DNA of 64,000 nt, taken from Ypsolopha sequella (taxonomy: Eukaryota; Arthropoda; Insecta; Lepidoptera; Ypsolophidae). A model generated the notes under the pieces. That model ran no database searches, was not told where the DNA came from, and worked only from the letters and a program-made list of their open reading frames with translations. The position numbers were made by a program, and so were the translations under genes. The stretch is from the NCBI GenBank assembly GCA_934047225.1, contig OW203986.1, positions 18,169,221 to 18,233,220 on the forward strand. Direction: 5' to 3'. This document shows positions 1-64,000 of this stretch, piece by piece (the first letter of the stretch is position 1; the number at the start of each line of letters is the position of its first letter).

Positions 1-236
1 AGGTCAACAATATCATAATAATGTTCTACAAATACTAATCTAAAAACAATAATATCACATTGATATTAATATCTTAACAAATAACATTCTTAATCTAAAT
101 TAAAATAAAGTACAATAAAATAAAATATAAATTTTTTATAAATGTCAAATTGAATATAAATAATCAAGTCAAATCATATTAAAAATAAACATTTTGTAAG
201 TTTCTCATTCATAAATTCATTTATAGTATATAAAAT

Positions 237-681
237 TCATATATAAAATGGATTACATTCGAAAAAATATTTAATCTTTGTTTTAAATTCCAATAATGTT
301 AATTTGGTTAGTTCTATAGGCAATTTGTTATACATTTTTATTTTATTTTTTATTCCTTGCTTTTCTGTTTTTGTGAGTCGTATCCTTCGTAAAGATAATT
401 TTTCTTTATTCCGCGTATTAAAATTATGTACATCCATTCTTTTCGGTAGATTATTTTTCCCGTTATGAATTTCAATTAATGAGCTATACAGATAAAGCGA
501 TAAGACGGTCATTATCTTATTTGATTTGAAATACTTTCGTGTTGATGTGCGCCTATGAAGTCCATATAATGTTCTAACTGCCCGTTTTTGGCAAACTAAG
601 ATTTTTTTGATGTCTGCAGCATTACCCCAAACTGTTATAGCATAGTTTATATTCGCTTGGACGTATGCGTAATAAACATCT
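237..681 (-). pseudogene. Non-LTR retrotransposon (LINE) reverse transcriptase, C-terminal fragment
   Basis: This is the distal end of a LINE polyprotein. An open frame runs from about 681 down to the stop near 237. The first part reads as the block DVYYAYVQANINYAITVWGN, then KKILVCQKRAVRTLYGL. The last part holds HNFNTRNKEKLSLRR and YNKLPIELTK before a short tail. The order 'Y..Y....L.YG...WGN', 'Q.RA.R..' and 'YN.LP..' is typical of the region after the polymerase domain in Jockey/CR1-type LINEs of Lepidoptera. The polymerase and endonuclease domains are absent, so the copy is 5'-truncated. Bases 1-236, which lie 3' of the stop on the minus strand, are AT-rich and may be its 3' UTR. The family assignment rests on remembered motif patterns and not on a search. 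Confidence 0.8.
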
Positions 682-1502
682 TAGCGTATAGCGATAGCAT
701 CTTATGTTTCTATTTATACTATAAAATAAACATTGTCTGATATTCTTTGTTTTAAATATAATTTTTATGTTGATTACAAAATGACATAAATGTAATTTCA
801 AAGTAAAAAAAATGGTTTGGACGTTTGTGTATTAAAATGCGTGGACAGACGCTCAAAAGTGACGCTAAGTTTTCGATTAACATGAGATTTTAATTTTTTA
901 GTTTTAAAATATATTTTGCAATAATTGTTCCACTTTAAACATCCTTGGGAATTGATATTTCGTCAAAAATGTTCTGCAAGTATCGTGTTACGTCTAAAAG
1001 TAAACTATACAATTAGCAATGATAAGGAAGTATGTGCTGAGTTACAACCTTTATACCGCCCAATTTATTTTTAACTGTTTAATTTTACTGGTCGTAACTA
1101 CATCTATCTCAGAAACTAGGCGTCTGATTAAATGTTAGTCTTTTGCTAAGGATAGAATTCATTCAATTTAAAAGGTTTAGTTTAATTGGTTTGTATAAGT
1201 TAACGTAATTTTTTAAAATTAATTATTTATCACTTTTTTTGCGGTTTTTTTTGCTCTCCTGTAAACCTGCATAAATTGAGTTACAACCTTTTCCATTGGG
1301 GGTGTCGAATGTTGAAGAACGATGCGTAAATGCACAATACAAGTTATGAATTTCTGTTATGATACCATTTCCTTCTTTACGCCTGGGAACATTTATATTT
1401 TGGTTTTTTTGTCAACAGTTCGTCGGGTATATATGGTCAGTCAGTTTTAATTTCCCTCATTAAGTATAATTCTTTGAACCAAAGTGAAAGTGTAGAGATG
1501 AC
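682..1502. other. AT-rich intergenic DNA, nothing recognised
   Basis: No reading frame, RNA gene or clear repeat was seen here. The sequence is AT-rich with several poly(T) tracts. Confidence 0.6.
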
Positions 1503-1661
1503 GTTTTGTTTTCTGTAAGTACTTATACTATTACTTTACATTCTTCGCATTTTTACTTTATCTTGATAATCCTACTTATTATTATTGAAATAAATGTATT
1601 AGTTCTGAAATTGATCTCTATCATAAATTACACACACACCCTCACACACTCCTACACTATT

Positions 1662-1734
1662 ATCTCGGTGGCGCAATTGGTAGCGCGCTTGTCTTGATAA
1701 CAAGAGGTCGCAGGTTCGAATCCTGTCCCGGGGA
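1662..1734 (+). tRNA. tRNA-like sequence, left palindrome arm (probable tRNA pseudogene or SINE head)
   Basis: The segment folds like a tRNA. The D stem is GCGC/GCGC around AATTGGTA, the anticodon stem is CTTGT/ACAAG with loop CTTGATA, and the T arm is GCAGG-TTCGAAT-CCTGT with a perfect TTCGAAT loop. The acceptor stem pairs only partly (ATCTCGG against CCCGGGG). The A-box (TGGCGCAATTGG) and B-box (GGTTCGAATCC) are both good Pol III promoter matches. The loop reads as anticodon TGA (Ser), but the long variable arm of Ser tRNAs is missing. One extra T in an Ile-GAT loop would also explain it. A decayed tRNA or tRNA-derived element is more likely than a working gene. Confidence 0.55.
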
Positions 1735-1787
1735 ATTTTTTCATATTCTTGTCTTTGGGTTTGTTTCTGATAGTTTATAGTCAGTAA

Positions 1788-2021
1788 TCACATTAACATT
1801 TTGAACATCTTGTTTTTTACAGGGCATTGGCACTGGCCACAGGTATCTGGTTCACAATTAATGGGTGCCGTAAGACATTCTCCAATGAATGTCGCAATAC
1901 AGATGACTACGATGACTATTATTACTACGTTACTACTACACGAGCAACACGTCATACCAGGCGGCCACACCGAACATTTCGGACTGCATGGACTACATGC
2001 TGCAAAGAGCACGGAAAACAT
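1788..2021 (-). CDS. Small Cys-rich membrane-like reading frame, left arm copy
   Basis: A 77-codon frame I do not recognise. It starts MFSVLFAACSPCSPKC and continues into CCSC. A strongly hydrophobic stretch follows (VVIIVIVVICIATFIG, about residues 32-47) that could span a membrane. A second Cys cluster (CEPDTCGQCQCP) comes next and the frame ends MFKMLM. About 13 cysteines lie on both sides of the hydrophobic stretch. The inverted copy in the right arm differs at several residues, mostly by amino-acid-changing substitutions, so there is no sign of selection since the duplication. No promoter or polyadenylation signal was identified. It may be an exon captured by the palindrome or a chance frame. 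The antisense frames at the same place are shadows. Confidence 0.3.
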   Translation of the reverse strand: MFSVLFAACSPCSPKCSVWPPGMTCCSCSSNVVIIVIVVICIATFIGECLTAPINCEPDTCGQCQCPVKNKMFKMLM

Positions 2022-2098
2022 GCAAAACCGTGGGACGACGACTCATGTTTCCCGTGCTATTTGCAGTATGTCTATGAGTCGTCGTCCCACGGTTTTGC

Positions 2099-2332
2099 AT
2101 GTTTTCCGTGCTCTTTGCAGTATGTTGTCCATGCAGTCCGAAATGTTCGGTGTGGCCGCCTGGGGTGACGTGTTGCTCGTGTAGTAGTAACGTAGTAATA
2201 ATAGTCATCGTAGTCATCTGTATTGCGACATTCATTGGAGAATGTCTTACGGCACCCATTAATTGTGAACCAGATCCCTGTGGCCAGTGCCAATGCCCTG
2301 TAAAAAACAAGATGTTCAAAATGTTAATGTGA
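2099..2332 (+). CDS. Small Cys-rich membrane-like reading frame, right arm copy
   Basis: The 77-codon partner of the left-arm frame on the opposite strand. It starts MFSVLFAVCCPCSPKC, then the same hydrophobic segment (VVIIVIVVICIATFIG) and a second Cys cluster (CEPDPCGQCQCP). An in-frame TGA lies 18 bases 5' of the ATG, so this Met is the first available start. The text 'ctctttgcag' just inside the frame also resembles a splice acceptor, so the segment could be an internal exon and not a complete gene. I do not recognise the family. Confidence 0.3.
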   Translation: MFSVLFAVCCPCSPKCSVWPPGVTCCSCSSNVVIIVIVVICIATFIGECLTAPINCEPDPCGQCQCPVKNKMFKMLM

Positions 2333-2385
2333 TTACTGACTATAAACTATCAGAAACAAACCCAAAGACAAGAATATGAAAAAAT

Positions 2386-2458
2386 TCCCCGGGCCAGGAT
2401 TCGAACCTGCGACCTCTTGTTATCAAGACAAGCGCGCTACCAATTGCGCCACCGAGGT
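2386..2458 (-). tRNA. tRNA-like sequence, right palindrome arm (inverted copy)
   Basis: This is the reverse-complement partner of the tRNA-like sequence in the left arm, with the same D, anticodon and T arms. The acceptor strand is ACCTCGG here. The T-stem 3' side is CCTGG. It shares the A-box, B-box and ~40 bp of 3' flank with the left copy and with a third, D-arm-deleted copy near 37.9 kb. Confidence 0.55.
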
Positions 2459-2616
2459 AATAGTGTGTGAGTGTGTGAGGGTGTCTGTGTAATTTATGAT
2501 AGAGATCAATTTCAGAACTAATACATTTATTTCAATAATAATAAGTAGGATTATCAAGATAAAGTAAAATGCGAAGAATGTAAAGTAATAGTCTAATTAC
2601 TTACAGGAAACAAAAC

Positions 2617-2877
2617 TTGCAAACAGTTAACAAACCCGTATGTAACAAGGTGGCACGTGATATCTATGTTGATAATCTCGTATCAGGAGGAGACAGCAAT
2701 GAGGAGTGTTTACAGCTGAATCAAGAAACTATAGAAGCCTTTAAAGATATCTCCATGAATATGCGTGAATGGTACACCAACAATAAAGAGCTAGAAGAAG
2801 CGATAGAGAAGAAAAGGAAAGGGAAGGAAGTAGAGCCGAGTAGAGGTTTTTTTCTTTCTTTAATAGTAAAGAAATGA
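2617..2877 (+). pseudogene. BEL/Pao LTR retrotransposon reverse transcriptase fragment
   Basis: The frame contains ARDIYVDNLVSGGDSNEECL followed by SMNMREWYTNN. This matches the BEL/Pao polymerase block in which a 'YVDD/YVDN' catalytic box is followed by an E-rich helix and a 'LREW.SN' motif. The second catalytic Asp position reads Asn (YVDN), a variant I associate with some BEL/Pao copies. Only about 75 codons of similarity remain, and the tail after EKKRKGKEVEP looks non-homologous. The fragment begins right at the outer edge of the 1.1-kb palindrome, so the palindrome may have broken it. It is a relic and not a working element. Confidence 0.65.
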
Positions 2878-3183
2878 GGGGCTATCAAAGTTGTCACTTT
2901 TTGAAACCATTTTTGTTGTTACAGGTTTATCTCAAAGAACAGAACATTTAGGAATTTGGAATTTCTGTATATTATGTACCATATGCTGAATTAAACAACA
3001 AATACTGAAAACAATTTATAATGTAGTTATAGGGTTTCTGATTCATTTTAAATTGGTTTTCACTTTTATTACTTACCTAACTATAAGGTAATACTTAAGT
3101 TTCTCAGAACAGTGATCAGCGTAACCAAACAAGTCGAAGAATAAAAGTCCAAGGTGTGTCAGGGAAAGTAATATTGCTATTTT

Positions 3184-3429
3184 ATGTTCAACAGATACCT
3201 ACACGGGGCAGGGGCAGAGGCAGACAGTGGCGTCCGCACGGTCCTCCTTGCTCTCACGTTAGCGCACGCCTCCTCGAGTTGTATCAGCAGTCAACTGTTC
3301 AAATGGGAAGAAAAATGTTTCCAAGCTAAGTTACAAGAGATTCACAAAGCAGTAATCGTCCTGAAATATGTTATGGAGAGACTATTTTTGAGTCAGGCCA
3401 TCAAGGCAAATCCGGAAAGTTCCTCATAA
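3184..3429 (+). other. Possible terminal exon, unrecognised
   Basis: A locally GC-rich stretch in AT-rich DNA. An acceptor-like 'atgttcaacag' precedes 'atacctacacgg', and an AATAAA lies near 3460. Two frames are open across it. One is 81 codons (ending AIKANPESSS). The other, starting right after the acceptor-like site, reads IPTRGRGRGRQWRP and stops near 3334. Neither matches a family I know. The ~300 bases before it (2880-3180) hold nothing recognisable. Confidence 0.2.
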
Positions 3430-3577
3430 TTCATATTTATTGTAGATTATTATTAAATTTAATAAATACAGTTTTACGCATCTATTAACTTTTATTGAAG
3501 GAATAACTGACATGAGTACTTTATTTATTTCCTATGATTATTTATTAGTATTAAAACAATATATTTCGACCTTCGAT

Positions 3578-3675
3578 CCCTGCGTTCCGAAATAGAATTA
3601 CAATGGCTCATAAGCCATTCACTTCATACTTTCGTAATCGATTTTAGCGATGTAATTCTATTTCGGACCGCAGGG
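3578..3675. mobile_element. 98-bp MITE with 3-bp target-site duplication (PIF/Harbinger-like), copy 1
   Basis: The ends are inverted repeats: ccctgcgttccgaaataga on the left, and tctatttcggaccgcaggg on the right. The flanks are GAT on both sides, consistent with a 3-bp duplication. A second copy with the same ends and core lies at 29537-29634, flanked by TTA. Three-base duplications are characteristic of PIF/Harbinger. Confidence 0.7.
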
Positions 3676-3847
3676 GATATAGGGTTGTCATCAGTCGTCA
3701 GTCGTCGAATGATATATGTATAGTTGTATGGTCGAATCTCCGGATTTGTAATAAAATATAAAGAAATTATTATTTACAAAATTTGGCTAAGACAACTTTT
3801 AACAATAGTTTGTTATGAGCATAAACATATTTTTAATGATATACACT

Positions 3848-3926
3848 AATTGGCTTTTCCATAGTCGTGATACCAGCCGTAAATTCCTAAAATAATTTAA
3901 TATCACGCTTATGGAAAATCCAACTA
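3848..3926. repeat. Short inverted-repeat element (~79 bp)
   Basis: Attggcttttccatagtcgtgata on the left is matched by tatcacgcttatggaaaat plus ccaact on the right in inverted orientation. This looks like a small MITE or a hairpin remnant. No coding content. Confidence 0.5.
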
Positions 3927-3952
3927 TTTTGAAGCTACCTTCATATCATCAC

Positions 3953-4338
3953 AATAGTAGTTTATGCTACAAGGGCGCAAAGGAATAAATTACGAGGACG
4001 ATTTAAAACACGAGCGTAGCGAGTGTTTTAAACGTAACCGAGTAATTTATTGCTTTTACGCCCGTGTATCATACTACATTTTTCAATGCATAGTGTGAGG
4101 AAATGAAAACAAATATAATCTTGTGAACTTTAAATTATAATTGGCTCAAAAGGACTGTATCCAGAGCCGTTAAACAGTGGAAAAAAAGTATAACGTCTAT
4201 GGTACACAGGAAAGGCTGCAGGTTAGCCAACCATTGTAAATAAATAATAATAATAAAGCCCTAGGGCAAAATAATCGACTTTCTGTTCGGTTTTGATGCA
4301 TAAAAAGTGGGCCTTTACGAGCACTTGCATTGAAAATA
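3953..4338 (+). repeat. Dispersed ~385-bp repeat, copy A
   Basis: This is the same repeat, in opposite orientation, as 32319-32691. Shared blocks include 'ggaataaattacgaggac', 'gtatcatactac', 'aaaggctgcaggttagcc' and 'gcataaaaagtgggccttta'. The first ~125 bp form an imperfect palindrome (gtagtttatgctac... / ...gtatcatactac). Copy A has an extra small palindrome (cacgagcgtagcgagtg) that copy B lacks. It is probably a non-autonomous DNA element. Confidence 0.75.
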
Positions 4339-4546
4339 CGTTTATGTAATGTACGTATATAGCAAACTATTGTTAAAATTTGTCTTCGCTAAAAGTTGTA
4401 TTTTGGCCGTTATAATTATTTCTTAATATTTTGTTACAAAATCGGAGAATCGACCCAAAATTGGGCTCGATTGGCCGTCTTCACTCCAAATCTATATGAG
4501 TACTTGGCCTACTTCCTCCAAACGCGATACCTTCCTATCATCATCA

Positions 4547-4686
4547 TCAAGTGCCATCTCCATCCCGGAGGTCGGCGACCATTTTTCTGAATGTCTCCCT
4601 ATCTTCTGTCATGCGAATTAGTTCCTCTGTACTTCCCACTGCGAGCCATCTCTTATATTTCTAGTCCATGATGTTCGCCTTCTACC
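4547..4686 (-). pseudogene. LINE ORF2 C-terminal fragment with (GAT)n tail
   Basis: Read on the minus strand, the end of the frame is MTEDRETFRKMVADLRDGDG followed by T and a stop, then a short (GAT)n run. Upstream lie RRTSWTRNIR and, after a one-base shift, WLAVGSTEELIR. The pattern 'RR.SW.RN.R.W......L...A.DR..(F/Y)R.....N/DGDGT' plus a trinucleotide tail is the usual 3' end of a widespread insect non-LTR family. Only ~45 codons survive. The family name is uncertain (RTE- or R4/Dong-like). Confidence 0.6.
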
Positions 4687-4689
4687 GTG

Positions 4690-6525
4690 ACCTCTTTTTC
4701 CTCAAAGATTTTAAAAGTAAAGATAAGCCCTTACCGTAGTATGACAGCACCAAAATGTTTCCACCTTTAAATGGGTGACGTTCACACGTTTGGAATCAAT
4801 GCTCATCTGAACACAGTGATAAAGTTTTGAATTTTTACGACTTTAGTAGTCTGATCAGTTTGCTGACCGTAGGTAGACAGATTGCGCATTCATATTGTGC
4901 GCGCGTCGGCATTATGTTAACGCACATATTCAAAACCAATGCAATAGATTTTAGGTGCTAGGGCTCATCTTAACTTTTGAAATCTTTGTTTTTCCTCCAA
5001 TTTTTCCTTCAACAATCAGTTGTATTAATTTATATTTTTCATGTCTATAAATATGTCCGAAATACGCCGTTTTGCGTTTTTTGATTGTTGTAACTACTAA
5101 TCAAATTCAAAACTCTTTCATTCGTCTGTCCATTTAATTTTAAGGCTTCTACCAACGCCAACGACCTTGAACTAAGGAACTTTGAAACCATTTTATACGA
5201 TAATTATAGCATTTTTCAACAAAAGAAAAATACATAGTAATCTGCATGATACAAATAGTGATGTGGTTTTTCCTGAATTTCATTATAATATACAGAAGTG
5301 AAGCAAGATAATTCTAAGTGTACCCTTATTTCTCGATTTTTTGTTCACTTGTAACAACATAACTGCTGCAGTTTTTATCGAAACGGTATGAAAATTTATA
5401 TTCTTCTAGACAAAATAATACAAAATGATTTGGTTTTCTCAGTTCTTGGAAATCAATTTTATTTTAGATAAAATAAATTAAAAACACACTATTTTCGCAC
5501 GTGTCAGCCGCAGCGACTGATGTAACAGCCATGTTGCAGTGCGAGCTGATAAGGACTTTATTTGAATATGATTTTGTTCGAAATTTCAACTATCACGAAT
5601 CGATTTGCTAATTATTCCGACCTTAAGCATTCTACGGTAAATACCCATTTTACTTACCTATAAAATATTCAATAATAAAAAGTTGAGGATATAAGCCAGA
5701 ATCGACGTCATAGATCTTTTGGAGCTGGAGACTTAATATTCAAACAAAAACCGCACTGTAAACACAGCCAGTAGGCGGACCACAGGATGTAATCCCGGAG
5801 GATGTTGCGCGGCAATTTATGCATAGAGTGGTAGTTTACCTTCCTTGTGTGCGGTTCAACCACAGCAGTGACACACGCCTCAACCTCGACACAGCGAGCT
5901 TTGATAATTGACTAGCGCGTTTCCGTTTCCTTTTTGCTACGGCGTAGCAAGCTCTACGACTCATACTACGTACCCCGAACGCATACGTGCTAGAGTTCAA
6001 CATTTATTTAAGTTTAGGAATTATGGTTTTATGACATAATGTGAAAAATACTTGAATTTTGACGAGTTATCTCAATGCGAGGGTATTAGTATTTAAAAAA
6101 TCTGTGCTGCTCCAACGCTTTCATTTTACACTTGTCTATCCTAGACAATGGAAGTCGGCCGCTCAGGAAACTCACGATTTTGAGGTTATTTTCAATGATT
6201 ATTTAAACTATTACTACTTCAATACAAAAAAAAACAAAAATTAAAACTAAGAAACCTAAATACTAAAAACCTAAACAAAACAAGGACCTAAAAAAAAAAT
6301 ATTTGAAATTAAAAAGAAAAATTTTACAATTTACAGTACATACATAATCCTTTCACTTGATATATTTATATATTATACCTATAATTTCATTGCAAAATAA
6401 TATGAACGAGTATACAATAAATGGAACTGTTTTTAGCTGATATGTTTAAGAATTAATTAAATGTAGTGAAATTAAATATAAAAAGTTCTAATGAAAATTT
6501 AAATAAACACAGGAAAAAGATTATA
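4690..6525. other. Intergenic DNA, nothing recognised
   Basis: No supported gene or RNA. A 61-codon frame near 6059-6244 ends in Tyr/Asn/Lys low complexity and looks like chance. Confidence 0.5.
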
Positions 6526-7126
6526 CAGGATGTTAAGATGAAGTTGCGGAAGCCGGAAACTGGCGATAGTACTCGTCCATACTGTGACAGATCGTACCTC
6601 ATCTGTTCACGTCTCAATTCACAAATAAATGTTATGATAATGGGCAGGAAGATTGTTGTATGTAATCAAATAAATCACGTTGAAATAAATAAAGCAAATT
6701 GAAATCGATCGCGTAGAATAACTGATTTTAAATGATAAATACAGTAAACTCAACCACCGGCCCAAACAATCGGTCCAATATGGAAGGAATTAAGAATAAA
6801 CTTTCAATTTCAAACATTATGGTTTCCAATTATGCGTGAACCCTAAATTAGCTGTTGTTGTCACGCAACTGCCAAGTTGTTGCCACGTAGACTAGATGAC
6901 GCCTTAGGCTTGTCACCATGTGTCTATCTCTTTCACTCTTACTTGTATATTTTTGTCCTGTCCTGCTTACGCCGAGTATATGCTGTTGCCATGTTTTGTT
7001 GTTATGTTGCCATCTCTATTACTCTTGTTTGGTTGTCTCACTTTTGTTCGTTCTGCACGAAAGCGCACATAACACCGTTAGCACCGTTTACGCCGATAGC
7101 ACTGATAACGCTGATATCACATTTAG

Positions 7127-7163
7127 TATATAAATGGGTGAAATGTAGGGTGGGAGGTCATTC
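7127..7163 (+). promoter_or_regulatory. Core promoter in the 5' LTR: TATA box plus arthropod initiator
   Basis: TATATAAA at 7127-7134 is followed by TCATTC at 7158-7163, a perfect match to the arthropod initiator TCAKTY. The initiator A (7160) lies 33 bp after the first T of the TATA box, which is the normal spacing. The first bases after it read 'ttcaattttacaccgccg'. This predicts transcription starting at about 7160 and sets the U3/R boundary. Confidence 0.6.
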
Positions 7164-8460
7164 AATTTTACACCGCCGTCAGTGGAAGTGCTGCAAGAAG
7201 TCTTAAAGGAGTAGTTCATTTTCGAGTTTGTTTGGGGAAGTTTTTGTTTGTTTTAATAGTGATTTTGTTTTCGGAATTTGCGATTAAAATACGGAATGTG
7301 TCAATCTATCTGTTCGTTAGGTCTCGGGACCATTTCGCGTCGCGTTAGCTTTTAGGTGGCGGAATGCCCTTTTTTCGTAAATAGATTCGGTTATGGTCAA
7401 TAGTTTTTGACTTTTCCGACTCGGCGATTGACACAAACGCGTTTGAATTCGTGTAGGGTGAACGAGCGAACGAGCTAGATTCCGCGTTATGTAAAGGGTT
7501 CGATAATCGTCTTTTCAAGTTCCGAAATTAAAGTACGTTCCTAAATAATGTAATAGTGCATAGGTCGATTCAGGGGTTGATGGGGAGGAAGGGAGTATGG
7601 TCTCTTCTTAGTAATGCCGGACGTGGAAACGGGAAGATGTACCAGGGTAACAATGGCATAGGGCTAGTCGCTGGGATATCTTGAAGAGTCAGGCAGGGAG
7701 CTTACAGAGCGGAGGTCGCTCTGGGCTAGATTCAGGTCACCTACTGGTGTGAACGACAGAGTCTAGTTTTAACCTCCTCTGGAGGGAAGCAAGCGTCTGG
7801 GATGGCCTTGCGCCAGTTTTACATACTGGAAACACATCCTCCATGAAAGGCGATGTTTATGGCAAAGCGTCCGAGCCGTGAAGAGGCTGCGATTTGTTCT
7901 GTCCTTTGTCATCTGACTGAGCTGGTCATGGTCTCATATCTATATATTTATATATACACATGATCATATAGGCTATCCCAGCCAGCGGGGTGACGTCCTT
8001 TTTACCTACTGTATCACCCCCTGTCTGAGTAGGGCAAAGTTTTAGGGTGTTAGGCACACAGAGAGGTTTCAACTTGCCTCACTTCTTTCTGTCGATTAGT
8101 TGAGGGGTTGTATGGTGTTTGCTAGCACAATATACAACCACACACACGTTTAATTGTAAATGTGAGGTGACGGACCTCTAGCTTTGAAAATTCACACATT
8201 TAAAAGCCTAGGAACATTTGATTTTAGGGCCAAATGTTAGGTAGGTAAATTCCAAAAATTCAAGTCTATTGTTAGGACATTAATAGGTTTTTTTAGAAAT
8301 TATGCATAGTGGGAGGTTTCAGGTAACTTTCTTCATTGTTCAGGGAAAATAGGTCAATAAATTCAATTATGATAGGTTACAAGTTTTCAAGTAGATAGGA
8401 ACCTCTGAAAATTAGAGTTAGTGATTCAGGAATAGGTTGTTGTTGACTAGTTTGTCTGAC

Positions 8461-8716
8461 AAATAGTTTCATTGTTTACTTATCTGAGAGGGCTTTAAAG
8501 TCCAAAGAACTCCAATTTTGAATGTAAGGACATAAGGCTTTGATATTCAAATAGTTTCATTGTTTATCTGAGAGGGCTTTATAAGTCCAAAGAACTTAAA
8601 CTTTGAATGTAAGGGCATAGGGCTTTGATACTGAAATAGTTTCATTGTTTATCTAAGAGGGTTTTATATGCCCACAGAACACTAATTTTGAATGCTAGGG
8701 CATAGGGCTTTAATAT
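8461..8716 (+). repeat. Three ~87-bp tandem repeats inside the 5' LTR
   Basis: Units begin 'aaatagtttcattgttta' at 8461, 8549 and 8634. They share 'gagggcttta', 'ccaaagaac' and 'tttgaatgtaaggNcataNggcttt'. The units have diverged from each other but are the same in both LTRs, so the array predates the last insertion. Confidence 0.8.
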
Positions 8717-11330
8717 TGGCAATAAATATGAAATGATAGGAAACATAAGTTTCACCATTTAATTATGTCTTAAAATATTGTATTTACTTAGGTATTTCTT
8801 TCAAGAAATAAAGAGACTTGAGTTTGGCACAAAATATGCCTAAATAACATAGAAAGCCTAGATTTAGAATTCAGGTTGATGAAATGTATTCTAGACCATA
8901 AAAGTTCATAACTGTAGTACCTATCAAACCCTTTTTAAGGTCAGTTCGTAGTAAACATTAAGTTATAAAGTAAAATCAAATAGTTTGGTATATAAGAATC
9001 CAAAATAGAGTATAGCAGACTGACGAACCTTTTAGTCAGTATTTACTTACTTACTCCCTTGTCGAAATGACTGCATTGATACAGAGTAGAACCTAGATGA
9101 AATATAGAATGTTTCGGATTTTCTTTTATTACTCAATTGAGTAAGTAACTAATAAACTAAATATCGTGAAAATAGTTCGGGAAATCTTTATTCAAGAGAA
9201 TAATTTCAATTCTTATAAATGTTCAATAAACTTGAAGTACATAACATGATGTATTTGTTTGCATAAATGCTTTCCCTTGTCTGGCAAAATAAAAGCCTTA
9301 ACTGATACTATACACCAAATATGGGGTAGTAAAAGTTGTTCTTCGTCAATGGAATTAAATGAATACATCTTTAGAACAAAAACAAAGTTCTATTAGTATT
9401 TTTAATACTAAATTACCTAGAGCAGATTTCTCTTTCAAAATATATTGAAATTATTCTACTGAGTGTAGTTATAAAATTGACTACATAAATAACTGCAATA
9501 CTGTTAAGGATGAAAGTCACAGTAGTTTCATATTACTAGAAAATCAATGATTTTTAAAGTAAACTTTCTTACATGAAATGAGGGTTGAAAGCCTAATTTA
9601 TTGTATTCAAAAGTTTTAATATATTTGAGACTTATTATGTAAAAACCTTACTGAAACTTGGAGATTTTTAGAAAATGGGTAAAATTCCAACCTGGTAGAA
9701 ATTTGTACTTATCTGACTTGCATCAAATACAACAAAGACGATTGTATTAGAGAAGTTTATTACTGAAGCAACTTACAATTTTGACTTGATAGAAATTCTC
9801 TATTGAATAGTAAACAGAATGACTGTACGCTGAATATGAAAGTCTAAGTTTTTTACTAGATGGTTTTGTCAAATTGACATAGCAACTTTAAGTTGAGTAT
9901 TACCAGCAGTATCTAAGAAATTAATTTTAACTGTCAGTCACTATTTGAGTAGATCTGTTAAAGAGACTGAATCTTTGAATGGGACATGGTGCAACACGAG
10001 TGATTTCAATATTTGTTACTCAAGTATATAATTAGTAACATTTGGTGTATTTGTATAGATGTACTTGTTCTTTTGTCAGGCAAAATACAGCCACGAGCTA
10101 ACTATACACTGAAATGGGGTAGTTTAGCTTACCAATGACATAAGAACAAATAAAATATATTTGGTACAGAAACACAAGATAGCCATAAGTTAGAAATCTG
10201 AAATCATTCTGTTGGATTATTTGTGTCGTTTGTAGTTTTGGTTACTATGATGGTAGGGACGCTCTGGATTTCTTGTTGGTTCTTTACCAGAGCTGTGTAG
10301 TCAGGGAACCAACATAGGCGCGTAAAATTAAAAATAAATAAATAAATCTTAAATTTAGAATTCAAAAAAAAAGTATACACTAAAAAAAGTCACGGGGGTA
10401 TTCCACATCCAAGGGAAGGTACTTCTGAGAAGTTGCCAATATGGCTTTCTTTGAGTCTCTATTTTATTGACCAGATAATCACAGATGTGAGAATTTTACT
10501 CACTGTCCTATGGACTTATTCGAAGATTACCAGCTAAATTAGTAATTTTCGTATAGAAGTATCTATCGAGTAATAAGTTCTACAACATACATAAAGGTCA
10601 GCTGTTAGAATACTATTCAGCTTTGATCATCAATAAATTATTAAATTTCAAACTCAGAAATACCTCACCTCATCCATCCCCAATTACTGGTAGTGGTTAT
10701 TAAAAAAAAATAATAATAATGCATTTTATTCATAACATAAACAAACAAAATATGAATGTGATGTATCATCTTAAGTAACGGGTATAGTCTAACATAGTAA
10801 ATTCACATAGCCTCTTAAGAGGCTGACTGGCGCAGAATTGCTACAGAGATTTTATTCACCTTTTTATTATTTGAAACATTAATGAATTTTACATCTAGAT
10901 TTGTTTACAAAGTATTATCTCTATGACTTTCATATATTGGCTTAACTGACAAACAGTGAAATTTCTAATCTGAACATTTTACCAATACTTTATATTTTCT
11001 GATTTTACTATCTAAATCTACGAATTTGGTTTTAATTATTTTATGTCCAATTTACTTAGCACGTGAAAGATAAGTTATATTTTAGAACAGGACTATTAAT
11101 AAGGGTTTGTTAGCTATCTTCATCTCTGAATCGCTTCTAAAGAATTTGGGTTACTACTTAAGGCGCAACGTAAGGTTCTAATCTGACGATCACACTCTGG
11201 CCATATATCTGTTAAAATCATTTCTATTAAGCACCAAACGTTAAACTATGTAGGTTATAAGTGGGTTGTTATTCGGGTCGATGGAGTTCAGTGAGAGACA
11301 AAGGGTAGTGTTACAGGGTTTAGTACAATA

Positions 11331-11350
11331 TGGGTAACCGTGACCAGTAT
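11331..11350 (+). promoter_or_regulatory. Putative tRNA primer-binding site
   Basis: The sequence TGGGTAACCGTGACC starts three bases after the LTR end. TGG is complementary to the CCA end of tRNAs. The block ACCGTGAC also occurs in the arginine-tRNA primer sites I recall for some insect LTR elements, but the match is imperfect. The primer tRNA cannot be named without a search. Confidence 0.45.
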
Positions 11351-14300
11351 AGGTATTTTGGGCTTATTTTAAGTAATTTGGTGCTTTTAGAAATGGTTTG
11401 ATACAGAAATGTCACCCAGTTTTGGGTACAATTTGCTGTTCGTGTAAATAGGAGAAGTGATTTAGAGTGTTACGATAGATAAATATTTATATTTATAAGA
11501 GGTAAACAGTATATTGTAAATTTGGTCCCGTGGACGAAGACAATGTAAATTTGTCAACAATGATCAAGGTAAACATTAGCTTCTTTGATAGGAAAGTTAA
11601 CTTCTGACGGTTCCATTGACTGCGTCACTTGTCTTAGGTGTCAGGGGAAGTACTCCAGTACTGACGTACAGTCTCCGTCTTGGTTGAAGATTTAGGGGCA
11701 TCAATAACGGATCCAAAATCTGGAAAATAAAATGAGTCAATTATTATAATACTTTATCTCTAGCTTTTGCTTAGTACAGCGGGCTAAATTCTTAATTCAG
11801 GGTCTTTCAATGAACGTACCAGTATTAAGGGCCAACAATATTTTGACAAAGGTTATGTATTGTATTTTGCTTAGTTTATGGAGTCAAGTATTCAAATACA
11901 AAGATTGACACAAGTTAGTAGGGTTGAAGTAGGTTCATTAACAGATGTGATATAATCTATGAGGCTATAAAATTAAAGAGAAAGTTATTCTGCCAACACA
12001 GTAGTGTTAGTAAAAATTACATATCTACCGATTTGGTGCTTTGCAACATGGTTTTTCAAGTAAGACCTACGGCCAACTGTTTTATTGACCTTGAAGAGAA
12101 TTACAATGGTCATTAATTAACAACTAATGTATGAAAGGCCTACCCCTCTGGGAGACAGGCATGAGTATATGTATGTACTGTATGGAACTACAGAGGTTAT
12201 CACATGTATTGCGGGGCTATGGGACTTTAGTATAATTAAACGGGAACCTAATGATTGATGAATTGGATTTAACTTTGAAAGTAAGTCGAAGTATATAGGT
12301 ACCTTGTATGCGTGAAGCCTGTTAGACGTACGGTAGATGGTAACATATCACTTTTACACGGAACTATGGGAAGATTCTGTCCATCCAGGTTATAGGTAGT
12401 GCTCCAACTTTGTACAATTCTTCAGAAGTTAAGTATGTTGTAGAGAACTCCGTAAGGCAAGTCCGGTGTCTTGCCCTTTTATCGACAGTGTGACCGACAT
12501 CTGTAAGTAAATGAAAAGGTTTATGAAATGTTTGTTTATGGTGATGAAAGTTAAATTTGTACGAAGATAATTCAAGAATTTTAATGCTTGTTGGCTCTTA
12601 GAAACAACGACTATCGCATGAAAAGCTTCGTTTTCGTGTAATAATTAAGTGTAAATCTAATAATTTCGAAGTAGAATCCAACTGGAAATGTTTACGTTTG
12701 TAAAAGCGGTACATACCTTTCTTGTGAAATAATTTTGCGTCCGAGTTACAGTAGATATGCTCATGGATCATTTTCGATTTTGTTTTCGGTATCTTCTAAG
12801 TGAAGCTTCTTTTGCGGTAGGTCCGTCATGGAATTTAATTTTAAATTAAAGAAAGCGTCCGTCACTGAGCAAATAGCGTCTGTCAGCTTCAGTTTGAATT
12901 TGTTTTGTTTGGTATGTAGAGTTTGTCACAGGTTAGCGAGATTTTTAAAGCGCTAGATATATTAAAGCTGTTCATATATAGCAAACATTTTCTACATAAT
13001 TTGATTTTACTTTAGGAGACATTTTAGTTTTATAAGTAAATTTGTAAGGTTTTATTTTAGTTGTATTTCATGTTATTTTAGTTTTTATGTTTCTGTATAA
13101 AGAGCTAAACCGAAATGTAGAATATAACCATAGAGTATATTGATGAATGTAACCACAGGGTCTGTTCCGTTTTGGAGACAATGATCATTGTACGCTGGGT
13201 TTGCGTTTGGACGTGGGTAGAAATTATTTAAAAGCTGGATTTATTAAAAGGTTTATGGTATAAATAACAAAACCAAATCAATAAATTAATTCAATTTGCA
13301 CTTTTATGTCAGTTAAATTTAAATTATGAGAGAGTTAATGATTGTGTACCCCAACTTTATATTAATTTCGAATGTTTGATTGTTTAGACAGATAGCGTTT
13401 AAAGTAGTGGCTAGTGAGCGTACAAGAGGATCGTAATGCTTAAAAGGAATGGGGAAAGTAGAAAATTACCGAAGTAAGTTGAATCAGTGTGTAGGTTAAA
13501 CTTTGTAACATTGTTCGATGTGTTGATGTGTCACATGGGTTTCTGTAAAATTGTTTGTCATATTCCTAGTTCTTAGATAGAAACACAAAATGAGAAGATA
13601 TAGTACTTACCCGTTCATGTGTGTGATCCTGCAAAACCTAGTTCATACAACCGTCCTGCTTTATACGTTTGTCTCGTTTGCGCTACCGTCGAAACTCGTC
13701 GCTTTATCTCTGTCTTTCGCCGCCGGTGTTTTGATCAAGCAACAAGCTCGATATTCAGTTGACGATATAAGAATGACAAGTGTAGTATATTTCTTCTTTA
13801 TGTCGATGGTTGTAGTATGGAGTTGAGTTATTATTAAATACTTAGGTATCTACAGTTGTTTATTTACGTTTATTTTCCATTAAAATACTAGCAGTTCCAT
13901 CTAGTGCATGAACTAGGAACTTATTGGGTCGTCAAAATTGGGACACTTATTGACGAGCAAGCGTAACAAAAGATAGGTAGTTGGTACCGGAATAAATTTA
14001 TAGATGGCGTTAATACATTATGTTTCATGACGAGTTAAAAATGTTCCAAATTCCTTTTATCAAATGATTATATTAATTGTTCTTATTACTACAGATTTAT
14101 GTTAGCTTTGCAAGTAAAGTCATTTCGAGATTTGCTACTTGCCAAACAGTTTGTATTTTAAACTACTGGCTTTATATATGGTTTCATTTGTGTTGAAATA
14201 AATTACATAATATTCATCATTTACTAAAGTAAACTTCAATGTTTAGAAAAAATTTATGACGGGAGATAGTAGGGGGGGGTGACCTTCAAATGTCGAATTT

Positions 14301-15975
14301 CAATATAACAAGAGAATTTTATTAATGTTGGAGTTTGTTTATTTACGCTAAATATATTATCTTATATTTATTTAGAATTCTGGATAAACCATGGCGAGAA
14401 TCACATGGAATTACGTTCAGTAGGTACCTAGTGCAAATGTTGATGAGTGAGTTACAAATATATAGACGTGTAAAATATAGACGACGGTTATCTAAAAATA
14501 ATTGGAAATTTATTGTACGTAATAAACATATTAGTGTGTGATATGTCTATTTATTGTATTTTTATGTTTTATGGTTAATTATCGATTCGCATCGGCAGGG
14601 ATCCGTGCGCGAGGTTTAGATGTATTGTCTTGCTTTGTAAGCATAGACCACCTTCTTCATTAGGCAGTTTTGGGGATCCTTTGTGAAAACATAAGTAGAT
14701 GCATGGGTTCCGACGATTGGTTTTCAAACTTAAGGTTGACAGTTACATGGGTAGATAAACTAAAGCTGTTTTATTTAAATAATTGTTTTCTTTTTGGTTA
14801 TTCTCAAAGTAAATATGGGGGTGTTGTCTAAGGCGGTATTTGTAGTATGTACTGTATGAGTGTATTGTATATATTAGAGATTGAGCAGGTGTAATTTGCG
14901 TAGGTTTATATGCCAAATTTTGAGAAGGAGTTACAATTAATATTATGTCAGGACCAACGAAACAATTATGGAAAATAGTATTTATTTTAGTTAGTTGAGA
15001 ATGGGGAAAGGTTAAATATAGTATAGTAGTTAAAACATTATTTAAATTTAATTAATGTGTATTGATATTGTCATCATACACAAAGTAAATACCTACCTAT
15101 AATGTTTAGACTTTGGATTTTACAAATAATAGATATGGAATGAAGAATGAATTGGTAATGGGTAATAGAATTAGGGTTCTGTATGTAAAGCCTCACTTTC
15201 TATTAGAGGGTCCAGTATGAAAAGTAATAAGTGTTGATAAATCAAATAAGAATGTGTAAGTGTAAATTTAAAATGGGAATAAGCTATTAGTAGAAAATCG
15301 GGTGCCTACCGAAGTGAGGATTTAGTACAAAAAGAGTAATATAAAATTAAGAGGTTTTGCTGATTTATTGATGGTCCAAAATAATGATTTCTGATAAAAA
15401 TTGAGGGAAAAAGTTTATTGTTAGGTGAGATATGTAAGTACGTTGTTTCAAATAGAAAATAAATAATACCGTCAAAACTTTATTTTATTAAGGGGAAGTA
15501 AAATTTTCATACATACAAGAGAAAGGAGTAAATTAGTAGTACGACAAGGGATCGACGTGTTAATAGTACTGTAGAAAAGGTTATAGATTGCGTGTTGGTT
15601 TGGTTATAGTCTTGGACGATAACTTCAGGGTATTTCAGGGTTGCGTAATTAGTATTTTTAATATATGTAGACAGTGAAGAACAATTTATATTGATTGAAG
15701 ATCTGGATGTCGAACTCACGAGGATCGCAACTAATGTGTTGAAGGGTTAGATCGAGAACTGAGTTGTACTATAAGTTATCTTTGTTGTACTTTGATAAAT
15801 GCAAAAATCTATTGATCTAGAAGTTTTTCTTAAAGTGAAAGTAGATAAATATCTTATAAATAATGGCTAGCTTAACATTTAATTTTTAGAGAACAAAAAG
15901 AAATATAAGTAAATTAGGTAGTGTTTTAATCTGACTGGTGGATACTGTATGTTATTTTCACACCAATAATCAAAT

Positions 15976-16045
15976 GTCTCTGTGGCCGAGTGGTTGAATG
16001 GTCACCTAGGAAGTAGGAAACCGGAAGTTCGAATCTCTAGTGACG
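15976..16045 (+). tRNA. tRNA-like sequence inside the LARD internal domain
   Basis: A perfect A-box (TGGCCGAGTGG, 15983-15993) and a B-box-like AAGTTCGAATC (16025-16035) are spaced as in a Pol III tRNA gene. The acceptor strands GTCTCTG and TAGTGAC pair at most positions. The GGCCGAGTGG D arm is typical of Leu/Ser-type tRNAs. The anticodon and T stems are degenerate and no anticodon can be assigned. It is probably a captured tRNA or SINE head. It could also provide a Pol III start inside the element. Confidence 0.5.
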
Positions 16046-17220
16046 CTAACGTATTCCGAATTCATTTTTTGTGTTTTTATACTATCTTATTCGTATAGGT
16101 TGTTTTATTTATGTAGATGTTGTATTAAAAATATAATATTTATGTTTGGTATGATAGCCTTTATTTTACATTTGATTTCGCATAGGACGCGTGCGTGACG
16201 TCAGCATTTATTTACTAGATTTGGGCTGTACAAGCAACTAGTGCCTATGTGCTAGTATACTTTTATGAAGCTGAGGGCCCAATTAAATTATATATACGAG
16301 TATCTTGTGAACGAAGTACAACTGAACAACCTACACTTTAGTTTATATAGCTTGAAGTAATCGGTTGCGAAATTTAAAGGTTTAGTCTATGAAAGTCAGG
16401 TTCCCTGACGATACCTACTGAATTCATTAGAATGATATTTTAAAGCAATTATTACTACTGTTAGTAAAAACTAGAATAACTTAAAAATATTTTAAATAAT
16501 TTAGCATCTTCTGGTTATAATTTGTAGGGTTGTCAATATTAATTATAGTATTTACTATTTTTGTTTACTTGCAGGGAATTCGGTCATTAAAAATTAGACA
16601 GAATTTGATAATTAAATGGGAAAAAAAAAAAACTGTTAATGACTTTCATTGGTAGTTAGAATTTTACTTTAAGGAATTGAATAAAATCTATTTAATTACA
16701 AAAAGGTCTTGTTTTATTTAATGAAATATTTAAGGACAAATGGAAAAGGAAGTAGACAGTACGCCACTGATGAAGTTTTATATTTTACAGGTAGATGAGG
16801 AAGAACTTACTTATTAAGTACAAAGGGAAGTAAGATTGGGGGAAAGTAGAGAAGAGAAAATTTAAGATTGGGGGGAAGTAGAGAAGAAAATTAAAAATTT
16901 ATGAAATTTTAATATGTTGACTGTGTAAATGCTTTGTCAATTGATAGTAAATTAAATAAAAATAAAAAAAAGGTACAAGATCGTATTTTAATAAATTAAT
17001 TTATTAAGAAATGAAATGTAAAAAAAAAAATATTCGGAAGTTTATTAAAAGCAGTTTATTCCAATTTCTCGTTGTCTTATTGAAATAATAAAAAAAAATA
17101 TATTAAATTATAGAAATTAATTTGGGTTTTATTTTAATTAGTGGTAGTTAGTTATGTTATAAGTTAGTTTATAAGTTAGCTCAAAAGGTATTAGCTTAAG
17201 AGGTATTAAAGGATAATATT

Positions 17221-19215
17221 TTAAATAAGAGGTACTTAAATCATTTAGATTTGTCCATATTTGTTGAGCTGGTGGTTCGTTAGAGAAAGTGTTAGAGAGA
17301 ATGAGGAAGGAAGTATGTTGTCGGTGGAAGAGATAGAAAGATACGACCATGACAATTAACTTTGTCTTTGGCAAAGAAAAGGGCTCTAGCGAGACAACAG
17401 TTTCGGGAATGTGGACTCATGTTTATTGTTGTGTTATCCTGGAGACATTACACTACACAACAAACTATTTAGTTGAAAAGGAGTTAGGTTAGAGTCGTCT
17501 TGACTAATTAGCAGTATAAACTGCGATTCTAAATAGTTTCACTACACACGCAGCTAATGCATATTTCCTCGGCAACTATACATTCTCCGAATGGTTGATT
17601 AGAATTTAACATTGGAAGAGATTCTAGACTGGGGAATTAGTTATTTGGGTACTTATCTTGAGAGCTATTAAAGTGATCTCGATTCAAGAAAGAGACACAA
17701 AGGCACATCTATTGTTCAAATTGAAAAAATAGAATTTGGCTAGAAGGTTGTTGTGTTACCACTAGGGTAGAGTTAATTCACAACTAACTTCTTTGAAGGA
17801 TTGAGTTCTCCTTGTTTGATGGATATTTATCTGTAATTAATAAACCTATAGATTAGAATTTCAACTGATTTAATTTTTGATTAACCGTTTGGTATAAAAA
17901 TTACACCACACATATTCATTCTGGGAGGAACATGATAATAAATACCGAATTTATTTAGATATGGTTATCTTTTATGCAATTGTGAATGGGCATATTTGCC
18001 AATGTTGACAATTGGCGTATATGACACTTTACGTGTCTAGCACTCTGCGTAATTACCTTTGTGTAGATATGCACTCATGAGTGTAAACGTAGTTGAAAAT
18101 TCAGCGAATGCTTGCATTTTGGCGTTTAAAAGGACTTTGCGTACATTTAAAATAAGTTATATTTTTTTTTTTTTATTCTTTATGTAATTGTGAATGGGCA
18201 TATTTGCCAATGTTGACAATTGGCGTATATGACACTTTACGTGTCTAGCACTCTGCGTAATTAGCTTTGTGTAGATATGCACTCATGAGTGTAAGCGTAG
18301 TTGACAATCAGCGAATGCTTGCATTTTGGCGTTTAAAAGGGCTTTGCGTACATTTAAAATAAGTTATATTTTAAGTTAGTTTTAAAATGTACATAAAGGT
18401 GGTGTTAAAAAGGTAAAGGTGGTATTAAAAAGGTTAAGGAGGTATTAAAAGGTAATGGTGGTATTCAAAAGATAGTCATGTTAAATGGAGGTAATTAAAA
18501 TTAAATAGGTTCATATTTGTAGGGCTGGTGGCTTGTTAGGGAAATTGTAAGAGCGGATGAGGAAGTCAGAGTGTGTTGGTGGAAGGAATGGAATGAAACG
18601 ACTTTGACATATGACTATGACGTTGACAACAAAAAGGGCCCTAACAAGACAACAGTTCGAAGGTGTGGACTTAAATTTATTGTCACCATATCCTGGAGAC
18701 TATATACTTCACATAAACTTTTAAGTTGAATTGGTGTTAGGTTAGAGTCTTAAAGACTAAAGGACAGTATATACTGTGATACTTAAAGGTTTAACTCTAC
18801 ACGCAGCTAATGCTATCTTCGGCAACACTATACATTCTCCGAATAGTTGGTTAGAATTTAATACTGGGAGAGATTCCAAGCTGAACAATTGCTCATTTGG
18901 GTATCTGTATGGATAGCTATTAAAGTGATCTTGGATTATGAAAGAGGCGCAAAGCGTGTCTACTTAAATTGAAAAAATAGAATTTGTCTAGAAAATCTTT
19001 GCGGTGTCACTAGGACAAGGTCGTCTCACAAACGATCTCTCTGGGAATTTCAGATCTCCTTGTTTGACGGACACATTATTCGTGAACAATTAAGCAATGG
19101 TTTGGAGTCTCAATCGGTTAAGTTTTGATTAACTACTAGGTATAAACACACACCACACGTGAACGGTCTGGGAGAAAGGTGATAATAAATTAATATCAGA
19201 GTGAACATTGTTATC
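17221..19215 (+). repeat. Nested tandem repeats near the 3' LTR
   Basis: Block A (about 17221-17960) recurs, diverged, as A' (about 18481-19215). Both carry 'agacaacagtt', 'tatcctggaga', 'cacgcagctaatgc', 'ggcaac' with 'tatacattctccgaat', and 'ctgggag'. Between them a 208-bp block is repeated head to tail almost exactly (17973-18180 and 18181-about 18376; both contain 'ttgacaattggcgtatatg'). Before each A block lie several short 'ggtattaaa' units. The period of the outer repeat is about 1260 bp. Confidence 0.75.
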
Positions 19216-19281
19216 GTGTATTTGTGAATGATGGGAGAGAAAATTTCCTTCGTTTAAGGCTTGCTAATCTGCGTAAATTTT

Positions 19282-19289
19282 GGGGAAAG
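19282..19289 (+). promoter_or_regulatory. Putative polypurine tract before the 3' LTR
   Basis: GGGGAAAG lies three bases before the first base of the 3' LTR, after an 'aaatttt' run. The position fits the plus-strand primer of LTR elements, although the tract is short. Confidence 0.45.
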
Positions 19290-19836
19290 CGCTGTGACAG
19301 ATCGTACCTCATCTGTTCACGTCTCAATTCACAAATAAATGTTATGATAATGGGCAGGAAGATTGTTGTATGTAATCAAATAAATCACGTTGAAATAAAT
19401 AAAGCAAATTGAAATCGATCGCGTAGAATAACTGATTTTAAATGATAAATACAGTAAACTCAACCACCGGCCCAAACAATCGGTCCAATATGGAAGGAAT
19501 TAAGAATAAACTTTCAATTTCAAACATTATGGTTTCCAATTATGCGTGAACCCTAAATTAGCTGTTGTTGTCACGCAACTGCCAAGTTGTTGCCACGTAG
19601 ACTAGATGACGCCTTAGGCTTGTCACCATGTGTCTATCTCTTTCACTCTTACTTGTATATTTTTGTCCTGTCCTGCTTACGCCGAGTATATGCTGTTGCC
19701 ATGTTTTGTTGTTATGTTGCCATCTCTATTACTCTTGTTTGGTTGTCTCACTTTTGTTCGTTCTGCACGAAAGCGCACATAACACCGTTAGCACCGTTTA
19801 CGCCGATAGCACTGATAACGCTGATATCACATTTAG

Positions 19837-19873
19837 TATATAAATGGGTGAAATGTAGGGTGGGAGGTCATTC
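19837..19873 (+). promoter_or_regulatory. Core promoter copy in the 3' LTR
   Basis: TATATAAA at 19837-19844 and TCATTC at 19868-19873, identical to the 5' LTR promoter. It would direct transcription outward into the 3' LTR and the flanking DNA. Confidence 0.5.
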
Positions 19874-21170
19874 AATTTTACACCGCCGTCAGTGGAAGTG
19901 CTGCAAGAAGTCTTAAAGGAGTAGTTCATTTTCGAGTTTGTTTGGGGAAGTTTTTGTTTGTTTTAATAGTGATTTTGTTTTCGGAATTTGCGATTAAAAT
20001 ACGGAATGTGTCAATCTATCTGTTCGTTAGGTCTCGGGACCATTTCGCGTCGCGTTAGCTTTTAGGTGGCGGAATGCCCTTTTTTCGTAAATAGATTCGG
20101 TTATGGTCAATAGTTTTTGACTTTTCCGACTCGGCGATTGACACAAACGCGTTTGAATTCGTGTAGGGTGAACGAGCGAACGAGCTAGATTCCGCGTTAT
20201 GTAAAGGGTTCGATAATCGTCTTTTCAAGTTCCGAAATTAAAGTACGTTCCTAAATAATGTAATAGTGCATAGGTCGATTCAGGGGTTGATGGGGAGGAA
20301 GGGAGTATGGTCTCTTCTTAGTAATGCCGGACGTGGAAACGGGAAGATGTACCAGGGTAACAATGGCATAGGGCTAGTCGCTGGGATATCTTGAAGAGTC
20401 AGGCAGGGAGCTTACAGAGCGGAGGTCGCTCTGGGCTAGATTCAGGTCACCTACTGGTGTGAACGACAGAGTCTAGTTTTAACCTCCTCTGGAGGGAAGC
20501 AAGCGTCTGGGATGGCCTTGCGCCAGTTTTACATACTGGAAACACATCCTCCATGAAAGGCGATGTTTATGGCAAAGCGTCCGAGCCGTGAAGAGGCTGC
20601 GATTTGTTCTGTCCTTTGTCATCTGACTGAGCTGGTCATGGTCTCATATCTATATATTTATATATACACATGATCATATAGGCTATCCCAGCCAGCGGGG
20701 TGACGTCCTTTTTACCTACTGTATCACCCCCTGTCTGAGTAGGGCAAAGTTTTAGGGTGTTAGGCACACAGAGAGGTTTCAACTTGCCTCACTTCTTTCT
20801 GTCGATTAGTTGAGGGGTTGTATGGTGTTTGCTAGCACAATATACAACCACACACACGTTTAATTGTAAATGTGAGGTGACGGACCTCTAGCTTTGAAAA
20901 TTCACACATTTAAAAGCCTAGGAACATTTGATTTTAGGGCCAAATGTTAGGTAGGTAAATTCCAAAAATTCAAGTCTATTGTTAGGACATTAATAGGTTT
21001 TTTTAGAAATTATGCATAGTGGGAGGTTTCAGGTAACTTTCTTCATTGTTCAGGGAAAATAGGTCAATAAATTCAATTATGATAGGTTACAAGTTTTCAA
21101 GTAGATAGGAACCTCTGAAAATTAGAGTTAGTGATTCAGGAATAGGTTGTTGTTGACTAGTTTGTCTGAC

Positions 21171-21426
21171 AAATAGTTTCATTGTTTACTTATCTGAGAG
21201 GGCTTTAAAGTCCAAAGAACTCCAATTTTGAATGTAAGGACATAAGGCTTTGATATTCAAATAGTTTCATTGTTTATCTGAGAGGGCTTTATAAGTCCAA
21301 AGAACTTAAACTTTGAATGTAAGGGCATAGGGCTTTGATACTGAAATAGTTTCATTGTTTATCTAAGAGGGTTTTATATGCCCACAGAACACTAATTTTG
21401 AATGCTAGGGCATAGGGCTTTAATAT
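21171..21426 (+). repeat. Three ~87-bp tandem repeats inside the 3' LTR
   Basis: Same array as at 8461-8716, with units starting at 21171, 21259 and 21344. Confidence 0.8.
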
Positions 21427-24400
21427 TGGCAATAAATATGAAATGATAGGAAACATAAGTTTCACCATTTAATTATGTCTTAAAATATTGTATTTACTTA
21501 GGTATTTCTTTCAAGAAATAAAGAGACTTGAGTTTGGCACAAAATATGCCTAAATAACATAGAAAGCCTAGATTTAGAATTCAGGTTGATGAAATGTATT
21601 CTAGACCATAAAAGTTCATAACTGTAGTACCTATCAAACCCTTTTTAAGGTCAGTTCGTAGTAAACATTAAGTTATAAAGTAAAATCAAATAGTTTGGTA
21701 TATAAGAATCCAAAATAGAGTATAGCAGACTGACGAACCTTTTAGTCAGTATTTACTTACTTACTCCCTTGTCGAAATGACTGCATTGATACAGAGTAGA
21801 ACCTAGATGAAATATAGAATGTTTCGGATTTTCTTTTATTACTCAATTGAGTAAGTAACTAATAAACTAAATATCGTGAAAATAGTTCGGGAAATCTTTA
21901 TTCAAGAGAATAATTTCAATTCTTATAAATGTTCAATAAACTTGAAGTACATAACATGATGTATTTGTTTGCATAAATGCTTTCCCTTGTCTGGCAAAAT
22001 AAAAGCCTTAACTGATACTATACACCAAATATGGGGTAGTAAAAGTTGTTCTTCGTCAATGGAATTAAATGAATACATCTTTAGAACAAAAACAAAGTTC
22101 TATTAGTATTTTTAATACTAAATTACCTAGAGCAGATTTCTCTTTCAAAATATATTGAAATTATTCTACTGAGTGTAGTTATAAAATTGACTACATAAAT
22201 AACTGCAATACTGTTAAGGATGAAAGTCACAGTAGTTTCATATTACTAGAAAATCAATGATTTTTAAAGTAAACTTTCTTACATGAAATGAGGGTTGAAA
22301 GCCTAATTTATTGTATTCAAAAGTTTTAATATATTTGAGACTTATTATGTAAAAACCTTACTGAAACTTGGAGATTTTTAGAAAATGGGTAAAATTCCAA
22401 CCTGGTAGAAATTTGTACTTATCTGACTTGCATCAAATACAACAAAGACGATTGTATTAGAGAAGTTTATTACTGAAGCAACTTACAATTTTGACTTGAT
22501 AGAAATTCTCTATTGAATAGTAAACAGAATGACTGTACGCTGAATATGAAAGTCTAAGTTTTTTACTAGATGGTTTTGTCAAATTGACATAGCAACTTTA
22601 AGTTGAGTATTACCAGCAGTATCTAAGAAATTAATTTTAACTGTCAGTCACTATTTGAGTAGATCTGTTAAAGAGACTGAATCTTTGAATGGGACATGGT
22701 GCAACACGAGTGATTTCAATATTTGTTACTCAAGTATATAATTAGTAACATTTGGTGTATTTGTATAGATGTACTTGTTCTTTTGTCAGGCAAAATACAG
22801 CCACGAGCTAACTATACACTGAAATGGGGTAGTTTAGCTTACCAATGACATAAGAACAAATAAAATATATTTGGTACAGAAACACAAGATAGCCATAAGT
22901 TAGAAATCTGAAATCATTCTGTTGGATTATTTGTGTCGTTTGTAGTTTTGGTTACTATGATGGTAGGGACGCTCTGGATTTCTTGTTGGTTCTTTACCAG
23001 AGCTGTGTAGTCAGGGAACCAACATAGGCGCGTAAAATTAAAAATAAATAAATAAATCTTAAATTTAGAATTCAAAAAAAAAGTATACACTAAAAAAAGT
23101 CACGGGGGTATTCCACATCCAAGGGAAGGTACTTCTGAGAAGTTGCCAATATGGCTTTCTTTGAGTCTCTATTTTATTGACCAGATAATCACAGATGTGA
23201 GAATTTTACTCACTGTCCTATGGACTTATTCGAAGATTACCAGCTAAATTAGTAATTTTCGTATAGAAGTATCTATCGAGTAATAAGTTCTACAACATAC
23301 ATAAAGGTCAGCTGTTAGAATACTATTCAGCTTTGATCATCAATAAATTATTAAATTTCAAACTCAGAAATACCTCACCTCATCCATCCCCAATTACTGG
23401 TAGTGGTTATTAAAAAAAAATAATAATAATGCATTTTATTCATAACATAAACAAACAAAATATGAATGTGATGTATCATCTTAAGTAACGGGTATAGTCT
23501 AACATAGTAAATTCACATAGCCTCTTAAGAGGCTGACTGGCGCAGAATTGCTACAGAGATTTTATTCACCTTTTTATTATTTGAAACATTAATGAATTTT
23601 ACATCTAGAATTGTTTACAAAGTGCTATTTATCTCTATGACTTTCATATATTGGCTTAACTGACAAACAGTGAAATTTCTAATCTGAACATTTTACCAAT
23701 ACTTTATATTCTCTGATTTTACTATCTAAATCTACGAATTTGGTTTTAATTATTTTATGTCCAATTTACTTAGCACGTGAAAGATAAGTTATATTTTAGA
23801 ACAGGACTATTAATAAGGGTTTGTTAGCTATCTTCATCTCTGAATCGCTTCTAAAGAATTTGGGTTACTACTTAAGGCGCAACGTAAGGTTCTAATCTGA
23901 CGATCACACTCTGGCCATATATCTGTTAAAATCATTTCTATTAAGCACCAAACGTTAAACTATGTAGGTTATAAGTGGGTTGTTATTCGGGTCGATGGAG
24001 TTCAGTGAGAGACAAAGGGTAGTGTTACAGGGTTTAGTACAATACGATCAACTTTTACTATGGAGCCAACCCTCGAATCACGAAAAAAAATCAGCTGTTT
24101 CATAAAAAAGTTACATAGCTACCTGACCCGTCCATACGATCTACTTTTCGTGAAAAAAAATTGAGAAATCGAGAAAAGAAAAACAGTTGTCTCATACATT
24201 TTGGTCGAGGAGCTATGTAACTTTTTTATGAAACAGCTGATTTTTTTTTTGCGATTCGAGGGTTGGCTCCATAGTAAAAGTTGATCGTATGGACGAGTAC
24301 TATCGCCAGTTTCCGGCTTCCGCAACTTCATCTTAACACCCAGTATATTATTTTGAGAGTTCTTGTCTATATTTTAATAGCCTGGAAATTGATTTAAAAA

Positions 24401-24752
24401 CAAGCACTTTTGGGTAAAACACGAATACGCTCGCCTTAAGGCCCCTTTATACCATTCCGGTATTTAAGGAATAAATTTAACGCAGATTGTTTTGAGAAAA
24501 TCAACTTCTAGGAAAACTACACAGAACCTTTGTACCATCGGCAAAACAAAAACAAACTTAACTGCGTATTGTAAAAAAGCAGGGAATTAATAATAAAGTA
24601 CATTGTTACACAAGGGAGCAAACTTGACTACCATATTGCCAGAATCTATTTCTACTAAACTAAGGAAGGATACCGAAGTTATATTTTTGGGTTCGACTAA
24701 AGTGTTCTATGTTGTGACCCCATTGTTTACTCGTAATAATATAAAAAATATG

Positions 24753-24960
24753 TCAGTGCATTCGTCGCATTGTTCCTCCGCGAAATTTATAAATATCCGG
24801 TCTGATGTACTGTTCTATTTCTTGCGCACTTGTGACGATAGTAACATCGAATGGCTTGAAGCTCTGTTGGTGTAGAATGACTTCATTCACGTCACTCTGG
24901 CTATTTATAACCGCCACTCGATCATACCATCGTTGCATCCTTTCGCTTGCTCTTGGAAAT
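24753..24960 (-). other. Possible orphan exon, unrecognised
   Basis: After an acceptor-like 'tttccaag' (minus strand) a frame reads SERMQRWYDRVAVINSQSD and ends 'GTMRRMH'. The start resembles the N-terminus of insect short-chain dehydrogenases (MERW.GRVAVVTGAS), but the TGxxxGxG cofactor motif is not there and the rest (IVTSAQEIEQYIRPDIY) does not fit that family. It may be a decayed exon or chance. A plus-strand frame at 24603-24875 overlaps it and also has no recognisable feature. Confidence 0.2.
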
Positions 24961-25259
24961 TATAAATAAATATATTTGCAAGATAACAAACATTTTTTTT
25001 TTGACAAAGCCCGTTTGGTCACTATAATTTTTACCACGATGTGACATGTAATACACGATGTAAACAATTCGGTTCACCTATTCTTCACCCATTTAACTTC
25101 ATCATAAAATTAGGTTTCACTAACTGATCAATAACATTTCATCATCAGCCTAACAGTGCTGGACCTAGGCTTCTGTTAACATAATAATCTTAATAAACAA
25201 AAAAATAAACATAATAAATAACATATACTTACATTAAATGTATTTTATACCCAAACAAG

Positions 25260-25334
25260 ACAATTAGGCCAATGAGTCAACAAATAATCGCCTCTATTAA
25301 AAGCTAATAAAGTCTTTACGATTGGCCTAATTGT
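25260..25334. repeat. ~75-bp palindromic MITE-like repeat
   Basis: The ends 'acaattaggccaat' and 'attggcctaattgt' are inverted. The core 'taatcgcctctatta' recurs near 39790 (tataatcgcctctatg) and resembles 52455 (aatcacctctatta), so this is a small dispersed family. Confidence 0.55.
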
Positions 25335-25517
25335 GATGATCAGTTTTGGAAGCGTAAACTCAACAAATTCGAAACTTACAAAAATTCAACTTTAAAATTA
25401 ACAAAGAAATCGTCGAGGAACGTCAAAATACAACCTCATACACAGGAAGAAAGCAATCCTGATGAGGATGTTGTGTGGCAATCGATATTTGCTACGGAGC
25501 TATTAGGGTGACCAGGG

Positions 25518-25767
25518 GATCTAAAAAGGCCGACTTGAGTGAATCATAAAATGATTTGAAAGTAGGATGGAGTCAGAAATTTTTCACGCGTGCAAAAGAG
25601 ACGGCATTAGAACGGAATCATAATATTTCTGAATAGACCTAGACCTGGAGATCTAAAAAAAAAAACCGACTTGGGCGAATCATAAAATTATTTGAAAGAA
25701 GGATAGAGTCGGAGATTTTTCACGCATGCAAAAGAGACGGCATTAGACCAGAATCATAATATGATTC
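25518..25767 (+). repeat. Two ~130-bp tandem units
   Basis: Each unit starts 'gatctaaaaa' and contains 'gaatcataaaat.atttgaaag', 'tttttcacgc.tgcaaaag' and 'agacggcattaga'. The units differ at scattered positions. Non-coding. Confidence 0.75.
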
Positions 25768-25980
25768 ATCCAAAACGGCCTTTCTAGAGGACCTGACCAG
25801 ATTTCTCATTTTAAGACGCACGGCAATAAAAATACGGGATTCAAAGTTAAAATAAGGAAAAGGCAAGCTTTTTTAATTAAGAAACAACATAATTTTACTT
25901 TTTGGACAAAAAGGTGAGAAAATCAACTAATTAAATAAAACATACGCTAAAATTTTTAAAGGACTCAATAAATCATCCAT

Positions 25981-26230
25981 CTACCCATCCATCAGCCTAC
26001 TTCGTCCACTACTGGACATAAGCCTTTCTAGGACTTGGCAACTCTTGGCGGTCATCCTGGAAGAATTGCCCATACTCACACACGCTGGGCAGGCAGGTTG
26101 GTGAGCGCGGTGCCGGAACCCTCGCACCAGTGACGCCGCTGCCCGTGTTCCATAAAAGGCCCGGCTTTTAGGGATAGATATACCGCTATTCATCGGTCCC
26201 AGGCATGGTGGGCCTCCTGGTTTTTTGCCT
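25981..26230. repeat. Lepidopteran dispersed repeat containing 'cgtccactactggacataagcc'
   Basis: The opening 'cagcctacttcgtccactactggacataagcct' is a phrase I recognise from a common moth repeat family. The following ~200 bases are GC-richer than the surroundings and show no intact frame. Confidence 0.4.
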
Positions 26231-28098
26231 GTGAGCTATCCTCTTACTCTCCCCCGAATTACTTCGATGGGGTCTCCAAGTAAGATGGTGGTACTGTAGC
26301 ATTGCAAATTTTGTAGTTGCGGTTATCACAAAAAAGTTACGCGTCGTAGTTTTGCTTGATGGTAAATTGCGGTTTACCCTCTTTTCTAGACATGAAGATA
26401 ATCGCGTGTCTGCTGCAATTTCCGAGGTTTTTTCTCGTTCATTTGTCGGCCGGAGCTTGTGCTGTCAACTTGTGTTGAGTGTTTCTTCATTTTATGGCGG
26501 TTGTGCCAACAGGAGTTGTGTTTTTAATAAAATAGGTGGGTTTTGTGTTTAAATTTGGGTTATTCATTGGTGTGGAATAGTTCTATAATATTGTTTTCGT
26601 ATTTCAGGAAAATTATACATATTCTTTTGGATGATTTAAAAAAGGAATTTTTTCGTCAGGTTGGTGGGAGTTCTGACTATTGTCAGATCATGGTATGTAT
26701 TGCTTTCTTTGTATTTTGAGTCACCGGAATTTTGTTCTCATCGTTCCGTGTGGTAAAGGTTTTAATATTGTCTATTCTCTTCTAATTCCAGGGTGTTTTT
26801 CAAGTTTGAAGTTGTATTGCCTCGTTGGTGATTTATCCAGCTGGCAGAGAAATGACCGCCGCGTGGTGTACGCAGTAAGCAGTTCCTTTGTCTGCGTGAA
26901 CGAGGATCGTTGACCTTGAAGGGGGCAGCGGACGGCGTGCCATTTCCTGTGGTGATTATTGGAGAAACTCAAGTGTGTGTTGGGATTTTTATTTTTAACC
27001 ACACACAATTAAGATACCTAGGACGGCATGTTTTCAGGACACTTAGTTATGTGTCCTATTAGTTTCCAAGTGTAAAATCTTCTTCCTGTTTCACCGAATA
27101 ACCCAAACTGTAAAATTTTATGTTCCGTAATATTTTTTTTCTCTGGTAGAACTGAATGGTGTACCAGACGATTTGGTTTAAAGGTTATGTACGACATATA
27201 TGTATTGTTTGTAGGATCTACGGCTCCCCTGAGCTAGATTATTTTTGGAAATTAATTCCCTTGTTTGTTTTCAAGTTTTGTTACACTTAAAGTTTTTTTT
27301 TAATGTAATTTCACAAGTTTCCATGTAATCTACTTACCTGTGGTTAAGGCGGTAACTAACCCATCTAGTTATCACTTAAATGTTTTATTTTGTCTTGGCA
27401 ATACTAATTCCAATGTAATATTACTACCTGATGTTAAGGCGGTACCTGACACAACTATTTAAAGGTACTTAAGGTTTTAGTAATGTCTTGGCAGGATATA
27501 TGCCAAATGAAGGTCTTGGCCAAAAGCTTGTAACTAAGTATAATTTTTTCCGTAACACCTGTGGCTTGTGAAAGTAGTCTTTTGTTTTTGATAAAATTAA
27601 ATACACTTAATTGTAAAGTACCTCGAAGTTTTCTTCAGAACCTTTTACCAACTATTAGGTTACAATTAGGTCACTGTTTAATTTTATCTTGCCAGTAGCA
27701 CGACTGGTGGAAAGACCGGGTACCCGCCGGTCGTGTATATCTGACAGTACCTCCACAGTCGAGCCCGGCATCAGTTCTACCACCTGTGGTGCTCTACCAT
27801 AAATAAATAATATTTTTCTTGAGGTTTTTATGCTTTTGAATGGTTTGTAATATGTAATAAATGAAAAATGATTAGTTAGTTTCGAAATATATTTCAACCA
27901 ACTTGTGATCGTCGTCAGTCGAATAAGTAAAAAACAACTAATAAAGGACTCGAAATACTATAATAAACATGAATGAAAAGCAGTTTCAAAGGCACAATAT
28001 ACCTATACTGTCCCATATTGGTTTCGCCAAACTTAAAGGACACGGCGAAATTCATGACTGAAAAACGGGACATCACGTAAAATATGGGACATCTGCAG
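26231..28098. other. Long gene-less stretch
   Basis: No supported gene. A diverged short duplication is visible: 'acctgtggttaaggcggtaactaac' near 27340 and 'acctgatgttaaggcggtacctgac' near 27430. A GC-richer block near 27700-27790 reads YGRAPQVVELMPGSTVEV on the minus strand, possibly a retroelement relic that I cannot place. Confidence 0.4.
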
Positions 28099-28247
28099 CC
28101 GTAGCACAGTGTTTAATCGCGCGCGATGCGTCTTAGTTGAATCACAAGTGCGGAGAGCGTGATCCGATGTTTTTGCGATAAAACGTCACGCTCCTTGCAC
28201 TTGTGACTCAACTAGTGGCGTCGCGCGTGATTAAACACTATGCTACG
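28099..28247. mobile_element. ~150-bp MITE with ~60-bp inverted arms
   Basis: The left arm (gtagcacagtgtttaatcgc, then ...ttgaatcacaagtgcggag) is mirrored on the right (...gcacttgtgactcaa, then gtgattaaacactatgctac). The arms are GC-richer than the flanks. No target duplication could be fixed. From 28250 to about 29090 nothing was recognised. Confidence 0.65.
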
Positions 28248-29094
28248 CCGCCTGGTCACCCTTTACAGAGCGATAGTTTACTTTACTGTGTGTGCACTTC
28301 AATTGCCCGATGTGATATTGATAGATAGCTCACGTGATTGATTGGATTTTATGAGAAAAATTCTGTTGAAAATGATCACAGGCAGGACTGAGGTTTTCTC
28401 ACCAACATGAAAAAGAAATTGTATCTATTTCTATACTACAGTCAGGTAATTACAACATCAAAAGCACAAGACATAAGACATTTTTATTAATAATTAAGAT
28501 TACACGTGAAGAAATTAATGTTTATAAATTAATGTCACCTTGTATATTCGTTAATTGGTTTCTAGAAAATGGTTCTAAAGATTTCGATAAAATTTACATT
28601 GAAGGGGTTTTTGGGGATCAATCTAAAATAAAAGTTTCTGTGAAAAGTCGTTTTCTGCGAATTTTTGAATTTGTGTTCCTTTTTTTTTAAACTACGTACG
28701 CGTACGACAAGTGTCTCCAAAGTATTTTGATCGAGCGGAGCTCGGTCGCCTAGGCACTTAAGGGTTCATATAAGGTCAGATTAAGCACCTCATTTTGCAT
28801 CAATCAGAACTGAACTCTATGACGTTTCCTTTTAGTTTAAAATAGCGCGTGCTGTTACGACCACCACGAAACACGCGCTCACGAAACACTGTGTTTTAAT
28901 TAATAACTCGGCTTCTAGACGAAATTATTGAAATATTACAAAAATTTTGGATTAGTTATGGGTCACTTATGTTTAATACAAATTTGAAGGCTGTATAATT
29001 TAAGGAAGGCACTTTGACACTTGGAAAATATGATATTTTTAGGTAACTTCCGATTTTTTTTTCTATCGTGCAAACTTAAAGCTATTCCGTTTTT

Positions 29095-29352
29095 TAGGGT
29101 TCCGTACCCAAAGGGTAACCAACGGGACCCTATTACTAATATTCCGCTGTCACCAGGCTGTATCTCATGAACCGTGATAATTAGACAGTTGAAATTTTCA
29201 CAGATGATGTATTTCTGTTGCCGCTATAACAAAAAATACTAAAAAACAATAAAACATTATTTAAGGGGGCTTCCATACAACAGATATATTTTATTTGCCG
29301 TTTTTGGTACGGAACCCTTCATGCGCAAGTCCGACTCGCACTTGGCCGGTTT
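29095..29352 (+). repeat. Lepidopteran 'agggttccgtaccc' repeat
   Basis: It begins 'tagggttccgtacccaaagg', continues through 'ctgtatctcatgaaccgtga' and 'ttgaaattttcacagatgat', and ends 'cgactcgcacttggccggt'. The same order appears inverted at 41819-42133. Partial relatives lie at 31665-31780 and 55380-55490. It is non-coding and very common in moth genomes as far as I recall; the superfamily is not known to me. Confidence 0.75.
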
Positions 29353-29536
29353 GTTTCTAAATGTTTAGATCAGCCCTATATTTTTCTACCTATATTATTT
29401 TTATTAAACCGATTGAACAAGTTACACAATGTGCAATGGTCATTTGAAGTTGTGCAACTGATCTTATACGGACCCTTAATATTTATACAGTTCATCTGAG
29501 TGAACGAAGGGCCTCAAAGATCAATGGATCCATTTA

Positions 29537-29634
29537 CCCTGCGGTCCGAAATAGAATTACAATGGATCATAAGCCATTCACTTCATACTTTCGTAATCGA
29601 TTTTAGCGAAATAATTCTATTTCGGAACGCGGGG
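29537..29634. mobile_element. 98-bp MITE with TTA target-site duplication, copy 2
   Basis: Same ends and core as 3578-3675 (catNagccattcacttcatactttcgtaatcgattttagcga). It is flanked by TTA on both sides, the preferred target of PIF/Harbinger elements. Confidence 0.7.
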
Positions 29635-30317
29635 TTAGTTTGTCTGTCGAAAGTTTAGACTGAATCAGTGTCGAGTTTAGTGAATGTCCTACTCAGTAGG
29701 ACCTACTGGATATTTACATGTATCACAAAATGGTAATATTTAGAAATATCGAAATAATACTCACTCATCCTGAAATCTCCGAAAGTTCAGGTCTTAAAAG
29801 CTTAAAATTAGGCAGGTAGGTTCTTGAGGCGGCTCTTCACACGTCTGTCACATTCTTGTTAGATATGAATAATCACGTATATTTAAGTATAAATAAGGAA
29901 TCATATTATATTTATATATATGTAAAGAAACAGTATTTCTTTATTTTTATTTGGAACTTAAATTTTGCCGCGGTCCACGCGCCGTCGGTAAAGCAGACTT
30001 TGTCGATAAAGTGGTAATAGGTTAGATCACGCCATTTTGAGAAAAACAACAATATGGAGTCGTGTCAAGAGTGAAGTGAAATTTGTGTCAATAAAACTAT
30101 ATTAAAACAACTATTTATAATGATTAAGAAATTGACTTGTAAAAGAATAAACTTTTAATGTCGTTTCTTTGTTTACAGGTAAGTGTTATGGTATAATAAG
30201 TGTTGTTTAGTATACGATAGCATAAAACTAATTCATACAATAAAATCTTTGTTTACAGAGCAACGCATAGTTTGTTTTACTTGTCAATCATCTAAAAAAG
30301 ACGATAATCATCTTATA

Positions 30318-30572
30318 CAACGTGTAACAGAAAGGTGTAACCATATTTGAAGAGCTTATTAATTCAATGATATAGAACAACTTTTACTATGGAGTAAACC
30401 CTGAAATCTCAAAAAAAAATCTACCCTTCCATACATTCGGCCGAGCGGCATTGCATTTTTCTATGAAACAGTTTTTTTTTGAGATACTGGTTTTGTTCCA
30501 TAGTAAAAGTTATTCTAAACCATTGACTGAATAAGCTCTTCAAATATGGTTACACCTTTCTGTTACACGTTG
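30318..30572. mobile_element. 255-bp Tc1/mariner-type MITE with TA target duplication
   Basis: The ends CAACGTGTAACAGAAAGG and their mirror are next to TA on both sides. The arms are about 115 bp and contain 'caacttttactatggag', shared with the MITE that hosts the giant LTR element. From about 30600 to 31080 no feature was recognised. Confidence 0.75.
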
Positions 30573-31080
30573 TATAGCCCAGGCTAAGAATAAAGGATCT
30601 TCAATTTGTTTCTCTTTTAGAACCCTGGGCAAAAACCTGGTCTTTGGATATTTTAGATATTTCAGTTGCATACGTTTATAATCAAAGGAGGAGGTTTAGT
30701 TTTTATGTAACGCATCCTTACAACCGATACGCATACCATAGCTCAATATGCACAGTATAACATTTGCATGTTCCATATATTATTTTCGTACAAAATGTAT
30801 ATTATTAATATGATTAAAATAAATGAACTCTCTTCACATGTTTGTCCAAACGATACATGAGAGAGGGTGTTGTTGAAACATAATTTAGTCACGCCCGTCC
30901 TTCATTAACTCTCTTCAGATGGCTTTCACTTACAGAGACATTACAATTAAATTTTAGGTAAATTATTTAAACTGGACGGAAATTAAATATTATTTTGCGG
31001 GTGAATGTGGTGATGTGCTTTGAAATACGAAATATAATTGAACATTTTACCACAAAAGAAATAATAAGAGGACCTATGTA

Positions 31081-31330
31081 GTGACTAGAATAGAAAAATG
31101 AATGCTTCGGTGGTTTGGACATGTATAGAGGATGAATGAAAGTAGAGTGACGAAAGAAATTTATGGTGCGCAAGTCGAAGGTAGTGCTCATCCAGGCCGC
31201 CCTGGAAAGACATATGCTGACCTGGTCATAGACGGTCTTATATTGTGGGTACTTTTGACATTGCCAAAAGGTGTGTCAGGATCGTAGCAGATGAAAATCT
31301 GTAGTCTCTGCCTACCCATTTAGGAGACAG
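31081..31330 (+). pseudogene. LINE ORF2 C-terminal fragment
   Basis: A decayed frame reads RWFGHV, then RMNESRVTKEIYGAQVEGSA, then a GRPGKTYADLV block, followed by a frame-shifted piece with 'ggtgtgtcaggatcgtagcag'. The order 'W.GHV.RM...R..K..Y.A.V.G....GRP...Y' is the standard end of a common lepidopteran non-LTR family. The next fragment at 33505-33645 carries the following part of the same kind of protein. It ends in a (GTAT)n-like run. Confidence 0.65.
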
Positions 31331-31664
31331 TCGTGAGTATATGTATGTATGTATGTAAGAAATAATAGTCCTACGTACAAAAAATTCACCTTTCAAAAAC
31401 AGTTAAATAAAAAGCTACTTTCGCTTGCCATACGACAATAGAGTGTTTGTCTCGCACAGCGATGCAAGTCTAAAATTTTATTTAATTACGACTCTGCGCC
31501 CCTCTTTCCGTCGTGTAACTCTATCCCTTCTGATGGTGCGCCCGGGTGGGCCGCCGATGTATAGGCATTTGTAGCTTCTTGTAGCCTCGTTACGTTACTC
31601 GTTGAAAATTATACTGTTATCGATTTGAATTAATTTGATGGATTTTGACAAAAACAGTTTGTTT

Positions 31665-31780
31665 TTAGGTTTCCGTACCTCAAAATGAAAAAACGGAACT
31701 CTATAGGATCACTTTGTTGTCCGTCTGTCTGTCTGTTTGTCACGATCCTTTTGCATGGGCTCCGTATAAAATATCAATTT
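31665..31780 (+). repeat. Partial 'ttccgtacctcaaaa' lepidopteran repeat
   Basis: It shares the opening 'ttaggNttccgtacc' and the (gtct)n run of the family at 29095-29352, then goes on with 'cctaaagatgtctacagcc'. This looks like a sub-family. From 31800 to 32318 nothing else was recognised. Confidence 0.5.
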
Positions 31781-32318
31781 GAAACTGATATCTCCTAAAG
31801 ATGTCTACAGCCCCATGGTGCTGTAAAAAAAATCAGGCTTCTAACTCGACGCGAAAAAAGTTATACTGAGTTTGCTGTTTTTTGGTATTGGGTGACACTC
31901 GTAAATAACTTAATCCAGCTTCGGATTAGTCTCTAAAAATATTTCAAAAGAAAACTTCGTTGCGACTCATTAAAAGGTAAAAAGTTAAGAAAAACAAACA
32001 GCCTCAAAGTGGATGGTTTACTTTAAGCTTAATTTTAAATCTTATTGCTCAGTAATAAAGTCCAAGCATTAGGAAGCAGTGGTAACAAATCTCTTTAATT
32101 AATCTCGATTGCCCTCTGGTAATTTTCGAAAAGTAAACCAAACTTCACAAGTAGGTATCTACCCAATATCTTAATGAGATACAAATTCGAGTTACATAAT
32201 TGTTTATTCCATAGTCTTAGGATTATCCTAAGTCTATGGTTTACTCACTTCCTTGTTCATAACATTATAAGTTTATCGTTCAGTTACTAGTTTAAAACTA
32301 GAGCAAGCATGTATAATT

Positions 32319-32691
32319 TATTTTTCAATGCATGTGCTCGTAAAGGCCCACTTTTTATGCATCAAAACCGAACAAAAAGTCGATTATTTTGCCCTAGGGC
32401 TTTATTATTATTATTATTTTTAATTTGTTTACAATGGTTGGCTAACCTGCAGCCTTTCTTGTGTACCATAGATGTTATACTTTTTTTCCACTGTTTAACG
32501 GCTCTGGATACAGTCCTTTTGAGCCAATTATAATTTAAAGTTCACAAGATTATATTTATTTTCATTTCCTCACACTATGCATTGAAAAACGTAGTATGAT
32601 ACACGGGCGTAAAAGCAATAAATTACTCGGTTACGTTTAAATTGTCCTCGTAATTTATTCCTTTTCGCCCTAGTAGCATAAACTACTATTT
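32319..32691 (-). repeat. Dispersed ~385-bp repeat, copy B
   Basis: Reverse-complement partner of 3953-4338. The 74-codon frame across 32309-32533 lies in this repeat and is not a gene. Confidence 0.75.
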
Positions 32692-32945
32692 AGGTAGTGT
32701 ACGTAATATCCTTTGGTATGTAGTACTTACATAAAGGCAATCTCAGGCCATAAATTAGTAAATTCGCATGTTTATTTTTTATTTCCGTAACGCTGACAAG
32801 ACAAACTTATGATTTGGGTAAATGCCTTACCACTTTTATTTGTGATGGCAAAACAAATTATTTTTTTTTAGGCATATGGCTAGGACTCAGAGATTTTCCA
32901 ATTTTCCTGCACTAATATTATAATTACATATATAACACACCTATA

Positions 32946-33207
32946 CAAGGTGACTTTTTGATCATCGTCCAAATTCATACTGGAGGCTTGATAAGTGATC
33001 AGTATCTTGGATCAGTAACTATTTTTGTGAAATTCGTAAAATGAAATATCGGCTTCCCATATAAATTCAGTTCCAGTCCCGAGTGAATCACTATGGGGAG
33101 TCGAAATTTCATTTTACGAATTTCACCAAAATTGTAATTGATGCATGATACTGATCACATAATAAGCCACCAGTATGAATTTGGACGATGATGAAAAAGT
33201 CACCTTG
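32946..33207. mobile_element. 262-bp Tc1/mariner-type MITE with ~115-bp terminal inverted repeats
   Basis: The ends CAAGGTGACTTTTT and AAAAAGTCACCTTG are flanked by TA. The arms share 'catcgtccaaattcatactgg', 'gtgatcagtatc' and 'gaaattcgtaaaatgaaat' in inverted orientation. Confidence 0.8.
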
Positions 33208-33264
33208 TATATAAGATAATGGCTTAGACCAATTCTTAAAGTTTGAAGTAGATCACCCGACCAA

Positions 33265-33645
33265 TTGGAAGTAGCCCGATCGTCGTTGACATCGGAAGCA
33301 AGGTGTGTCGTCGTGCGTGTTTATCGCTTCGCACTGTCGGTCGCATCAGCCGCGGCGCGTCCGTCGCGCGCGTCTATTGCATCAGCCGCGTCCCACGTAA
33401 CTCCACCAGGTGACGACGCGGCGTCCACCGTCGTTGTCAAACGGGCACTGGCAACCGCCGATCGGCGATTTTTAAAACTTTTGTTTAGAAGTCAGTATAT
33501 GTATTATGCTGAGCAAATTGGCGACATATTGAAGAAGGGCAACGTCAAATAGAAGAGCTTGTATGACTAGATTGATGGATGTGGAAGAGGCGAAAGAGGT
33601 GTGTCAGGATCGTAGCAAATGGGAATACGTAGTTACTGGGAGATA
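33265..33645 (+). pseudogene. LINE C-terminal fragment joined to a GC-rich stretch
   Basis: The end of a 95-codon frame reads YYAEQIGDILKKGNVK. After a frameshift the text continues RRACMTRLMDVEEAKEVCQD and ends in a WEYVV block. This is the well-known C-terminus of a lepidopteran non-LTR element ('DQIGDVLKKGQVKS..NRRACM.R.MDVEEAK.VCQDR..W'). The preceding ~200 bases (33265-33480) are CpG-rich, with many Ala, Ser, Arg and Val codons. They have no LINE-like motif and may be unrelated DNA. Nothing else was seen at 33660-34038. Confidence 0.6.
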
Positions 33646-34046
33646 GGCGTGACTATATATGATGCTTAGAAGTTTAAAAACTAAGGAATATTATTTTAAA
33701 TCTATTACTTATAATAAATTAGTAACAAAATCGTGTATGTAAACTTAACTATTGTGCTGAGGCCAAGACTACAATTTGTACAATATTTTCCTGTCTATCT
33801 GTCTGTTCCTGGATATATTAATTCCGCAAAAATTACTATTCGCAAATCTTGTTTTTGATGTAGTTACCATACAAATTCCCAAATATCTATACGAAAAACC
33901 AGGAAAAACTCACCTGTCTGCGTCACACCATAACAAACGTGCAAATGCGTACATACCTAAAGACTGAAAACACCGCAGCGCATAAAACAGAGGCGTTTAA
34001 AGGTAAATTTACATATCTGGCGACTAAGTGTTGAATATGTCATAAG

Positions 34047-34283
34047 TAGGGTTGCCAGATAGTCGGGATTCGTCGCGATTTGCCCCGACATTTCATATGA
34101 TGTCCAGAGTCTCGACAAAGTACAAATTGTCTCGACACATAACAAATAACAGCGGTCGGCTGGAAAAAAAGTATTTTGTTATTATTACTTTAATTTTAAT
34201 CGTAATATTTATTTGTCCCGACCACAATTCCAAAATCCCGACTTTTTGCCCAGATATTTTGGTTTTCCCATCTGGCAACCCTA
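34047..34283. mobile_element. 237-bp hAT-type MITE with 8-bp target-site duplication
   Basis: The ends TAGGGTTGCCAGAT and ATCTGGCAACCCTA are inverted, and GTCATAAG is present at both sides (34039-34046 and 34284-34291). Eight-base duplications and this end sequence fit hAT. Several open frames across it in both directions are artefacts. Confidence 0.85.
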
Positions 34284-34432
34284 GTCATAAGAAAGCGGAC
34301 CCTGCATATCTGATTGACAGCATCCAACGAGGACAAAAGAACTTTTTGCGTTGTTTGTACTCCCGACTGTCTAGATTTGAGCGTCCAGTTAATTATGCAC
34401 AAACACTGAAGAAGTTTAACTTTGATACTTCG
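34284..34432 (+). pseudogene. LINE fragment interrupted by the hAT MITE
   Basis: Reads AYLIDSIQRGQKNFLRCLY, then a VNYAQTLKKFNFDT block and a stop. The pattern '(I)E.(I)Q..FLR.L' is the usual region after the thumb of Jockey-like reverse transcriptases. Bases just before the MITE (…ttgaatatgtcata) can be read as the preceding part, so the MITE landed inside this relic. Confidence 0.5.
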
Positions 34433-34879
34433 TAGAAACGCCGATGTAATTTTTTTGTTCAAAATACTTCAGGGCGGTTTCGCAGGCGAATTGTGAGAAA
34501 CGTTCAAATGTAACAGCGTCATTGAGTGAAATAGATAAATAGACTTTTTAGTCCCCCACAATAGAGCAAGACTATGTAACTTTTAGCCATTTCATATTCC
34601 ACTACCTAGAACATGCTCCAAAAAGAATATGTTGTCGTGAATTTAATAATATCTTTCATAATTTATCCAACATACCTTTTGTGTTTTTAATCGAGTTTAA
34701 AAAAGGAGAAGGTCTCAAAGCGACTGCATTTTTTTTGGAGTTCTTCCTCCGTAGCTCCATCATTTCTGAACCGGTGTGCTTCCACATAGGTCTCATTTTA
34801 AGTTTGGTCATGATTTGATGAAAGTCTTTAGAGATAAGAAGTGGAACTCCTCAGAAAATTACAGCATACCTTTTGAGAT

Positions 34880-35120
34880 TGAGGTAATCGCTTTGTACCA
34901 GGATGCTAATTGCGTGTATTACTTTTGGGAACCGACATTCTTCCACCTGACCCTCGATCCTGGTCTCGTTACCATAGAACTCCTCAACGGATGAGAGCAT
35001 ATTACTCGGGATTGCGGCAATCACTGTGTTAGGGTGCTGATTGAAGAGTATTACTTAGAAATTGTCAAAATATCCATCTGACCTTCGATCCTGGCTTCAT
35101 CACCATAGAATCAAAATGCT
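34880..35120 (+). repeat. Short repeated block 'ctgaccNtcgatcctgg'
   Basis: Two related segments, 'ccacctgaccctcgatcctggtctcgttaccatagaa' near 34945 and 'catctgaccttcgatcctggcttcatcaccatagaa' near 35075, about 130 bases apart. They look like a degenerate tandem duplicate within a moth repeat. The 72-codon frame at 34776-34994 is not supported as a gene. Confidence 0.5.
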
Positions 35121-35129
35121 ACGTGGAAG

Positions 35130-37370
35130 TTTCATGAAAATATTATTGAAATTTAATAGGTGGGTAATAAGTTATTCAATATTCGGCGGTCCAAGTTTCG
35201 ACCTTCCACGGTCCGGATGCGGACCGCGGTCCGCCTGATGCCGACCGATGCATTATACCATTATTTTTAACTTTTTAATGAATGACTGGTGTTACATTTG
35301 AACTCGGTTACAATTTTTTTGTTAAAAGTTCATTTTAATTAATAAACAATTAAAATAAGAATAGTTTATTATTAAATATAACTAATTAGTTATTAGATTT
35401 GGTGTAAGGCAGTACAGCTTTGTTTTGTAATTTTCTGAATGGTAAATAAACTTAGCTATGTACAAGTACATTCAAAATTTATTATTAAAATCTAGAAAGT
35501 ATAAGTATACAGATTCTGAACGAATCTTTTTAAAATTTGTGGTTGAATTTTAATATTGTTTTACAGTGCATGTTGTGCACTTTTTATTAGCGCATATGCT
35601 ATGGTTTGTGATCTCGAATGCTATACTGTACGCATTTTCTTTGCATTGTGTTGGTGTGCCAAATAAAATAAAATAAATAAATAACTTTCCACCACCGATT
35701 AGGACCTTATATATTAAAACCAAAATTACTTTTATTTGAGACATAAATTAAAAATTAAAACTAACTTTTACCTGATACTGAACTTGATTTCATAAGAAGA
35801 TACAACTATTTTATTTATATATTTATATTAATTTTAGTTTAATAAATACTTCTCTGTTTATATATACATCTTTACTTATTTATTTTAATATACATGTATA
35901 ATCAATAATTAAATATTTTCATCCCTGTCTGCAGCTACCATTTATCATTTTAGTATTTTAATATTTTATTCTGCATCACACCATAAAAATTAATAATTAA
36001 AATACCGTAAGTTCATCGCATGCAATTCGCGGCCTCTGAAGGAAGAACGGCTTCGCATATAGGTATATATTAAAATACTAAATCTAAGGCCTCACAGTTC
36101 TTAGTCCCTCACAAGATCATGCAACTGAATTCAGTGGGCTTCCGAATTTCATCAGTGACAGAAGTTGGAAACTGGCGTCAACGTGGAAACAAGTACTGAT
36201 GGTTCGTACGATAAAAAAGTGTGAAAAGTGATGGAAGACATTGTCAGTGCTATTTGTGTAAAGACCAAGTAACATGGGAGACGATAAAGTATAATAGCAA
36301 AATGTTAACTAACACCTATTTGAGTCCTTCCGTCTCGTTGCCGGCAGTCTCCGAACGCACGCAGCGTGCGATGCAGGTGAACTAAGTAGGCGCAGGTGGT
36401 AAAGTTCTCGTCCGGGTGTTGAACTCCTGAAATTCATAATCTCATCGAAAGCTTGACCTGTGCCGCAAATACACATGTTTCAAATTGACTACTCATTAAT
36501 CGAAAAGTGTGATACCAATTTACTGTAATTTTATATTCTGTTTTATATGTCGTTATTTGCGTACTGCTAATGCCTTTAAATACGCAAAGATATTTATAGA
36601 ATATTAGGAGTATTTAATTAAAATATAGGAATTTTCCCATTAACAATAATTGAACCATCAATAAGTCTTCTTTTGCCTACTTACAGCCGATTATTTAGAT
36701 CGCTGTAATCCTGAATAGTTTGATAAGTATAAAACGAAGCCACGAAGGTAATACGTAAATACACACGCGGGACATGCAGGAAATTGAAGGGAAACGTCGA
36801 GCTAATGCAGAGGAAGCAATATTTGCACCGGAATAAGCTGTTTGCCTTTTTAATTAAATTCGCTCTCGACACTTAATTAAATCAGCTGTATTTATTAAAG
36901 CTTCCTAGAGCATGTTAATTGGTTTTCAAACGTAATTAATAGGTTGGTAGGCATGTATTGACGGGGAAAATCAAGCTGATCCACTTTCTCCTCAATTGGA
37001 AGTTAATAAGATAGAAAAGTGTTTCGACTGCACTTTCCCTGATGGTACTTATTGAATATAAAGTCTTACGTATTTGATTATCTCCAAGGCATAAATTTAT
37101 CTGTTTAGGGTTCATTAAAAGGAACCACTGTGCTAAAATTACGTCGTCTGTCAGTTTAACGATATGTAGGTACGTGTTTTAAAGACACAAGCTTATTACT
37201 TTTAATACAATTAGGCTATTAAATTTTTCAACAAAAATAAAATTAATTTGTCCACACAATAACGATTTTTTAGAATTTTGAAATTACTCATTTATACAGA
37301 AGATACATACTTTTATGTATGTATATATATAATTATTTAAGTAAACTTAAACTCGTAAGTGAACTCCACG
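35130..37370. other. AT-rich gene-less stretch
   Basis: Only low-complexity AT-rich sequence, for example an (ataaa)n run near 35665. No supported gene, tRNA or repeat with readable ends. Confidence 0.5.
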
Positions 37371-37376
37371 CCCCAA

Positions 37377-37442
37377 TTTGACTCACACCTGAACTATATT
37401 TGACTCACACCTGAACTATATTTGACTCACACCTGAACTATA
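37377..37442 (+). repeat. Three exact 22-bp tandem repeats
   Basis: 'tttgactcacacctgaac' plus 'tata' occurs three times head to tail. Confidence 0.95.
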
Positions 37443-37470
37443 TTTTACACCTATTATATTTAATATATAA

Positions 37471-37746
37471 GGGCGGTGGTAGTTTAGGGGTAGAACGCTG
37501 GTTCCTCAATCTTGAGATAGGTTCGATCACCGCCCGGGCATACACCAATGAATTTTTCGGAATTTATGTGCATAGTATTTGTTCTTACTTATTTACCAGT
37601 TGCTGAACGGTGAAGGAAGACATCGTAAGGAAACCTGCCGGTGTCGGTGAAACGCGGGTATACCAAGTATGGACTGTAACTTACATTTCACAGTTCATAC
37701 TCGGAACACCTCTGACACTCCTTCGGGGGTTCATGTCGTGACGATA
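37471..37746 (+). mobile_element. tRNA-headed SINE, nearly full length
   Basis: The head 'ggcggtggtagtttaggggt' with B-box 'ggttcgatc' (37520-37528) is tRNA-like. The body contains 'caccaatgaatttttcggaa', 'ttatgtgcatag' and 'gaaacctgc'. The tail contains 'ggactgtaacttacatttca' and 'ttcatgtcgtgac'. The same order occurs at 44384-44930 and, inverted and partial, at 52506-52800. These are hallmarks of a common lepidopteran SINE transcribed by Pol III from its head. Confidence 0.8.
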
Positions 37747-37849
37747 ATTATTTATCATCGAATTTTACCTACTCGCAAAAGTTATTTTAAATTTGAGTAT
37801 TCTTAAAACTAAATATTATTGGAGTGCATTACAAACTAGAAAATATCAT

Positions 37850-37955
37850 TCAGAAACAAATCCAAAGACAAGATTTTGAAAAAAATCCCCGGGCCAGGAT
37901 TCGAACCTGCGACCTCTTATTATCAAGACAAGCGCGCTACCCGAGGTACGCTACC
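37850..37955 (-). repeat. Third copy of the palindrome's tRNA-like sequence, D arm deleted
   Basis: 'cagaaacaaatccaaagaca', then 'ccccgggccaggattcg' and 'agacaagcgcgctac' match the right arm of the palindrome at about 2350-2440, including ~40 bp outside the tRNA-like part. The D arm is broken: 'caattgcgcca' is missing before 'ccgaggta'. It shows that the tRNA-like unit belongs to a dispersed family. Confidence 0.65.
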
Positions 37956-37959
37956 TAGA

Positions 37960-40200
37960 CCGGCGAATTCTGCCATCATACTTGTCCACTGTTATTTTTG
38001 CATCTGCTTGATATACTAGCTTGTACTGCACATACAGAACGCTCACGAGGGCGTCATTCATAAAACTTACTGAAAACTATGAATCGAACCTATTTGTAAT
38101 GAAAAAATTCATCACGTATACAGAAAGTTTATCAGGTTTCTTCTTACATTTCCTTGGTTGGATTAGGCTCTTTCTAGATTGATACCGGACGGATATACTC
38201 TTTCACTATAGCAGTTTTCGTTTATTCAAGTTAACGGAACCCGAATTATAATAACTAATATAAACGGCTACAAGGTATATTATTTAATCAGATTCACCTG
38301 ACTAGTTTCACTGTAATCGTACAGTTTCTTCGGAGGCAAACAGGATTACGCGACAGTTCCCTTTTTTGTGAATCTAAACCACAAATTTTTAGCAAAAAAA
38401 CCTTAATTATTTAATAAACCCAATTTGAGAAAACAAGTCCCTTGAGTGATGAATTTATCGGAAGTGAAATCTCAAAGGACGTGTGAGATTCCTTCAGTTT
38501 TATTTTCCGATACTATTAGGGTAAAACAGTTTTATACTTTAGGGATGCTTTTGGAGTTCCAAACGATTCTGTCTTTAGCTTCTTTGGATTTACAATACGT
38601 GTTAATTTAATTAGCAAAACAATTTAATTATGATCGTAAGATTCGGCCAGTGTTAATCTTATAAGAATTAAAATTAAAAAATATAAAAAAATACTACTTT
38701 TTAGCCGCGGCGCTGGCCCATATCATGTAGACAACGATTAAACGTCGGTGAAGAGTGGGTGTCTGTTTGTTTGATTGTTTAGTTTCTGGCATTCTAGTTC
38801 ATTGACGATACCTATTGACATTTAAGGTCTGTTTTTCTGTGTGCAACATAACTCAAAAACCAATAGGTTTAAACAGAATTGTACCTACGGGAATCCCTGA
38901 AAATATAATAAAAAGTTGGGACGTGGTTTTATTTAAAGCAATATGCGGACTCCAATATATCATATTGTTGGATTGTTTTGTGTTCTTGGAAAGAAATCAA
39001 ATATTTTGAAAGAAAACTCATCCATGAAAACTGCTGTAAGCTGTGGCAAAGTTTCTCGTCCCTTCTCATTGTAAGTCTTCAAGTTGGTGCGCCACATTCA
39101 TCAGTATTCAGTTCTGCTGCACCTCACAACTCGTACGTACAATCGAAGAAATCGGTCGACCCACTTTTCGCTTTTATTACCTCCGCAATACGGGTGAAAA
39201 ATGGGCATTAAGACTTTCTTTTCGTTGTTACCTGCCTACCTTGACTATAAATGAGGTTTTGTGGTTATGTTTCAGGAAAAAGAAAGCGGGTTACTGGATA
39301 ATGATGCGGAAAAGTTTCCATATCATACGTATATAAGTTGTATTGTTATTGGTAAAAGTGTACAATAGCCTTTAACGAGACACCTTACGCTAGAACATCA
39401 ACAACACCAGGTTTTCAAGGGTTCATTGCAAGAAACTAGGTCTCTCCTCATATCGAAGAAAATATATTTGATTTATCGATCTTTTATCTAGGGATTCCAC
39501 CTTTAAACAATGTTTTAAGATTTATGCTTTTGTCAAAAAAAAATGTTTTCCACCCTCTTTTTTTTTGGTTTTCAAACGTTCGTTTCAAAGACGCGGTTAA
39601 GAGATCAACTTTATTTTTTTTCATAAAGTAGGCAATAGAAATATGAAGGGATATTACCTAAATCCAATATTTTATTCCCTACAAAATATTTCAGTATTAG
39701 CTAAAAACACACCAATTTGTTGTTTCGCTGCGTGATCGTATTACGCGTCCAAGAACAAGAGGCCAAAGAGCCAACATATAATCGCCTCTATGAAAAGCAA
39801 ATAAGGCCTTTGCCATTAGACTTATTGTGCTGGATGGTTAATAAAAAAAGTTGCTAGGGTATGCCATCCTCTTACAAGCGCCACTGCGCCATAAATAAAT
39901 CCCTCCTCTAATCCCGTTCTTAAGCTTGCCCGTTATCGAATCACTAAAAAGAAAAGAAAGATTATAACCAATATTATAGATAAATAGTAATAATGTTCTC
40001 ATAATCATTCTATTTATGATTATTTTCTATATCAGTGCTCGAAAATTACTTGAATATCGGCCAGAGTTAGCAGGCCTTGTAGCGAAAACTACTAGGCAAT
40101 GTGTCTTAATTGCTTTTATACAATTACTTATCATTATCAATATAGACAGCTCGTTTTCGCCCACTGGGTTCAAGATTCCTCTTTTTCACGCTACTATTCC
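37960..40200. other. Gene-less stretch
   Basis: Open frames near 38815-39336 have no recognisable domain, start context or splice signals that I trust. A short copy of the 'taatcgcctctat' repeat lies near 39780. Otherwise nothing was identified. Confidence 0.4.
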
Positions 40201-40797
40201 GTATATTATTAGTTATCCCATCCCACTAATATTATACATGCGAAAGTTTGGATGGATGGATGGATGTTTGTTACTCCTTTACGCCGAAACTACTGAAACG
40301 ATTAGGCTGAAACTTTGCGCAAATGTAGACCTGGAATAGAACATAGGCTACTTTTTATCCCATAAACCAGCGGGCCTATTATGTATCTCTAGTTGCCTTC
40401 TGGACTGGGTGCCTATCATCAAAAACATAGATATACTATCGAATTCCGATTTCCTAAGGATATGTTCGCACTTGAAGTGACGACACAGATTGTTAATAGT
40501 TCAATACACACTAAAGGAAATTTTGAAATTTCAGTTTTTATCTATGTTTTTGATGATAGGCACCCAGTTCAGTTGGCAACTAAAGATACAGAATAGGGGG
40601 GCAGTTTCCATTGGGTGTCAAGTCACTACTGAAAAGTGATGTACAGTTTCTCCTTTACGCCTTTGAATATTAGTGGGATGGGATAGTGAGGATGGGATGG
40701 GATGGGAAAGTGGCATTAGTGGGATGGGATGGGATGGGATTCGATACGACTATATAAAAACATAATCAACGCGGGCGAAGCCGCGGGCAAAAGCTAG
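40200..40797 (+). repeat. Lepidopteran repeat ending 'gcgggcaaaagctag', with nested insert and GGGAT run
   Basis: It contains 'catgcgaaagtttggatgga', '(cgaaactactgaaacgatta)' and 'acataggctactttttatcc', and ends 'gaagccgcgggcaaaagcta'. I know these phrases from a very common moth repeat. A 208-bp MITE interrupts it at 40383-40590, and a (gggat)n-like run lies at about 40668-40740. Related ends occur near 58630 and 59570. Confidence 0.65.
40383..40590. mobile_element. 208-bp MITE with ~50-bp terminal inverted repeats
   Basis: Left 'ggactgggtgcctatcatca' then 'aaaacatagata' is mirrored on the right by 'tctatgtttttgatgatagg' then 'cacccag'. The outer parts 'gtatctctagttgcc' and 'ggcaactaaagatac' also pair. 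The frame at 40393-40596 is an artefact of this element. Confidence 0.75.
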
Positions 40798-41104
40798 TTG
40801 TAATATAATACTGTCAGGCTAAGAACGCACCGTAGTGGTGTTGAAAAAAAACTACATCAAAATAAACAGGGGTAGCTGGGCGCAACCTGTAGCATTTTGT
40901 ACAGTCATCAAAAACACGGTAACTTTTCCGAAAAAAAAAATTGTTCTAACAAATAACAATGTAGGGCCTTACTATGTTCGATAGAGCGTATCAAAAGATG
41001 CTTTAAAAATAAGGTTTGCCCGTCCATGCTGGTCAGTGAGCGTGACTCAGCCTGATTTTATCGAAGATCGAATTCTCTGAAACAATCGATCCAGCATAAA
41101 TTTT

Positions 41105-41190
41105 TTTGGACACGATTAATCAATAACTCAAACTCAAACTCAATTTATTGATAAATAAAATTATTTACACGTCAATAGTAATTTACATTA
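41105..41190 (-). repeat. Possible LINE 3' end with (ACTCAA)n
   Basis: 'caataactcaaactcaaact' followed by 'caatttattgataaataaa' resembles the short-repeat tails of moth LINEs read on the minus strand. The AT-rich DNA up to about 41500 may be its 3' UTR. Confidence 0.35.
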
Positions 41191-41818
41191 TTAGCGATGA
41201 ATTATTAACATTATTCACACTACATATTATAGTATGATTATTTGTATATGATAATGTTAAAGATTAGGTTTTACAATAAAATATTTTACTTAACATTAAA
41301 ACATTCTACTTAATATTAAAATATTTTTATGAATTACATTCGTTAGGTAATTATAGTATTTTTACATTATTTTCTTATTTTCTAAGTATTTAATTTTTGG
41401 TTTATTTTGTATTTGCTGAAGTGTAATATTCCTTAATACCATAGAATACTTTTAACGATGTATTTAAAATCGACATCCTAAGTATAAATACGAGCAATAA
41501 ACTCTGCTAACTACAAAAATTTCCAGGCTCCTGTGCTCGAACTTATACTAGGGTTATCAAATCAATCGAAGATCGATGCATCGTGTTGAAAAACATCGAT
41601 GCTTCATCGTATTTTGCCAAGTAACAAGTAGTTTTTTTCTAAACCACTATACCCATTTGCCATATCATTTTGTTACTCGACAACGTCACGTTACTTACGG
41701 TGTGCTTGTAATTTAATATGATTATAATTTTTCTCAATGTCTTCTAGACTTTGACTTTTGTCACAGAAGCCTATTATCTAACTATTATCAAGTTGAAACC
41801 TAGGAGGTGTATAACAAA

Positions 41819-42133
41819 AACCGGCCAAGTGCGAATCGGACTCGCGCACAAAGGGTTCCGTACCATTATCTATGAAAATGGCAAAAAAAACATGACTGTT
41901 GTATGAGAGCCCCTTAAATATTTAAACTATTCTATTTTTTTGTATTTGTTGTTATAATGGCAACAGAAATACATCATCTGTGAAAATTTCAACTGTCTAA
42001 CTATCACGGTTCATAAGATACAGCCTGGTGACAGATGGACAGATAGACGGACAGATAGACGGACAGACAGACGAACAGCGGAGTCTTAGTAATAGGGTCC
42101 CGTTGGTTACGCTTAGGGTACGGAACCCTAAAA
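41819..42133 (-). repeat. Lepidopteran 'agggttccgtaccc' repeat, inverted copy
   Basis: Starts 'accggccaagtgcgaatcgg', ends 'ttagggtacggaaccctaaa', and carries a (gacagatagacg)n run in the middle. It is the reverse complement in order of 29095-29352. Confidence 0.8.
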
Positions 42134-43920
42134 ACGTAATAAGGGATACTATCCCCTAGACGTTCCCTAGACTCGGTGAAGAAGACATGATAAATTAAGC
42201 AGTTTATTTTCTTACATGGACTATAATACTTGTGACACAAAACGGAGCACGTCTTCTTTTAAATTCCTTGAAAATAAGTATTAAATTTTTCCATTTCAAT
42301 GCAACTATTAGTATGCAGGTTGTGACTTTACCCCTGTAACCACTCACCCGTTCACTTAGTTACCACTACGTATATTCTTTGTTACGGTGTACAATACATG
42401 GGTACCACTACATATACTAGTATACTCATGTACTGTGACACTGTGAGGTATACGCTATTTATAAATTACCTGGTTATTTCGTATGCACCCCGCACTCGCA
42501 CCTTTTTGCCGCAGTATAAAGATTGTATCGTACTGGGTTACCTACATACAAGTATTTTAAATAAAATTCCAAGAGTTTTTGGCCTTCAAGAGAGATGACA
42601 ACAGAAAATAATAAAAAGAAAACATTTTCAATATGGCAGCTTTTTTGCGAGAGGCACGGTACAAGAAACTTGTAGCTTGAATTATTTAATTGAAAGCGAG
42701 GCATGTATTATGTATGTAGGCTTCAGTGAAAACGCGGTGCCCTACTCCTTTGCCCGTCTTTTTCGCATTGGGGGCACTGGTTTCAATTAAGTTTGCGCAT
42801 CCTATTTGGTTACTTATATTTTTTTGCCGGCTCTCTGAAGCGAATTCAGCCCATATGTAAACACGAAATGCCTGTCTAAATAATATAGGTACTAAAATGA
42901 TATAACATAGACGGCGACACCGTCTACTTGCAAGCATAATTATTGTGCAGTATTGGGCCAATCGTCGTTCTAGAATGCAACATCATTTGGGCATAGTAAT
43001 TTACTATGGTAGCGGCGAATCAAAGTACTCTTCGCCCCGCTATTGCGCACCCGCGATGCAGTTGCCTGATATCGGCTACCCAAATAATTACCGGTTAAAT
43101 AAGGGTTAGAAAGATTTCGGTTGTATTAACCTGTACCGAAATTCATATACGGTGATTAACCGTTTCAACGGTACCGTAAAGAGTCCTTGCTAACAGCCGG
43201 CTAATTAAAATTTTTAGTTAATAAGCAACATCGTGTTGTACCATTAGAAATCACATTTGTAAAATGTATAAACTGTATACCTACAAATTTTTATCCCTAT
43301 ATACTCGTAATATATATATATATATATAATAGTTATTTACATATCAAATTGTCAAAAATTTTTTACAGATTCATGAGTTCATAATTCTTGTAATTCATTA
43401 GATATTTCCATTATTTGTTTTTTGTTTGAAAGTTGATTTCAAAGTTTTACATGTACGTATTAAATTTTGTTTTTATTGTCAGTTTGATAACCAAAATTAA
43501 ACTTTGAAAAGCAGTTCGTCCTAAATGCCATCCGTTTTCATGATAAGATTCGTAATAATTTTTTACAGCTGACACTTTTCAAAAATGAAATGAATGTTAC
43601 TGTTAGCTTAACGTTGTCACATTCAAACACAAAAGAAATAACATAATATGGATTTGTCATTCCTAAAAAAAATGCGAAAATGTTAGTACTGAAAATTGAG
43701 TTTCCTTCAATTTCTCTATAGAAAACGGCAATTTCATAGGTAAAGATCTAATATATATAATTTGACAAATAGTGGAATTTTTCGTATTCGTTCATGAACT
43801 AATGAACAACAACATTGTGTAATAAGCTGGAACCGATACCTTTCCTGCAAAATTCCAATACACACCAATAAGCACAAAAGTCGACCAACCACGAGCCCGC
43901 ACCATGACGCTACGCACTTT
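42134..43920. other. Gene-less stretch
   Basis: No supported gene. A (TA)n microsatellite lies at about 43310-43329. Frames near 42398-42961 have no recognisable content. Confidence 0.45.
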
Positions 43921-44290
43921 AACCCCTCGGCCATAGCTTCAGGCTTCGAGAAGCGCGCCAAGCGGTTCTTCTTGCGACGGCGCCGGCGGAGAGAACAAAT
44001 GTATGAAGTTGTATAGGACCGGCCATGGGTCACATCTCGCGCGTCTTGTCCGGCTTCGAGTGACTTGCGCTCTCTCGACGGCGGTGTGCGGGGAGGCGGG
44101 GAACCGCGCCAGTGATCGAGCGCACGGAACGAACTTAGTGTCGAGCGCTTTGAGCGAGCGAGCGCGCTATATATCCGATGCGGTGGAAGGCGCCGACGGG
44201 TGTCGTGGCAGGGAAAATCCCGTCGCAAAAACCGCCTGGAAGCGCAGCAAGAAGCGCCGCCAGAAGCCTAAAGCTATGGCCGACCGGTAA
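43921..44290. repeat. GC-rich island with inverted ends
   Basis: A ~370-bp CpG-rich block in AT-rich DNA. The right end 'gaagcgccgccagaagccta' plus 'aagctatggccgaccgg' is mirrored at the left end (ctcggccatagcttcaggct, then tcgagaagcgcg). A third, lone copy lies at about 50160-50225 (minus strand: 'aagaagcgccgcaagaacca', then 'gcaaagcctaaagtcgtggc'). The centre contains (gagc)n-like 'gagcgagcgagcgc' and 'gctatatatc'. Both strands are open across it (a 164-codon minus and a 95-codon plus frame), as expected in GC-rich DNA. Both translations give Lys/Arg-rich ends such as KRSKKRRQKPKAMADR. It could be a MITE-like element or a captured gene end. Confidence 0.6.
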
Positions 44291-44383
44291 CGCTGTATCA
44301 AGGGCGTGACTTCAGCGCTACGGCACGTAGCAAGGTTTGCTACACTGTATACTCGTTTACAGATGTGTTATTCGTACAGAAAG

Positions 44384-44930
44384 AATGGCGGTAGCTCAGG
44401 GGCTAGAATGCAAGCTTTTCAATCTTGAGACCCAAGTTCTATCCACGTTTGTACATGCACCAATGAGTTTTTCGGAATTTATGTGCTGAGATAGTATTTG
44501 TATTACCTAATCTTTCCATTTGCTGAGCGGTATAAAAAATCATCGTGAGGAAACCTGCATTAAGCTATAAAATAAATAAATTTCTATGTTTGACTACTTT
44601 TAAATATGTTTAAATTAAACAATATCATTGCAGTATAAAAACGCAGAAAGAAAAGTAAATCTGGATGTGACGAGTTGGTAGAGCAACCGCCCGGTTAGTG
44701 TTAGTTACTGCGTTTCGACACCGCAATGATAATGTTAATAATGAAACCTGCATGCCCTAAAAAGTGTATTTGTGCCCGAAGAATGGCGATAGGGCTCACC
44801 ACCCATCGCGTTGGGACGTAATAATCCTCGGTAAAACGTGGGTGTACCGAGTGTGGACTGTGACTTGTATTTCACAGTTCACACTCGGGAACACCTCTGA
44901 CACCCCCTCGGGGATTCATGTCGTGACAAT
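44384..44930 (+). mobile_element. tRNA-headed SINE, interrupted by a second insertion
   Basis: The head 'atggcggtagctcagg' and body 'caatgagtttttcggaattt' run to 'gaggaaacctgcat' at 44560. The SINE resumes at 44743 with 'gaaacctgcatgccctaaa' and continues through 'gtgtggactgtgacttgtat' to 'ttcatgtcgtgac'. It is the same family as 37471-37746. Confidence 0.75.
44561..44742 (+). mobile_element. 182-bp SINE-like insertion with 11-bp target duplication
   Basis: It is flanked by GAAACCTGCAT on both sides (44550-44560 and 44743-44753), as expected for LINE-driven insertion. It contains 'aacgcagaaagaaaagtaaa' followed by 'tctggatgtga' and a tRNA-like part (agttggtagagca, gtttcgacacc). The same family occurs at 55800-56000. 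Confidence 0.7.
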
Positions 44931-45547
44931 ATTATTTTATATTAATATTAAAGTAAACTGTTTTCTCTATGCTGGCATACTTCCTGGAGGCAGTCCTACT
45001 GCCACATTTGCTGAATGTTCCGTGTGTCCTCGCCGGTGGAGCTAGGTTGTGGTCACTCTTTGTACCGTGAGGCTCCGATAGCCTGATTTACAGCTCCAGG
45101 TTTTTAGTTACAAGCATTGACTTACCACCATGGACATAGGGTCTAGTACAAAATTTACGAAAAACGTGTCCGTATTTATGTGTCAACAACGATGTTTTAC
45201 CTATACATCGTAACAAAAGAAGAATAAGATAAGAGCCAAACTTGGATGAATAAAGAGTCAAACCATGATTTTTCGAAAATAAACCTTGCATGCACTGCTT
45301 TAACAATTGTTTTCAACAATTAATAAAATTCAGTCTCTTTTTTCGTTTACAGTCTCTTTTGGTTCGGACATTTTTGAGCGCGAACCCGATGTCCATGGTT
45401 TTCCAAGTCAGTGGTTACAAGTTATTAAAAAATAGCATAAAAGTTTTGAATCTAAATAGTTCGAGTTATTTACGAGTACCTTTAAGACACACACGAGTTC
45501 ACACGACATGTATATACAGAATTATAAACTGCATAAAACCTTTCTTA

Positions 45548-45627
45548 AAGGCTTTCCCGATCATAACACGTATTGAGGTGAGCCGTTTTTATATAAATCA
45601 TGAATTATCCTCAAGTCTCATTTAATT
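45548..45627 (+). repeat. ~80-bp dispersed repeat 'ttcccgatcataacacgtat'
   Basis: Almost the same sequence as 53892-53972, including 'tgaggtgagccg' and 'tcatgaattatcctcaagtc'. The region 44931-45547 and the ~900 bases after this repeat show no other feature. Confidence 0.75.
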
Positions 45628-46550
45628 CTATAACTGCATAAAACCATTATTATTATAAACCATATTAACCATTGTTTTGAACCAAAAGGGGTGGAGGTCG
45701 AATGGCATTCATGACAATAATTTATTATTCATAAGTTCATAATTCAACGTTAAAAATAGTATTATTCCTTAGATTTATTGCGGAAATGTAGACTATAATT
45801 AATGTAAAATTTATTCGTACAGTCTGATTGTAGTTACTCATGACAAGCCATAGGTGTTGCTTACAATAAACTCTATAGGTATTAAATATTAATTTATCAA
45901 TACCTTTACAACCTGTTTTATTCATAAACAAACATTTTTATGAATCGTCTCCGATCTTTGAAAAGGGTTGACTCTTGAGAGTTCGTAATTGAAAAAGTAG
46001 GTTCACCTTTCAAATGAAAAGTGAAACGAAGAAAAGATGGCTTCAGCCTGAAATCGATCCCATGAAGTCTTTATTTCATCGTTATAAGGAAGAAAATTAT
46101 TTATTTTTGGAACCACACCTCCAGAACCATGTCTAGCGCGGTGGGCTTGCGTGCGACTTAATGTACTTCACATAAAAACCTTTCGACATGGCATAGAATA
46201 TTGTTTCAAATAGACGAAACAAATAATATTTGTAGCGCACGGAAAATTGGAAAAGGGTGTTAAGTTTTTCTTTGTTTTGTTTGTATGAATACTATCGACC
46301 CCTTTGTTGTCGATGTTTTTTAGAGGAGGGCATTTGAAAACTGCTTACAGTGATGATAAATTGATGAAATGCTAAGTCATACTCAGTACTAACTAAGTAC
46401 ATACAATCTCTAAGAAGGACCGAGGCAGGATCTGAACCGGGCTCTAATATTTCACTATTGTTTCAGCGATAATTAAGAGTTTTAAGCCACATCGCTGCGC
46501 TGTATTTCATACTTGAAATTCTCAAATGTCAAATCGGGGGTAAATCAGTT

Positions 46551-46743
46551 ATATTTATGAATATGTCAGCGTGAGATTGTAAAATCGGGTGGTTTATAGT
46601 TTAATTCAGTTAGATTATCTTAGTTGTGACATAATCGAACTGAATAAAATTATCAACTACCCGATTTAAACAATTTGAAATTATAATCTTACTCGTGAAA
46701 TTACAAACTATCAGATTTTACAATCTTACGGTGTCATATATTA
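46551..46743. repeat. ~190-bp inverted-repeat element
   Basis: Outer arms 'tcagcgtgagattgtaaaat' and 'attttacaatcttacggtgt' are inverted. An inner pair (attgtaaaatcgggt / acccgattt, and ttcagttagatta / taatcgaactgaa) is inverted too, so it folds as a complex hairpin. Confidence 0.6.
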
Positions 46744-46830
46744 TCTCAAAATGCTAAGACAGGAACAATAAAATATTGTTCATTACTTAAAAAGACACAA
46801 TATTGTTATGGTTATGAACGGAGACATTTA

Positions 46831-46960
46831 AAACATAACATAACATAACATAAATACGCTTTATTGTGCACCAAAAGAAAAACAACAAAAAAGTTGGAAA
46901 AAAACAAAAACATAGGCAACGATGGGCGGTCTTATCGCTTAGAGCGATTTCTTCCAAACA
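46831..46960 (-). mobile_element. LINE 3' end with (TTATG)n tail
   Basis: An 'acataacataacataaca' run is followed by 'taaatacgctttattgtgca' and, further on, 'ggcggtcttatcgcttagag'. I recognise this as the minus-strand 3' UTR of a common moth LINE. No coding part is attached. Confidence 0.55.
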
Positions 46961-47239
46961 TAGTTTTTTTTCTAACTTGTAGTGTACAAAACGCAAGCGT
47001 ATGCAGTCTGATTAACTTTAATTTAACACTTTTCTTCCTAGAGATGGTCGGTTTACATCGTATCGTCGGTCTTTTCTTTGACGGTTACAAATAATAAACG
47101 ATAACTAGAAATGCAGAGGAGGAAAAATCGTAACTCTTTGTACAAAAATGGGAAATATATCGTGTCTGGAGAAGTTTGATTTTTCCTGCTCTCGATGCTT
47201 CAGTAATATGCGCTTCAATTATAAAATTGTAATTATGTA

Positions 47240-47345
47240 CAGTGGAGATCACAAAAAGCTATACACTTGCAGTAGCCCACATAGTGAGGGATATAAGATT
47301 AGTTACAAAGTCCAATGTATAGCTTGATGTGATCTCCACTTTGCC
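47240..47345. mobile_element. ~105-bp MITE, copy 1
   Basis: 'cagtggagatcaca' and 'tgtgatctccactt' form the ends. 'agctatac' and 'gtatagct' pair inside. A diverged inverted copy of the core lies at about 49605-49710 (gtggatatcacatcaagctatac ... gtgtatag). Between 47350 and 48180 nothing else was recognised. Confidence 0.65.
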
Positions 47346-48182
47346 TATGTGAATATTACAAAAACTGACAATATCCGTCGTTAGGTTCAGTAGCTAATTT
47401 AAAATGAAATATATTATGTTTGGTACAATATGAGAGATTACGTGTTCCCCCTTTTTTACCTTTCCCAATTTGACGCAAATGAATCAATATATCGTTATGT
47501 CACTTACGTTGAAGGTTGCTGCTAACTTGACGTTTGAAATGAATCCTTTCACCATGAACGTAACTTTCACAATAACTTTCAATCCGTTATATCGATATAA
47601 GAGGTACACCTTCAAACGCAACTAAGTGTTTTTACAAATAAAAATAAAAACTTCATGTTCCAATTAAAATGTTATATTTTTTGGTGTTTTTAATCTGATT
47701 TTGATCCTAATGGCAGTTTTCAACCATGTTTTCCTACTACTTTTAGCCGGGTTTGATACAAAGTACTTGGTGGAAACGATGGATAATTCACAGACATTTT
47801 TTTTAAACATGTAACGAGCTGCTTTCGGTCATCCACGGGGCTCGTTGTAGATGTCGAAATTTCCAGAATAGAAGCGTTCTCACCAAAAGTGCACCGTGCG
47901 TTCAGTTGCGGTCCATACACGACGGAACTTTATACTCATATAAACCCAGTGGTTTCTCCTCGTGTATAATGTGAATTTCTTTTTCTTCCATGCACATCGA
48001 TATTGAAGAATAAATAAAGAGCAGGAAAACATAGCTAATTAAGTTTATCTGTTGGAATGATCGCAATCCACGTAAAAACTGCTGAACGATTTTGAAGTTT
48101 TTCACTGTAGCTGAATGACTTATGATATGATATGTGTTCGTGGATGAAGTCTGGGGCGAAAGCTAGTTGTTTGTTTAGACAA

Positions 48183-48277
48183 TGCAGCTCTACGAACCCT
48201 TTTTTGCTTTAGCTTGTCTAAGCAAACTAACTGTTTGTTTAGACAAGCTAAAGCAAAAAAGGCTTCGTAGAGCTGCA
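48183..48277. repeat. 95-bp near-perfect palindrome
   Basis: 'tgcagctctacgaa' and 'gctttagcttgtcta' on the left are mirrored by 'tagacaagctaaagc' and 'ttcgtagagctgca' on the right, with a ~5-base loop. Non-coding. Confidence 0.8.
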
Positions 48278-48339
48278 CCCCCTTCCTCCTCCAGATTCAC
48301 GTGACACATTTGACAGATGTGGCAAAAAGTGTCGGGCTA

Positions 48340-49296
48340 CCATTGGACTTCTCAGTCAACCCTAAGGTAGAACGCGGCTATGAAGTCAATCCTGACACAT
48401 TGCGCAACTATGAAGTTTCTGAATAATGACAATGTCAACCGTAGGAAAAAATTACATATTTACTTATTGCGTGTGACAGAATAGTGAGTGTCAATAATAT
48501 CACAGACAATATATCGATACACGTTAAGAAGTTCGTATAGCCAAAAATATTGTTTATATTTTATGATGATGTGCATTAATGTAAATTTTTCTTTTGATTA
48601 ACCTTAAAACTCTGAGAAAAAAGCCCATCTCGTTGCATGGCTTCAAAAAAAAGGTGTCGACGCATGTATGTCTATGTTGAAAGGAGATTTGATTAGATTG
48701 ATGAATATTCACAGATCGACAGTAAAACGATACGTCATTGATGAACTGGCACTGCAACATGGGCACCGAGTACTTCGTTTACCGCCGTATCATTGCGAGT
48801 ATAACGCCATCGAATTGATATGGGCACAGATCAAAGGATACGCGGCACGCCATCATCATGAACCTCCATTTTCCACAACGAAAATGATAAAATTATTAGA
48901 AGAAGCGTGCAATCACGTAACTAAAAATAACTAGAAAATGGTAGTGAATAAAACTAAAGCCAAAATATGGGACGATTGCAACAGAGACATTAAAGTGGAC
49001 AGTATTTTAGATAATGACTTTGAGTTAGTTATTAATACAAACTATTCCAGTAGTGATAATGGTAATGGTGCTTTGGAAAGTGATACATAATAAAGTAAAG
49101 AATATAAATATTATCTCATAATATAAATAGATGTTTTTTTTTCACTTTCCTTCATATACATCTGATAACTGCATTTGACTTAACTCACACTTGACGAATT
49201 TTATCGATACAATGATCGAACGTGTAACAACCCTAGAGGCATGTGTCAGGATTGACTTCATAGCCGCGTTCTACATGATGAAGATTGGCAACCCGA
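48340..49296 (+). mobile_element. ~960-bp DNA transposon remnant with terminal inverted repeats
   Basis: The left copy 'gtagaacgcggctatgaag' plus 'tcaatcctgacaca' (about 48368-48400) is matched in inverted form at about 49242-49275. Weaker mirrored parts (gtcgggctaccattgg / ccaatgatgg... and ggcaacccgac) extend outward. Between them lies the 3' part of a DDE transposase frame. It looks like a shortened IS630/Tc1-type element that lost the 5' half of its gene. Confidence 0.65.
48612..49090 (+). pseudogene. DDE (IS630/Tc1-like) transposase, C-terminal part with one in-frame stop
   Basis: The frame begins SEKKAHLVAWLQKKGVDACM and reaches YVIDELALQHGHRVLRLPPY, then HCEYNAIELIWAQIKGY. The block 'H.VLRLPPYHC..N.IE..W..(I/V)K' is the region around the third catalytic acidic residue of DDE_3-type transposases, with the Glu in IELIW. 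An in-frame TAG at 48932-48934 stops it after KNN. The same frame then continues KMVVNKTKAKIWDDCNRD and ends SDNGNGALESDT at 49090, shortly before AATAAA-like sequence. The first two catalytic Asp residues and the DNA-binding domain are missing. It is inactive. Confidence 0.75.
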
Positions 49297-49861
49297 CCAA
49301 TGATGGTAAATATTATTTTTTGTTCTCTACTTTTGTTGTGATACTGAAAGCAATATTATAATGTATTTTAACACCTTTCTTTAATAGCCAAAATAAACTA
49401 AAACCAAAGAAAATATGTATCAAGAAAGAAAAAAATATTAAAAGATTTTTTGTCGCACTGTATGTCGCCGTGTTGGATAGTACCAAGCCAGGCAAGTAAA
49501 ACTTGGCAACAGATGAAAGTCTCTTTTCACAAAGCAAGAAGTCCTTGGGTTTTGCTAAGGCGGATTTTATTTTGTGATGCGCACAAAACTTTACCAATTG
49601 AAATATCCTAGTAGTGGATATCACATCAAGCTATACAAATTGGACTTTATAACTATCTTATATCCTTCACTATAGGGGCTAATGTAGAACTGCAAGTGTA
49701 TAGATTGATATACGTACCGGCGAGAAAAGAAATATTAGAAGGATTTCAAATTCGCTTCTATCGTGTTGTATAAAGTGATATTCTTTGTGGCAATGGCAAT
49801 GTCGTCACGTAAAAAGTCCATTATCACTGTGTCTTTCCGTGGTTGTCGTAATGCCTAGTTT

Positions 49862-50098
49862 CAGTGGCGTGCACAGAACTTTTTGCTGGAAAAGCAAGCA
49901 ATTGGTCAAGAATAACAATAAAAAAAATATGAAAAAATTTAAATATCACTTTGAAAAAAAAAGTTTGTATAGGAAATTTTCACTTTTTAGGGTAGACTTC
50001 ATACAATTTTTTTTTTTTAAGTGATATTTAAATTTTTTCATATTTTTTTTATTGTTGTTCTTTACCAATTGTTTGCTTTTCCAGCAAAAAGTTCTGTG
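49862..50098. mobile_element. 237-bp hAT-type fold-back MITE with 8-bp target duplication
   Basis: CCTAGTTT flanks both sides (49854-49861 and 50099-50106). The left end is CAGTGGCGTGCACAGAAC. The right end stops at GTTCTGTG, so the last ~10 bases of the right inverted repeat are missing. The arms share 'tttttgctggaaaagcaa' and 'caataaaaaaaatatg' in inverted form. The open frames across 49785-50024 are artefacts. The ~220 bases before it (49313-49624 region) hold no supported gene. Confidence 0.75.
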
Positions 50099-50156
50099 CC
50101 TAGTTTACACGGATAGACTGGTAGAGTACAGGGATAAAAACATTTGTAAACAGTTA

Positions 50157-50225
50157 CGAAATAGTTCTAACCGGTCGGCCACGACTTTAGGCTTTGCGAG
50201 GTGGTTCTTGCGGCGCTTCTTGCCA
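50157..50225 (-). repeat. Lone copy of the GC-rich 'aagaagcgccgc' motif
   Basis: Matches the inverted ends of the GC-rich island at 43921-44290. Translated on the minus strand it gives KKRRKNHLAKPKVVADR. The repeat nature makes the frames at 50052-50558 doubtful. Confidence 0.6.
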
Positions 50226-50554
50226 TGCCACCATATGGGCACTATGGACTGTAGCGGTGGCGGTTGCAATCGCACCGGACGTATGCAGGATGGCTTTATC
50301 AGAATTGCACGGTTCTGTATACAATCTATTATCTTGTTAGCTGAAAATATATTGAGTATATGGCGAGGAGTGCATCCCGCCAATAAAAAAACAAAGGAGT
50401 CGGGTGAAACCTACCTTCCTGTTCAGGAAAAAAATGTTTTATTTTACTCACTTTTGTCACTGGGCACTGTCCTAAAGTTGAGTGTTCAAGCCGTATCCGT
50501 ATGTAATAATAATTTACTATTGTCAGCTCACGCGGGTTTTAACAATATTATATG

Positions 50555-50995
50555 TTAAATGTTTGTTTAAAGTAACGAAGCGTAAACACAGCTGCCTTTT
50601 AGTTGACAGCTGTCGATTGTATTTTTCATCTTTACCTGTCGAACACACACAACGAACACCTACCAATTATCAAACAATGAAGACTGTGGCAATTACTTTT
50701 TATAATATAAAGTTAATCAATTATTATCGAAATTATCTATTATTTGCATTCTTGGGGCGTCCTTTTTACGACGGGTCACCATGTAAAAAGGTCGCCCCAG
50801 GAATGCAAATAATAGATCATTTCGATTATAAATTAACTTTATATTATAAAAAGTAATTGCCACAGTCTTCGTTGTTTGATAATTGGTAGGTGTTCGTTGT
50901 GTGTGTTCGACAGGTAAAGATGAAAAATACAATCGACAGCTGTCAACTAAAAGGCAGCTGTGTTTACGCTTCGTTAATTTAAACACACATTAAAC
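50555..50995. mobile_element. 441-bp fold-back element with 8-bp target duplication
   Basis: ATTATATG is present on both sides (50547-50554 and 50996-51003). Both arms (~200 bp) share 'acgaagcgtaaacacagctg', 'gttgacagctgtcgattgta' and 'acctaccaattatcaaac' in inverted form. The centre pairs 'ggggcgtcctttttac' with 'gtaaaaaggtcgcccc'. Frames on both strands read the same protein because the DNA is a palindrome. Not a gene. Confidence 0.85.
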
Positions 50996-51003
50996 ATTAT
51001 ATG

Positions 51004-51333
51004 TCTCTGTAGTATTGTGGATCATAAGGTCATTGGATTTTGGCCGCGTCTGCGTCTGCCTATTTACTGGTGGTAGGCTTCGGCCGTGGCTTGTCGCTAC
51101 CCTCATGACGAAACCATGCCGCTAAGCAACTCGTCGTGTTGCGGCATGACGTCATGAGAAGCCGTACTTGGACTGTGGTTGCAGGGAGTTGCGTCGTATC
51201 AGTCACCCGTCCGTTACCAACTTCCGTAGATTTTGCAAGTCCCTGGACAGACTGATTATCGTCTCACTTGCTTTGTTTTCCTGCTTTCTGCGTGAGCCCA
51301 TTCCATCTTAGGTCTTATCGATGATTTTTATCA
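51004..51333. repeat. Possible moth retroelement end
   Basis: 'actggtggtaggcttcggcc' and 'gacgaaaccatgccgctaag' resemble phrases from common moth repeats. No frame or end could be defined. Confidence 0.3.
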
Positions 51334-52059
51334 GGCGCGATCACGGACCACTTAGCGATTAGATATCTTATCATAGACTAAGTATTACTACGTATAGACT
51401 AGCAGTTCCCATACATCAGTTTGTAGCCACAAAAATGATGTAAAATTCTAACGAAATCTAGATGGCGTTGCTAAATCCTCTAACGAACATGATGCTAAAA
51501 AAGACCGATTGGTGACGCTAGTGGGACAGCGATGTCACGTAACATAAAATTATTCCTACTTCGATAATAGATGGCGCTGAAATATTCACTCTTAGTGTTG
51601 TCAACTTACCGCCATCTAGTTTTTCTAAGCAAAAATATTATAGTCACATGTTAACTCGGTAACCATGAGAGTTTACTTGCAGCCAATTAAACAAATTATG
51701 CTTATTTGCAATACTTGGCGACACCTTGTGAGGTAAGGGCGCGTAAAAAATTTGCTGCGACTTGATCTATGATACTTAGTCTATGATCTTATTAACCACG
51801 GACAAGTGAGAATTTTTTCGGCCACTGCCAGAGTGTTGCGGGGTAATGCGGGGAGGGTACTAAGCAAGGAAATAGAGATGGGATAGTGTCTAATGACATT
51901 TATATAGTAGTAAAATTAAATATATTTATATTGATTTTATGAGCTTGTTTCTTTTATTTTTGATATATAATTTGTATAGTAGTGCAATTGCACTGATGTG
52001 TTGGCGAAAACGGTTTGCCCTCGTTACGAGGTCTAATTGCTAAGTGGTCTGTGGGCGCA
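51334..52059. mobile_element. ~725-bp element with terminal inverted repeats, containing a smaller one
   Basis: The left end 'ggcgcgatcacggaccactt' with 'agcgattaga' mirrors the right end 'tctaattgctaagtggtctg' with 'tgggcgc'. A second inverted pair lies inside (51366-51788: 'atcatagactaagtat' / 'atacttagtctatgat') and bounds a core rich in 'agatggcg' motifs. No transposase frame. The region 52060-52500 shows nothing further. Confidence 0.6.
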
Positions 52060-52505
52060 ATAGAGACCGAGCGTAAACCTACAGATCATAAAGAAACTAC
52101 CCTTAAAGAAGTGCAGTGATACTTGGTTGGCATGTCGGTGACGCGAACCCATAAGATTTTCCCCTACCAAAGATCGCTTGAAAGAAGTTTTCACTTAAAA
52201 AGAACTATCTGTCAAAATAATGTAGAGGCCTCGCTGAACACCTATAATGAAGAAAATGACAATGTTACTGCGTACTAACAAAGCAACTCATCAGTTGCTT
52301 TGTTATATTAATCAGTAATATCATAAAGAAATTAACATTTTCAATTGCCGTAACGAAATAGAGAATGGCAGCGATTACCAAACTTTCTCATTTTCTGTTC
52401 ATATATTTTTTTCCTTGCGTTGCTTTTTATCATCACTTTTCGCAAATGTAATAATCACCTCTATTAAATACTAATAAGCTTTTGATAGACGCGATTATTG
52501 TTTGG

Positions 52506-52800
52506 TTAATCGAATGCACATATACGGCCGAACGTGTAAGGACGGTAGATATATCCCTGAGCCGGTGTCAGAGGTAGTTTCGAGTATGAACTGTGAAATA
52601 GAAGGCACAGTCCACACTCGTACACCCACGTTTCACCGAAGAATTTTACGTCCCAGCGTGATGGCTGGTGAGCCCTATCGGCATACTTCGGGTATAAAAT
52701 TAAAGACGCGCCCAAAGCAGACCAAACACAATTGTGCGGGATTTGAACTCGTGACTTTCTGATTACTAGTCGAGTACTCGAACCACAGAACACAGAGGCG
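52506..52800 (-). mobile_element. tRNA-headed SINE, minus strand
   Basis: On the minus strand the head contains 'tggttcgagtactcgac' and the B-box-like 'gagttcaaatcccgc'. The tail (plus strand 'gagtatgaactgtgaaatag', 'cacccacgtttcaccg') matches the tails of the other SINEs. Both strands are open for 86-99 codons by chance. Nothing supported lies at 52810-53710. Confidence 0.65.
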
Positions 52801-53714
52801 GTCAACTTACTCTGGAACTTTCTCCAGTATAGCTATAGCCATAACAAACAAAGTCTGCTTATATTAAAATTTTGTCTCCAGTATGTCGATAGGCACGACT
52901 CCCGAGCCATCGTTTGGGAAACACTGGAGGAGGGTAGGTTGATAGAGAAATCACCGTTGTTGGTTTCAATTATTACTTGTTTTCTTGGCGAGACGAGGCT
53001 TGAAATACCAATTATGTTAGGCGGTATAAGACTGACTACCGGTGAGTGACAACATTTAAGAATTATTTACTTAGTGTGCAATAAATAACATCTCAAGAAG
53101 TCCTTTAAGTACCTTCTTAACCTCTCGTCTGTTTAGTCAATGATCGAAACAAGTGTAATTATAATGTTTTATTTTTTATGAACGCAGACCATAAGTGAAA
53201 AGCATAGGCAACTTGAAATAATGTAACAAAATAACAGAGAGAACTGGGGAAAAAATTATTCTATCGGTTATACCTTGAAGTCAGTTTGAAGATCTTATTA
53301 CTTTTAATTTATCATTTATGCCTATAGGGTTTTATGATGTAAAATATTTTCTTTAATGTATAGTCATCATGATGTCATCAAAATTTTTCCTAGATCCCAG
53401 CGAAATTTTCTATTTAGCTCAAACGGCCTATAAGATCAAAAACAAAATACAGACACCAAAGCTTCGCTGTAAGGTCTACAGGTCTGTGGAAATAAAAAAA
53501 AACTTTTATTTTGTTTACGTTTGCCATAGATATTTCCATAGAGAAAGCAGTTGTTCGATGCTGTTTTCTAGCTAGAGTTCAATTCTGAATTGTTCAGTGT
53601 GTAAGAAAATTATCTTTAATGATCTGATGATTCAGTTTCTGTAATCCCACATTTATCTGTTTGTATGAAAAATACAATTATGTATGCATGTATATTTATA
53701 ACATTAAATAATAC

Positions 53715-53972
53715 TTGATTTATATAAAAACGGCTCACCGCAATAATTGTGCGGACGCCCTACCGGTTCGACCACCATCGATGTCATCCCGAGCCCTGCG
53801 AGCCGCAGCCCGCAGTGTGAGGCGTAACGTCGTCGCGTAAACGTCTTTACTCGCCCAGATGAAGGCAGTTTAAATCTGCTGAAACTGGTCGGCTTTCCCG
53901 ATCATAACACGTATTGAGGTGAGCCGTGTTTATATAAATCATGAATTATCCTCAAGTCTCATTTAATTCTAT
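53715..53972. repeat. Repeat with inverted ends around a GC-rich core
   Basis: 'tatataaaaacggctcacc' on the left is mirrored by 'ggtgagccgtgtttatata' on the right. The core has 'gatgtcatcccgagccctgc' and 'agatgaaggcagtttaaatc', phrases I associate with a common moth repeat. The right ~80 bp equal 45548-45627. Confidence 0.6.
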
Positions 53973-53989
53973 AATAGAATAAGAATAAG

Positions 53990-54404
53990 AATAAGAATAG
54001 AGTTTATTTTTCTCAAAAACACAGGAAGAATATAGTTTAGGTACATGTTATTTATAGCTTAACATAATTTTCCAAAACAATATCTAACACTAAAATATAC
54101 CTTACTAATAAACATTACTCGCGGTCCTCAGACTAGGCCGAGCCTGATTCATGAGGGCCTTTATTAACGTGTGCACAGTTAATAGAACTTTCGTCGACAA
54201 TTTAAAATTTTGAATTGATGTCATATACTATTTGTGAATGTAAATATGAATAGCTTTCCAGTTAAACAAAGCTGTGCCTTTAGTAATTGTAGAAAAGTAA
54301 CAATATAAATTTAACTAAAGTATATAAACAAAGTTAACAACATGGTATATAATATATTATATAGTAGTATAATAAATAAATGTAAGTTTTAACTAAATGA
54401 TTAA

Positions 54405-54448
<44 letters not shown>

Positions 54449-54850
54449 AAAAGCTATTGTACAATATGGAATAATTTTTCAGTATCATCATAATTCAGAT
54501 TAAATAAATATTTGGTAACCACCTTTTTAACATTAAATTGAGTTAAACTAGTTATTTTGCAAAATGAATTTATTTTATTATATAGAAAGGGAAAAAGGAA
54601 CGAGGGAAAACGCTGGGCAAATTTGGTCCGACATAAGGGGGTCGTAAATCTTGGGCCTCTTCGTGAAGGTACTAGCTCTGTGGAAGCACTTCTATGTCCA
54701 GTAAGGACAGCTTTCAAGACGTACAGCTGACGCACACGCAAAACCCCACTTTCTTCATAAAGTTTATCGGTGGGATAGCGATATTGTTTTCTGTGCATTA
54801 CCTTAAGGACTGAGCGCTGTGCTATTTCTATATATGTGCTATATAATTAA
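53990..54850 (-). pseudogene. LINE 3' part: RT C-terminus, 3' UTR and (TTATTC)n tail
   Basis: The minus-strand frame (about 54850-54454) reads YIEIAQRSVLKVMHRKQYRY, then RVRQLYVLKAVLTGH, then PSRRGPRFTTPLCRTKFAQR and ends FNLNYDDTEKLFHIVQ. This is the familiar end of a Jockey/CR1-type reverse transcriptase in moths (Q.R.VLK, LY....L, YN/KI). The 3' UTR (54453-53990) contains a (TA)n microsatellite at 54409-54445 and ends in 'aagaataagaataagaat' on the plus strand, the element's short-repeat tail. The copy is 5'-truncated. Confidence 0.75.
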
Positions 54851-54879
54851 ATAATACTTATTATATTTTATATTATTTA

Positions 54880-55110
54880 GGCCTTGGCTGAAAATCAGCG
54901 ACGTAAGTTCATGGAGCTTGCGGCATTATGCTGAGCCAGGGACCTTTTTGTTGCTACAATCGTTATTTATTCCAATGTTTCATTATTATTATTACTTTTC
55001 TGTTTTCTTGGTTTTTTGTATAATGCTTTTTGTTTTTTTTTTTTTTTGGTTTGTGTGGCAACAAATAAAGGTTTTCTTTTTTCTTTCTTTCTTTATTACA
55101 CGAAAACTAC
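54880..55110 (+). repeat. Probable LINE 3' end with (CTTT)n tail
   Basis: 'ccttggctgaaaatcagcga', 'cggcattatgctgagcc' and 'caacaaataaaggttttc' followed by a (ttct)n run look like a non-LTR 3' UTR. It abuts the truncated end of the minus-strand LINE. Confidence 0.45.
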
Positions 55111-55379
55111 TTTCCCTTTTGAGCTACGAATATGTAATAATATGTTATAAAATATACATACATTAATCACTAGTCTATACAAATTTCAAGCCTTTTTTGC
55201 AACAGAGACAATAATAATGTTTTTCTGACATCAACCTTTGTGATTGCGAATCTTGTCACTGAAATTTCTCCAGGACGTCAACATTTGAAGATAAGAACAA
55301 AAAATGTCGGTTATTATCTAAAGAACATCTTCATACAACACCCAAGCGTTAAAAAAATCAAGGGCATACTTACCATAAT

Positions 55380-55600
55380 TTTTAGGGTTCCGTACCCGAC
55401 GTGTGTCAAACGGGACCTAATTACTAAGCGTCCGCTCTTTGTGTGTCTGTCCGTTTGTAACAGGGGTCATCAGCCGTATTAGGCAGCCCATTGAAATTTT
55501 TTACAGAATATTTGTTACTATGGCTTCTATTACGGCAAATAATAAAATTAAATAAAAAATTAAATCAAAGATTTATTCCCCGTACAAAAAATTCTCAGCT
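55380..55600 (+). repeat. Decayed 'agggttccgtaccc' repeat
   Basis: It shares 'agggttccgtaccc', 'cgggaccNNattactaa' and 'gtctgtccg' with 29095-29352. A further trace (tagggttccgtactt) lies at about 55695. Confidence 0.6.
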
Positions 55601-55799
55601 CTTTCTTAAAGCCAGTAATACTACATACTTACAAGTTTCAAATTAGGTCTGATTGTTGTTAATACTCTAAAGTAACCAAAAAATTATAAAATTAGGGTTC
55701 CGTACTTGGAGGGCGCCGAATTGTTTGTCAGGCCCTGCCATTTTAGCGTCTTGTTTTTTTGCGCCGTAATTTTTCTGCGGCATTTGTATTGTTACCATA

Positions 55800-56310
55800 A
55801 TATAAATCTATGTTTGAACACTTGGCGATTTATCCATCGCAAGGAGATATAATAAATTATCATTATATAATTGCAGTATAGAAACGCAGAAAGAAAAGTA
55901 AATCTGGATGTGAGGAGCACTGAACCGGGTTTCGAACCCGGGACCTCTAGCTTACCGGGCGATTGCTCTACCAACTGAGCCATCCAGGTCTCAACACAAC
56001 TCGTGAATTTACCGATGTGCTTTCCCATATTGCAATGATATTTACCCACTTTACAGTGTGCCACTTGGCGCCTAGAGGACGCTACTGTATTCAAAGCTAG
56101 TCAAAGGCCATTATGCCCTACCGTCACCTGTTACAGCATCGGGTAGTAAAGAATACCCATTACTCTTACCGAAACCATGAAATAAATTTCTATGTTCGAA
56201 CACTTGGTGATTTATCCATCGCAAAGAGATATACATTAACATTATATCATTGCAGCTTCAGAGCTCCTCACATCCAGATTTACTTTTCTTTCTGCGATGT
56301 TTTAGGATTA
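55800..56310 (-). mobile_element. SINE with Thr-like tRNA head, plus partial inverted relative
   Basis: On the minus strand 55988-55913 reads as a tRNA: D arm GCTCAGTTGGTAGAGC, T arm CCGGG-TTCGAAA-CCCGG, and loop CCGGTAA (anticodon GGT, Thr). It is followed by 'ctcctcacatccagatttac' and 'ttttctttctgcg'. The acceptor stem pairs only partly. About 56170-56310 carries a second part of the same family ('atttctatgttcgaacactt', 'tccagatttacttttctttc'). Confidence 0.7.
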
Positions 56311-56713
56311 CGTTCCTGAATACTCAACCAACTTAATTTTGCAGTTTTGTTTTATAAATTTTATAAGTTTGTAATTTCAGTTTAAGGTATTTAAGTACAT
56401 TTACTTACTTAAATGTGACGGAACCCCCAGGGTACGAGTTCTACTCACACTTGACTGGTTTTTGTATTTTGCCAAAACCCTTAAAAGAAGAATATATTAT
56501 ATCCAAAAATGTCGACGTTTTAGAGCAATTTTCATGACAGATTTGTAGTCGAGAACGTTGATTTTAAATCATATTTACATTTCTATTGCAAAATTTTATA
56601 TAGGTGCTATAGTCAGATCCGCTGAACTAAACACGCCCAACAACAAAAGACGACTTTGTGTAAACTAGAGTGGCACTTCGTTTCATTTAATTTCATTTTT
56701 ATAAAATTTGCAG

Positions 56714-57692
56714 TGGTTTTACTAACACTGCAATTATTATATGGAACTGTTTCCTCAAACCAAGACAAAATAGTAAGTGGTCTAAAGGAACTTGTCGAAC
56801 GGATTCAAGGTATTACAAATACAGTTACCAATAAGATACAGGATTTACCAGAAAAACGAAAAGAAAATCATTTTGGTTCACTGAATAAACTACTTGATGA
56901 TGCAACAAACAGTAGACCAATTGACAATGTAAACAAGGATAGTAAAATTTTCCTTAATCAGTTAAGTGATGTTTTTAAAAAAGAAAAGAGTTTCTCTAAT
57001 GAAGTTAACGCCGTGGGTGACGATGAGATTGTACCACGTAGTTCTAGTATTTTGGATAATCATCCAGGAAACCTAACATCTGGATATGAAGTTTTTGAAG
57101 TCGATAAGGATATAGAATTTTCAAAGGAACATGAGCAATACCCAAGTCCAATATTCAATATGTATAATAAAGTTGGTGATAATAAGAAAAATCATGATCA
57201 ACGAGATCCCACCAATGAAAAAGGAGATAATGAAAACGATGCGTACTGGGTTGACAAAGAAGACCCTCAAAACTACGTGCAGCAGGGACCAACTGTCCTC
57301 GAACAATTACTTAAGCAAAAAAACCGTCATGATAATCATCACAAACACCACAAAAAGAGGACTTATTTAAAACCCAATGATTTAACTGGCTACGCGGGGC
57401 TTTTTGATTTTAATAACGAGTATGACCAACCAGAAAATGATTATCAGACTGAAGCAAATCAACTTGGGGATTTTAAAAGTCTTTTGAAGAATTATAACGC
57501 TTTTCAGGATCACAATAACTTGCAATCATATTATTTGAATACACATGTGCCAAGCGATCTTCAATTTCAAAAACCCACTGATTTTCGTAGCTTGAGTGAT
57601 GGGACAAGTCTTGATAAATATTCAAAGGTGTATGTGATACTGAATCCGCAAGCATTGAAAAAGCCGAAACCCAAAAGCAAAGTTGCTCAACT
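56714..57692 (+). CDS. Secreted low-complexity protein, coding exon 1 of 3 seen (5' end open)
   Basis: Main exon of a host gene I do not recognise. The frame is open from 56626 but has no ATG until residue NMYNKV, so the true start must be spliced on. 'ataaaatttgcag' at 56701-56713 is a fitting acceptor, and one upstream base plus TG completes a codon. The first residues VLLTLQLLYGTVSS look like a signal peptide core, so the protein is probably secreted. The rest of the exon (~325 residues) is rich in Asn, Asp, Lys and Gln and looks disordered. It has a His/Lys cluster (NRHDNHHKHHKKR) and ends ALKKPKPKSKVAQ. The apparent stop at 57694 lies inside the donor GTAAGT (57693-57698). Together with the next two exons the protein is about 515 residues. 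Confidence 0.7.
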
Positions 57693-58009
57693 GTAAGTCT
57701 TATTATAGAATTAAATTAAACTTGAGAGGGAATTCATGATGTTAACAAACGGCTCACCTCAATATGTATATTATAATATATTATTGAGGAGAGGAAACAT
57801 ACAATATAGAAAAATTCATAGGGTAACCCTATGGGTCTAACAAAGTGTTATATTCAAATTGGGTTAAGCAAAGTCTATTCAAATCGCTAAGGGTATCCCT
57901 GTAAACCTATCACAGTATCAGGCAGTATCAATAGTTTTTATTTGTCTGTCTGTCGGTTTGCTTATCATAAGTTATTTACACCAATATTATAAAGTGTTTG
58001 TGAGCTTGG

Positions 58010-58510
58010 ATGTAGGAAGTAATCTCCGATTCTGAAATTTCTTTCTCCTACAAGAAGCTACATTATCCCTAAGTGCTATAAGCTGTAGTTTGTTCCCTGG
58101 GGATGGATAGTTCTTTAGGGACATAGTCATTAATTACATTCACGCGGGTAATCACTACACTACTACCGATTTTAAAATTCATTCACTGTTGTAATGGATA
58201 CAATTTACTTGGACATAGGCTATAGCTTTTTTTCCTGGGGACAGGCAGTTCCCTAGGGACATAGTCATTAATAACTACGAAATCGATTTTGAAAATTCTT
58301 TTCCTCCTGTAATGGGTAGACTCTTCAGTTGGAAAAAGGCTATAGTTTGTTCCCTGGGGACGGGTAGTTATTAATTAAATTAATTAAATTCGCGTGGATT
58401 TTGAAAATTCTTTCACTGTTGTAATGGTACGACTCTGTACTTGGACATAGGCTGTATATGTAGTTTGTTCCCTGTGGACAGGCAGTTCCGTAGGGACATA
58501 GACATTAATA
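58010..58510 (+). repeat. Degenerate ~120-bp tandem array (about 4 units) in intron 1
   Basis: Units share 'ttttgaaaattctttcact', 'gttgtaatgg', 'tggacataggctata', 'gtttgttccctggggac' and 'gggacatagtcatta'. They belong to the common moth repeat whose end 'agccgcaggcaaaagct' is seen at 58633. The units differ by indels and by loss of the middle part. Confidence 0.75.
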
Positions 58511-58897
58511 GGACATACTCACATAGGGTGATATACAATGATTTTCATGAAAAAAAAAGGCAAAGTCACGTACATTAAATTATTGGTCCGAAAAATATGA
58601 AAAGATTCGATAAGACTACCTAAAATCTTAATCAAAGAGCAAAGCCGCAGGCAAAAGCTGGTATATTTATAATTAATTACTGTTGCGTTTTAATATTTGC
58701 CTGTCATCGGTATTTTGCAATAATTTAATGAAATGGACATGACTTTGAAGTGAAATATATGACTTGTTTAAATGCCTACGTATTTTCGTAATACATTAAT
58801 ACGTAAATATTAAAGTTTAATTGCATACAATACAGGGCAAAATAAAATCACAAAAAAAAATCACTAACCAATTTTTTTTGTACATAATATTTTTCAG

Positions 58898-59022
58898 CCT
58901 ATCCCGTGTATTTTCTAACCTTCTAAAAAACAAGGGCGTGCCTAAGGATAACCTGAAATATAGAGATTATCTTGGACAAAGCCGCCGCCGCCAGAGACGT
59001 TCCATAAATGTGCAACAAATAG
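58898..59022 (+). CDS. Secreted low-complexity protein, coding exon 2
   Basis: It is bounded by 'atatttttcag' and 'aaatag|gtaact'. It enters with the third base of a Leu codon left open by exon 1 (ct|c) and leaves one base, exactly the phase exon 3 needs. It reads SRVFSNLLKNKGVPKDNLKY, then RDYLGQSRRRQRRSINVQQI. The run RRRQRR is a plausible proprotein-convertase cleavage site. Length 125 bp. Intron 1 (57693-58897) contains an inverted fragment and a degenerate tandem array. Confidence 0.75.
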
Positions 59023-59566
59023 GTAACTAATTTTAAAAATGACAAAAGTTTTAAGGGTCTTCTGATTTAATTAGGACGAGTTTTGACAAGCTGTAAAAAA
59101 TTACCAGAATTTAGATGACCCTGTCTTAAGTTTCAAGAGAAGATCCAGAAGTTGTAGGTAGTTAGTCCAAATGTCATAGAACCGATAAGATCTCGTTGCA
59201 GGTATAGATAAATCTGTCTTGTAGTAAAATACATCGAGCAGCTACCCCCGACAGAAAAATGCCAGTCAGTCCAATTTCGTCAGCTAACCCGTCTTAAAAA
59301 TCAGAGTGCAACAAATATTGGTGGAATTTATTTTGAACAAACCAACAAGTGTCATTTCGCCTCTTTGGGGTTACTTCTTCTAGTAAATTAAAATGATAAT
59401 TATTCTAATGTTATTCGTGGTTTTTATTTAATTAAATTATTATATATTTTGAAGTGGATACTTCGTTATTTCTACGCATCCTATACGAAATGTTTAGAAC
59501 TCTTACGTCACTTCCCGAATGACTTTTTTAGCGAAGGATAATTTTATTCTTATTATTGATTTCTAG

Positions 59567-59765
59567 CCTTTCGCCCGCGGCTCCGCCCGCGTTTATTAAA
59601 ATGTTTTTCGTAAAACCCTTTTCAGTTTGGAGGTTTTTTTATCAATAGCCTATATGTTGACGAGGGTCAATTTGATGATAATAAAGAAAACTGCATCCAA
59701 ATCAGTTGGGTGGTTCTCGAGTTAAAACGGAACATTCATACATACAGATAGAGAAAAATTCAAAA
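59567..59765 (+). repeat. Moth 'cccgcggctccgcccgcg' repeat in intron 2
   Basis: It opens 'cgcccgcggctccgcccgcg' and contains 'atcaatagcctatatgttga', 'caaatcagttgggtggttct' and 'acatacagatagag'. It is the opposite end or orientation of the repeat at 40200-40797. Confidence 0.6.
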
Positions 59766-59828
59766 AATTTTAGTATTGGCTAATAACTTATTTCATTTAA
59801 AATTTCACAATTATTTTCAGTGTATAGA

Positions 59829-60718
59829 GTGTTCTAGCGGAATGTATCTCGCTGCTTAAGTTCTGGTACAGGAATCAAACAAACCGAGTGAGATGGGCTG
59901 GTGCTCTTTCTGAAAGTTATATTTTGGATTGTGGTGTAAGACAGGGCGGACTGACCTCACCAACCTTGTTTAATTTGTATACTAATGATCTGATCGGGGA
60001 GCTCGGCAGTCTGCATGTCGGATGCTACGTAGATGGAACCTGTGTCAATAACATCAGTTATGCTGACGACATGGTACTGCTGAGCCCGTCGTTCAGTGCA
60101 CTTAGGAAGCTGTTGACTACTTGCGAGCGGTACGCGGAGGGGCACGGTCATAAGTACAACTGTAAAAAGAGTGAGGTCTTGGTATTTAAGGCTGGTAATT
60201 ATCGGCCTAGTAAAATACCTCCTGTTGTACTAAATGGGTCGGCCCTTCCAGTTGTAGACCGCTTCAAGTATCTTGGTCATGTCGTGACGGAGGACCTCGG
60301 AGATGACTCCGATATTGAAAGAGAACGCAGGGCGTTGGCGGTGAGGAGCAACATGCTGGCCCGCAGGTTCGCTCGATGCACAAAAGATGTTAAAATAACA
60401 CTATTTAAAGCTTATTGCCAATCGTTCTACTCGAGCGGCCTGTGGGTTAATTACACGCAACGAGCCTACAACGCCCTGCGTGTGCAATACAACAACGCCT
60501 TTAGGATGCTGTTGCGGCTGCCGCGATTCTGCAGTGCATCTGGCATGTTTGCGGAGGCGCGTACAGATGATTTCTACGCCATAATGCGCAAGAAAACTGC
60601 CTCTATGCTACTCAGACTACGGGGCAGTGGCAACGGCATCCTGAAGACGATTGCGGACCAAATGGATTGTCCCATCCAGAAATTCTGGATGGAAAGATCC
60701 ATTGGGTTATTTAAATAA
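59829..60718 (+). CDS. LINE reverse transcriptase, 5'-truncated, frame intact
   Basis: An open frame without internal stops, from about 59829 to a TAA at 60716-60718. It begins ECISLLKFWYRNQTNRVRWA. Polymerase motifs in order: GVRQGGLTSPTLFNLYTNDL (substrate-binding loop) and ISYADDMVLLS with the catalytic YADD. The thumb region follows with FKYLGHVV, then ERERRALAVRSNMLARRFAR and a C-terminal RLPRFCSASGMFAEARTDDF. No endonuclease domain and no start remain. This matches a conserved LINE frame I have seen in moths; the clade is uncertain. A ~115-base 3' UTR ends in (TTTA)n at about 60800-60835. It lies in intron 2 of the secreted-protein gene, same strand. Confidence 0.85.
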
Positions 60719-61206
60719 TCAATTATATACATGTTCCCTTTTTTACTAACCTAGTTTTAAGCCTAACACTAACCTACCTATGGATTTTTAATCTGAAAAT
60801 AAACAGTCATTTATTTTATTTATTTATTTTATAGACACGACTTTCTTTTCTACTACTCTATTACTAGTATAGATTACGATTTTTAATCGTTCATTATATA
60901 AACATAGTTATTACTTGATCGGAAGAATAGAAGTTTAGAAATTACATCGAAAGCGAATGCGCTGCCATCACTGACATATTATTATGATATCTATGACCGC
61001 CATTAATTCTTACCTCTGTGACATAATAAGTATCCACTTAAATATAATTTACGACTGTATCTCTGACGTAACCCGCTCCTTTTTATACTTTTATAATTCC
61101 TATTAATACACTTATAGATAATTATAAAAATAACCTTATATACCTATTAATCCACAATGGTTCTCAACATTTAAATCATCAAAACTATTTTTTTATGTTT
61201 GAACAG

Positions 61207-61649
61207 ATCTTTCAGAGTCAGATGGTGAATTCAGTACAGATGAAGTCTATGAACCTAAACGTAAGCGGGCTCCCGTGCCAAAACGACCAATACCAGTTAG
61301 AGATGAAACCAGTGACAGCGCATCTGAAGGTGGTGGCAGCGCCATAAGAGGCGGTGCCGGGCCAAAAGTTGGTTTTGGAGGTGGCCAAAAATTTGGTGGC
61401 GAAAATAAAGGATTTAAGGCTCTAGGTGGAAACAGTAAAGGAAATATTGGAATTGGGAGACCTGGAAGCATACGGAGTGGAGGATCGGGTGGAGGTAGTT
61501 TTGGAGGAAATAAGGGTTCTAAAGTTAGAGGTGGAAGGAGTAGAGGCGGCAGCGGTGTGGGCAGAAGTGGCGGTGCTGGTCGCACTTCCATTCCATACAT
61601 TGGGGGAGGAAGAAATGTATACGAAAAAAAAGAATATAAATATGAATAG
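61207..61649 (+). CDS. Secreted protein, terminal exon 3 with glycine-rich tail
   Basis: It follows 'atgtttgaacag'. The split codon g|at gives Asp and the frame continues LSESDGEFSTDEVYEPKRKR, an acidic then basic stretch. About 100 residues of Gly/Ser/Arg/Lys repeats follow (for example GGSGGGSFGG and GGRSRGGSGVGRSGG), with the end RNVYEKKEYKYE and stop TAG at 61647-61649. Gly-rich tails of this kind occur in secreted structural, silk, cuticle or immune proteins, but no family signature is visible, so the function is unknown. An opposite-strand Pro-rich frame (61247-61600) is a shadow. Intron 2 (59023-61206) hosts a LINE in the same orientation. Confidence 0.75.
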
Positions 61650-61662
61650 TAAAAAGCGTATC

Positions 61663-61668
61663 AATAAA
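61663..61668 (+). terminator. Polyadenylation signal AATAAA of the secreted-protein gene
   Basis: AATAAA lies 13 bases after the stop codon and is followed by 'tgattgtctcttttatactt', a T-rich downstream element. It marks the likely gene end at about 61685-61700. Confidence 0.65.
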
Positions 61669-61871
61669 TGATTGTCTCTTTTATACTTATGGTTTTTCCG
61701 TTTATTTTACAAAAAAATTAAATGAAACAGTGACTCCCAAAGATGACACGTCATGATCTCATCGAAAGCTCGACCTATGTCTCCTTGCACAGATACAGTG
61801 AGTTCTGTTTTTAAAATATTTACGAAACAGTGATAGTTAATGAACTTTGCGATCTACCAGCGTGAATTTCG

Positions 61872-62136
61872 TATATAAGGTCTTTCAATTTAAATGGAAA
61901 GTAATTTAAGAGGTGATTCAGTATCGTTAATACATCACATTCCACTGCAAAGCACTTTTTTGCGCGAACTTTTTTTCACTTCTCAGTACAAAGTGGTCCG
62001 ATCACTTCACTCAGTTTGTATGGACAAGTGAAGAAAAAGTTCGCGCAAAAATGTACATTTCAGTGGAATGTGATGTATTAACGATACTGAATCACCTCCT
62101 TAATTACTTTTCATTTACATTGAAAGACCCTATATA
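61872..62136. mobile_element. ~265-bp MITE with ~110-bp terminal inverted repeats
   Basis: 'ggtctttcaatttaaatg' and 'gattcagtatcgttaataca' with 'tcacattccactg' on the left are mirrored on the right ('cagtggaatgtga', 'tgtattaacgatactgaatc', 'catttacattgaaagacc'). The outer edge is 'tatata' on both sides. It lies just downstream of the secreted-protein gene. Confidence 0.8.
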
Positions 62137-62683
62137 GGTAGAAATACGTCCAACAATGAGGTATTATAATTTCATTGCGTAAAATATTTTTTAATACAGT
62201 TGCTCAAAAAGTGGCGTATTGCAGGGACGTATAGCGTTCGGGATGTGGGCTATTACATACTCGAGCTTTTTCTTTACCTTTTCCGAACTCGTGCGTTCTC
62301 TTTCCCAACTGTCAAAATAATGTCTATTAAAAAGAAAAAACCAACCACGAAGTTTTTACTAAAAAAAAAATCAAAGAAGTTTTTATGACTCATGCAAATA
62401 TTTCTAAAAAGAAGCTACTATTTTGTTTCAATATCAGATTTAATTATTTGATTCAATGAGTTAGGTTAGGTTTCATTTCATTTCATCTAATTAAATTTCA
62501 TTTTCATTTTCATTTGATATCAATAAAAAAAAATATACTCAAGACTTGGCTGTATGGGCATAGTTCCCTTTGCCTACCCAGAATGGGTGAAGAAAACAAA
62601 AAAAAATCTCTGCTTATATTCTTTTACGGTTGGCGCCATTTTCCAAAAATTTTCTTTGCGGGTTTAGTTGTTTATTGCACAAA

Positions 62684-62833
62684 ATGAGTAATTTCGACGA
62701 TATTTTATTTGAATTGACACCACCGGAACTCAGTATAATTGCACAAAATGCTTCGGAGAACATTTTACCGGAAAAGTCAAAAAGTCGCTACATATCTACA
62801 TACGAAGAATTTATTGCGTGGAGTATTAGTTAG
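62684..62833 (+). pseudogene. Crypton-type tyrosine recombinase, N-terminal stub (unit 1)
   Basis: After the ATG the frame reads MSNFDDILFELTPPELSIIA, then NILPEKSKSRYISTYEEFIA plus WSIS and a stop. The sequence 'ELS.IA..A..N.LP.KS...Y...Y..F..W' is the start of the core-binding region I know from Crypton-like tyrosine recombinases in insects. The rest of that protein, including the catalytic R-H-R-Y, is absent. The element is therefore non-autonomous. Starting 54 bases upstream (62630) would add KNFLCGFSCLLHK-like residues that do not fit the family, so I take the Met at 62684. Confidence 0.5.
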
Positions 62834-62913
62834 TTGAGTTTATTGTGTTTTTATTATTTTATTAAATTGCTTCATTTTTTCGCAACTGTATTAAAAATAG
62901 TTGTTCAGTACAC

Positions 62914-63024
62914 GTGCGGAACCGTCATTGCAACTTGTTCCGACTGTCAACCCTCACCTTCGGCTGCGCCTCGGCTCGGGTAGACATTTGTCGGAACTCT
63001 TTGCAATGACAGGCTTTCCGCACT
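62914..63024. repeat. Hairpin near the end of duplication unit 1
   Basis: 'gtgcggaaccgtcattgcaa' and 'ttccgactgtcaaccc' are mirrored by 'gggtagacatttgtcggaa' and 'ttgcaatgacaggctttccg' plus 'cac'. The GC-rich loop reads 'ttcggctgcgcctcggctc'. The same hairpin recurs at 63767-63877 in unit 2. Confidence 0.75.
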
Positions 63025-63536
63025 CGTAATGAAATATACTATTTTAATACAGTTGCTCAAAAAGTGGCGTATTGCAGGGACGTATAGCGTTCGGGATGTG
63101 GGCTATTACATACTCGAGCTTTTTCTTTACCTTTTCCGAACTCGTGCGTTCTCTTTCCCAACTGTCAAAATAATGTCTATTAAAAAGAAAAAACCAACCA
63201 CGAAGTTTTTACTAAAAAAAAAATCAAAGAAGTTTTTATGACTCATGCAAATATTTCTAAAAAGAAGCTACTATTTTGTTTCAATATCAGATTTAATTAT
63301 TTGATTCAATGAGTTAGGTTAGGTTTCATTTCATTTCATCTAATTAAATTTCATTTTCATTTTCATTTGATATCAATAAAAAAAAATATACTCAAGACTT
63401 GGCTGTATGGGCATAGTTCCCTTTGCCTACCCAGAATGGGTGAAGAAAACAAAAAAAAATCTCTGCTTATATTCTTTTACGGTTGGCGCCATTTTCCAAA
63501 AATTTTCTTTGCGGGTTTAGTTGTTTATTGCACAAA

Positions 63537-63686
63537 ATGAGTAATTTCGACGATATTTTATTTGAATTGACACCACCGGAACTCAGTATAATTGCACAAA
63601 ATGCTTCGGAGAACATTTTACCGGAAAAGTCAAAAAGTCGCTACATATCTACATACGAAGAATTTATTGCGTGGAGTATTAGTTAG
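63537..63686 (+). pseudogene. Crypton-type tyrosine recombinase, N-terminal stub (unit 2)
   Basis: Same frame as in unit 1, shifted by 853 bases, with no difference that I could see. The last 100 bases of the window (63899-64000) hold nothing recognisable. Confidence 0.5.
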
Positions 63687-64000
63687 TTGAGTTTATTGTG
63701 TTTTTATTATTTTATTAAATTGCTTCATTTTTTCGCAACTGTATTAAAAATAGTTGTTCAGTACACGTGCGGAACCGTCATTGCAACTTGTTCCGACTGT
63801 CAACCCTCACCTTCGGCTGCGCCTCGGCTCGGGTAGACATTTGTCGGAACTCTTTGCAATGACAGGCTTTCCGCACTCGTAATGAAATATACTATTTTGA
63901 GACATTTCCTCACAGAGCAATCAAATTTTACGCCTTAATCTCCTTGATTTCGATAATTTATTGGTGTCCTCTATTAAATACATACAATATTATGTTGTTT

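Follow-up and report, generated by a model that had tools for sequence, protein, structure and literature searches.

LARDs (large retrotransposon derivatives) were reportedly described from barley and its relatives by Kalendar et al. in 2004. Their long terminal repeats (LTRs) are approximately 4.4 kb and their cores approximately 3.5 kb in length and, according to the excerpted source, they had been reported only from plants as of 2012 (PMC3532108). Among insects, Culex yielded one LARD-like element (Arensburger et al., 2010, according to PMC3286476), LARD annotation classes were counted in the honey bee, Apis (PMC4028053), and a LARD class was found to comprise 8.84% of the genome of the moth Scirpophaga incertulas (PMC10923946). 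These reports indicate that LARDs as a category had already been recorded in insects. As excerpted, they give class totals or a bare mention rather than a single element with its borders and empty site, and LARDs are not mentioned in the excerpts of one additional source (PMC3212995).

Two other groups of non-autonomous LTR elements are relevant. The cqUNK elements of Culex quinquefasciatus, for which there is no master copy, have LTRs of 125–931 bp, total lengths of 1.6–14.6 kb, and target site duplications of mostly 5 bp, as given in the accessible text of PMC3286476. Members of the Helenus group, which belong to the TRIM group, generate 4-bp duplications in animals and share primer sites with Gypsy elements, with some using tRNA-His (PMC10886601, in the portion available).

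We analyzed a 64-kb window, by which we mean the whole stretch of DNA from the moth Ypsolopha sequella under study, and identified an element of 17,459 bp (6583..24041) that is organized as an LTR, a non-coding interior, and a second LTR (Table 1). Each LTR has the form TGTGACAGATCG...GGGTTTAGTACA, with TGTGACAG as its first bases and AGTACA as its last. Self-BLAST aligned the pair at 99.874% identity over 4753 columns, with 2 mismatches and 2 gap openings. The element carries two of the traits of LTR retrotransposons at the class level, namely paired direct LTRs with TG...CA ends and a target site duplication for which an empty site is present. An earlier note on this DNA had proposed direct repeats of 4745 and 4749 bp with TG...CA ends and ATAC doubled at both borders; self-BLAST and MAFFT returned the same coordinates and lengths, and both copies of ATAC are where that note had placed them. 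The remainder of the window has no similarity to the element at E up to 1e-3 except for one stretch of 47 bp. This stretch, at 12138-12184 in the interior, recurs outside the element at 31310-31355 (87%) and is perhaps the tail of a LINE or SINE.

Table 1. Coordinates of the element, its candidate signals and its insertion site within the window.
Feature	Position	Strand	Basis or remark
Left part of interrupted foldback (MITE-like) arm, insertion target	6515..6582	+	Aligns to other arm
Target site duplication ATAC, left copy	6579..6582	.	
5' LTR	6583..11327	+	4745 bp, TG...CA; self-BLAST and MAFFT
Candidate core promoter	7127..7163	+	TATA box TATATAAA (7127) and Inr-like TCATTC (7158); weak, usual spacing
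85-bp tandem repeat, 3 copies, 5' LTR	8460..8717	+	Same in 3' LTR at 21170-21427
Non-coding interior, G-rich/C-poor plus strand	11328..19292	+	7965 bp
Candidate primer binding site	11331..11347	+	TGG, four bases, then CCGTGACCAG (10-mer); putative complement of the tRNA-His 3' region
Repeat unit of ~750 bp, copy 1	17202..17943	+	74% to copy 2
200-bp unit, twice in tandem, between the ~750-bp copies	17965..18372	+	96%
20-bp array in interior	18394-18471		
Repeat unit of ~750 bp, copy 2	18460..19190	+	74% to copy 1
Candidate polypurine tract GGGGAAAG	19282..19289	+	Weak, 8 bases; followed by CGC and the 3' LTR
3' LTR	19293..24041	+	4749 bp, TG...CA; self-BLAST and MAFFT
Target site duplication ATAC, right copy	24042..24045	.	
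Right part of interrupted foldback arm	24046..24128	+	Aligns to other arm
Uninterrupted other foldback arm (empty site)	24203..24354	-	Alignment of joined flanks

On the basis of its architecture, the closest kind of described element is the LARD, with which it shares LTRs of several kb and a long core without protein coding. It differs from LARDs in that its interior, at 8.0 kb versus ~3.5 kb, is about twice as long, in that its host is an insect, and in that a single element is known here. We therefore regard it as a LARD-like element that is unusually large and whose insertion is unusually clear. As in cqUNK (PMC3286476, as far as its accessible text describes these elements), the interior is non-coding and contains repeats, the LTRs are near-identical, a target duplication and a candidate primer site are present, and no helper is known; unlike in cqUNK, the LTRs are 4.75 kb, the element is 17.5 kb, and the duplication is 4 bp. 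Helenus elements resemble it in being non-autonomous LTR elements with a 4-bp duplication, whereas they are short and carry tRNA-like sequence in the LTR. Helenus and TRIMp3 are short and have tRNA- or 5S-derived sequence in their LTRs; identity with either was rejected, as the LTRs here measure 4.7 kb and Rfam gave no match in the element up to E = 1. In the literature searched, which covered few subscription journals and did not extend to Repbase, no individually described lepidopteran element with LTRs of this size was found.

The insertion lies within one arm of a foldback, and the other arm, which is uninterrupted, preserves the sequence of the empty site. When the two flanks were joined with a single ATAC (6515-6582 and 24046-24128), they matched the minus strand of 24203-24354 with 94% identity in an alignment of 153 columns. 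The junction falls within 86 identical, gap-free columns, 52 to its left and 34 to its right, and mismatches occur only farther out. An empty site with one ATAC establishes a true insertion of 17,459 bp that was accompanied by a second ATAC, i.e., a 4-bp target duplication. A segmental duplication, which the earlier note had named as a possible refutation, was ruled out, since the uninterrupted arm displays the pre-insertion sequence with its single ATAC. A second and diverged foldback at 30314-30576 has parts that are 79-86% like the first, and its matches do not extend across the junction.

In the MAFFT alignment, the LTRs are distinguished by three substitutions and a gap of 4 bp, and every difference lies within 102 of 4749 columns (LTR columns 4318-4419; window positions 10900-10997 and 23610-23711). 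In simulations, four random events clustered within 102 bp in 3.1e-5 of cases and three in 0.0014 of cases. Such tight clustering suggests that the patch more likely arose in one event than by separate mutations, whether by gene conversion with a further copy as donor or because the assembly switched between sequences. Counting the three substitutions, K between the LTRs is ~0.0006. With a butterfly mutation rate of ~2.9e-9 per site and generation, the age of the insertion is estimated at ~110,000 generations, or less if the patch reflects a single event. The insertion of the element is apparently recent.

No recognizable protein-coding sequence is present in the element. The longest frame from stop to stop encodes 102 amino acids in the interior and 119 in the LTR, and these lengths were equaled in 83 of 200 and 29 of 200 dinucleotide shuffles, respectively, indicating that shuffling yields open frames just as long. 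We then compared all 12 frames (six from the interior and six from the 5' LTR, with stops given as X) with Pfam and detected no family at E up to 1. As a positive control, the same masked scan was applied to the three plus-strand frames of 54001-63962, one of which matched RVT_1 at 8e-13. The negative result therefore carries weight for domains that match as strongly, although a very diverged gag could escape. A gag-pol hidden in the interior or 5' LTR was rejected on this evidence, and the gag and pol frames by which an autonomous Gypsy, BEL, or Copia element is recognized are absent from the element. Searches of predicted proteins with the LTR frame at 6847-7203 yielded 5 candidates, none of them at E<=0.01, and those with the interior frame at 13590-13823 yielded 1 candidate and likewise none at E<=0.01. 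Exact LTR or junction patterns had 0 matches in collections of viral and prokaryote contigs, as expected for a moth repeat, and the start of the LTR (6583-8300) had no match among plasmids. Because the viral, prokaryote, and plasmid collections are not insect genomes, these zero matches say little.

The interior has an unusual base composition, with 20.6% G and 11.9% C on the plus strand. GC skew ranged from 0.15 to 0.44 across seven windows of 1 kb (11328-18327, which is the interior short of its final 965 bases), and six of the seven exceeded every one of 45 windows of 1 kb outside the element (mean 0.014, sd 0.063, maximum 0.159). In four windows of the 5' LTR, skew was 0.08-0.19. This excess of G over C fits a sequence that may live partly as single-stranded RNA or cDNA. 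Repeats are also a feature of the interior, and in five ungapped pieces of the 750-bp repeats mismatches summed to 39, 43, and 35 over the three phases, revealing no codon-phase signal. A tRNA-like A box (15983) and B box (16027; span 15983-16035) occur in the interior, outside of the LTR; with E values to 1 allowed, Rfam returned no match to them or to any other part of the element.

Candidate signals for replication are present and vary in quality. The 10-mer CCGTGACCAG at 11338-11347, 10 bases past the 5' LTR, occurs once in the 64 kb where 0.01 occurrences are expected, although it was picked post hoc. It may be the complement of the 3' part of an insect tRNA-His, with an imperfect fit: the tRNA would need two bases between TGG and the 10-mer, and four are present here. 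None of the three tRNA-Ser-like genes that ARAGORN identified in the window fits the primer site. Priming at 11331-11347 would make the plus strand the RNA strand. The TGG at 11331-11333 is indeed three bases after the 5' LTR, as had been noticed previously. The purine tract that the same note had described before the 3' LTR was recovered only in part: GGGGAAAG is in place, but it is short and interrupted, with CGC between it and the LTR, and it is the weakest part of that observation. Longer purine runs occur farther from the 3' LTR, at 19170-19179 and, as GGGAGAGAAAA, at 19233-19243. Of 1000 shuffled LTRs, 107 likewise contain a pairing of TATA and Inr-like motifs such as that in the 5' LTR, and matches occur on the reverse strand of the LTR as well, so that a U3/R border near 7160 is only a proposal. 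Were the promoter at 7127-7163 to be correct, R-U5 would account for ~4.2 kb of the LTR and the strong-stop DNA would be unusually long. When LTR RNA was folded in windows of 150 nt, seven of 46 windows fell below a z of -2 and one reached -5.0 (30 shuffles each). A 401-nt region (7560-7960) gave a z of -1.26, with 11 of 100 shuffles equally good, and a structured RNA in the LTR was set aside.

Other features were identified in the window. A frame of 296 amino acids (59828-60715), which we take to be a LINE frame, matches RVT_1, and 865 of 2087 candidates were relatives at E<=0.001. Among the matches listed (120 of the 865), many are nameless and every named organism is a moth or butterfly. 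This frame makes a lepidopteran host very likely and narrows to Lepidoptera the insect host that the earlier note had named. Both arms of a near-perfect palindrome of 1.1 kb (96%) at 1503-2616 carry a tRNA-Ser(TGA) call, and a tRNA region at 37887-37959 is related to these calls. Two tandem copies of an 880-bp unit that are 99.2% identical occupy 62181-63912, and an open frame of 356 amino acids at 56626-57696 has only a sub-threshold match in Pfam.

We consider it highly probable that the locus holds a complete LTR element of 17,459 bp that lacks recognizable protein genes, that inserted into the arm of a foldback with duplication of ATAC, and that was likely copied via an RNA intermediate with proteins supplied by a different LTR retrotransposon. 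This accords with the description in the earlier note of a complete, inserted, LARD-like element with an ~8-kb internal region devoid of gag or pol frames, which the empty site, the LTR pair, the lack of Pfam matches, and frames no longer than in shuffles all uphold. Since the element has no coding frame, movement in trans is what we would naturally infer. Transcription would start in the LTR, priming would occur immediately downstream of the 5' LTR, with tRNA-His as a possible primer, and reverse transcription and integration would be accomplished in trans by the proteins of a helper element. The 4-bp duplication suggests that such a helper is perhaps of the Gypsy type. Somewhat doubtful, yet the strongest of the competing accounts, is that the element is not an independent non-autonomous lineage but a derivative of a living autonomous family with the same giant LTRs, in which the internal region was swapped. 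Helenus elements can have the same primer sites or internal ends as a Gypsy or Copia helper (PMC10886601, in its available portion), which lends this account a precedent, whereas nothing else in the window resembles the element at E up to 1e-3 save for the 47-bp stretch.

It is improbable, in our estimation, that the element is instead a decayed or rearranged element that had once been autonomous, with its coding sequence replaced or mutated past recognition, in which case LARD would be a label for one wreck that moved once. A single element is in view, and one copy cannot prove a propagating family of non-coding elements. However, the near-identity of the LTRs suggests that the element most likely lacked coding capacity by the time it inserted, and six interior frames are without any trace of a gag-pol domain. 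We assign a very low probability to a duplicated segment or an error of assembly, in which one 4.7-kb stretch was doubled or a repeat was misresolved. The assembled sequence is the sole source of data, and differences between the LTRs that are packed into 102 bp may reflect a switch between haplotypes or copies. What speaks against such an artefact is that the element has TG...CA termini, that it lies between two copies of ATAC, and that the second foldback arm preserves its empty site.

An extension of the preferred reading, that of a non-coding element moved by a helper, is that Lepidoptera harbor a whole family of giant LTR elements without coding capacity, which would travel as strand-biased RNA of 13-17 kb, have a short U3, an R-U5 of 4 kb, and strong-stop DNA of >4 kb, and would be selected for length and RNA features rather than protein. 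We regard this as speculative and rather unlikely. In the window, a very large non-coding retroelement has inserted precisely and, it appears, recently into insect DNA, and the empty site is visible alongside. It makes concrete the questions of which helper would serve a 17-kb passenger, how reverse transcription would proceed with an LTR of several kb, and what causes the plus strand to be so G-rich.
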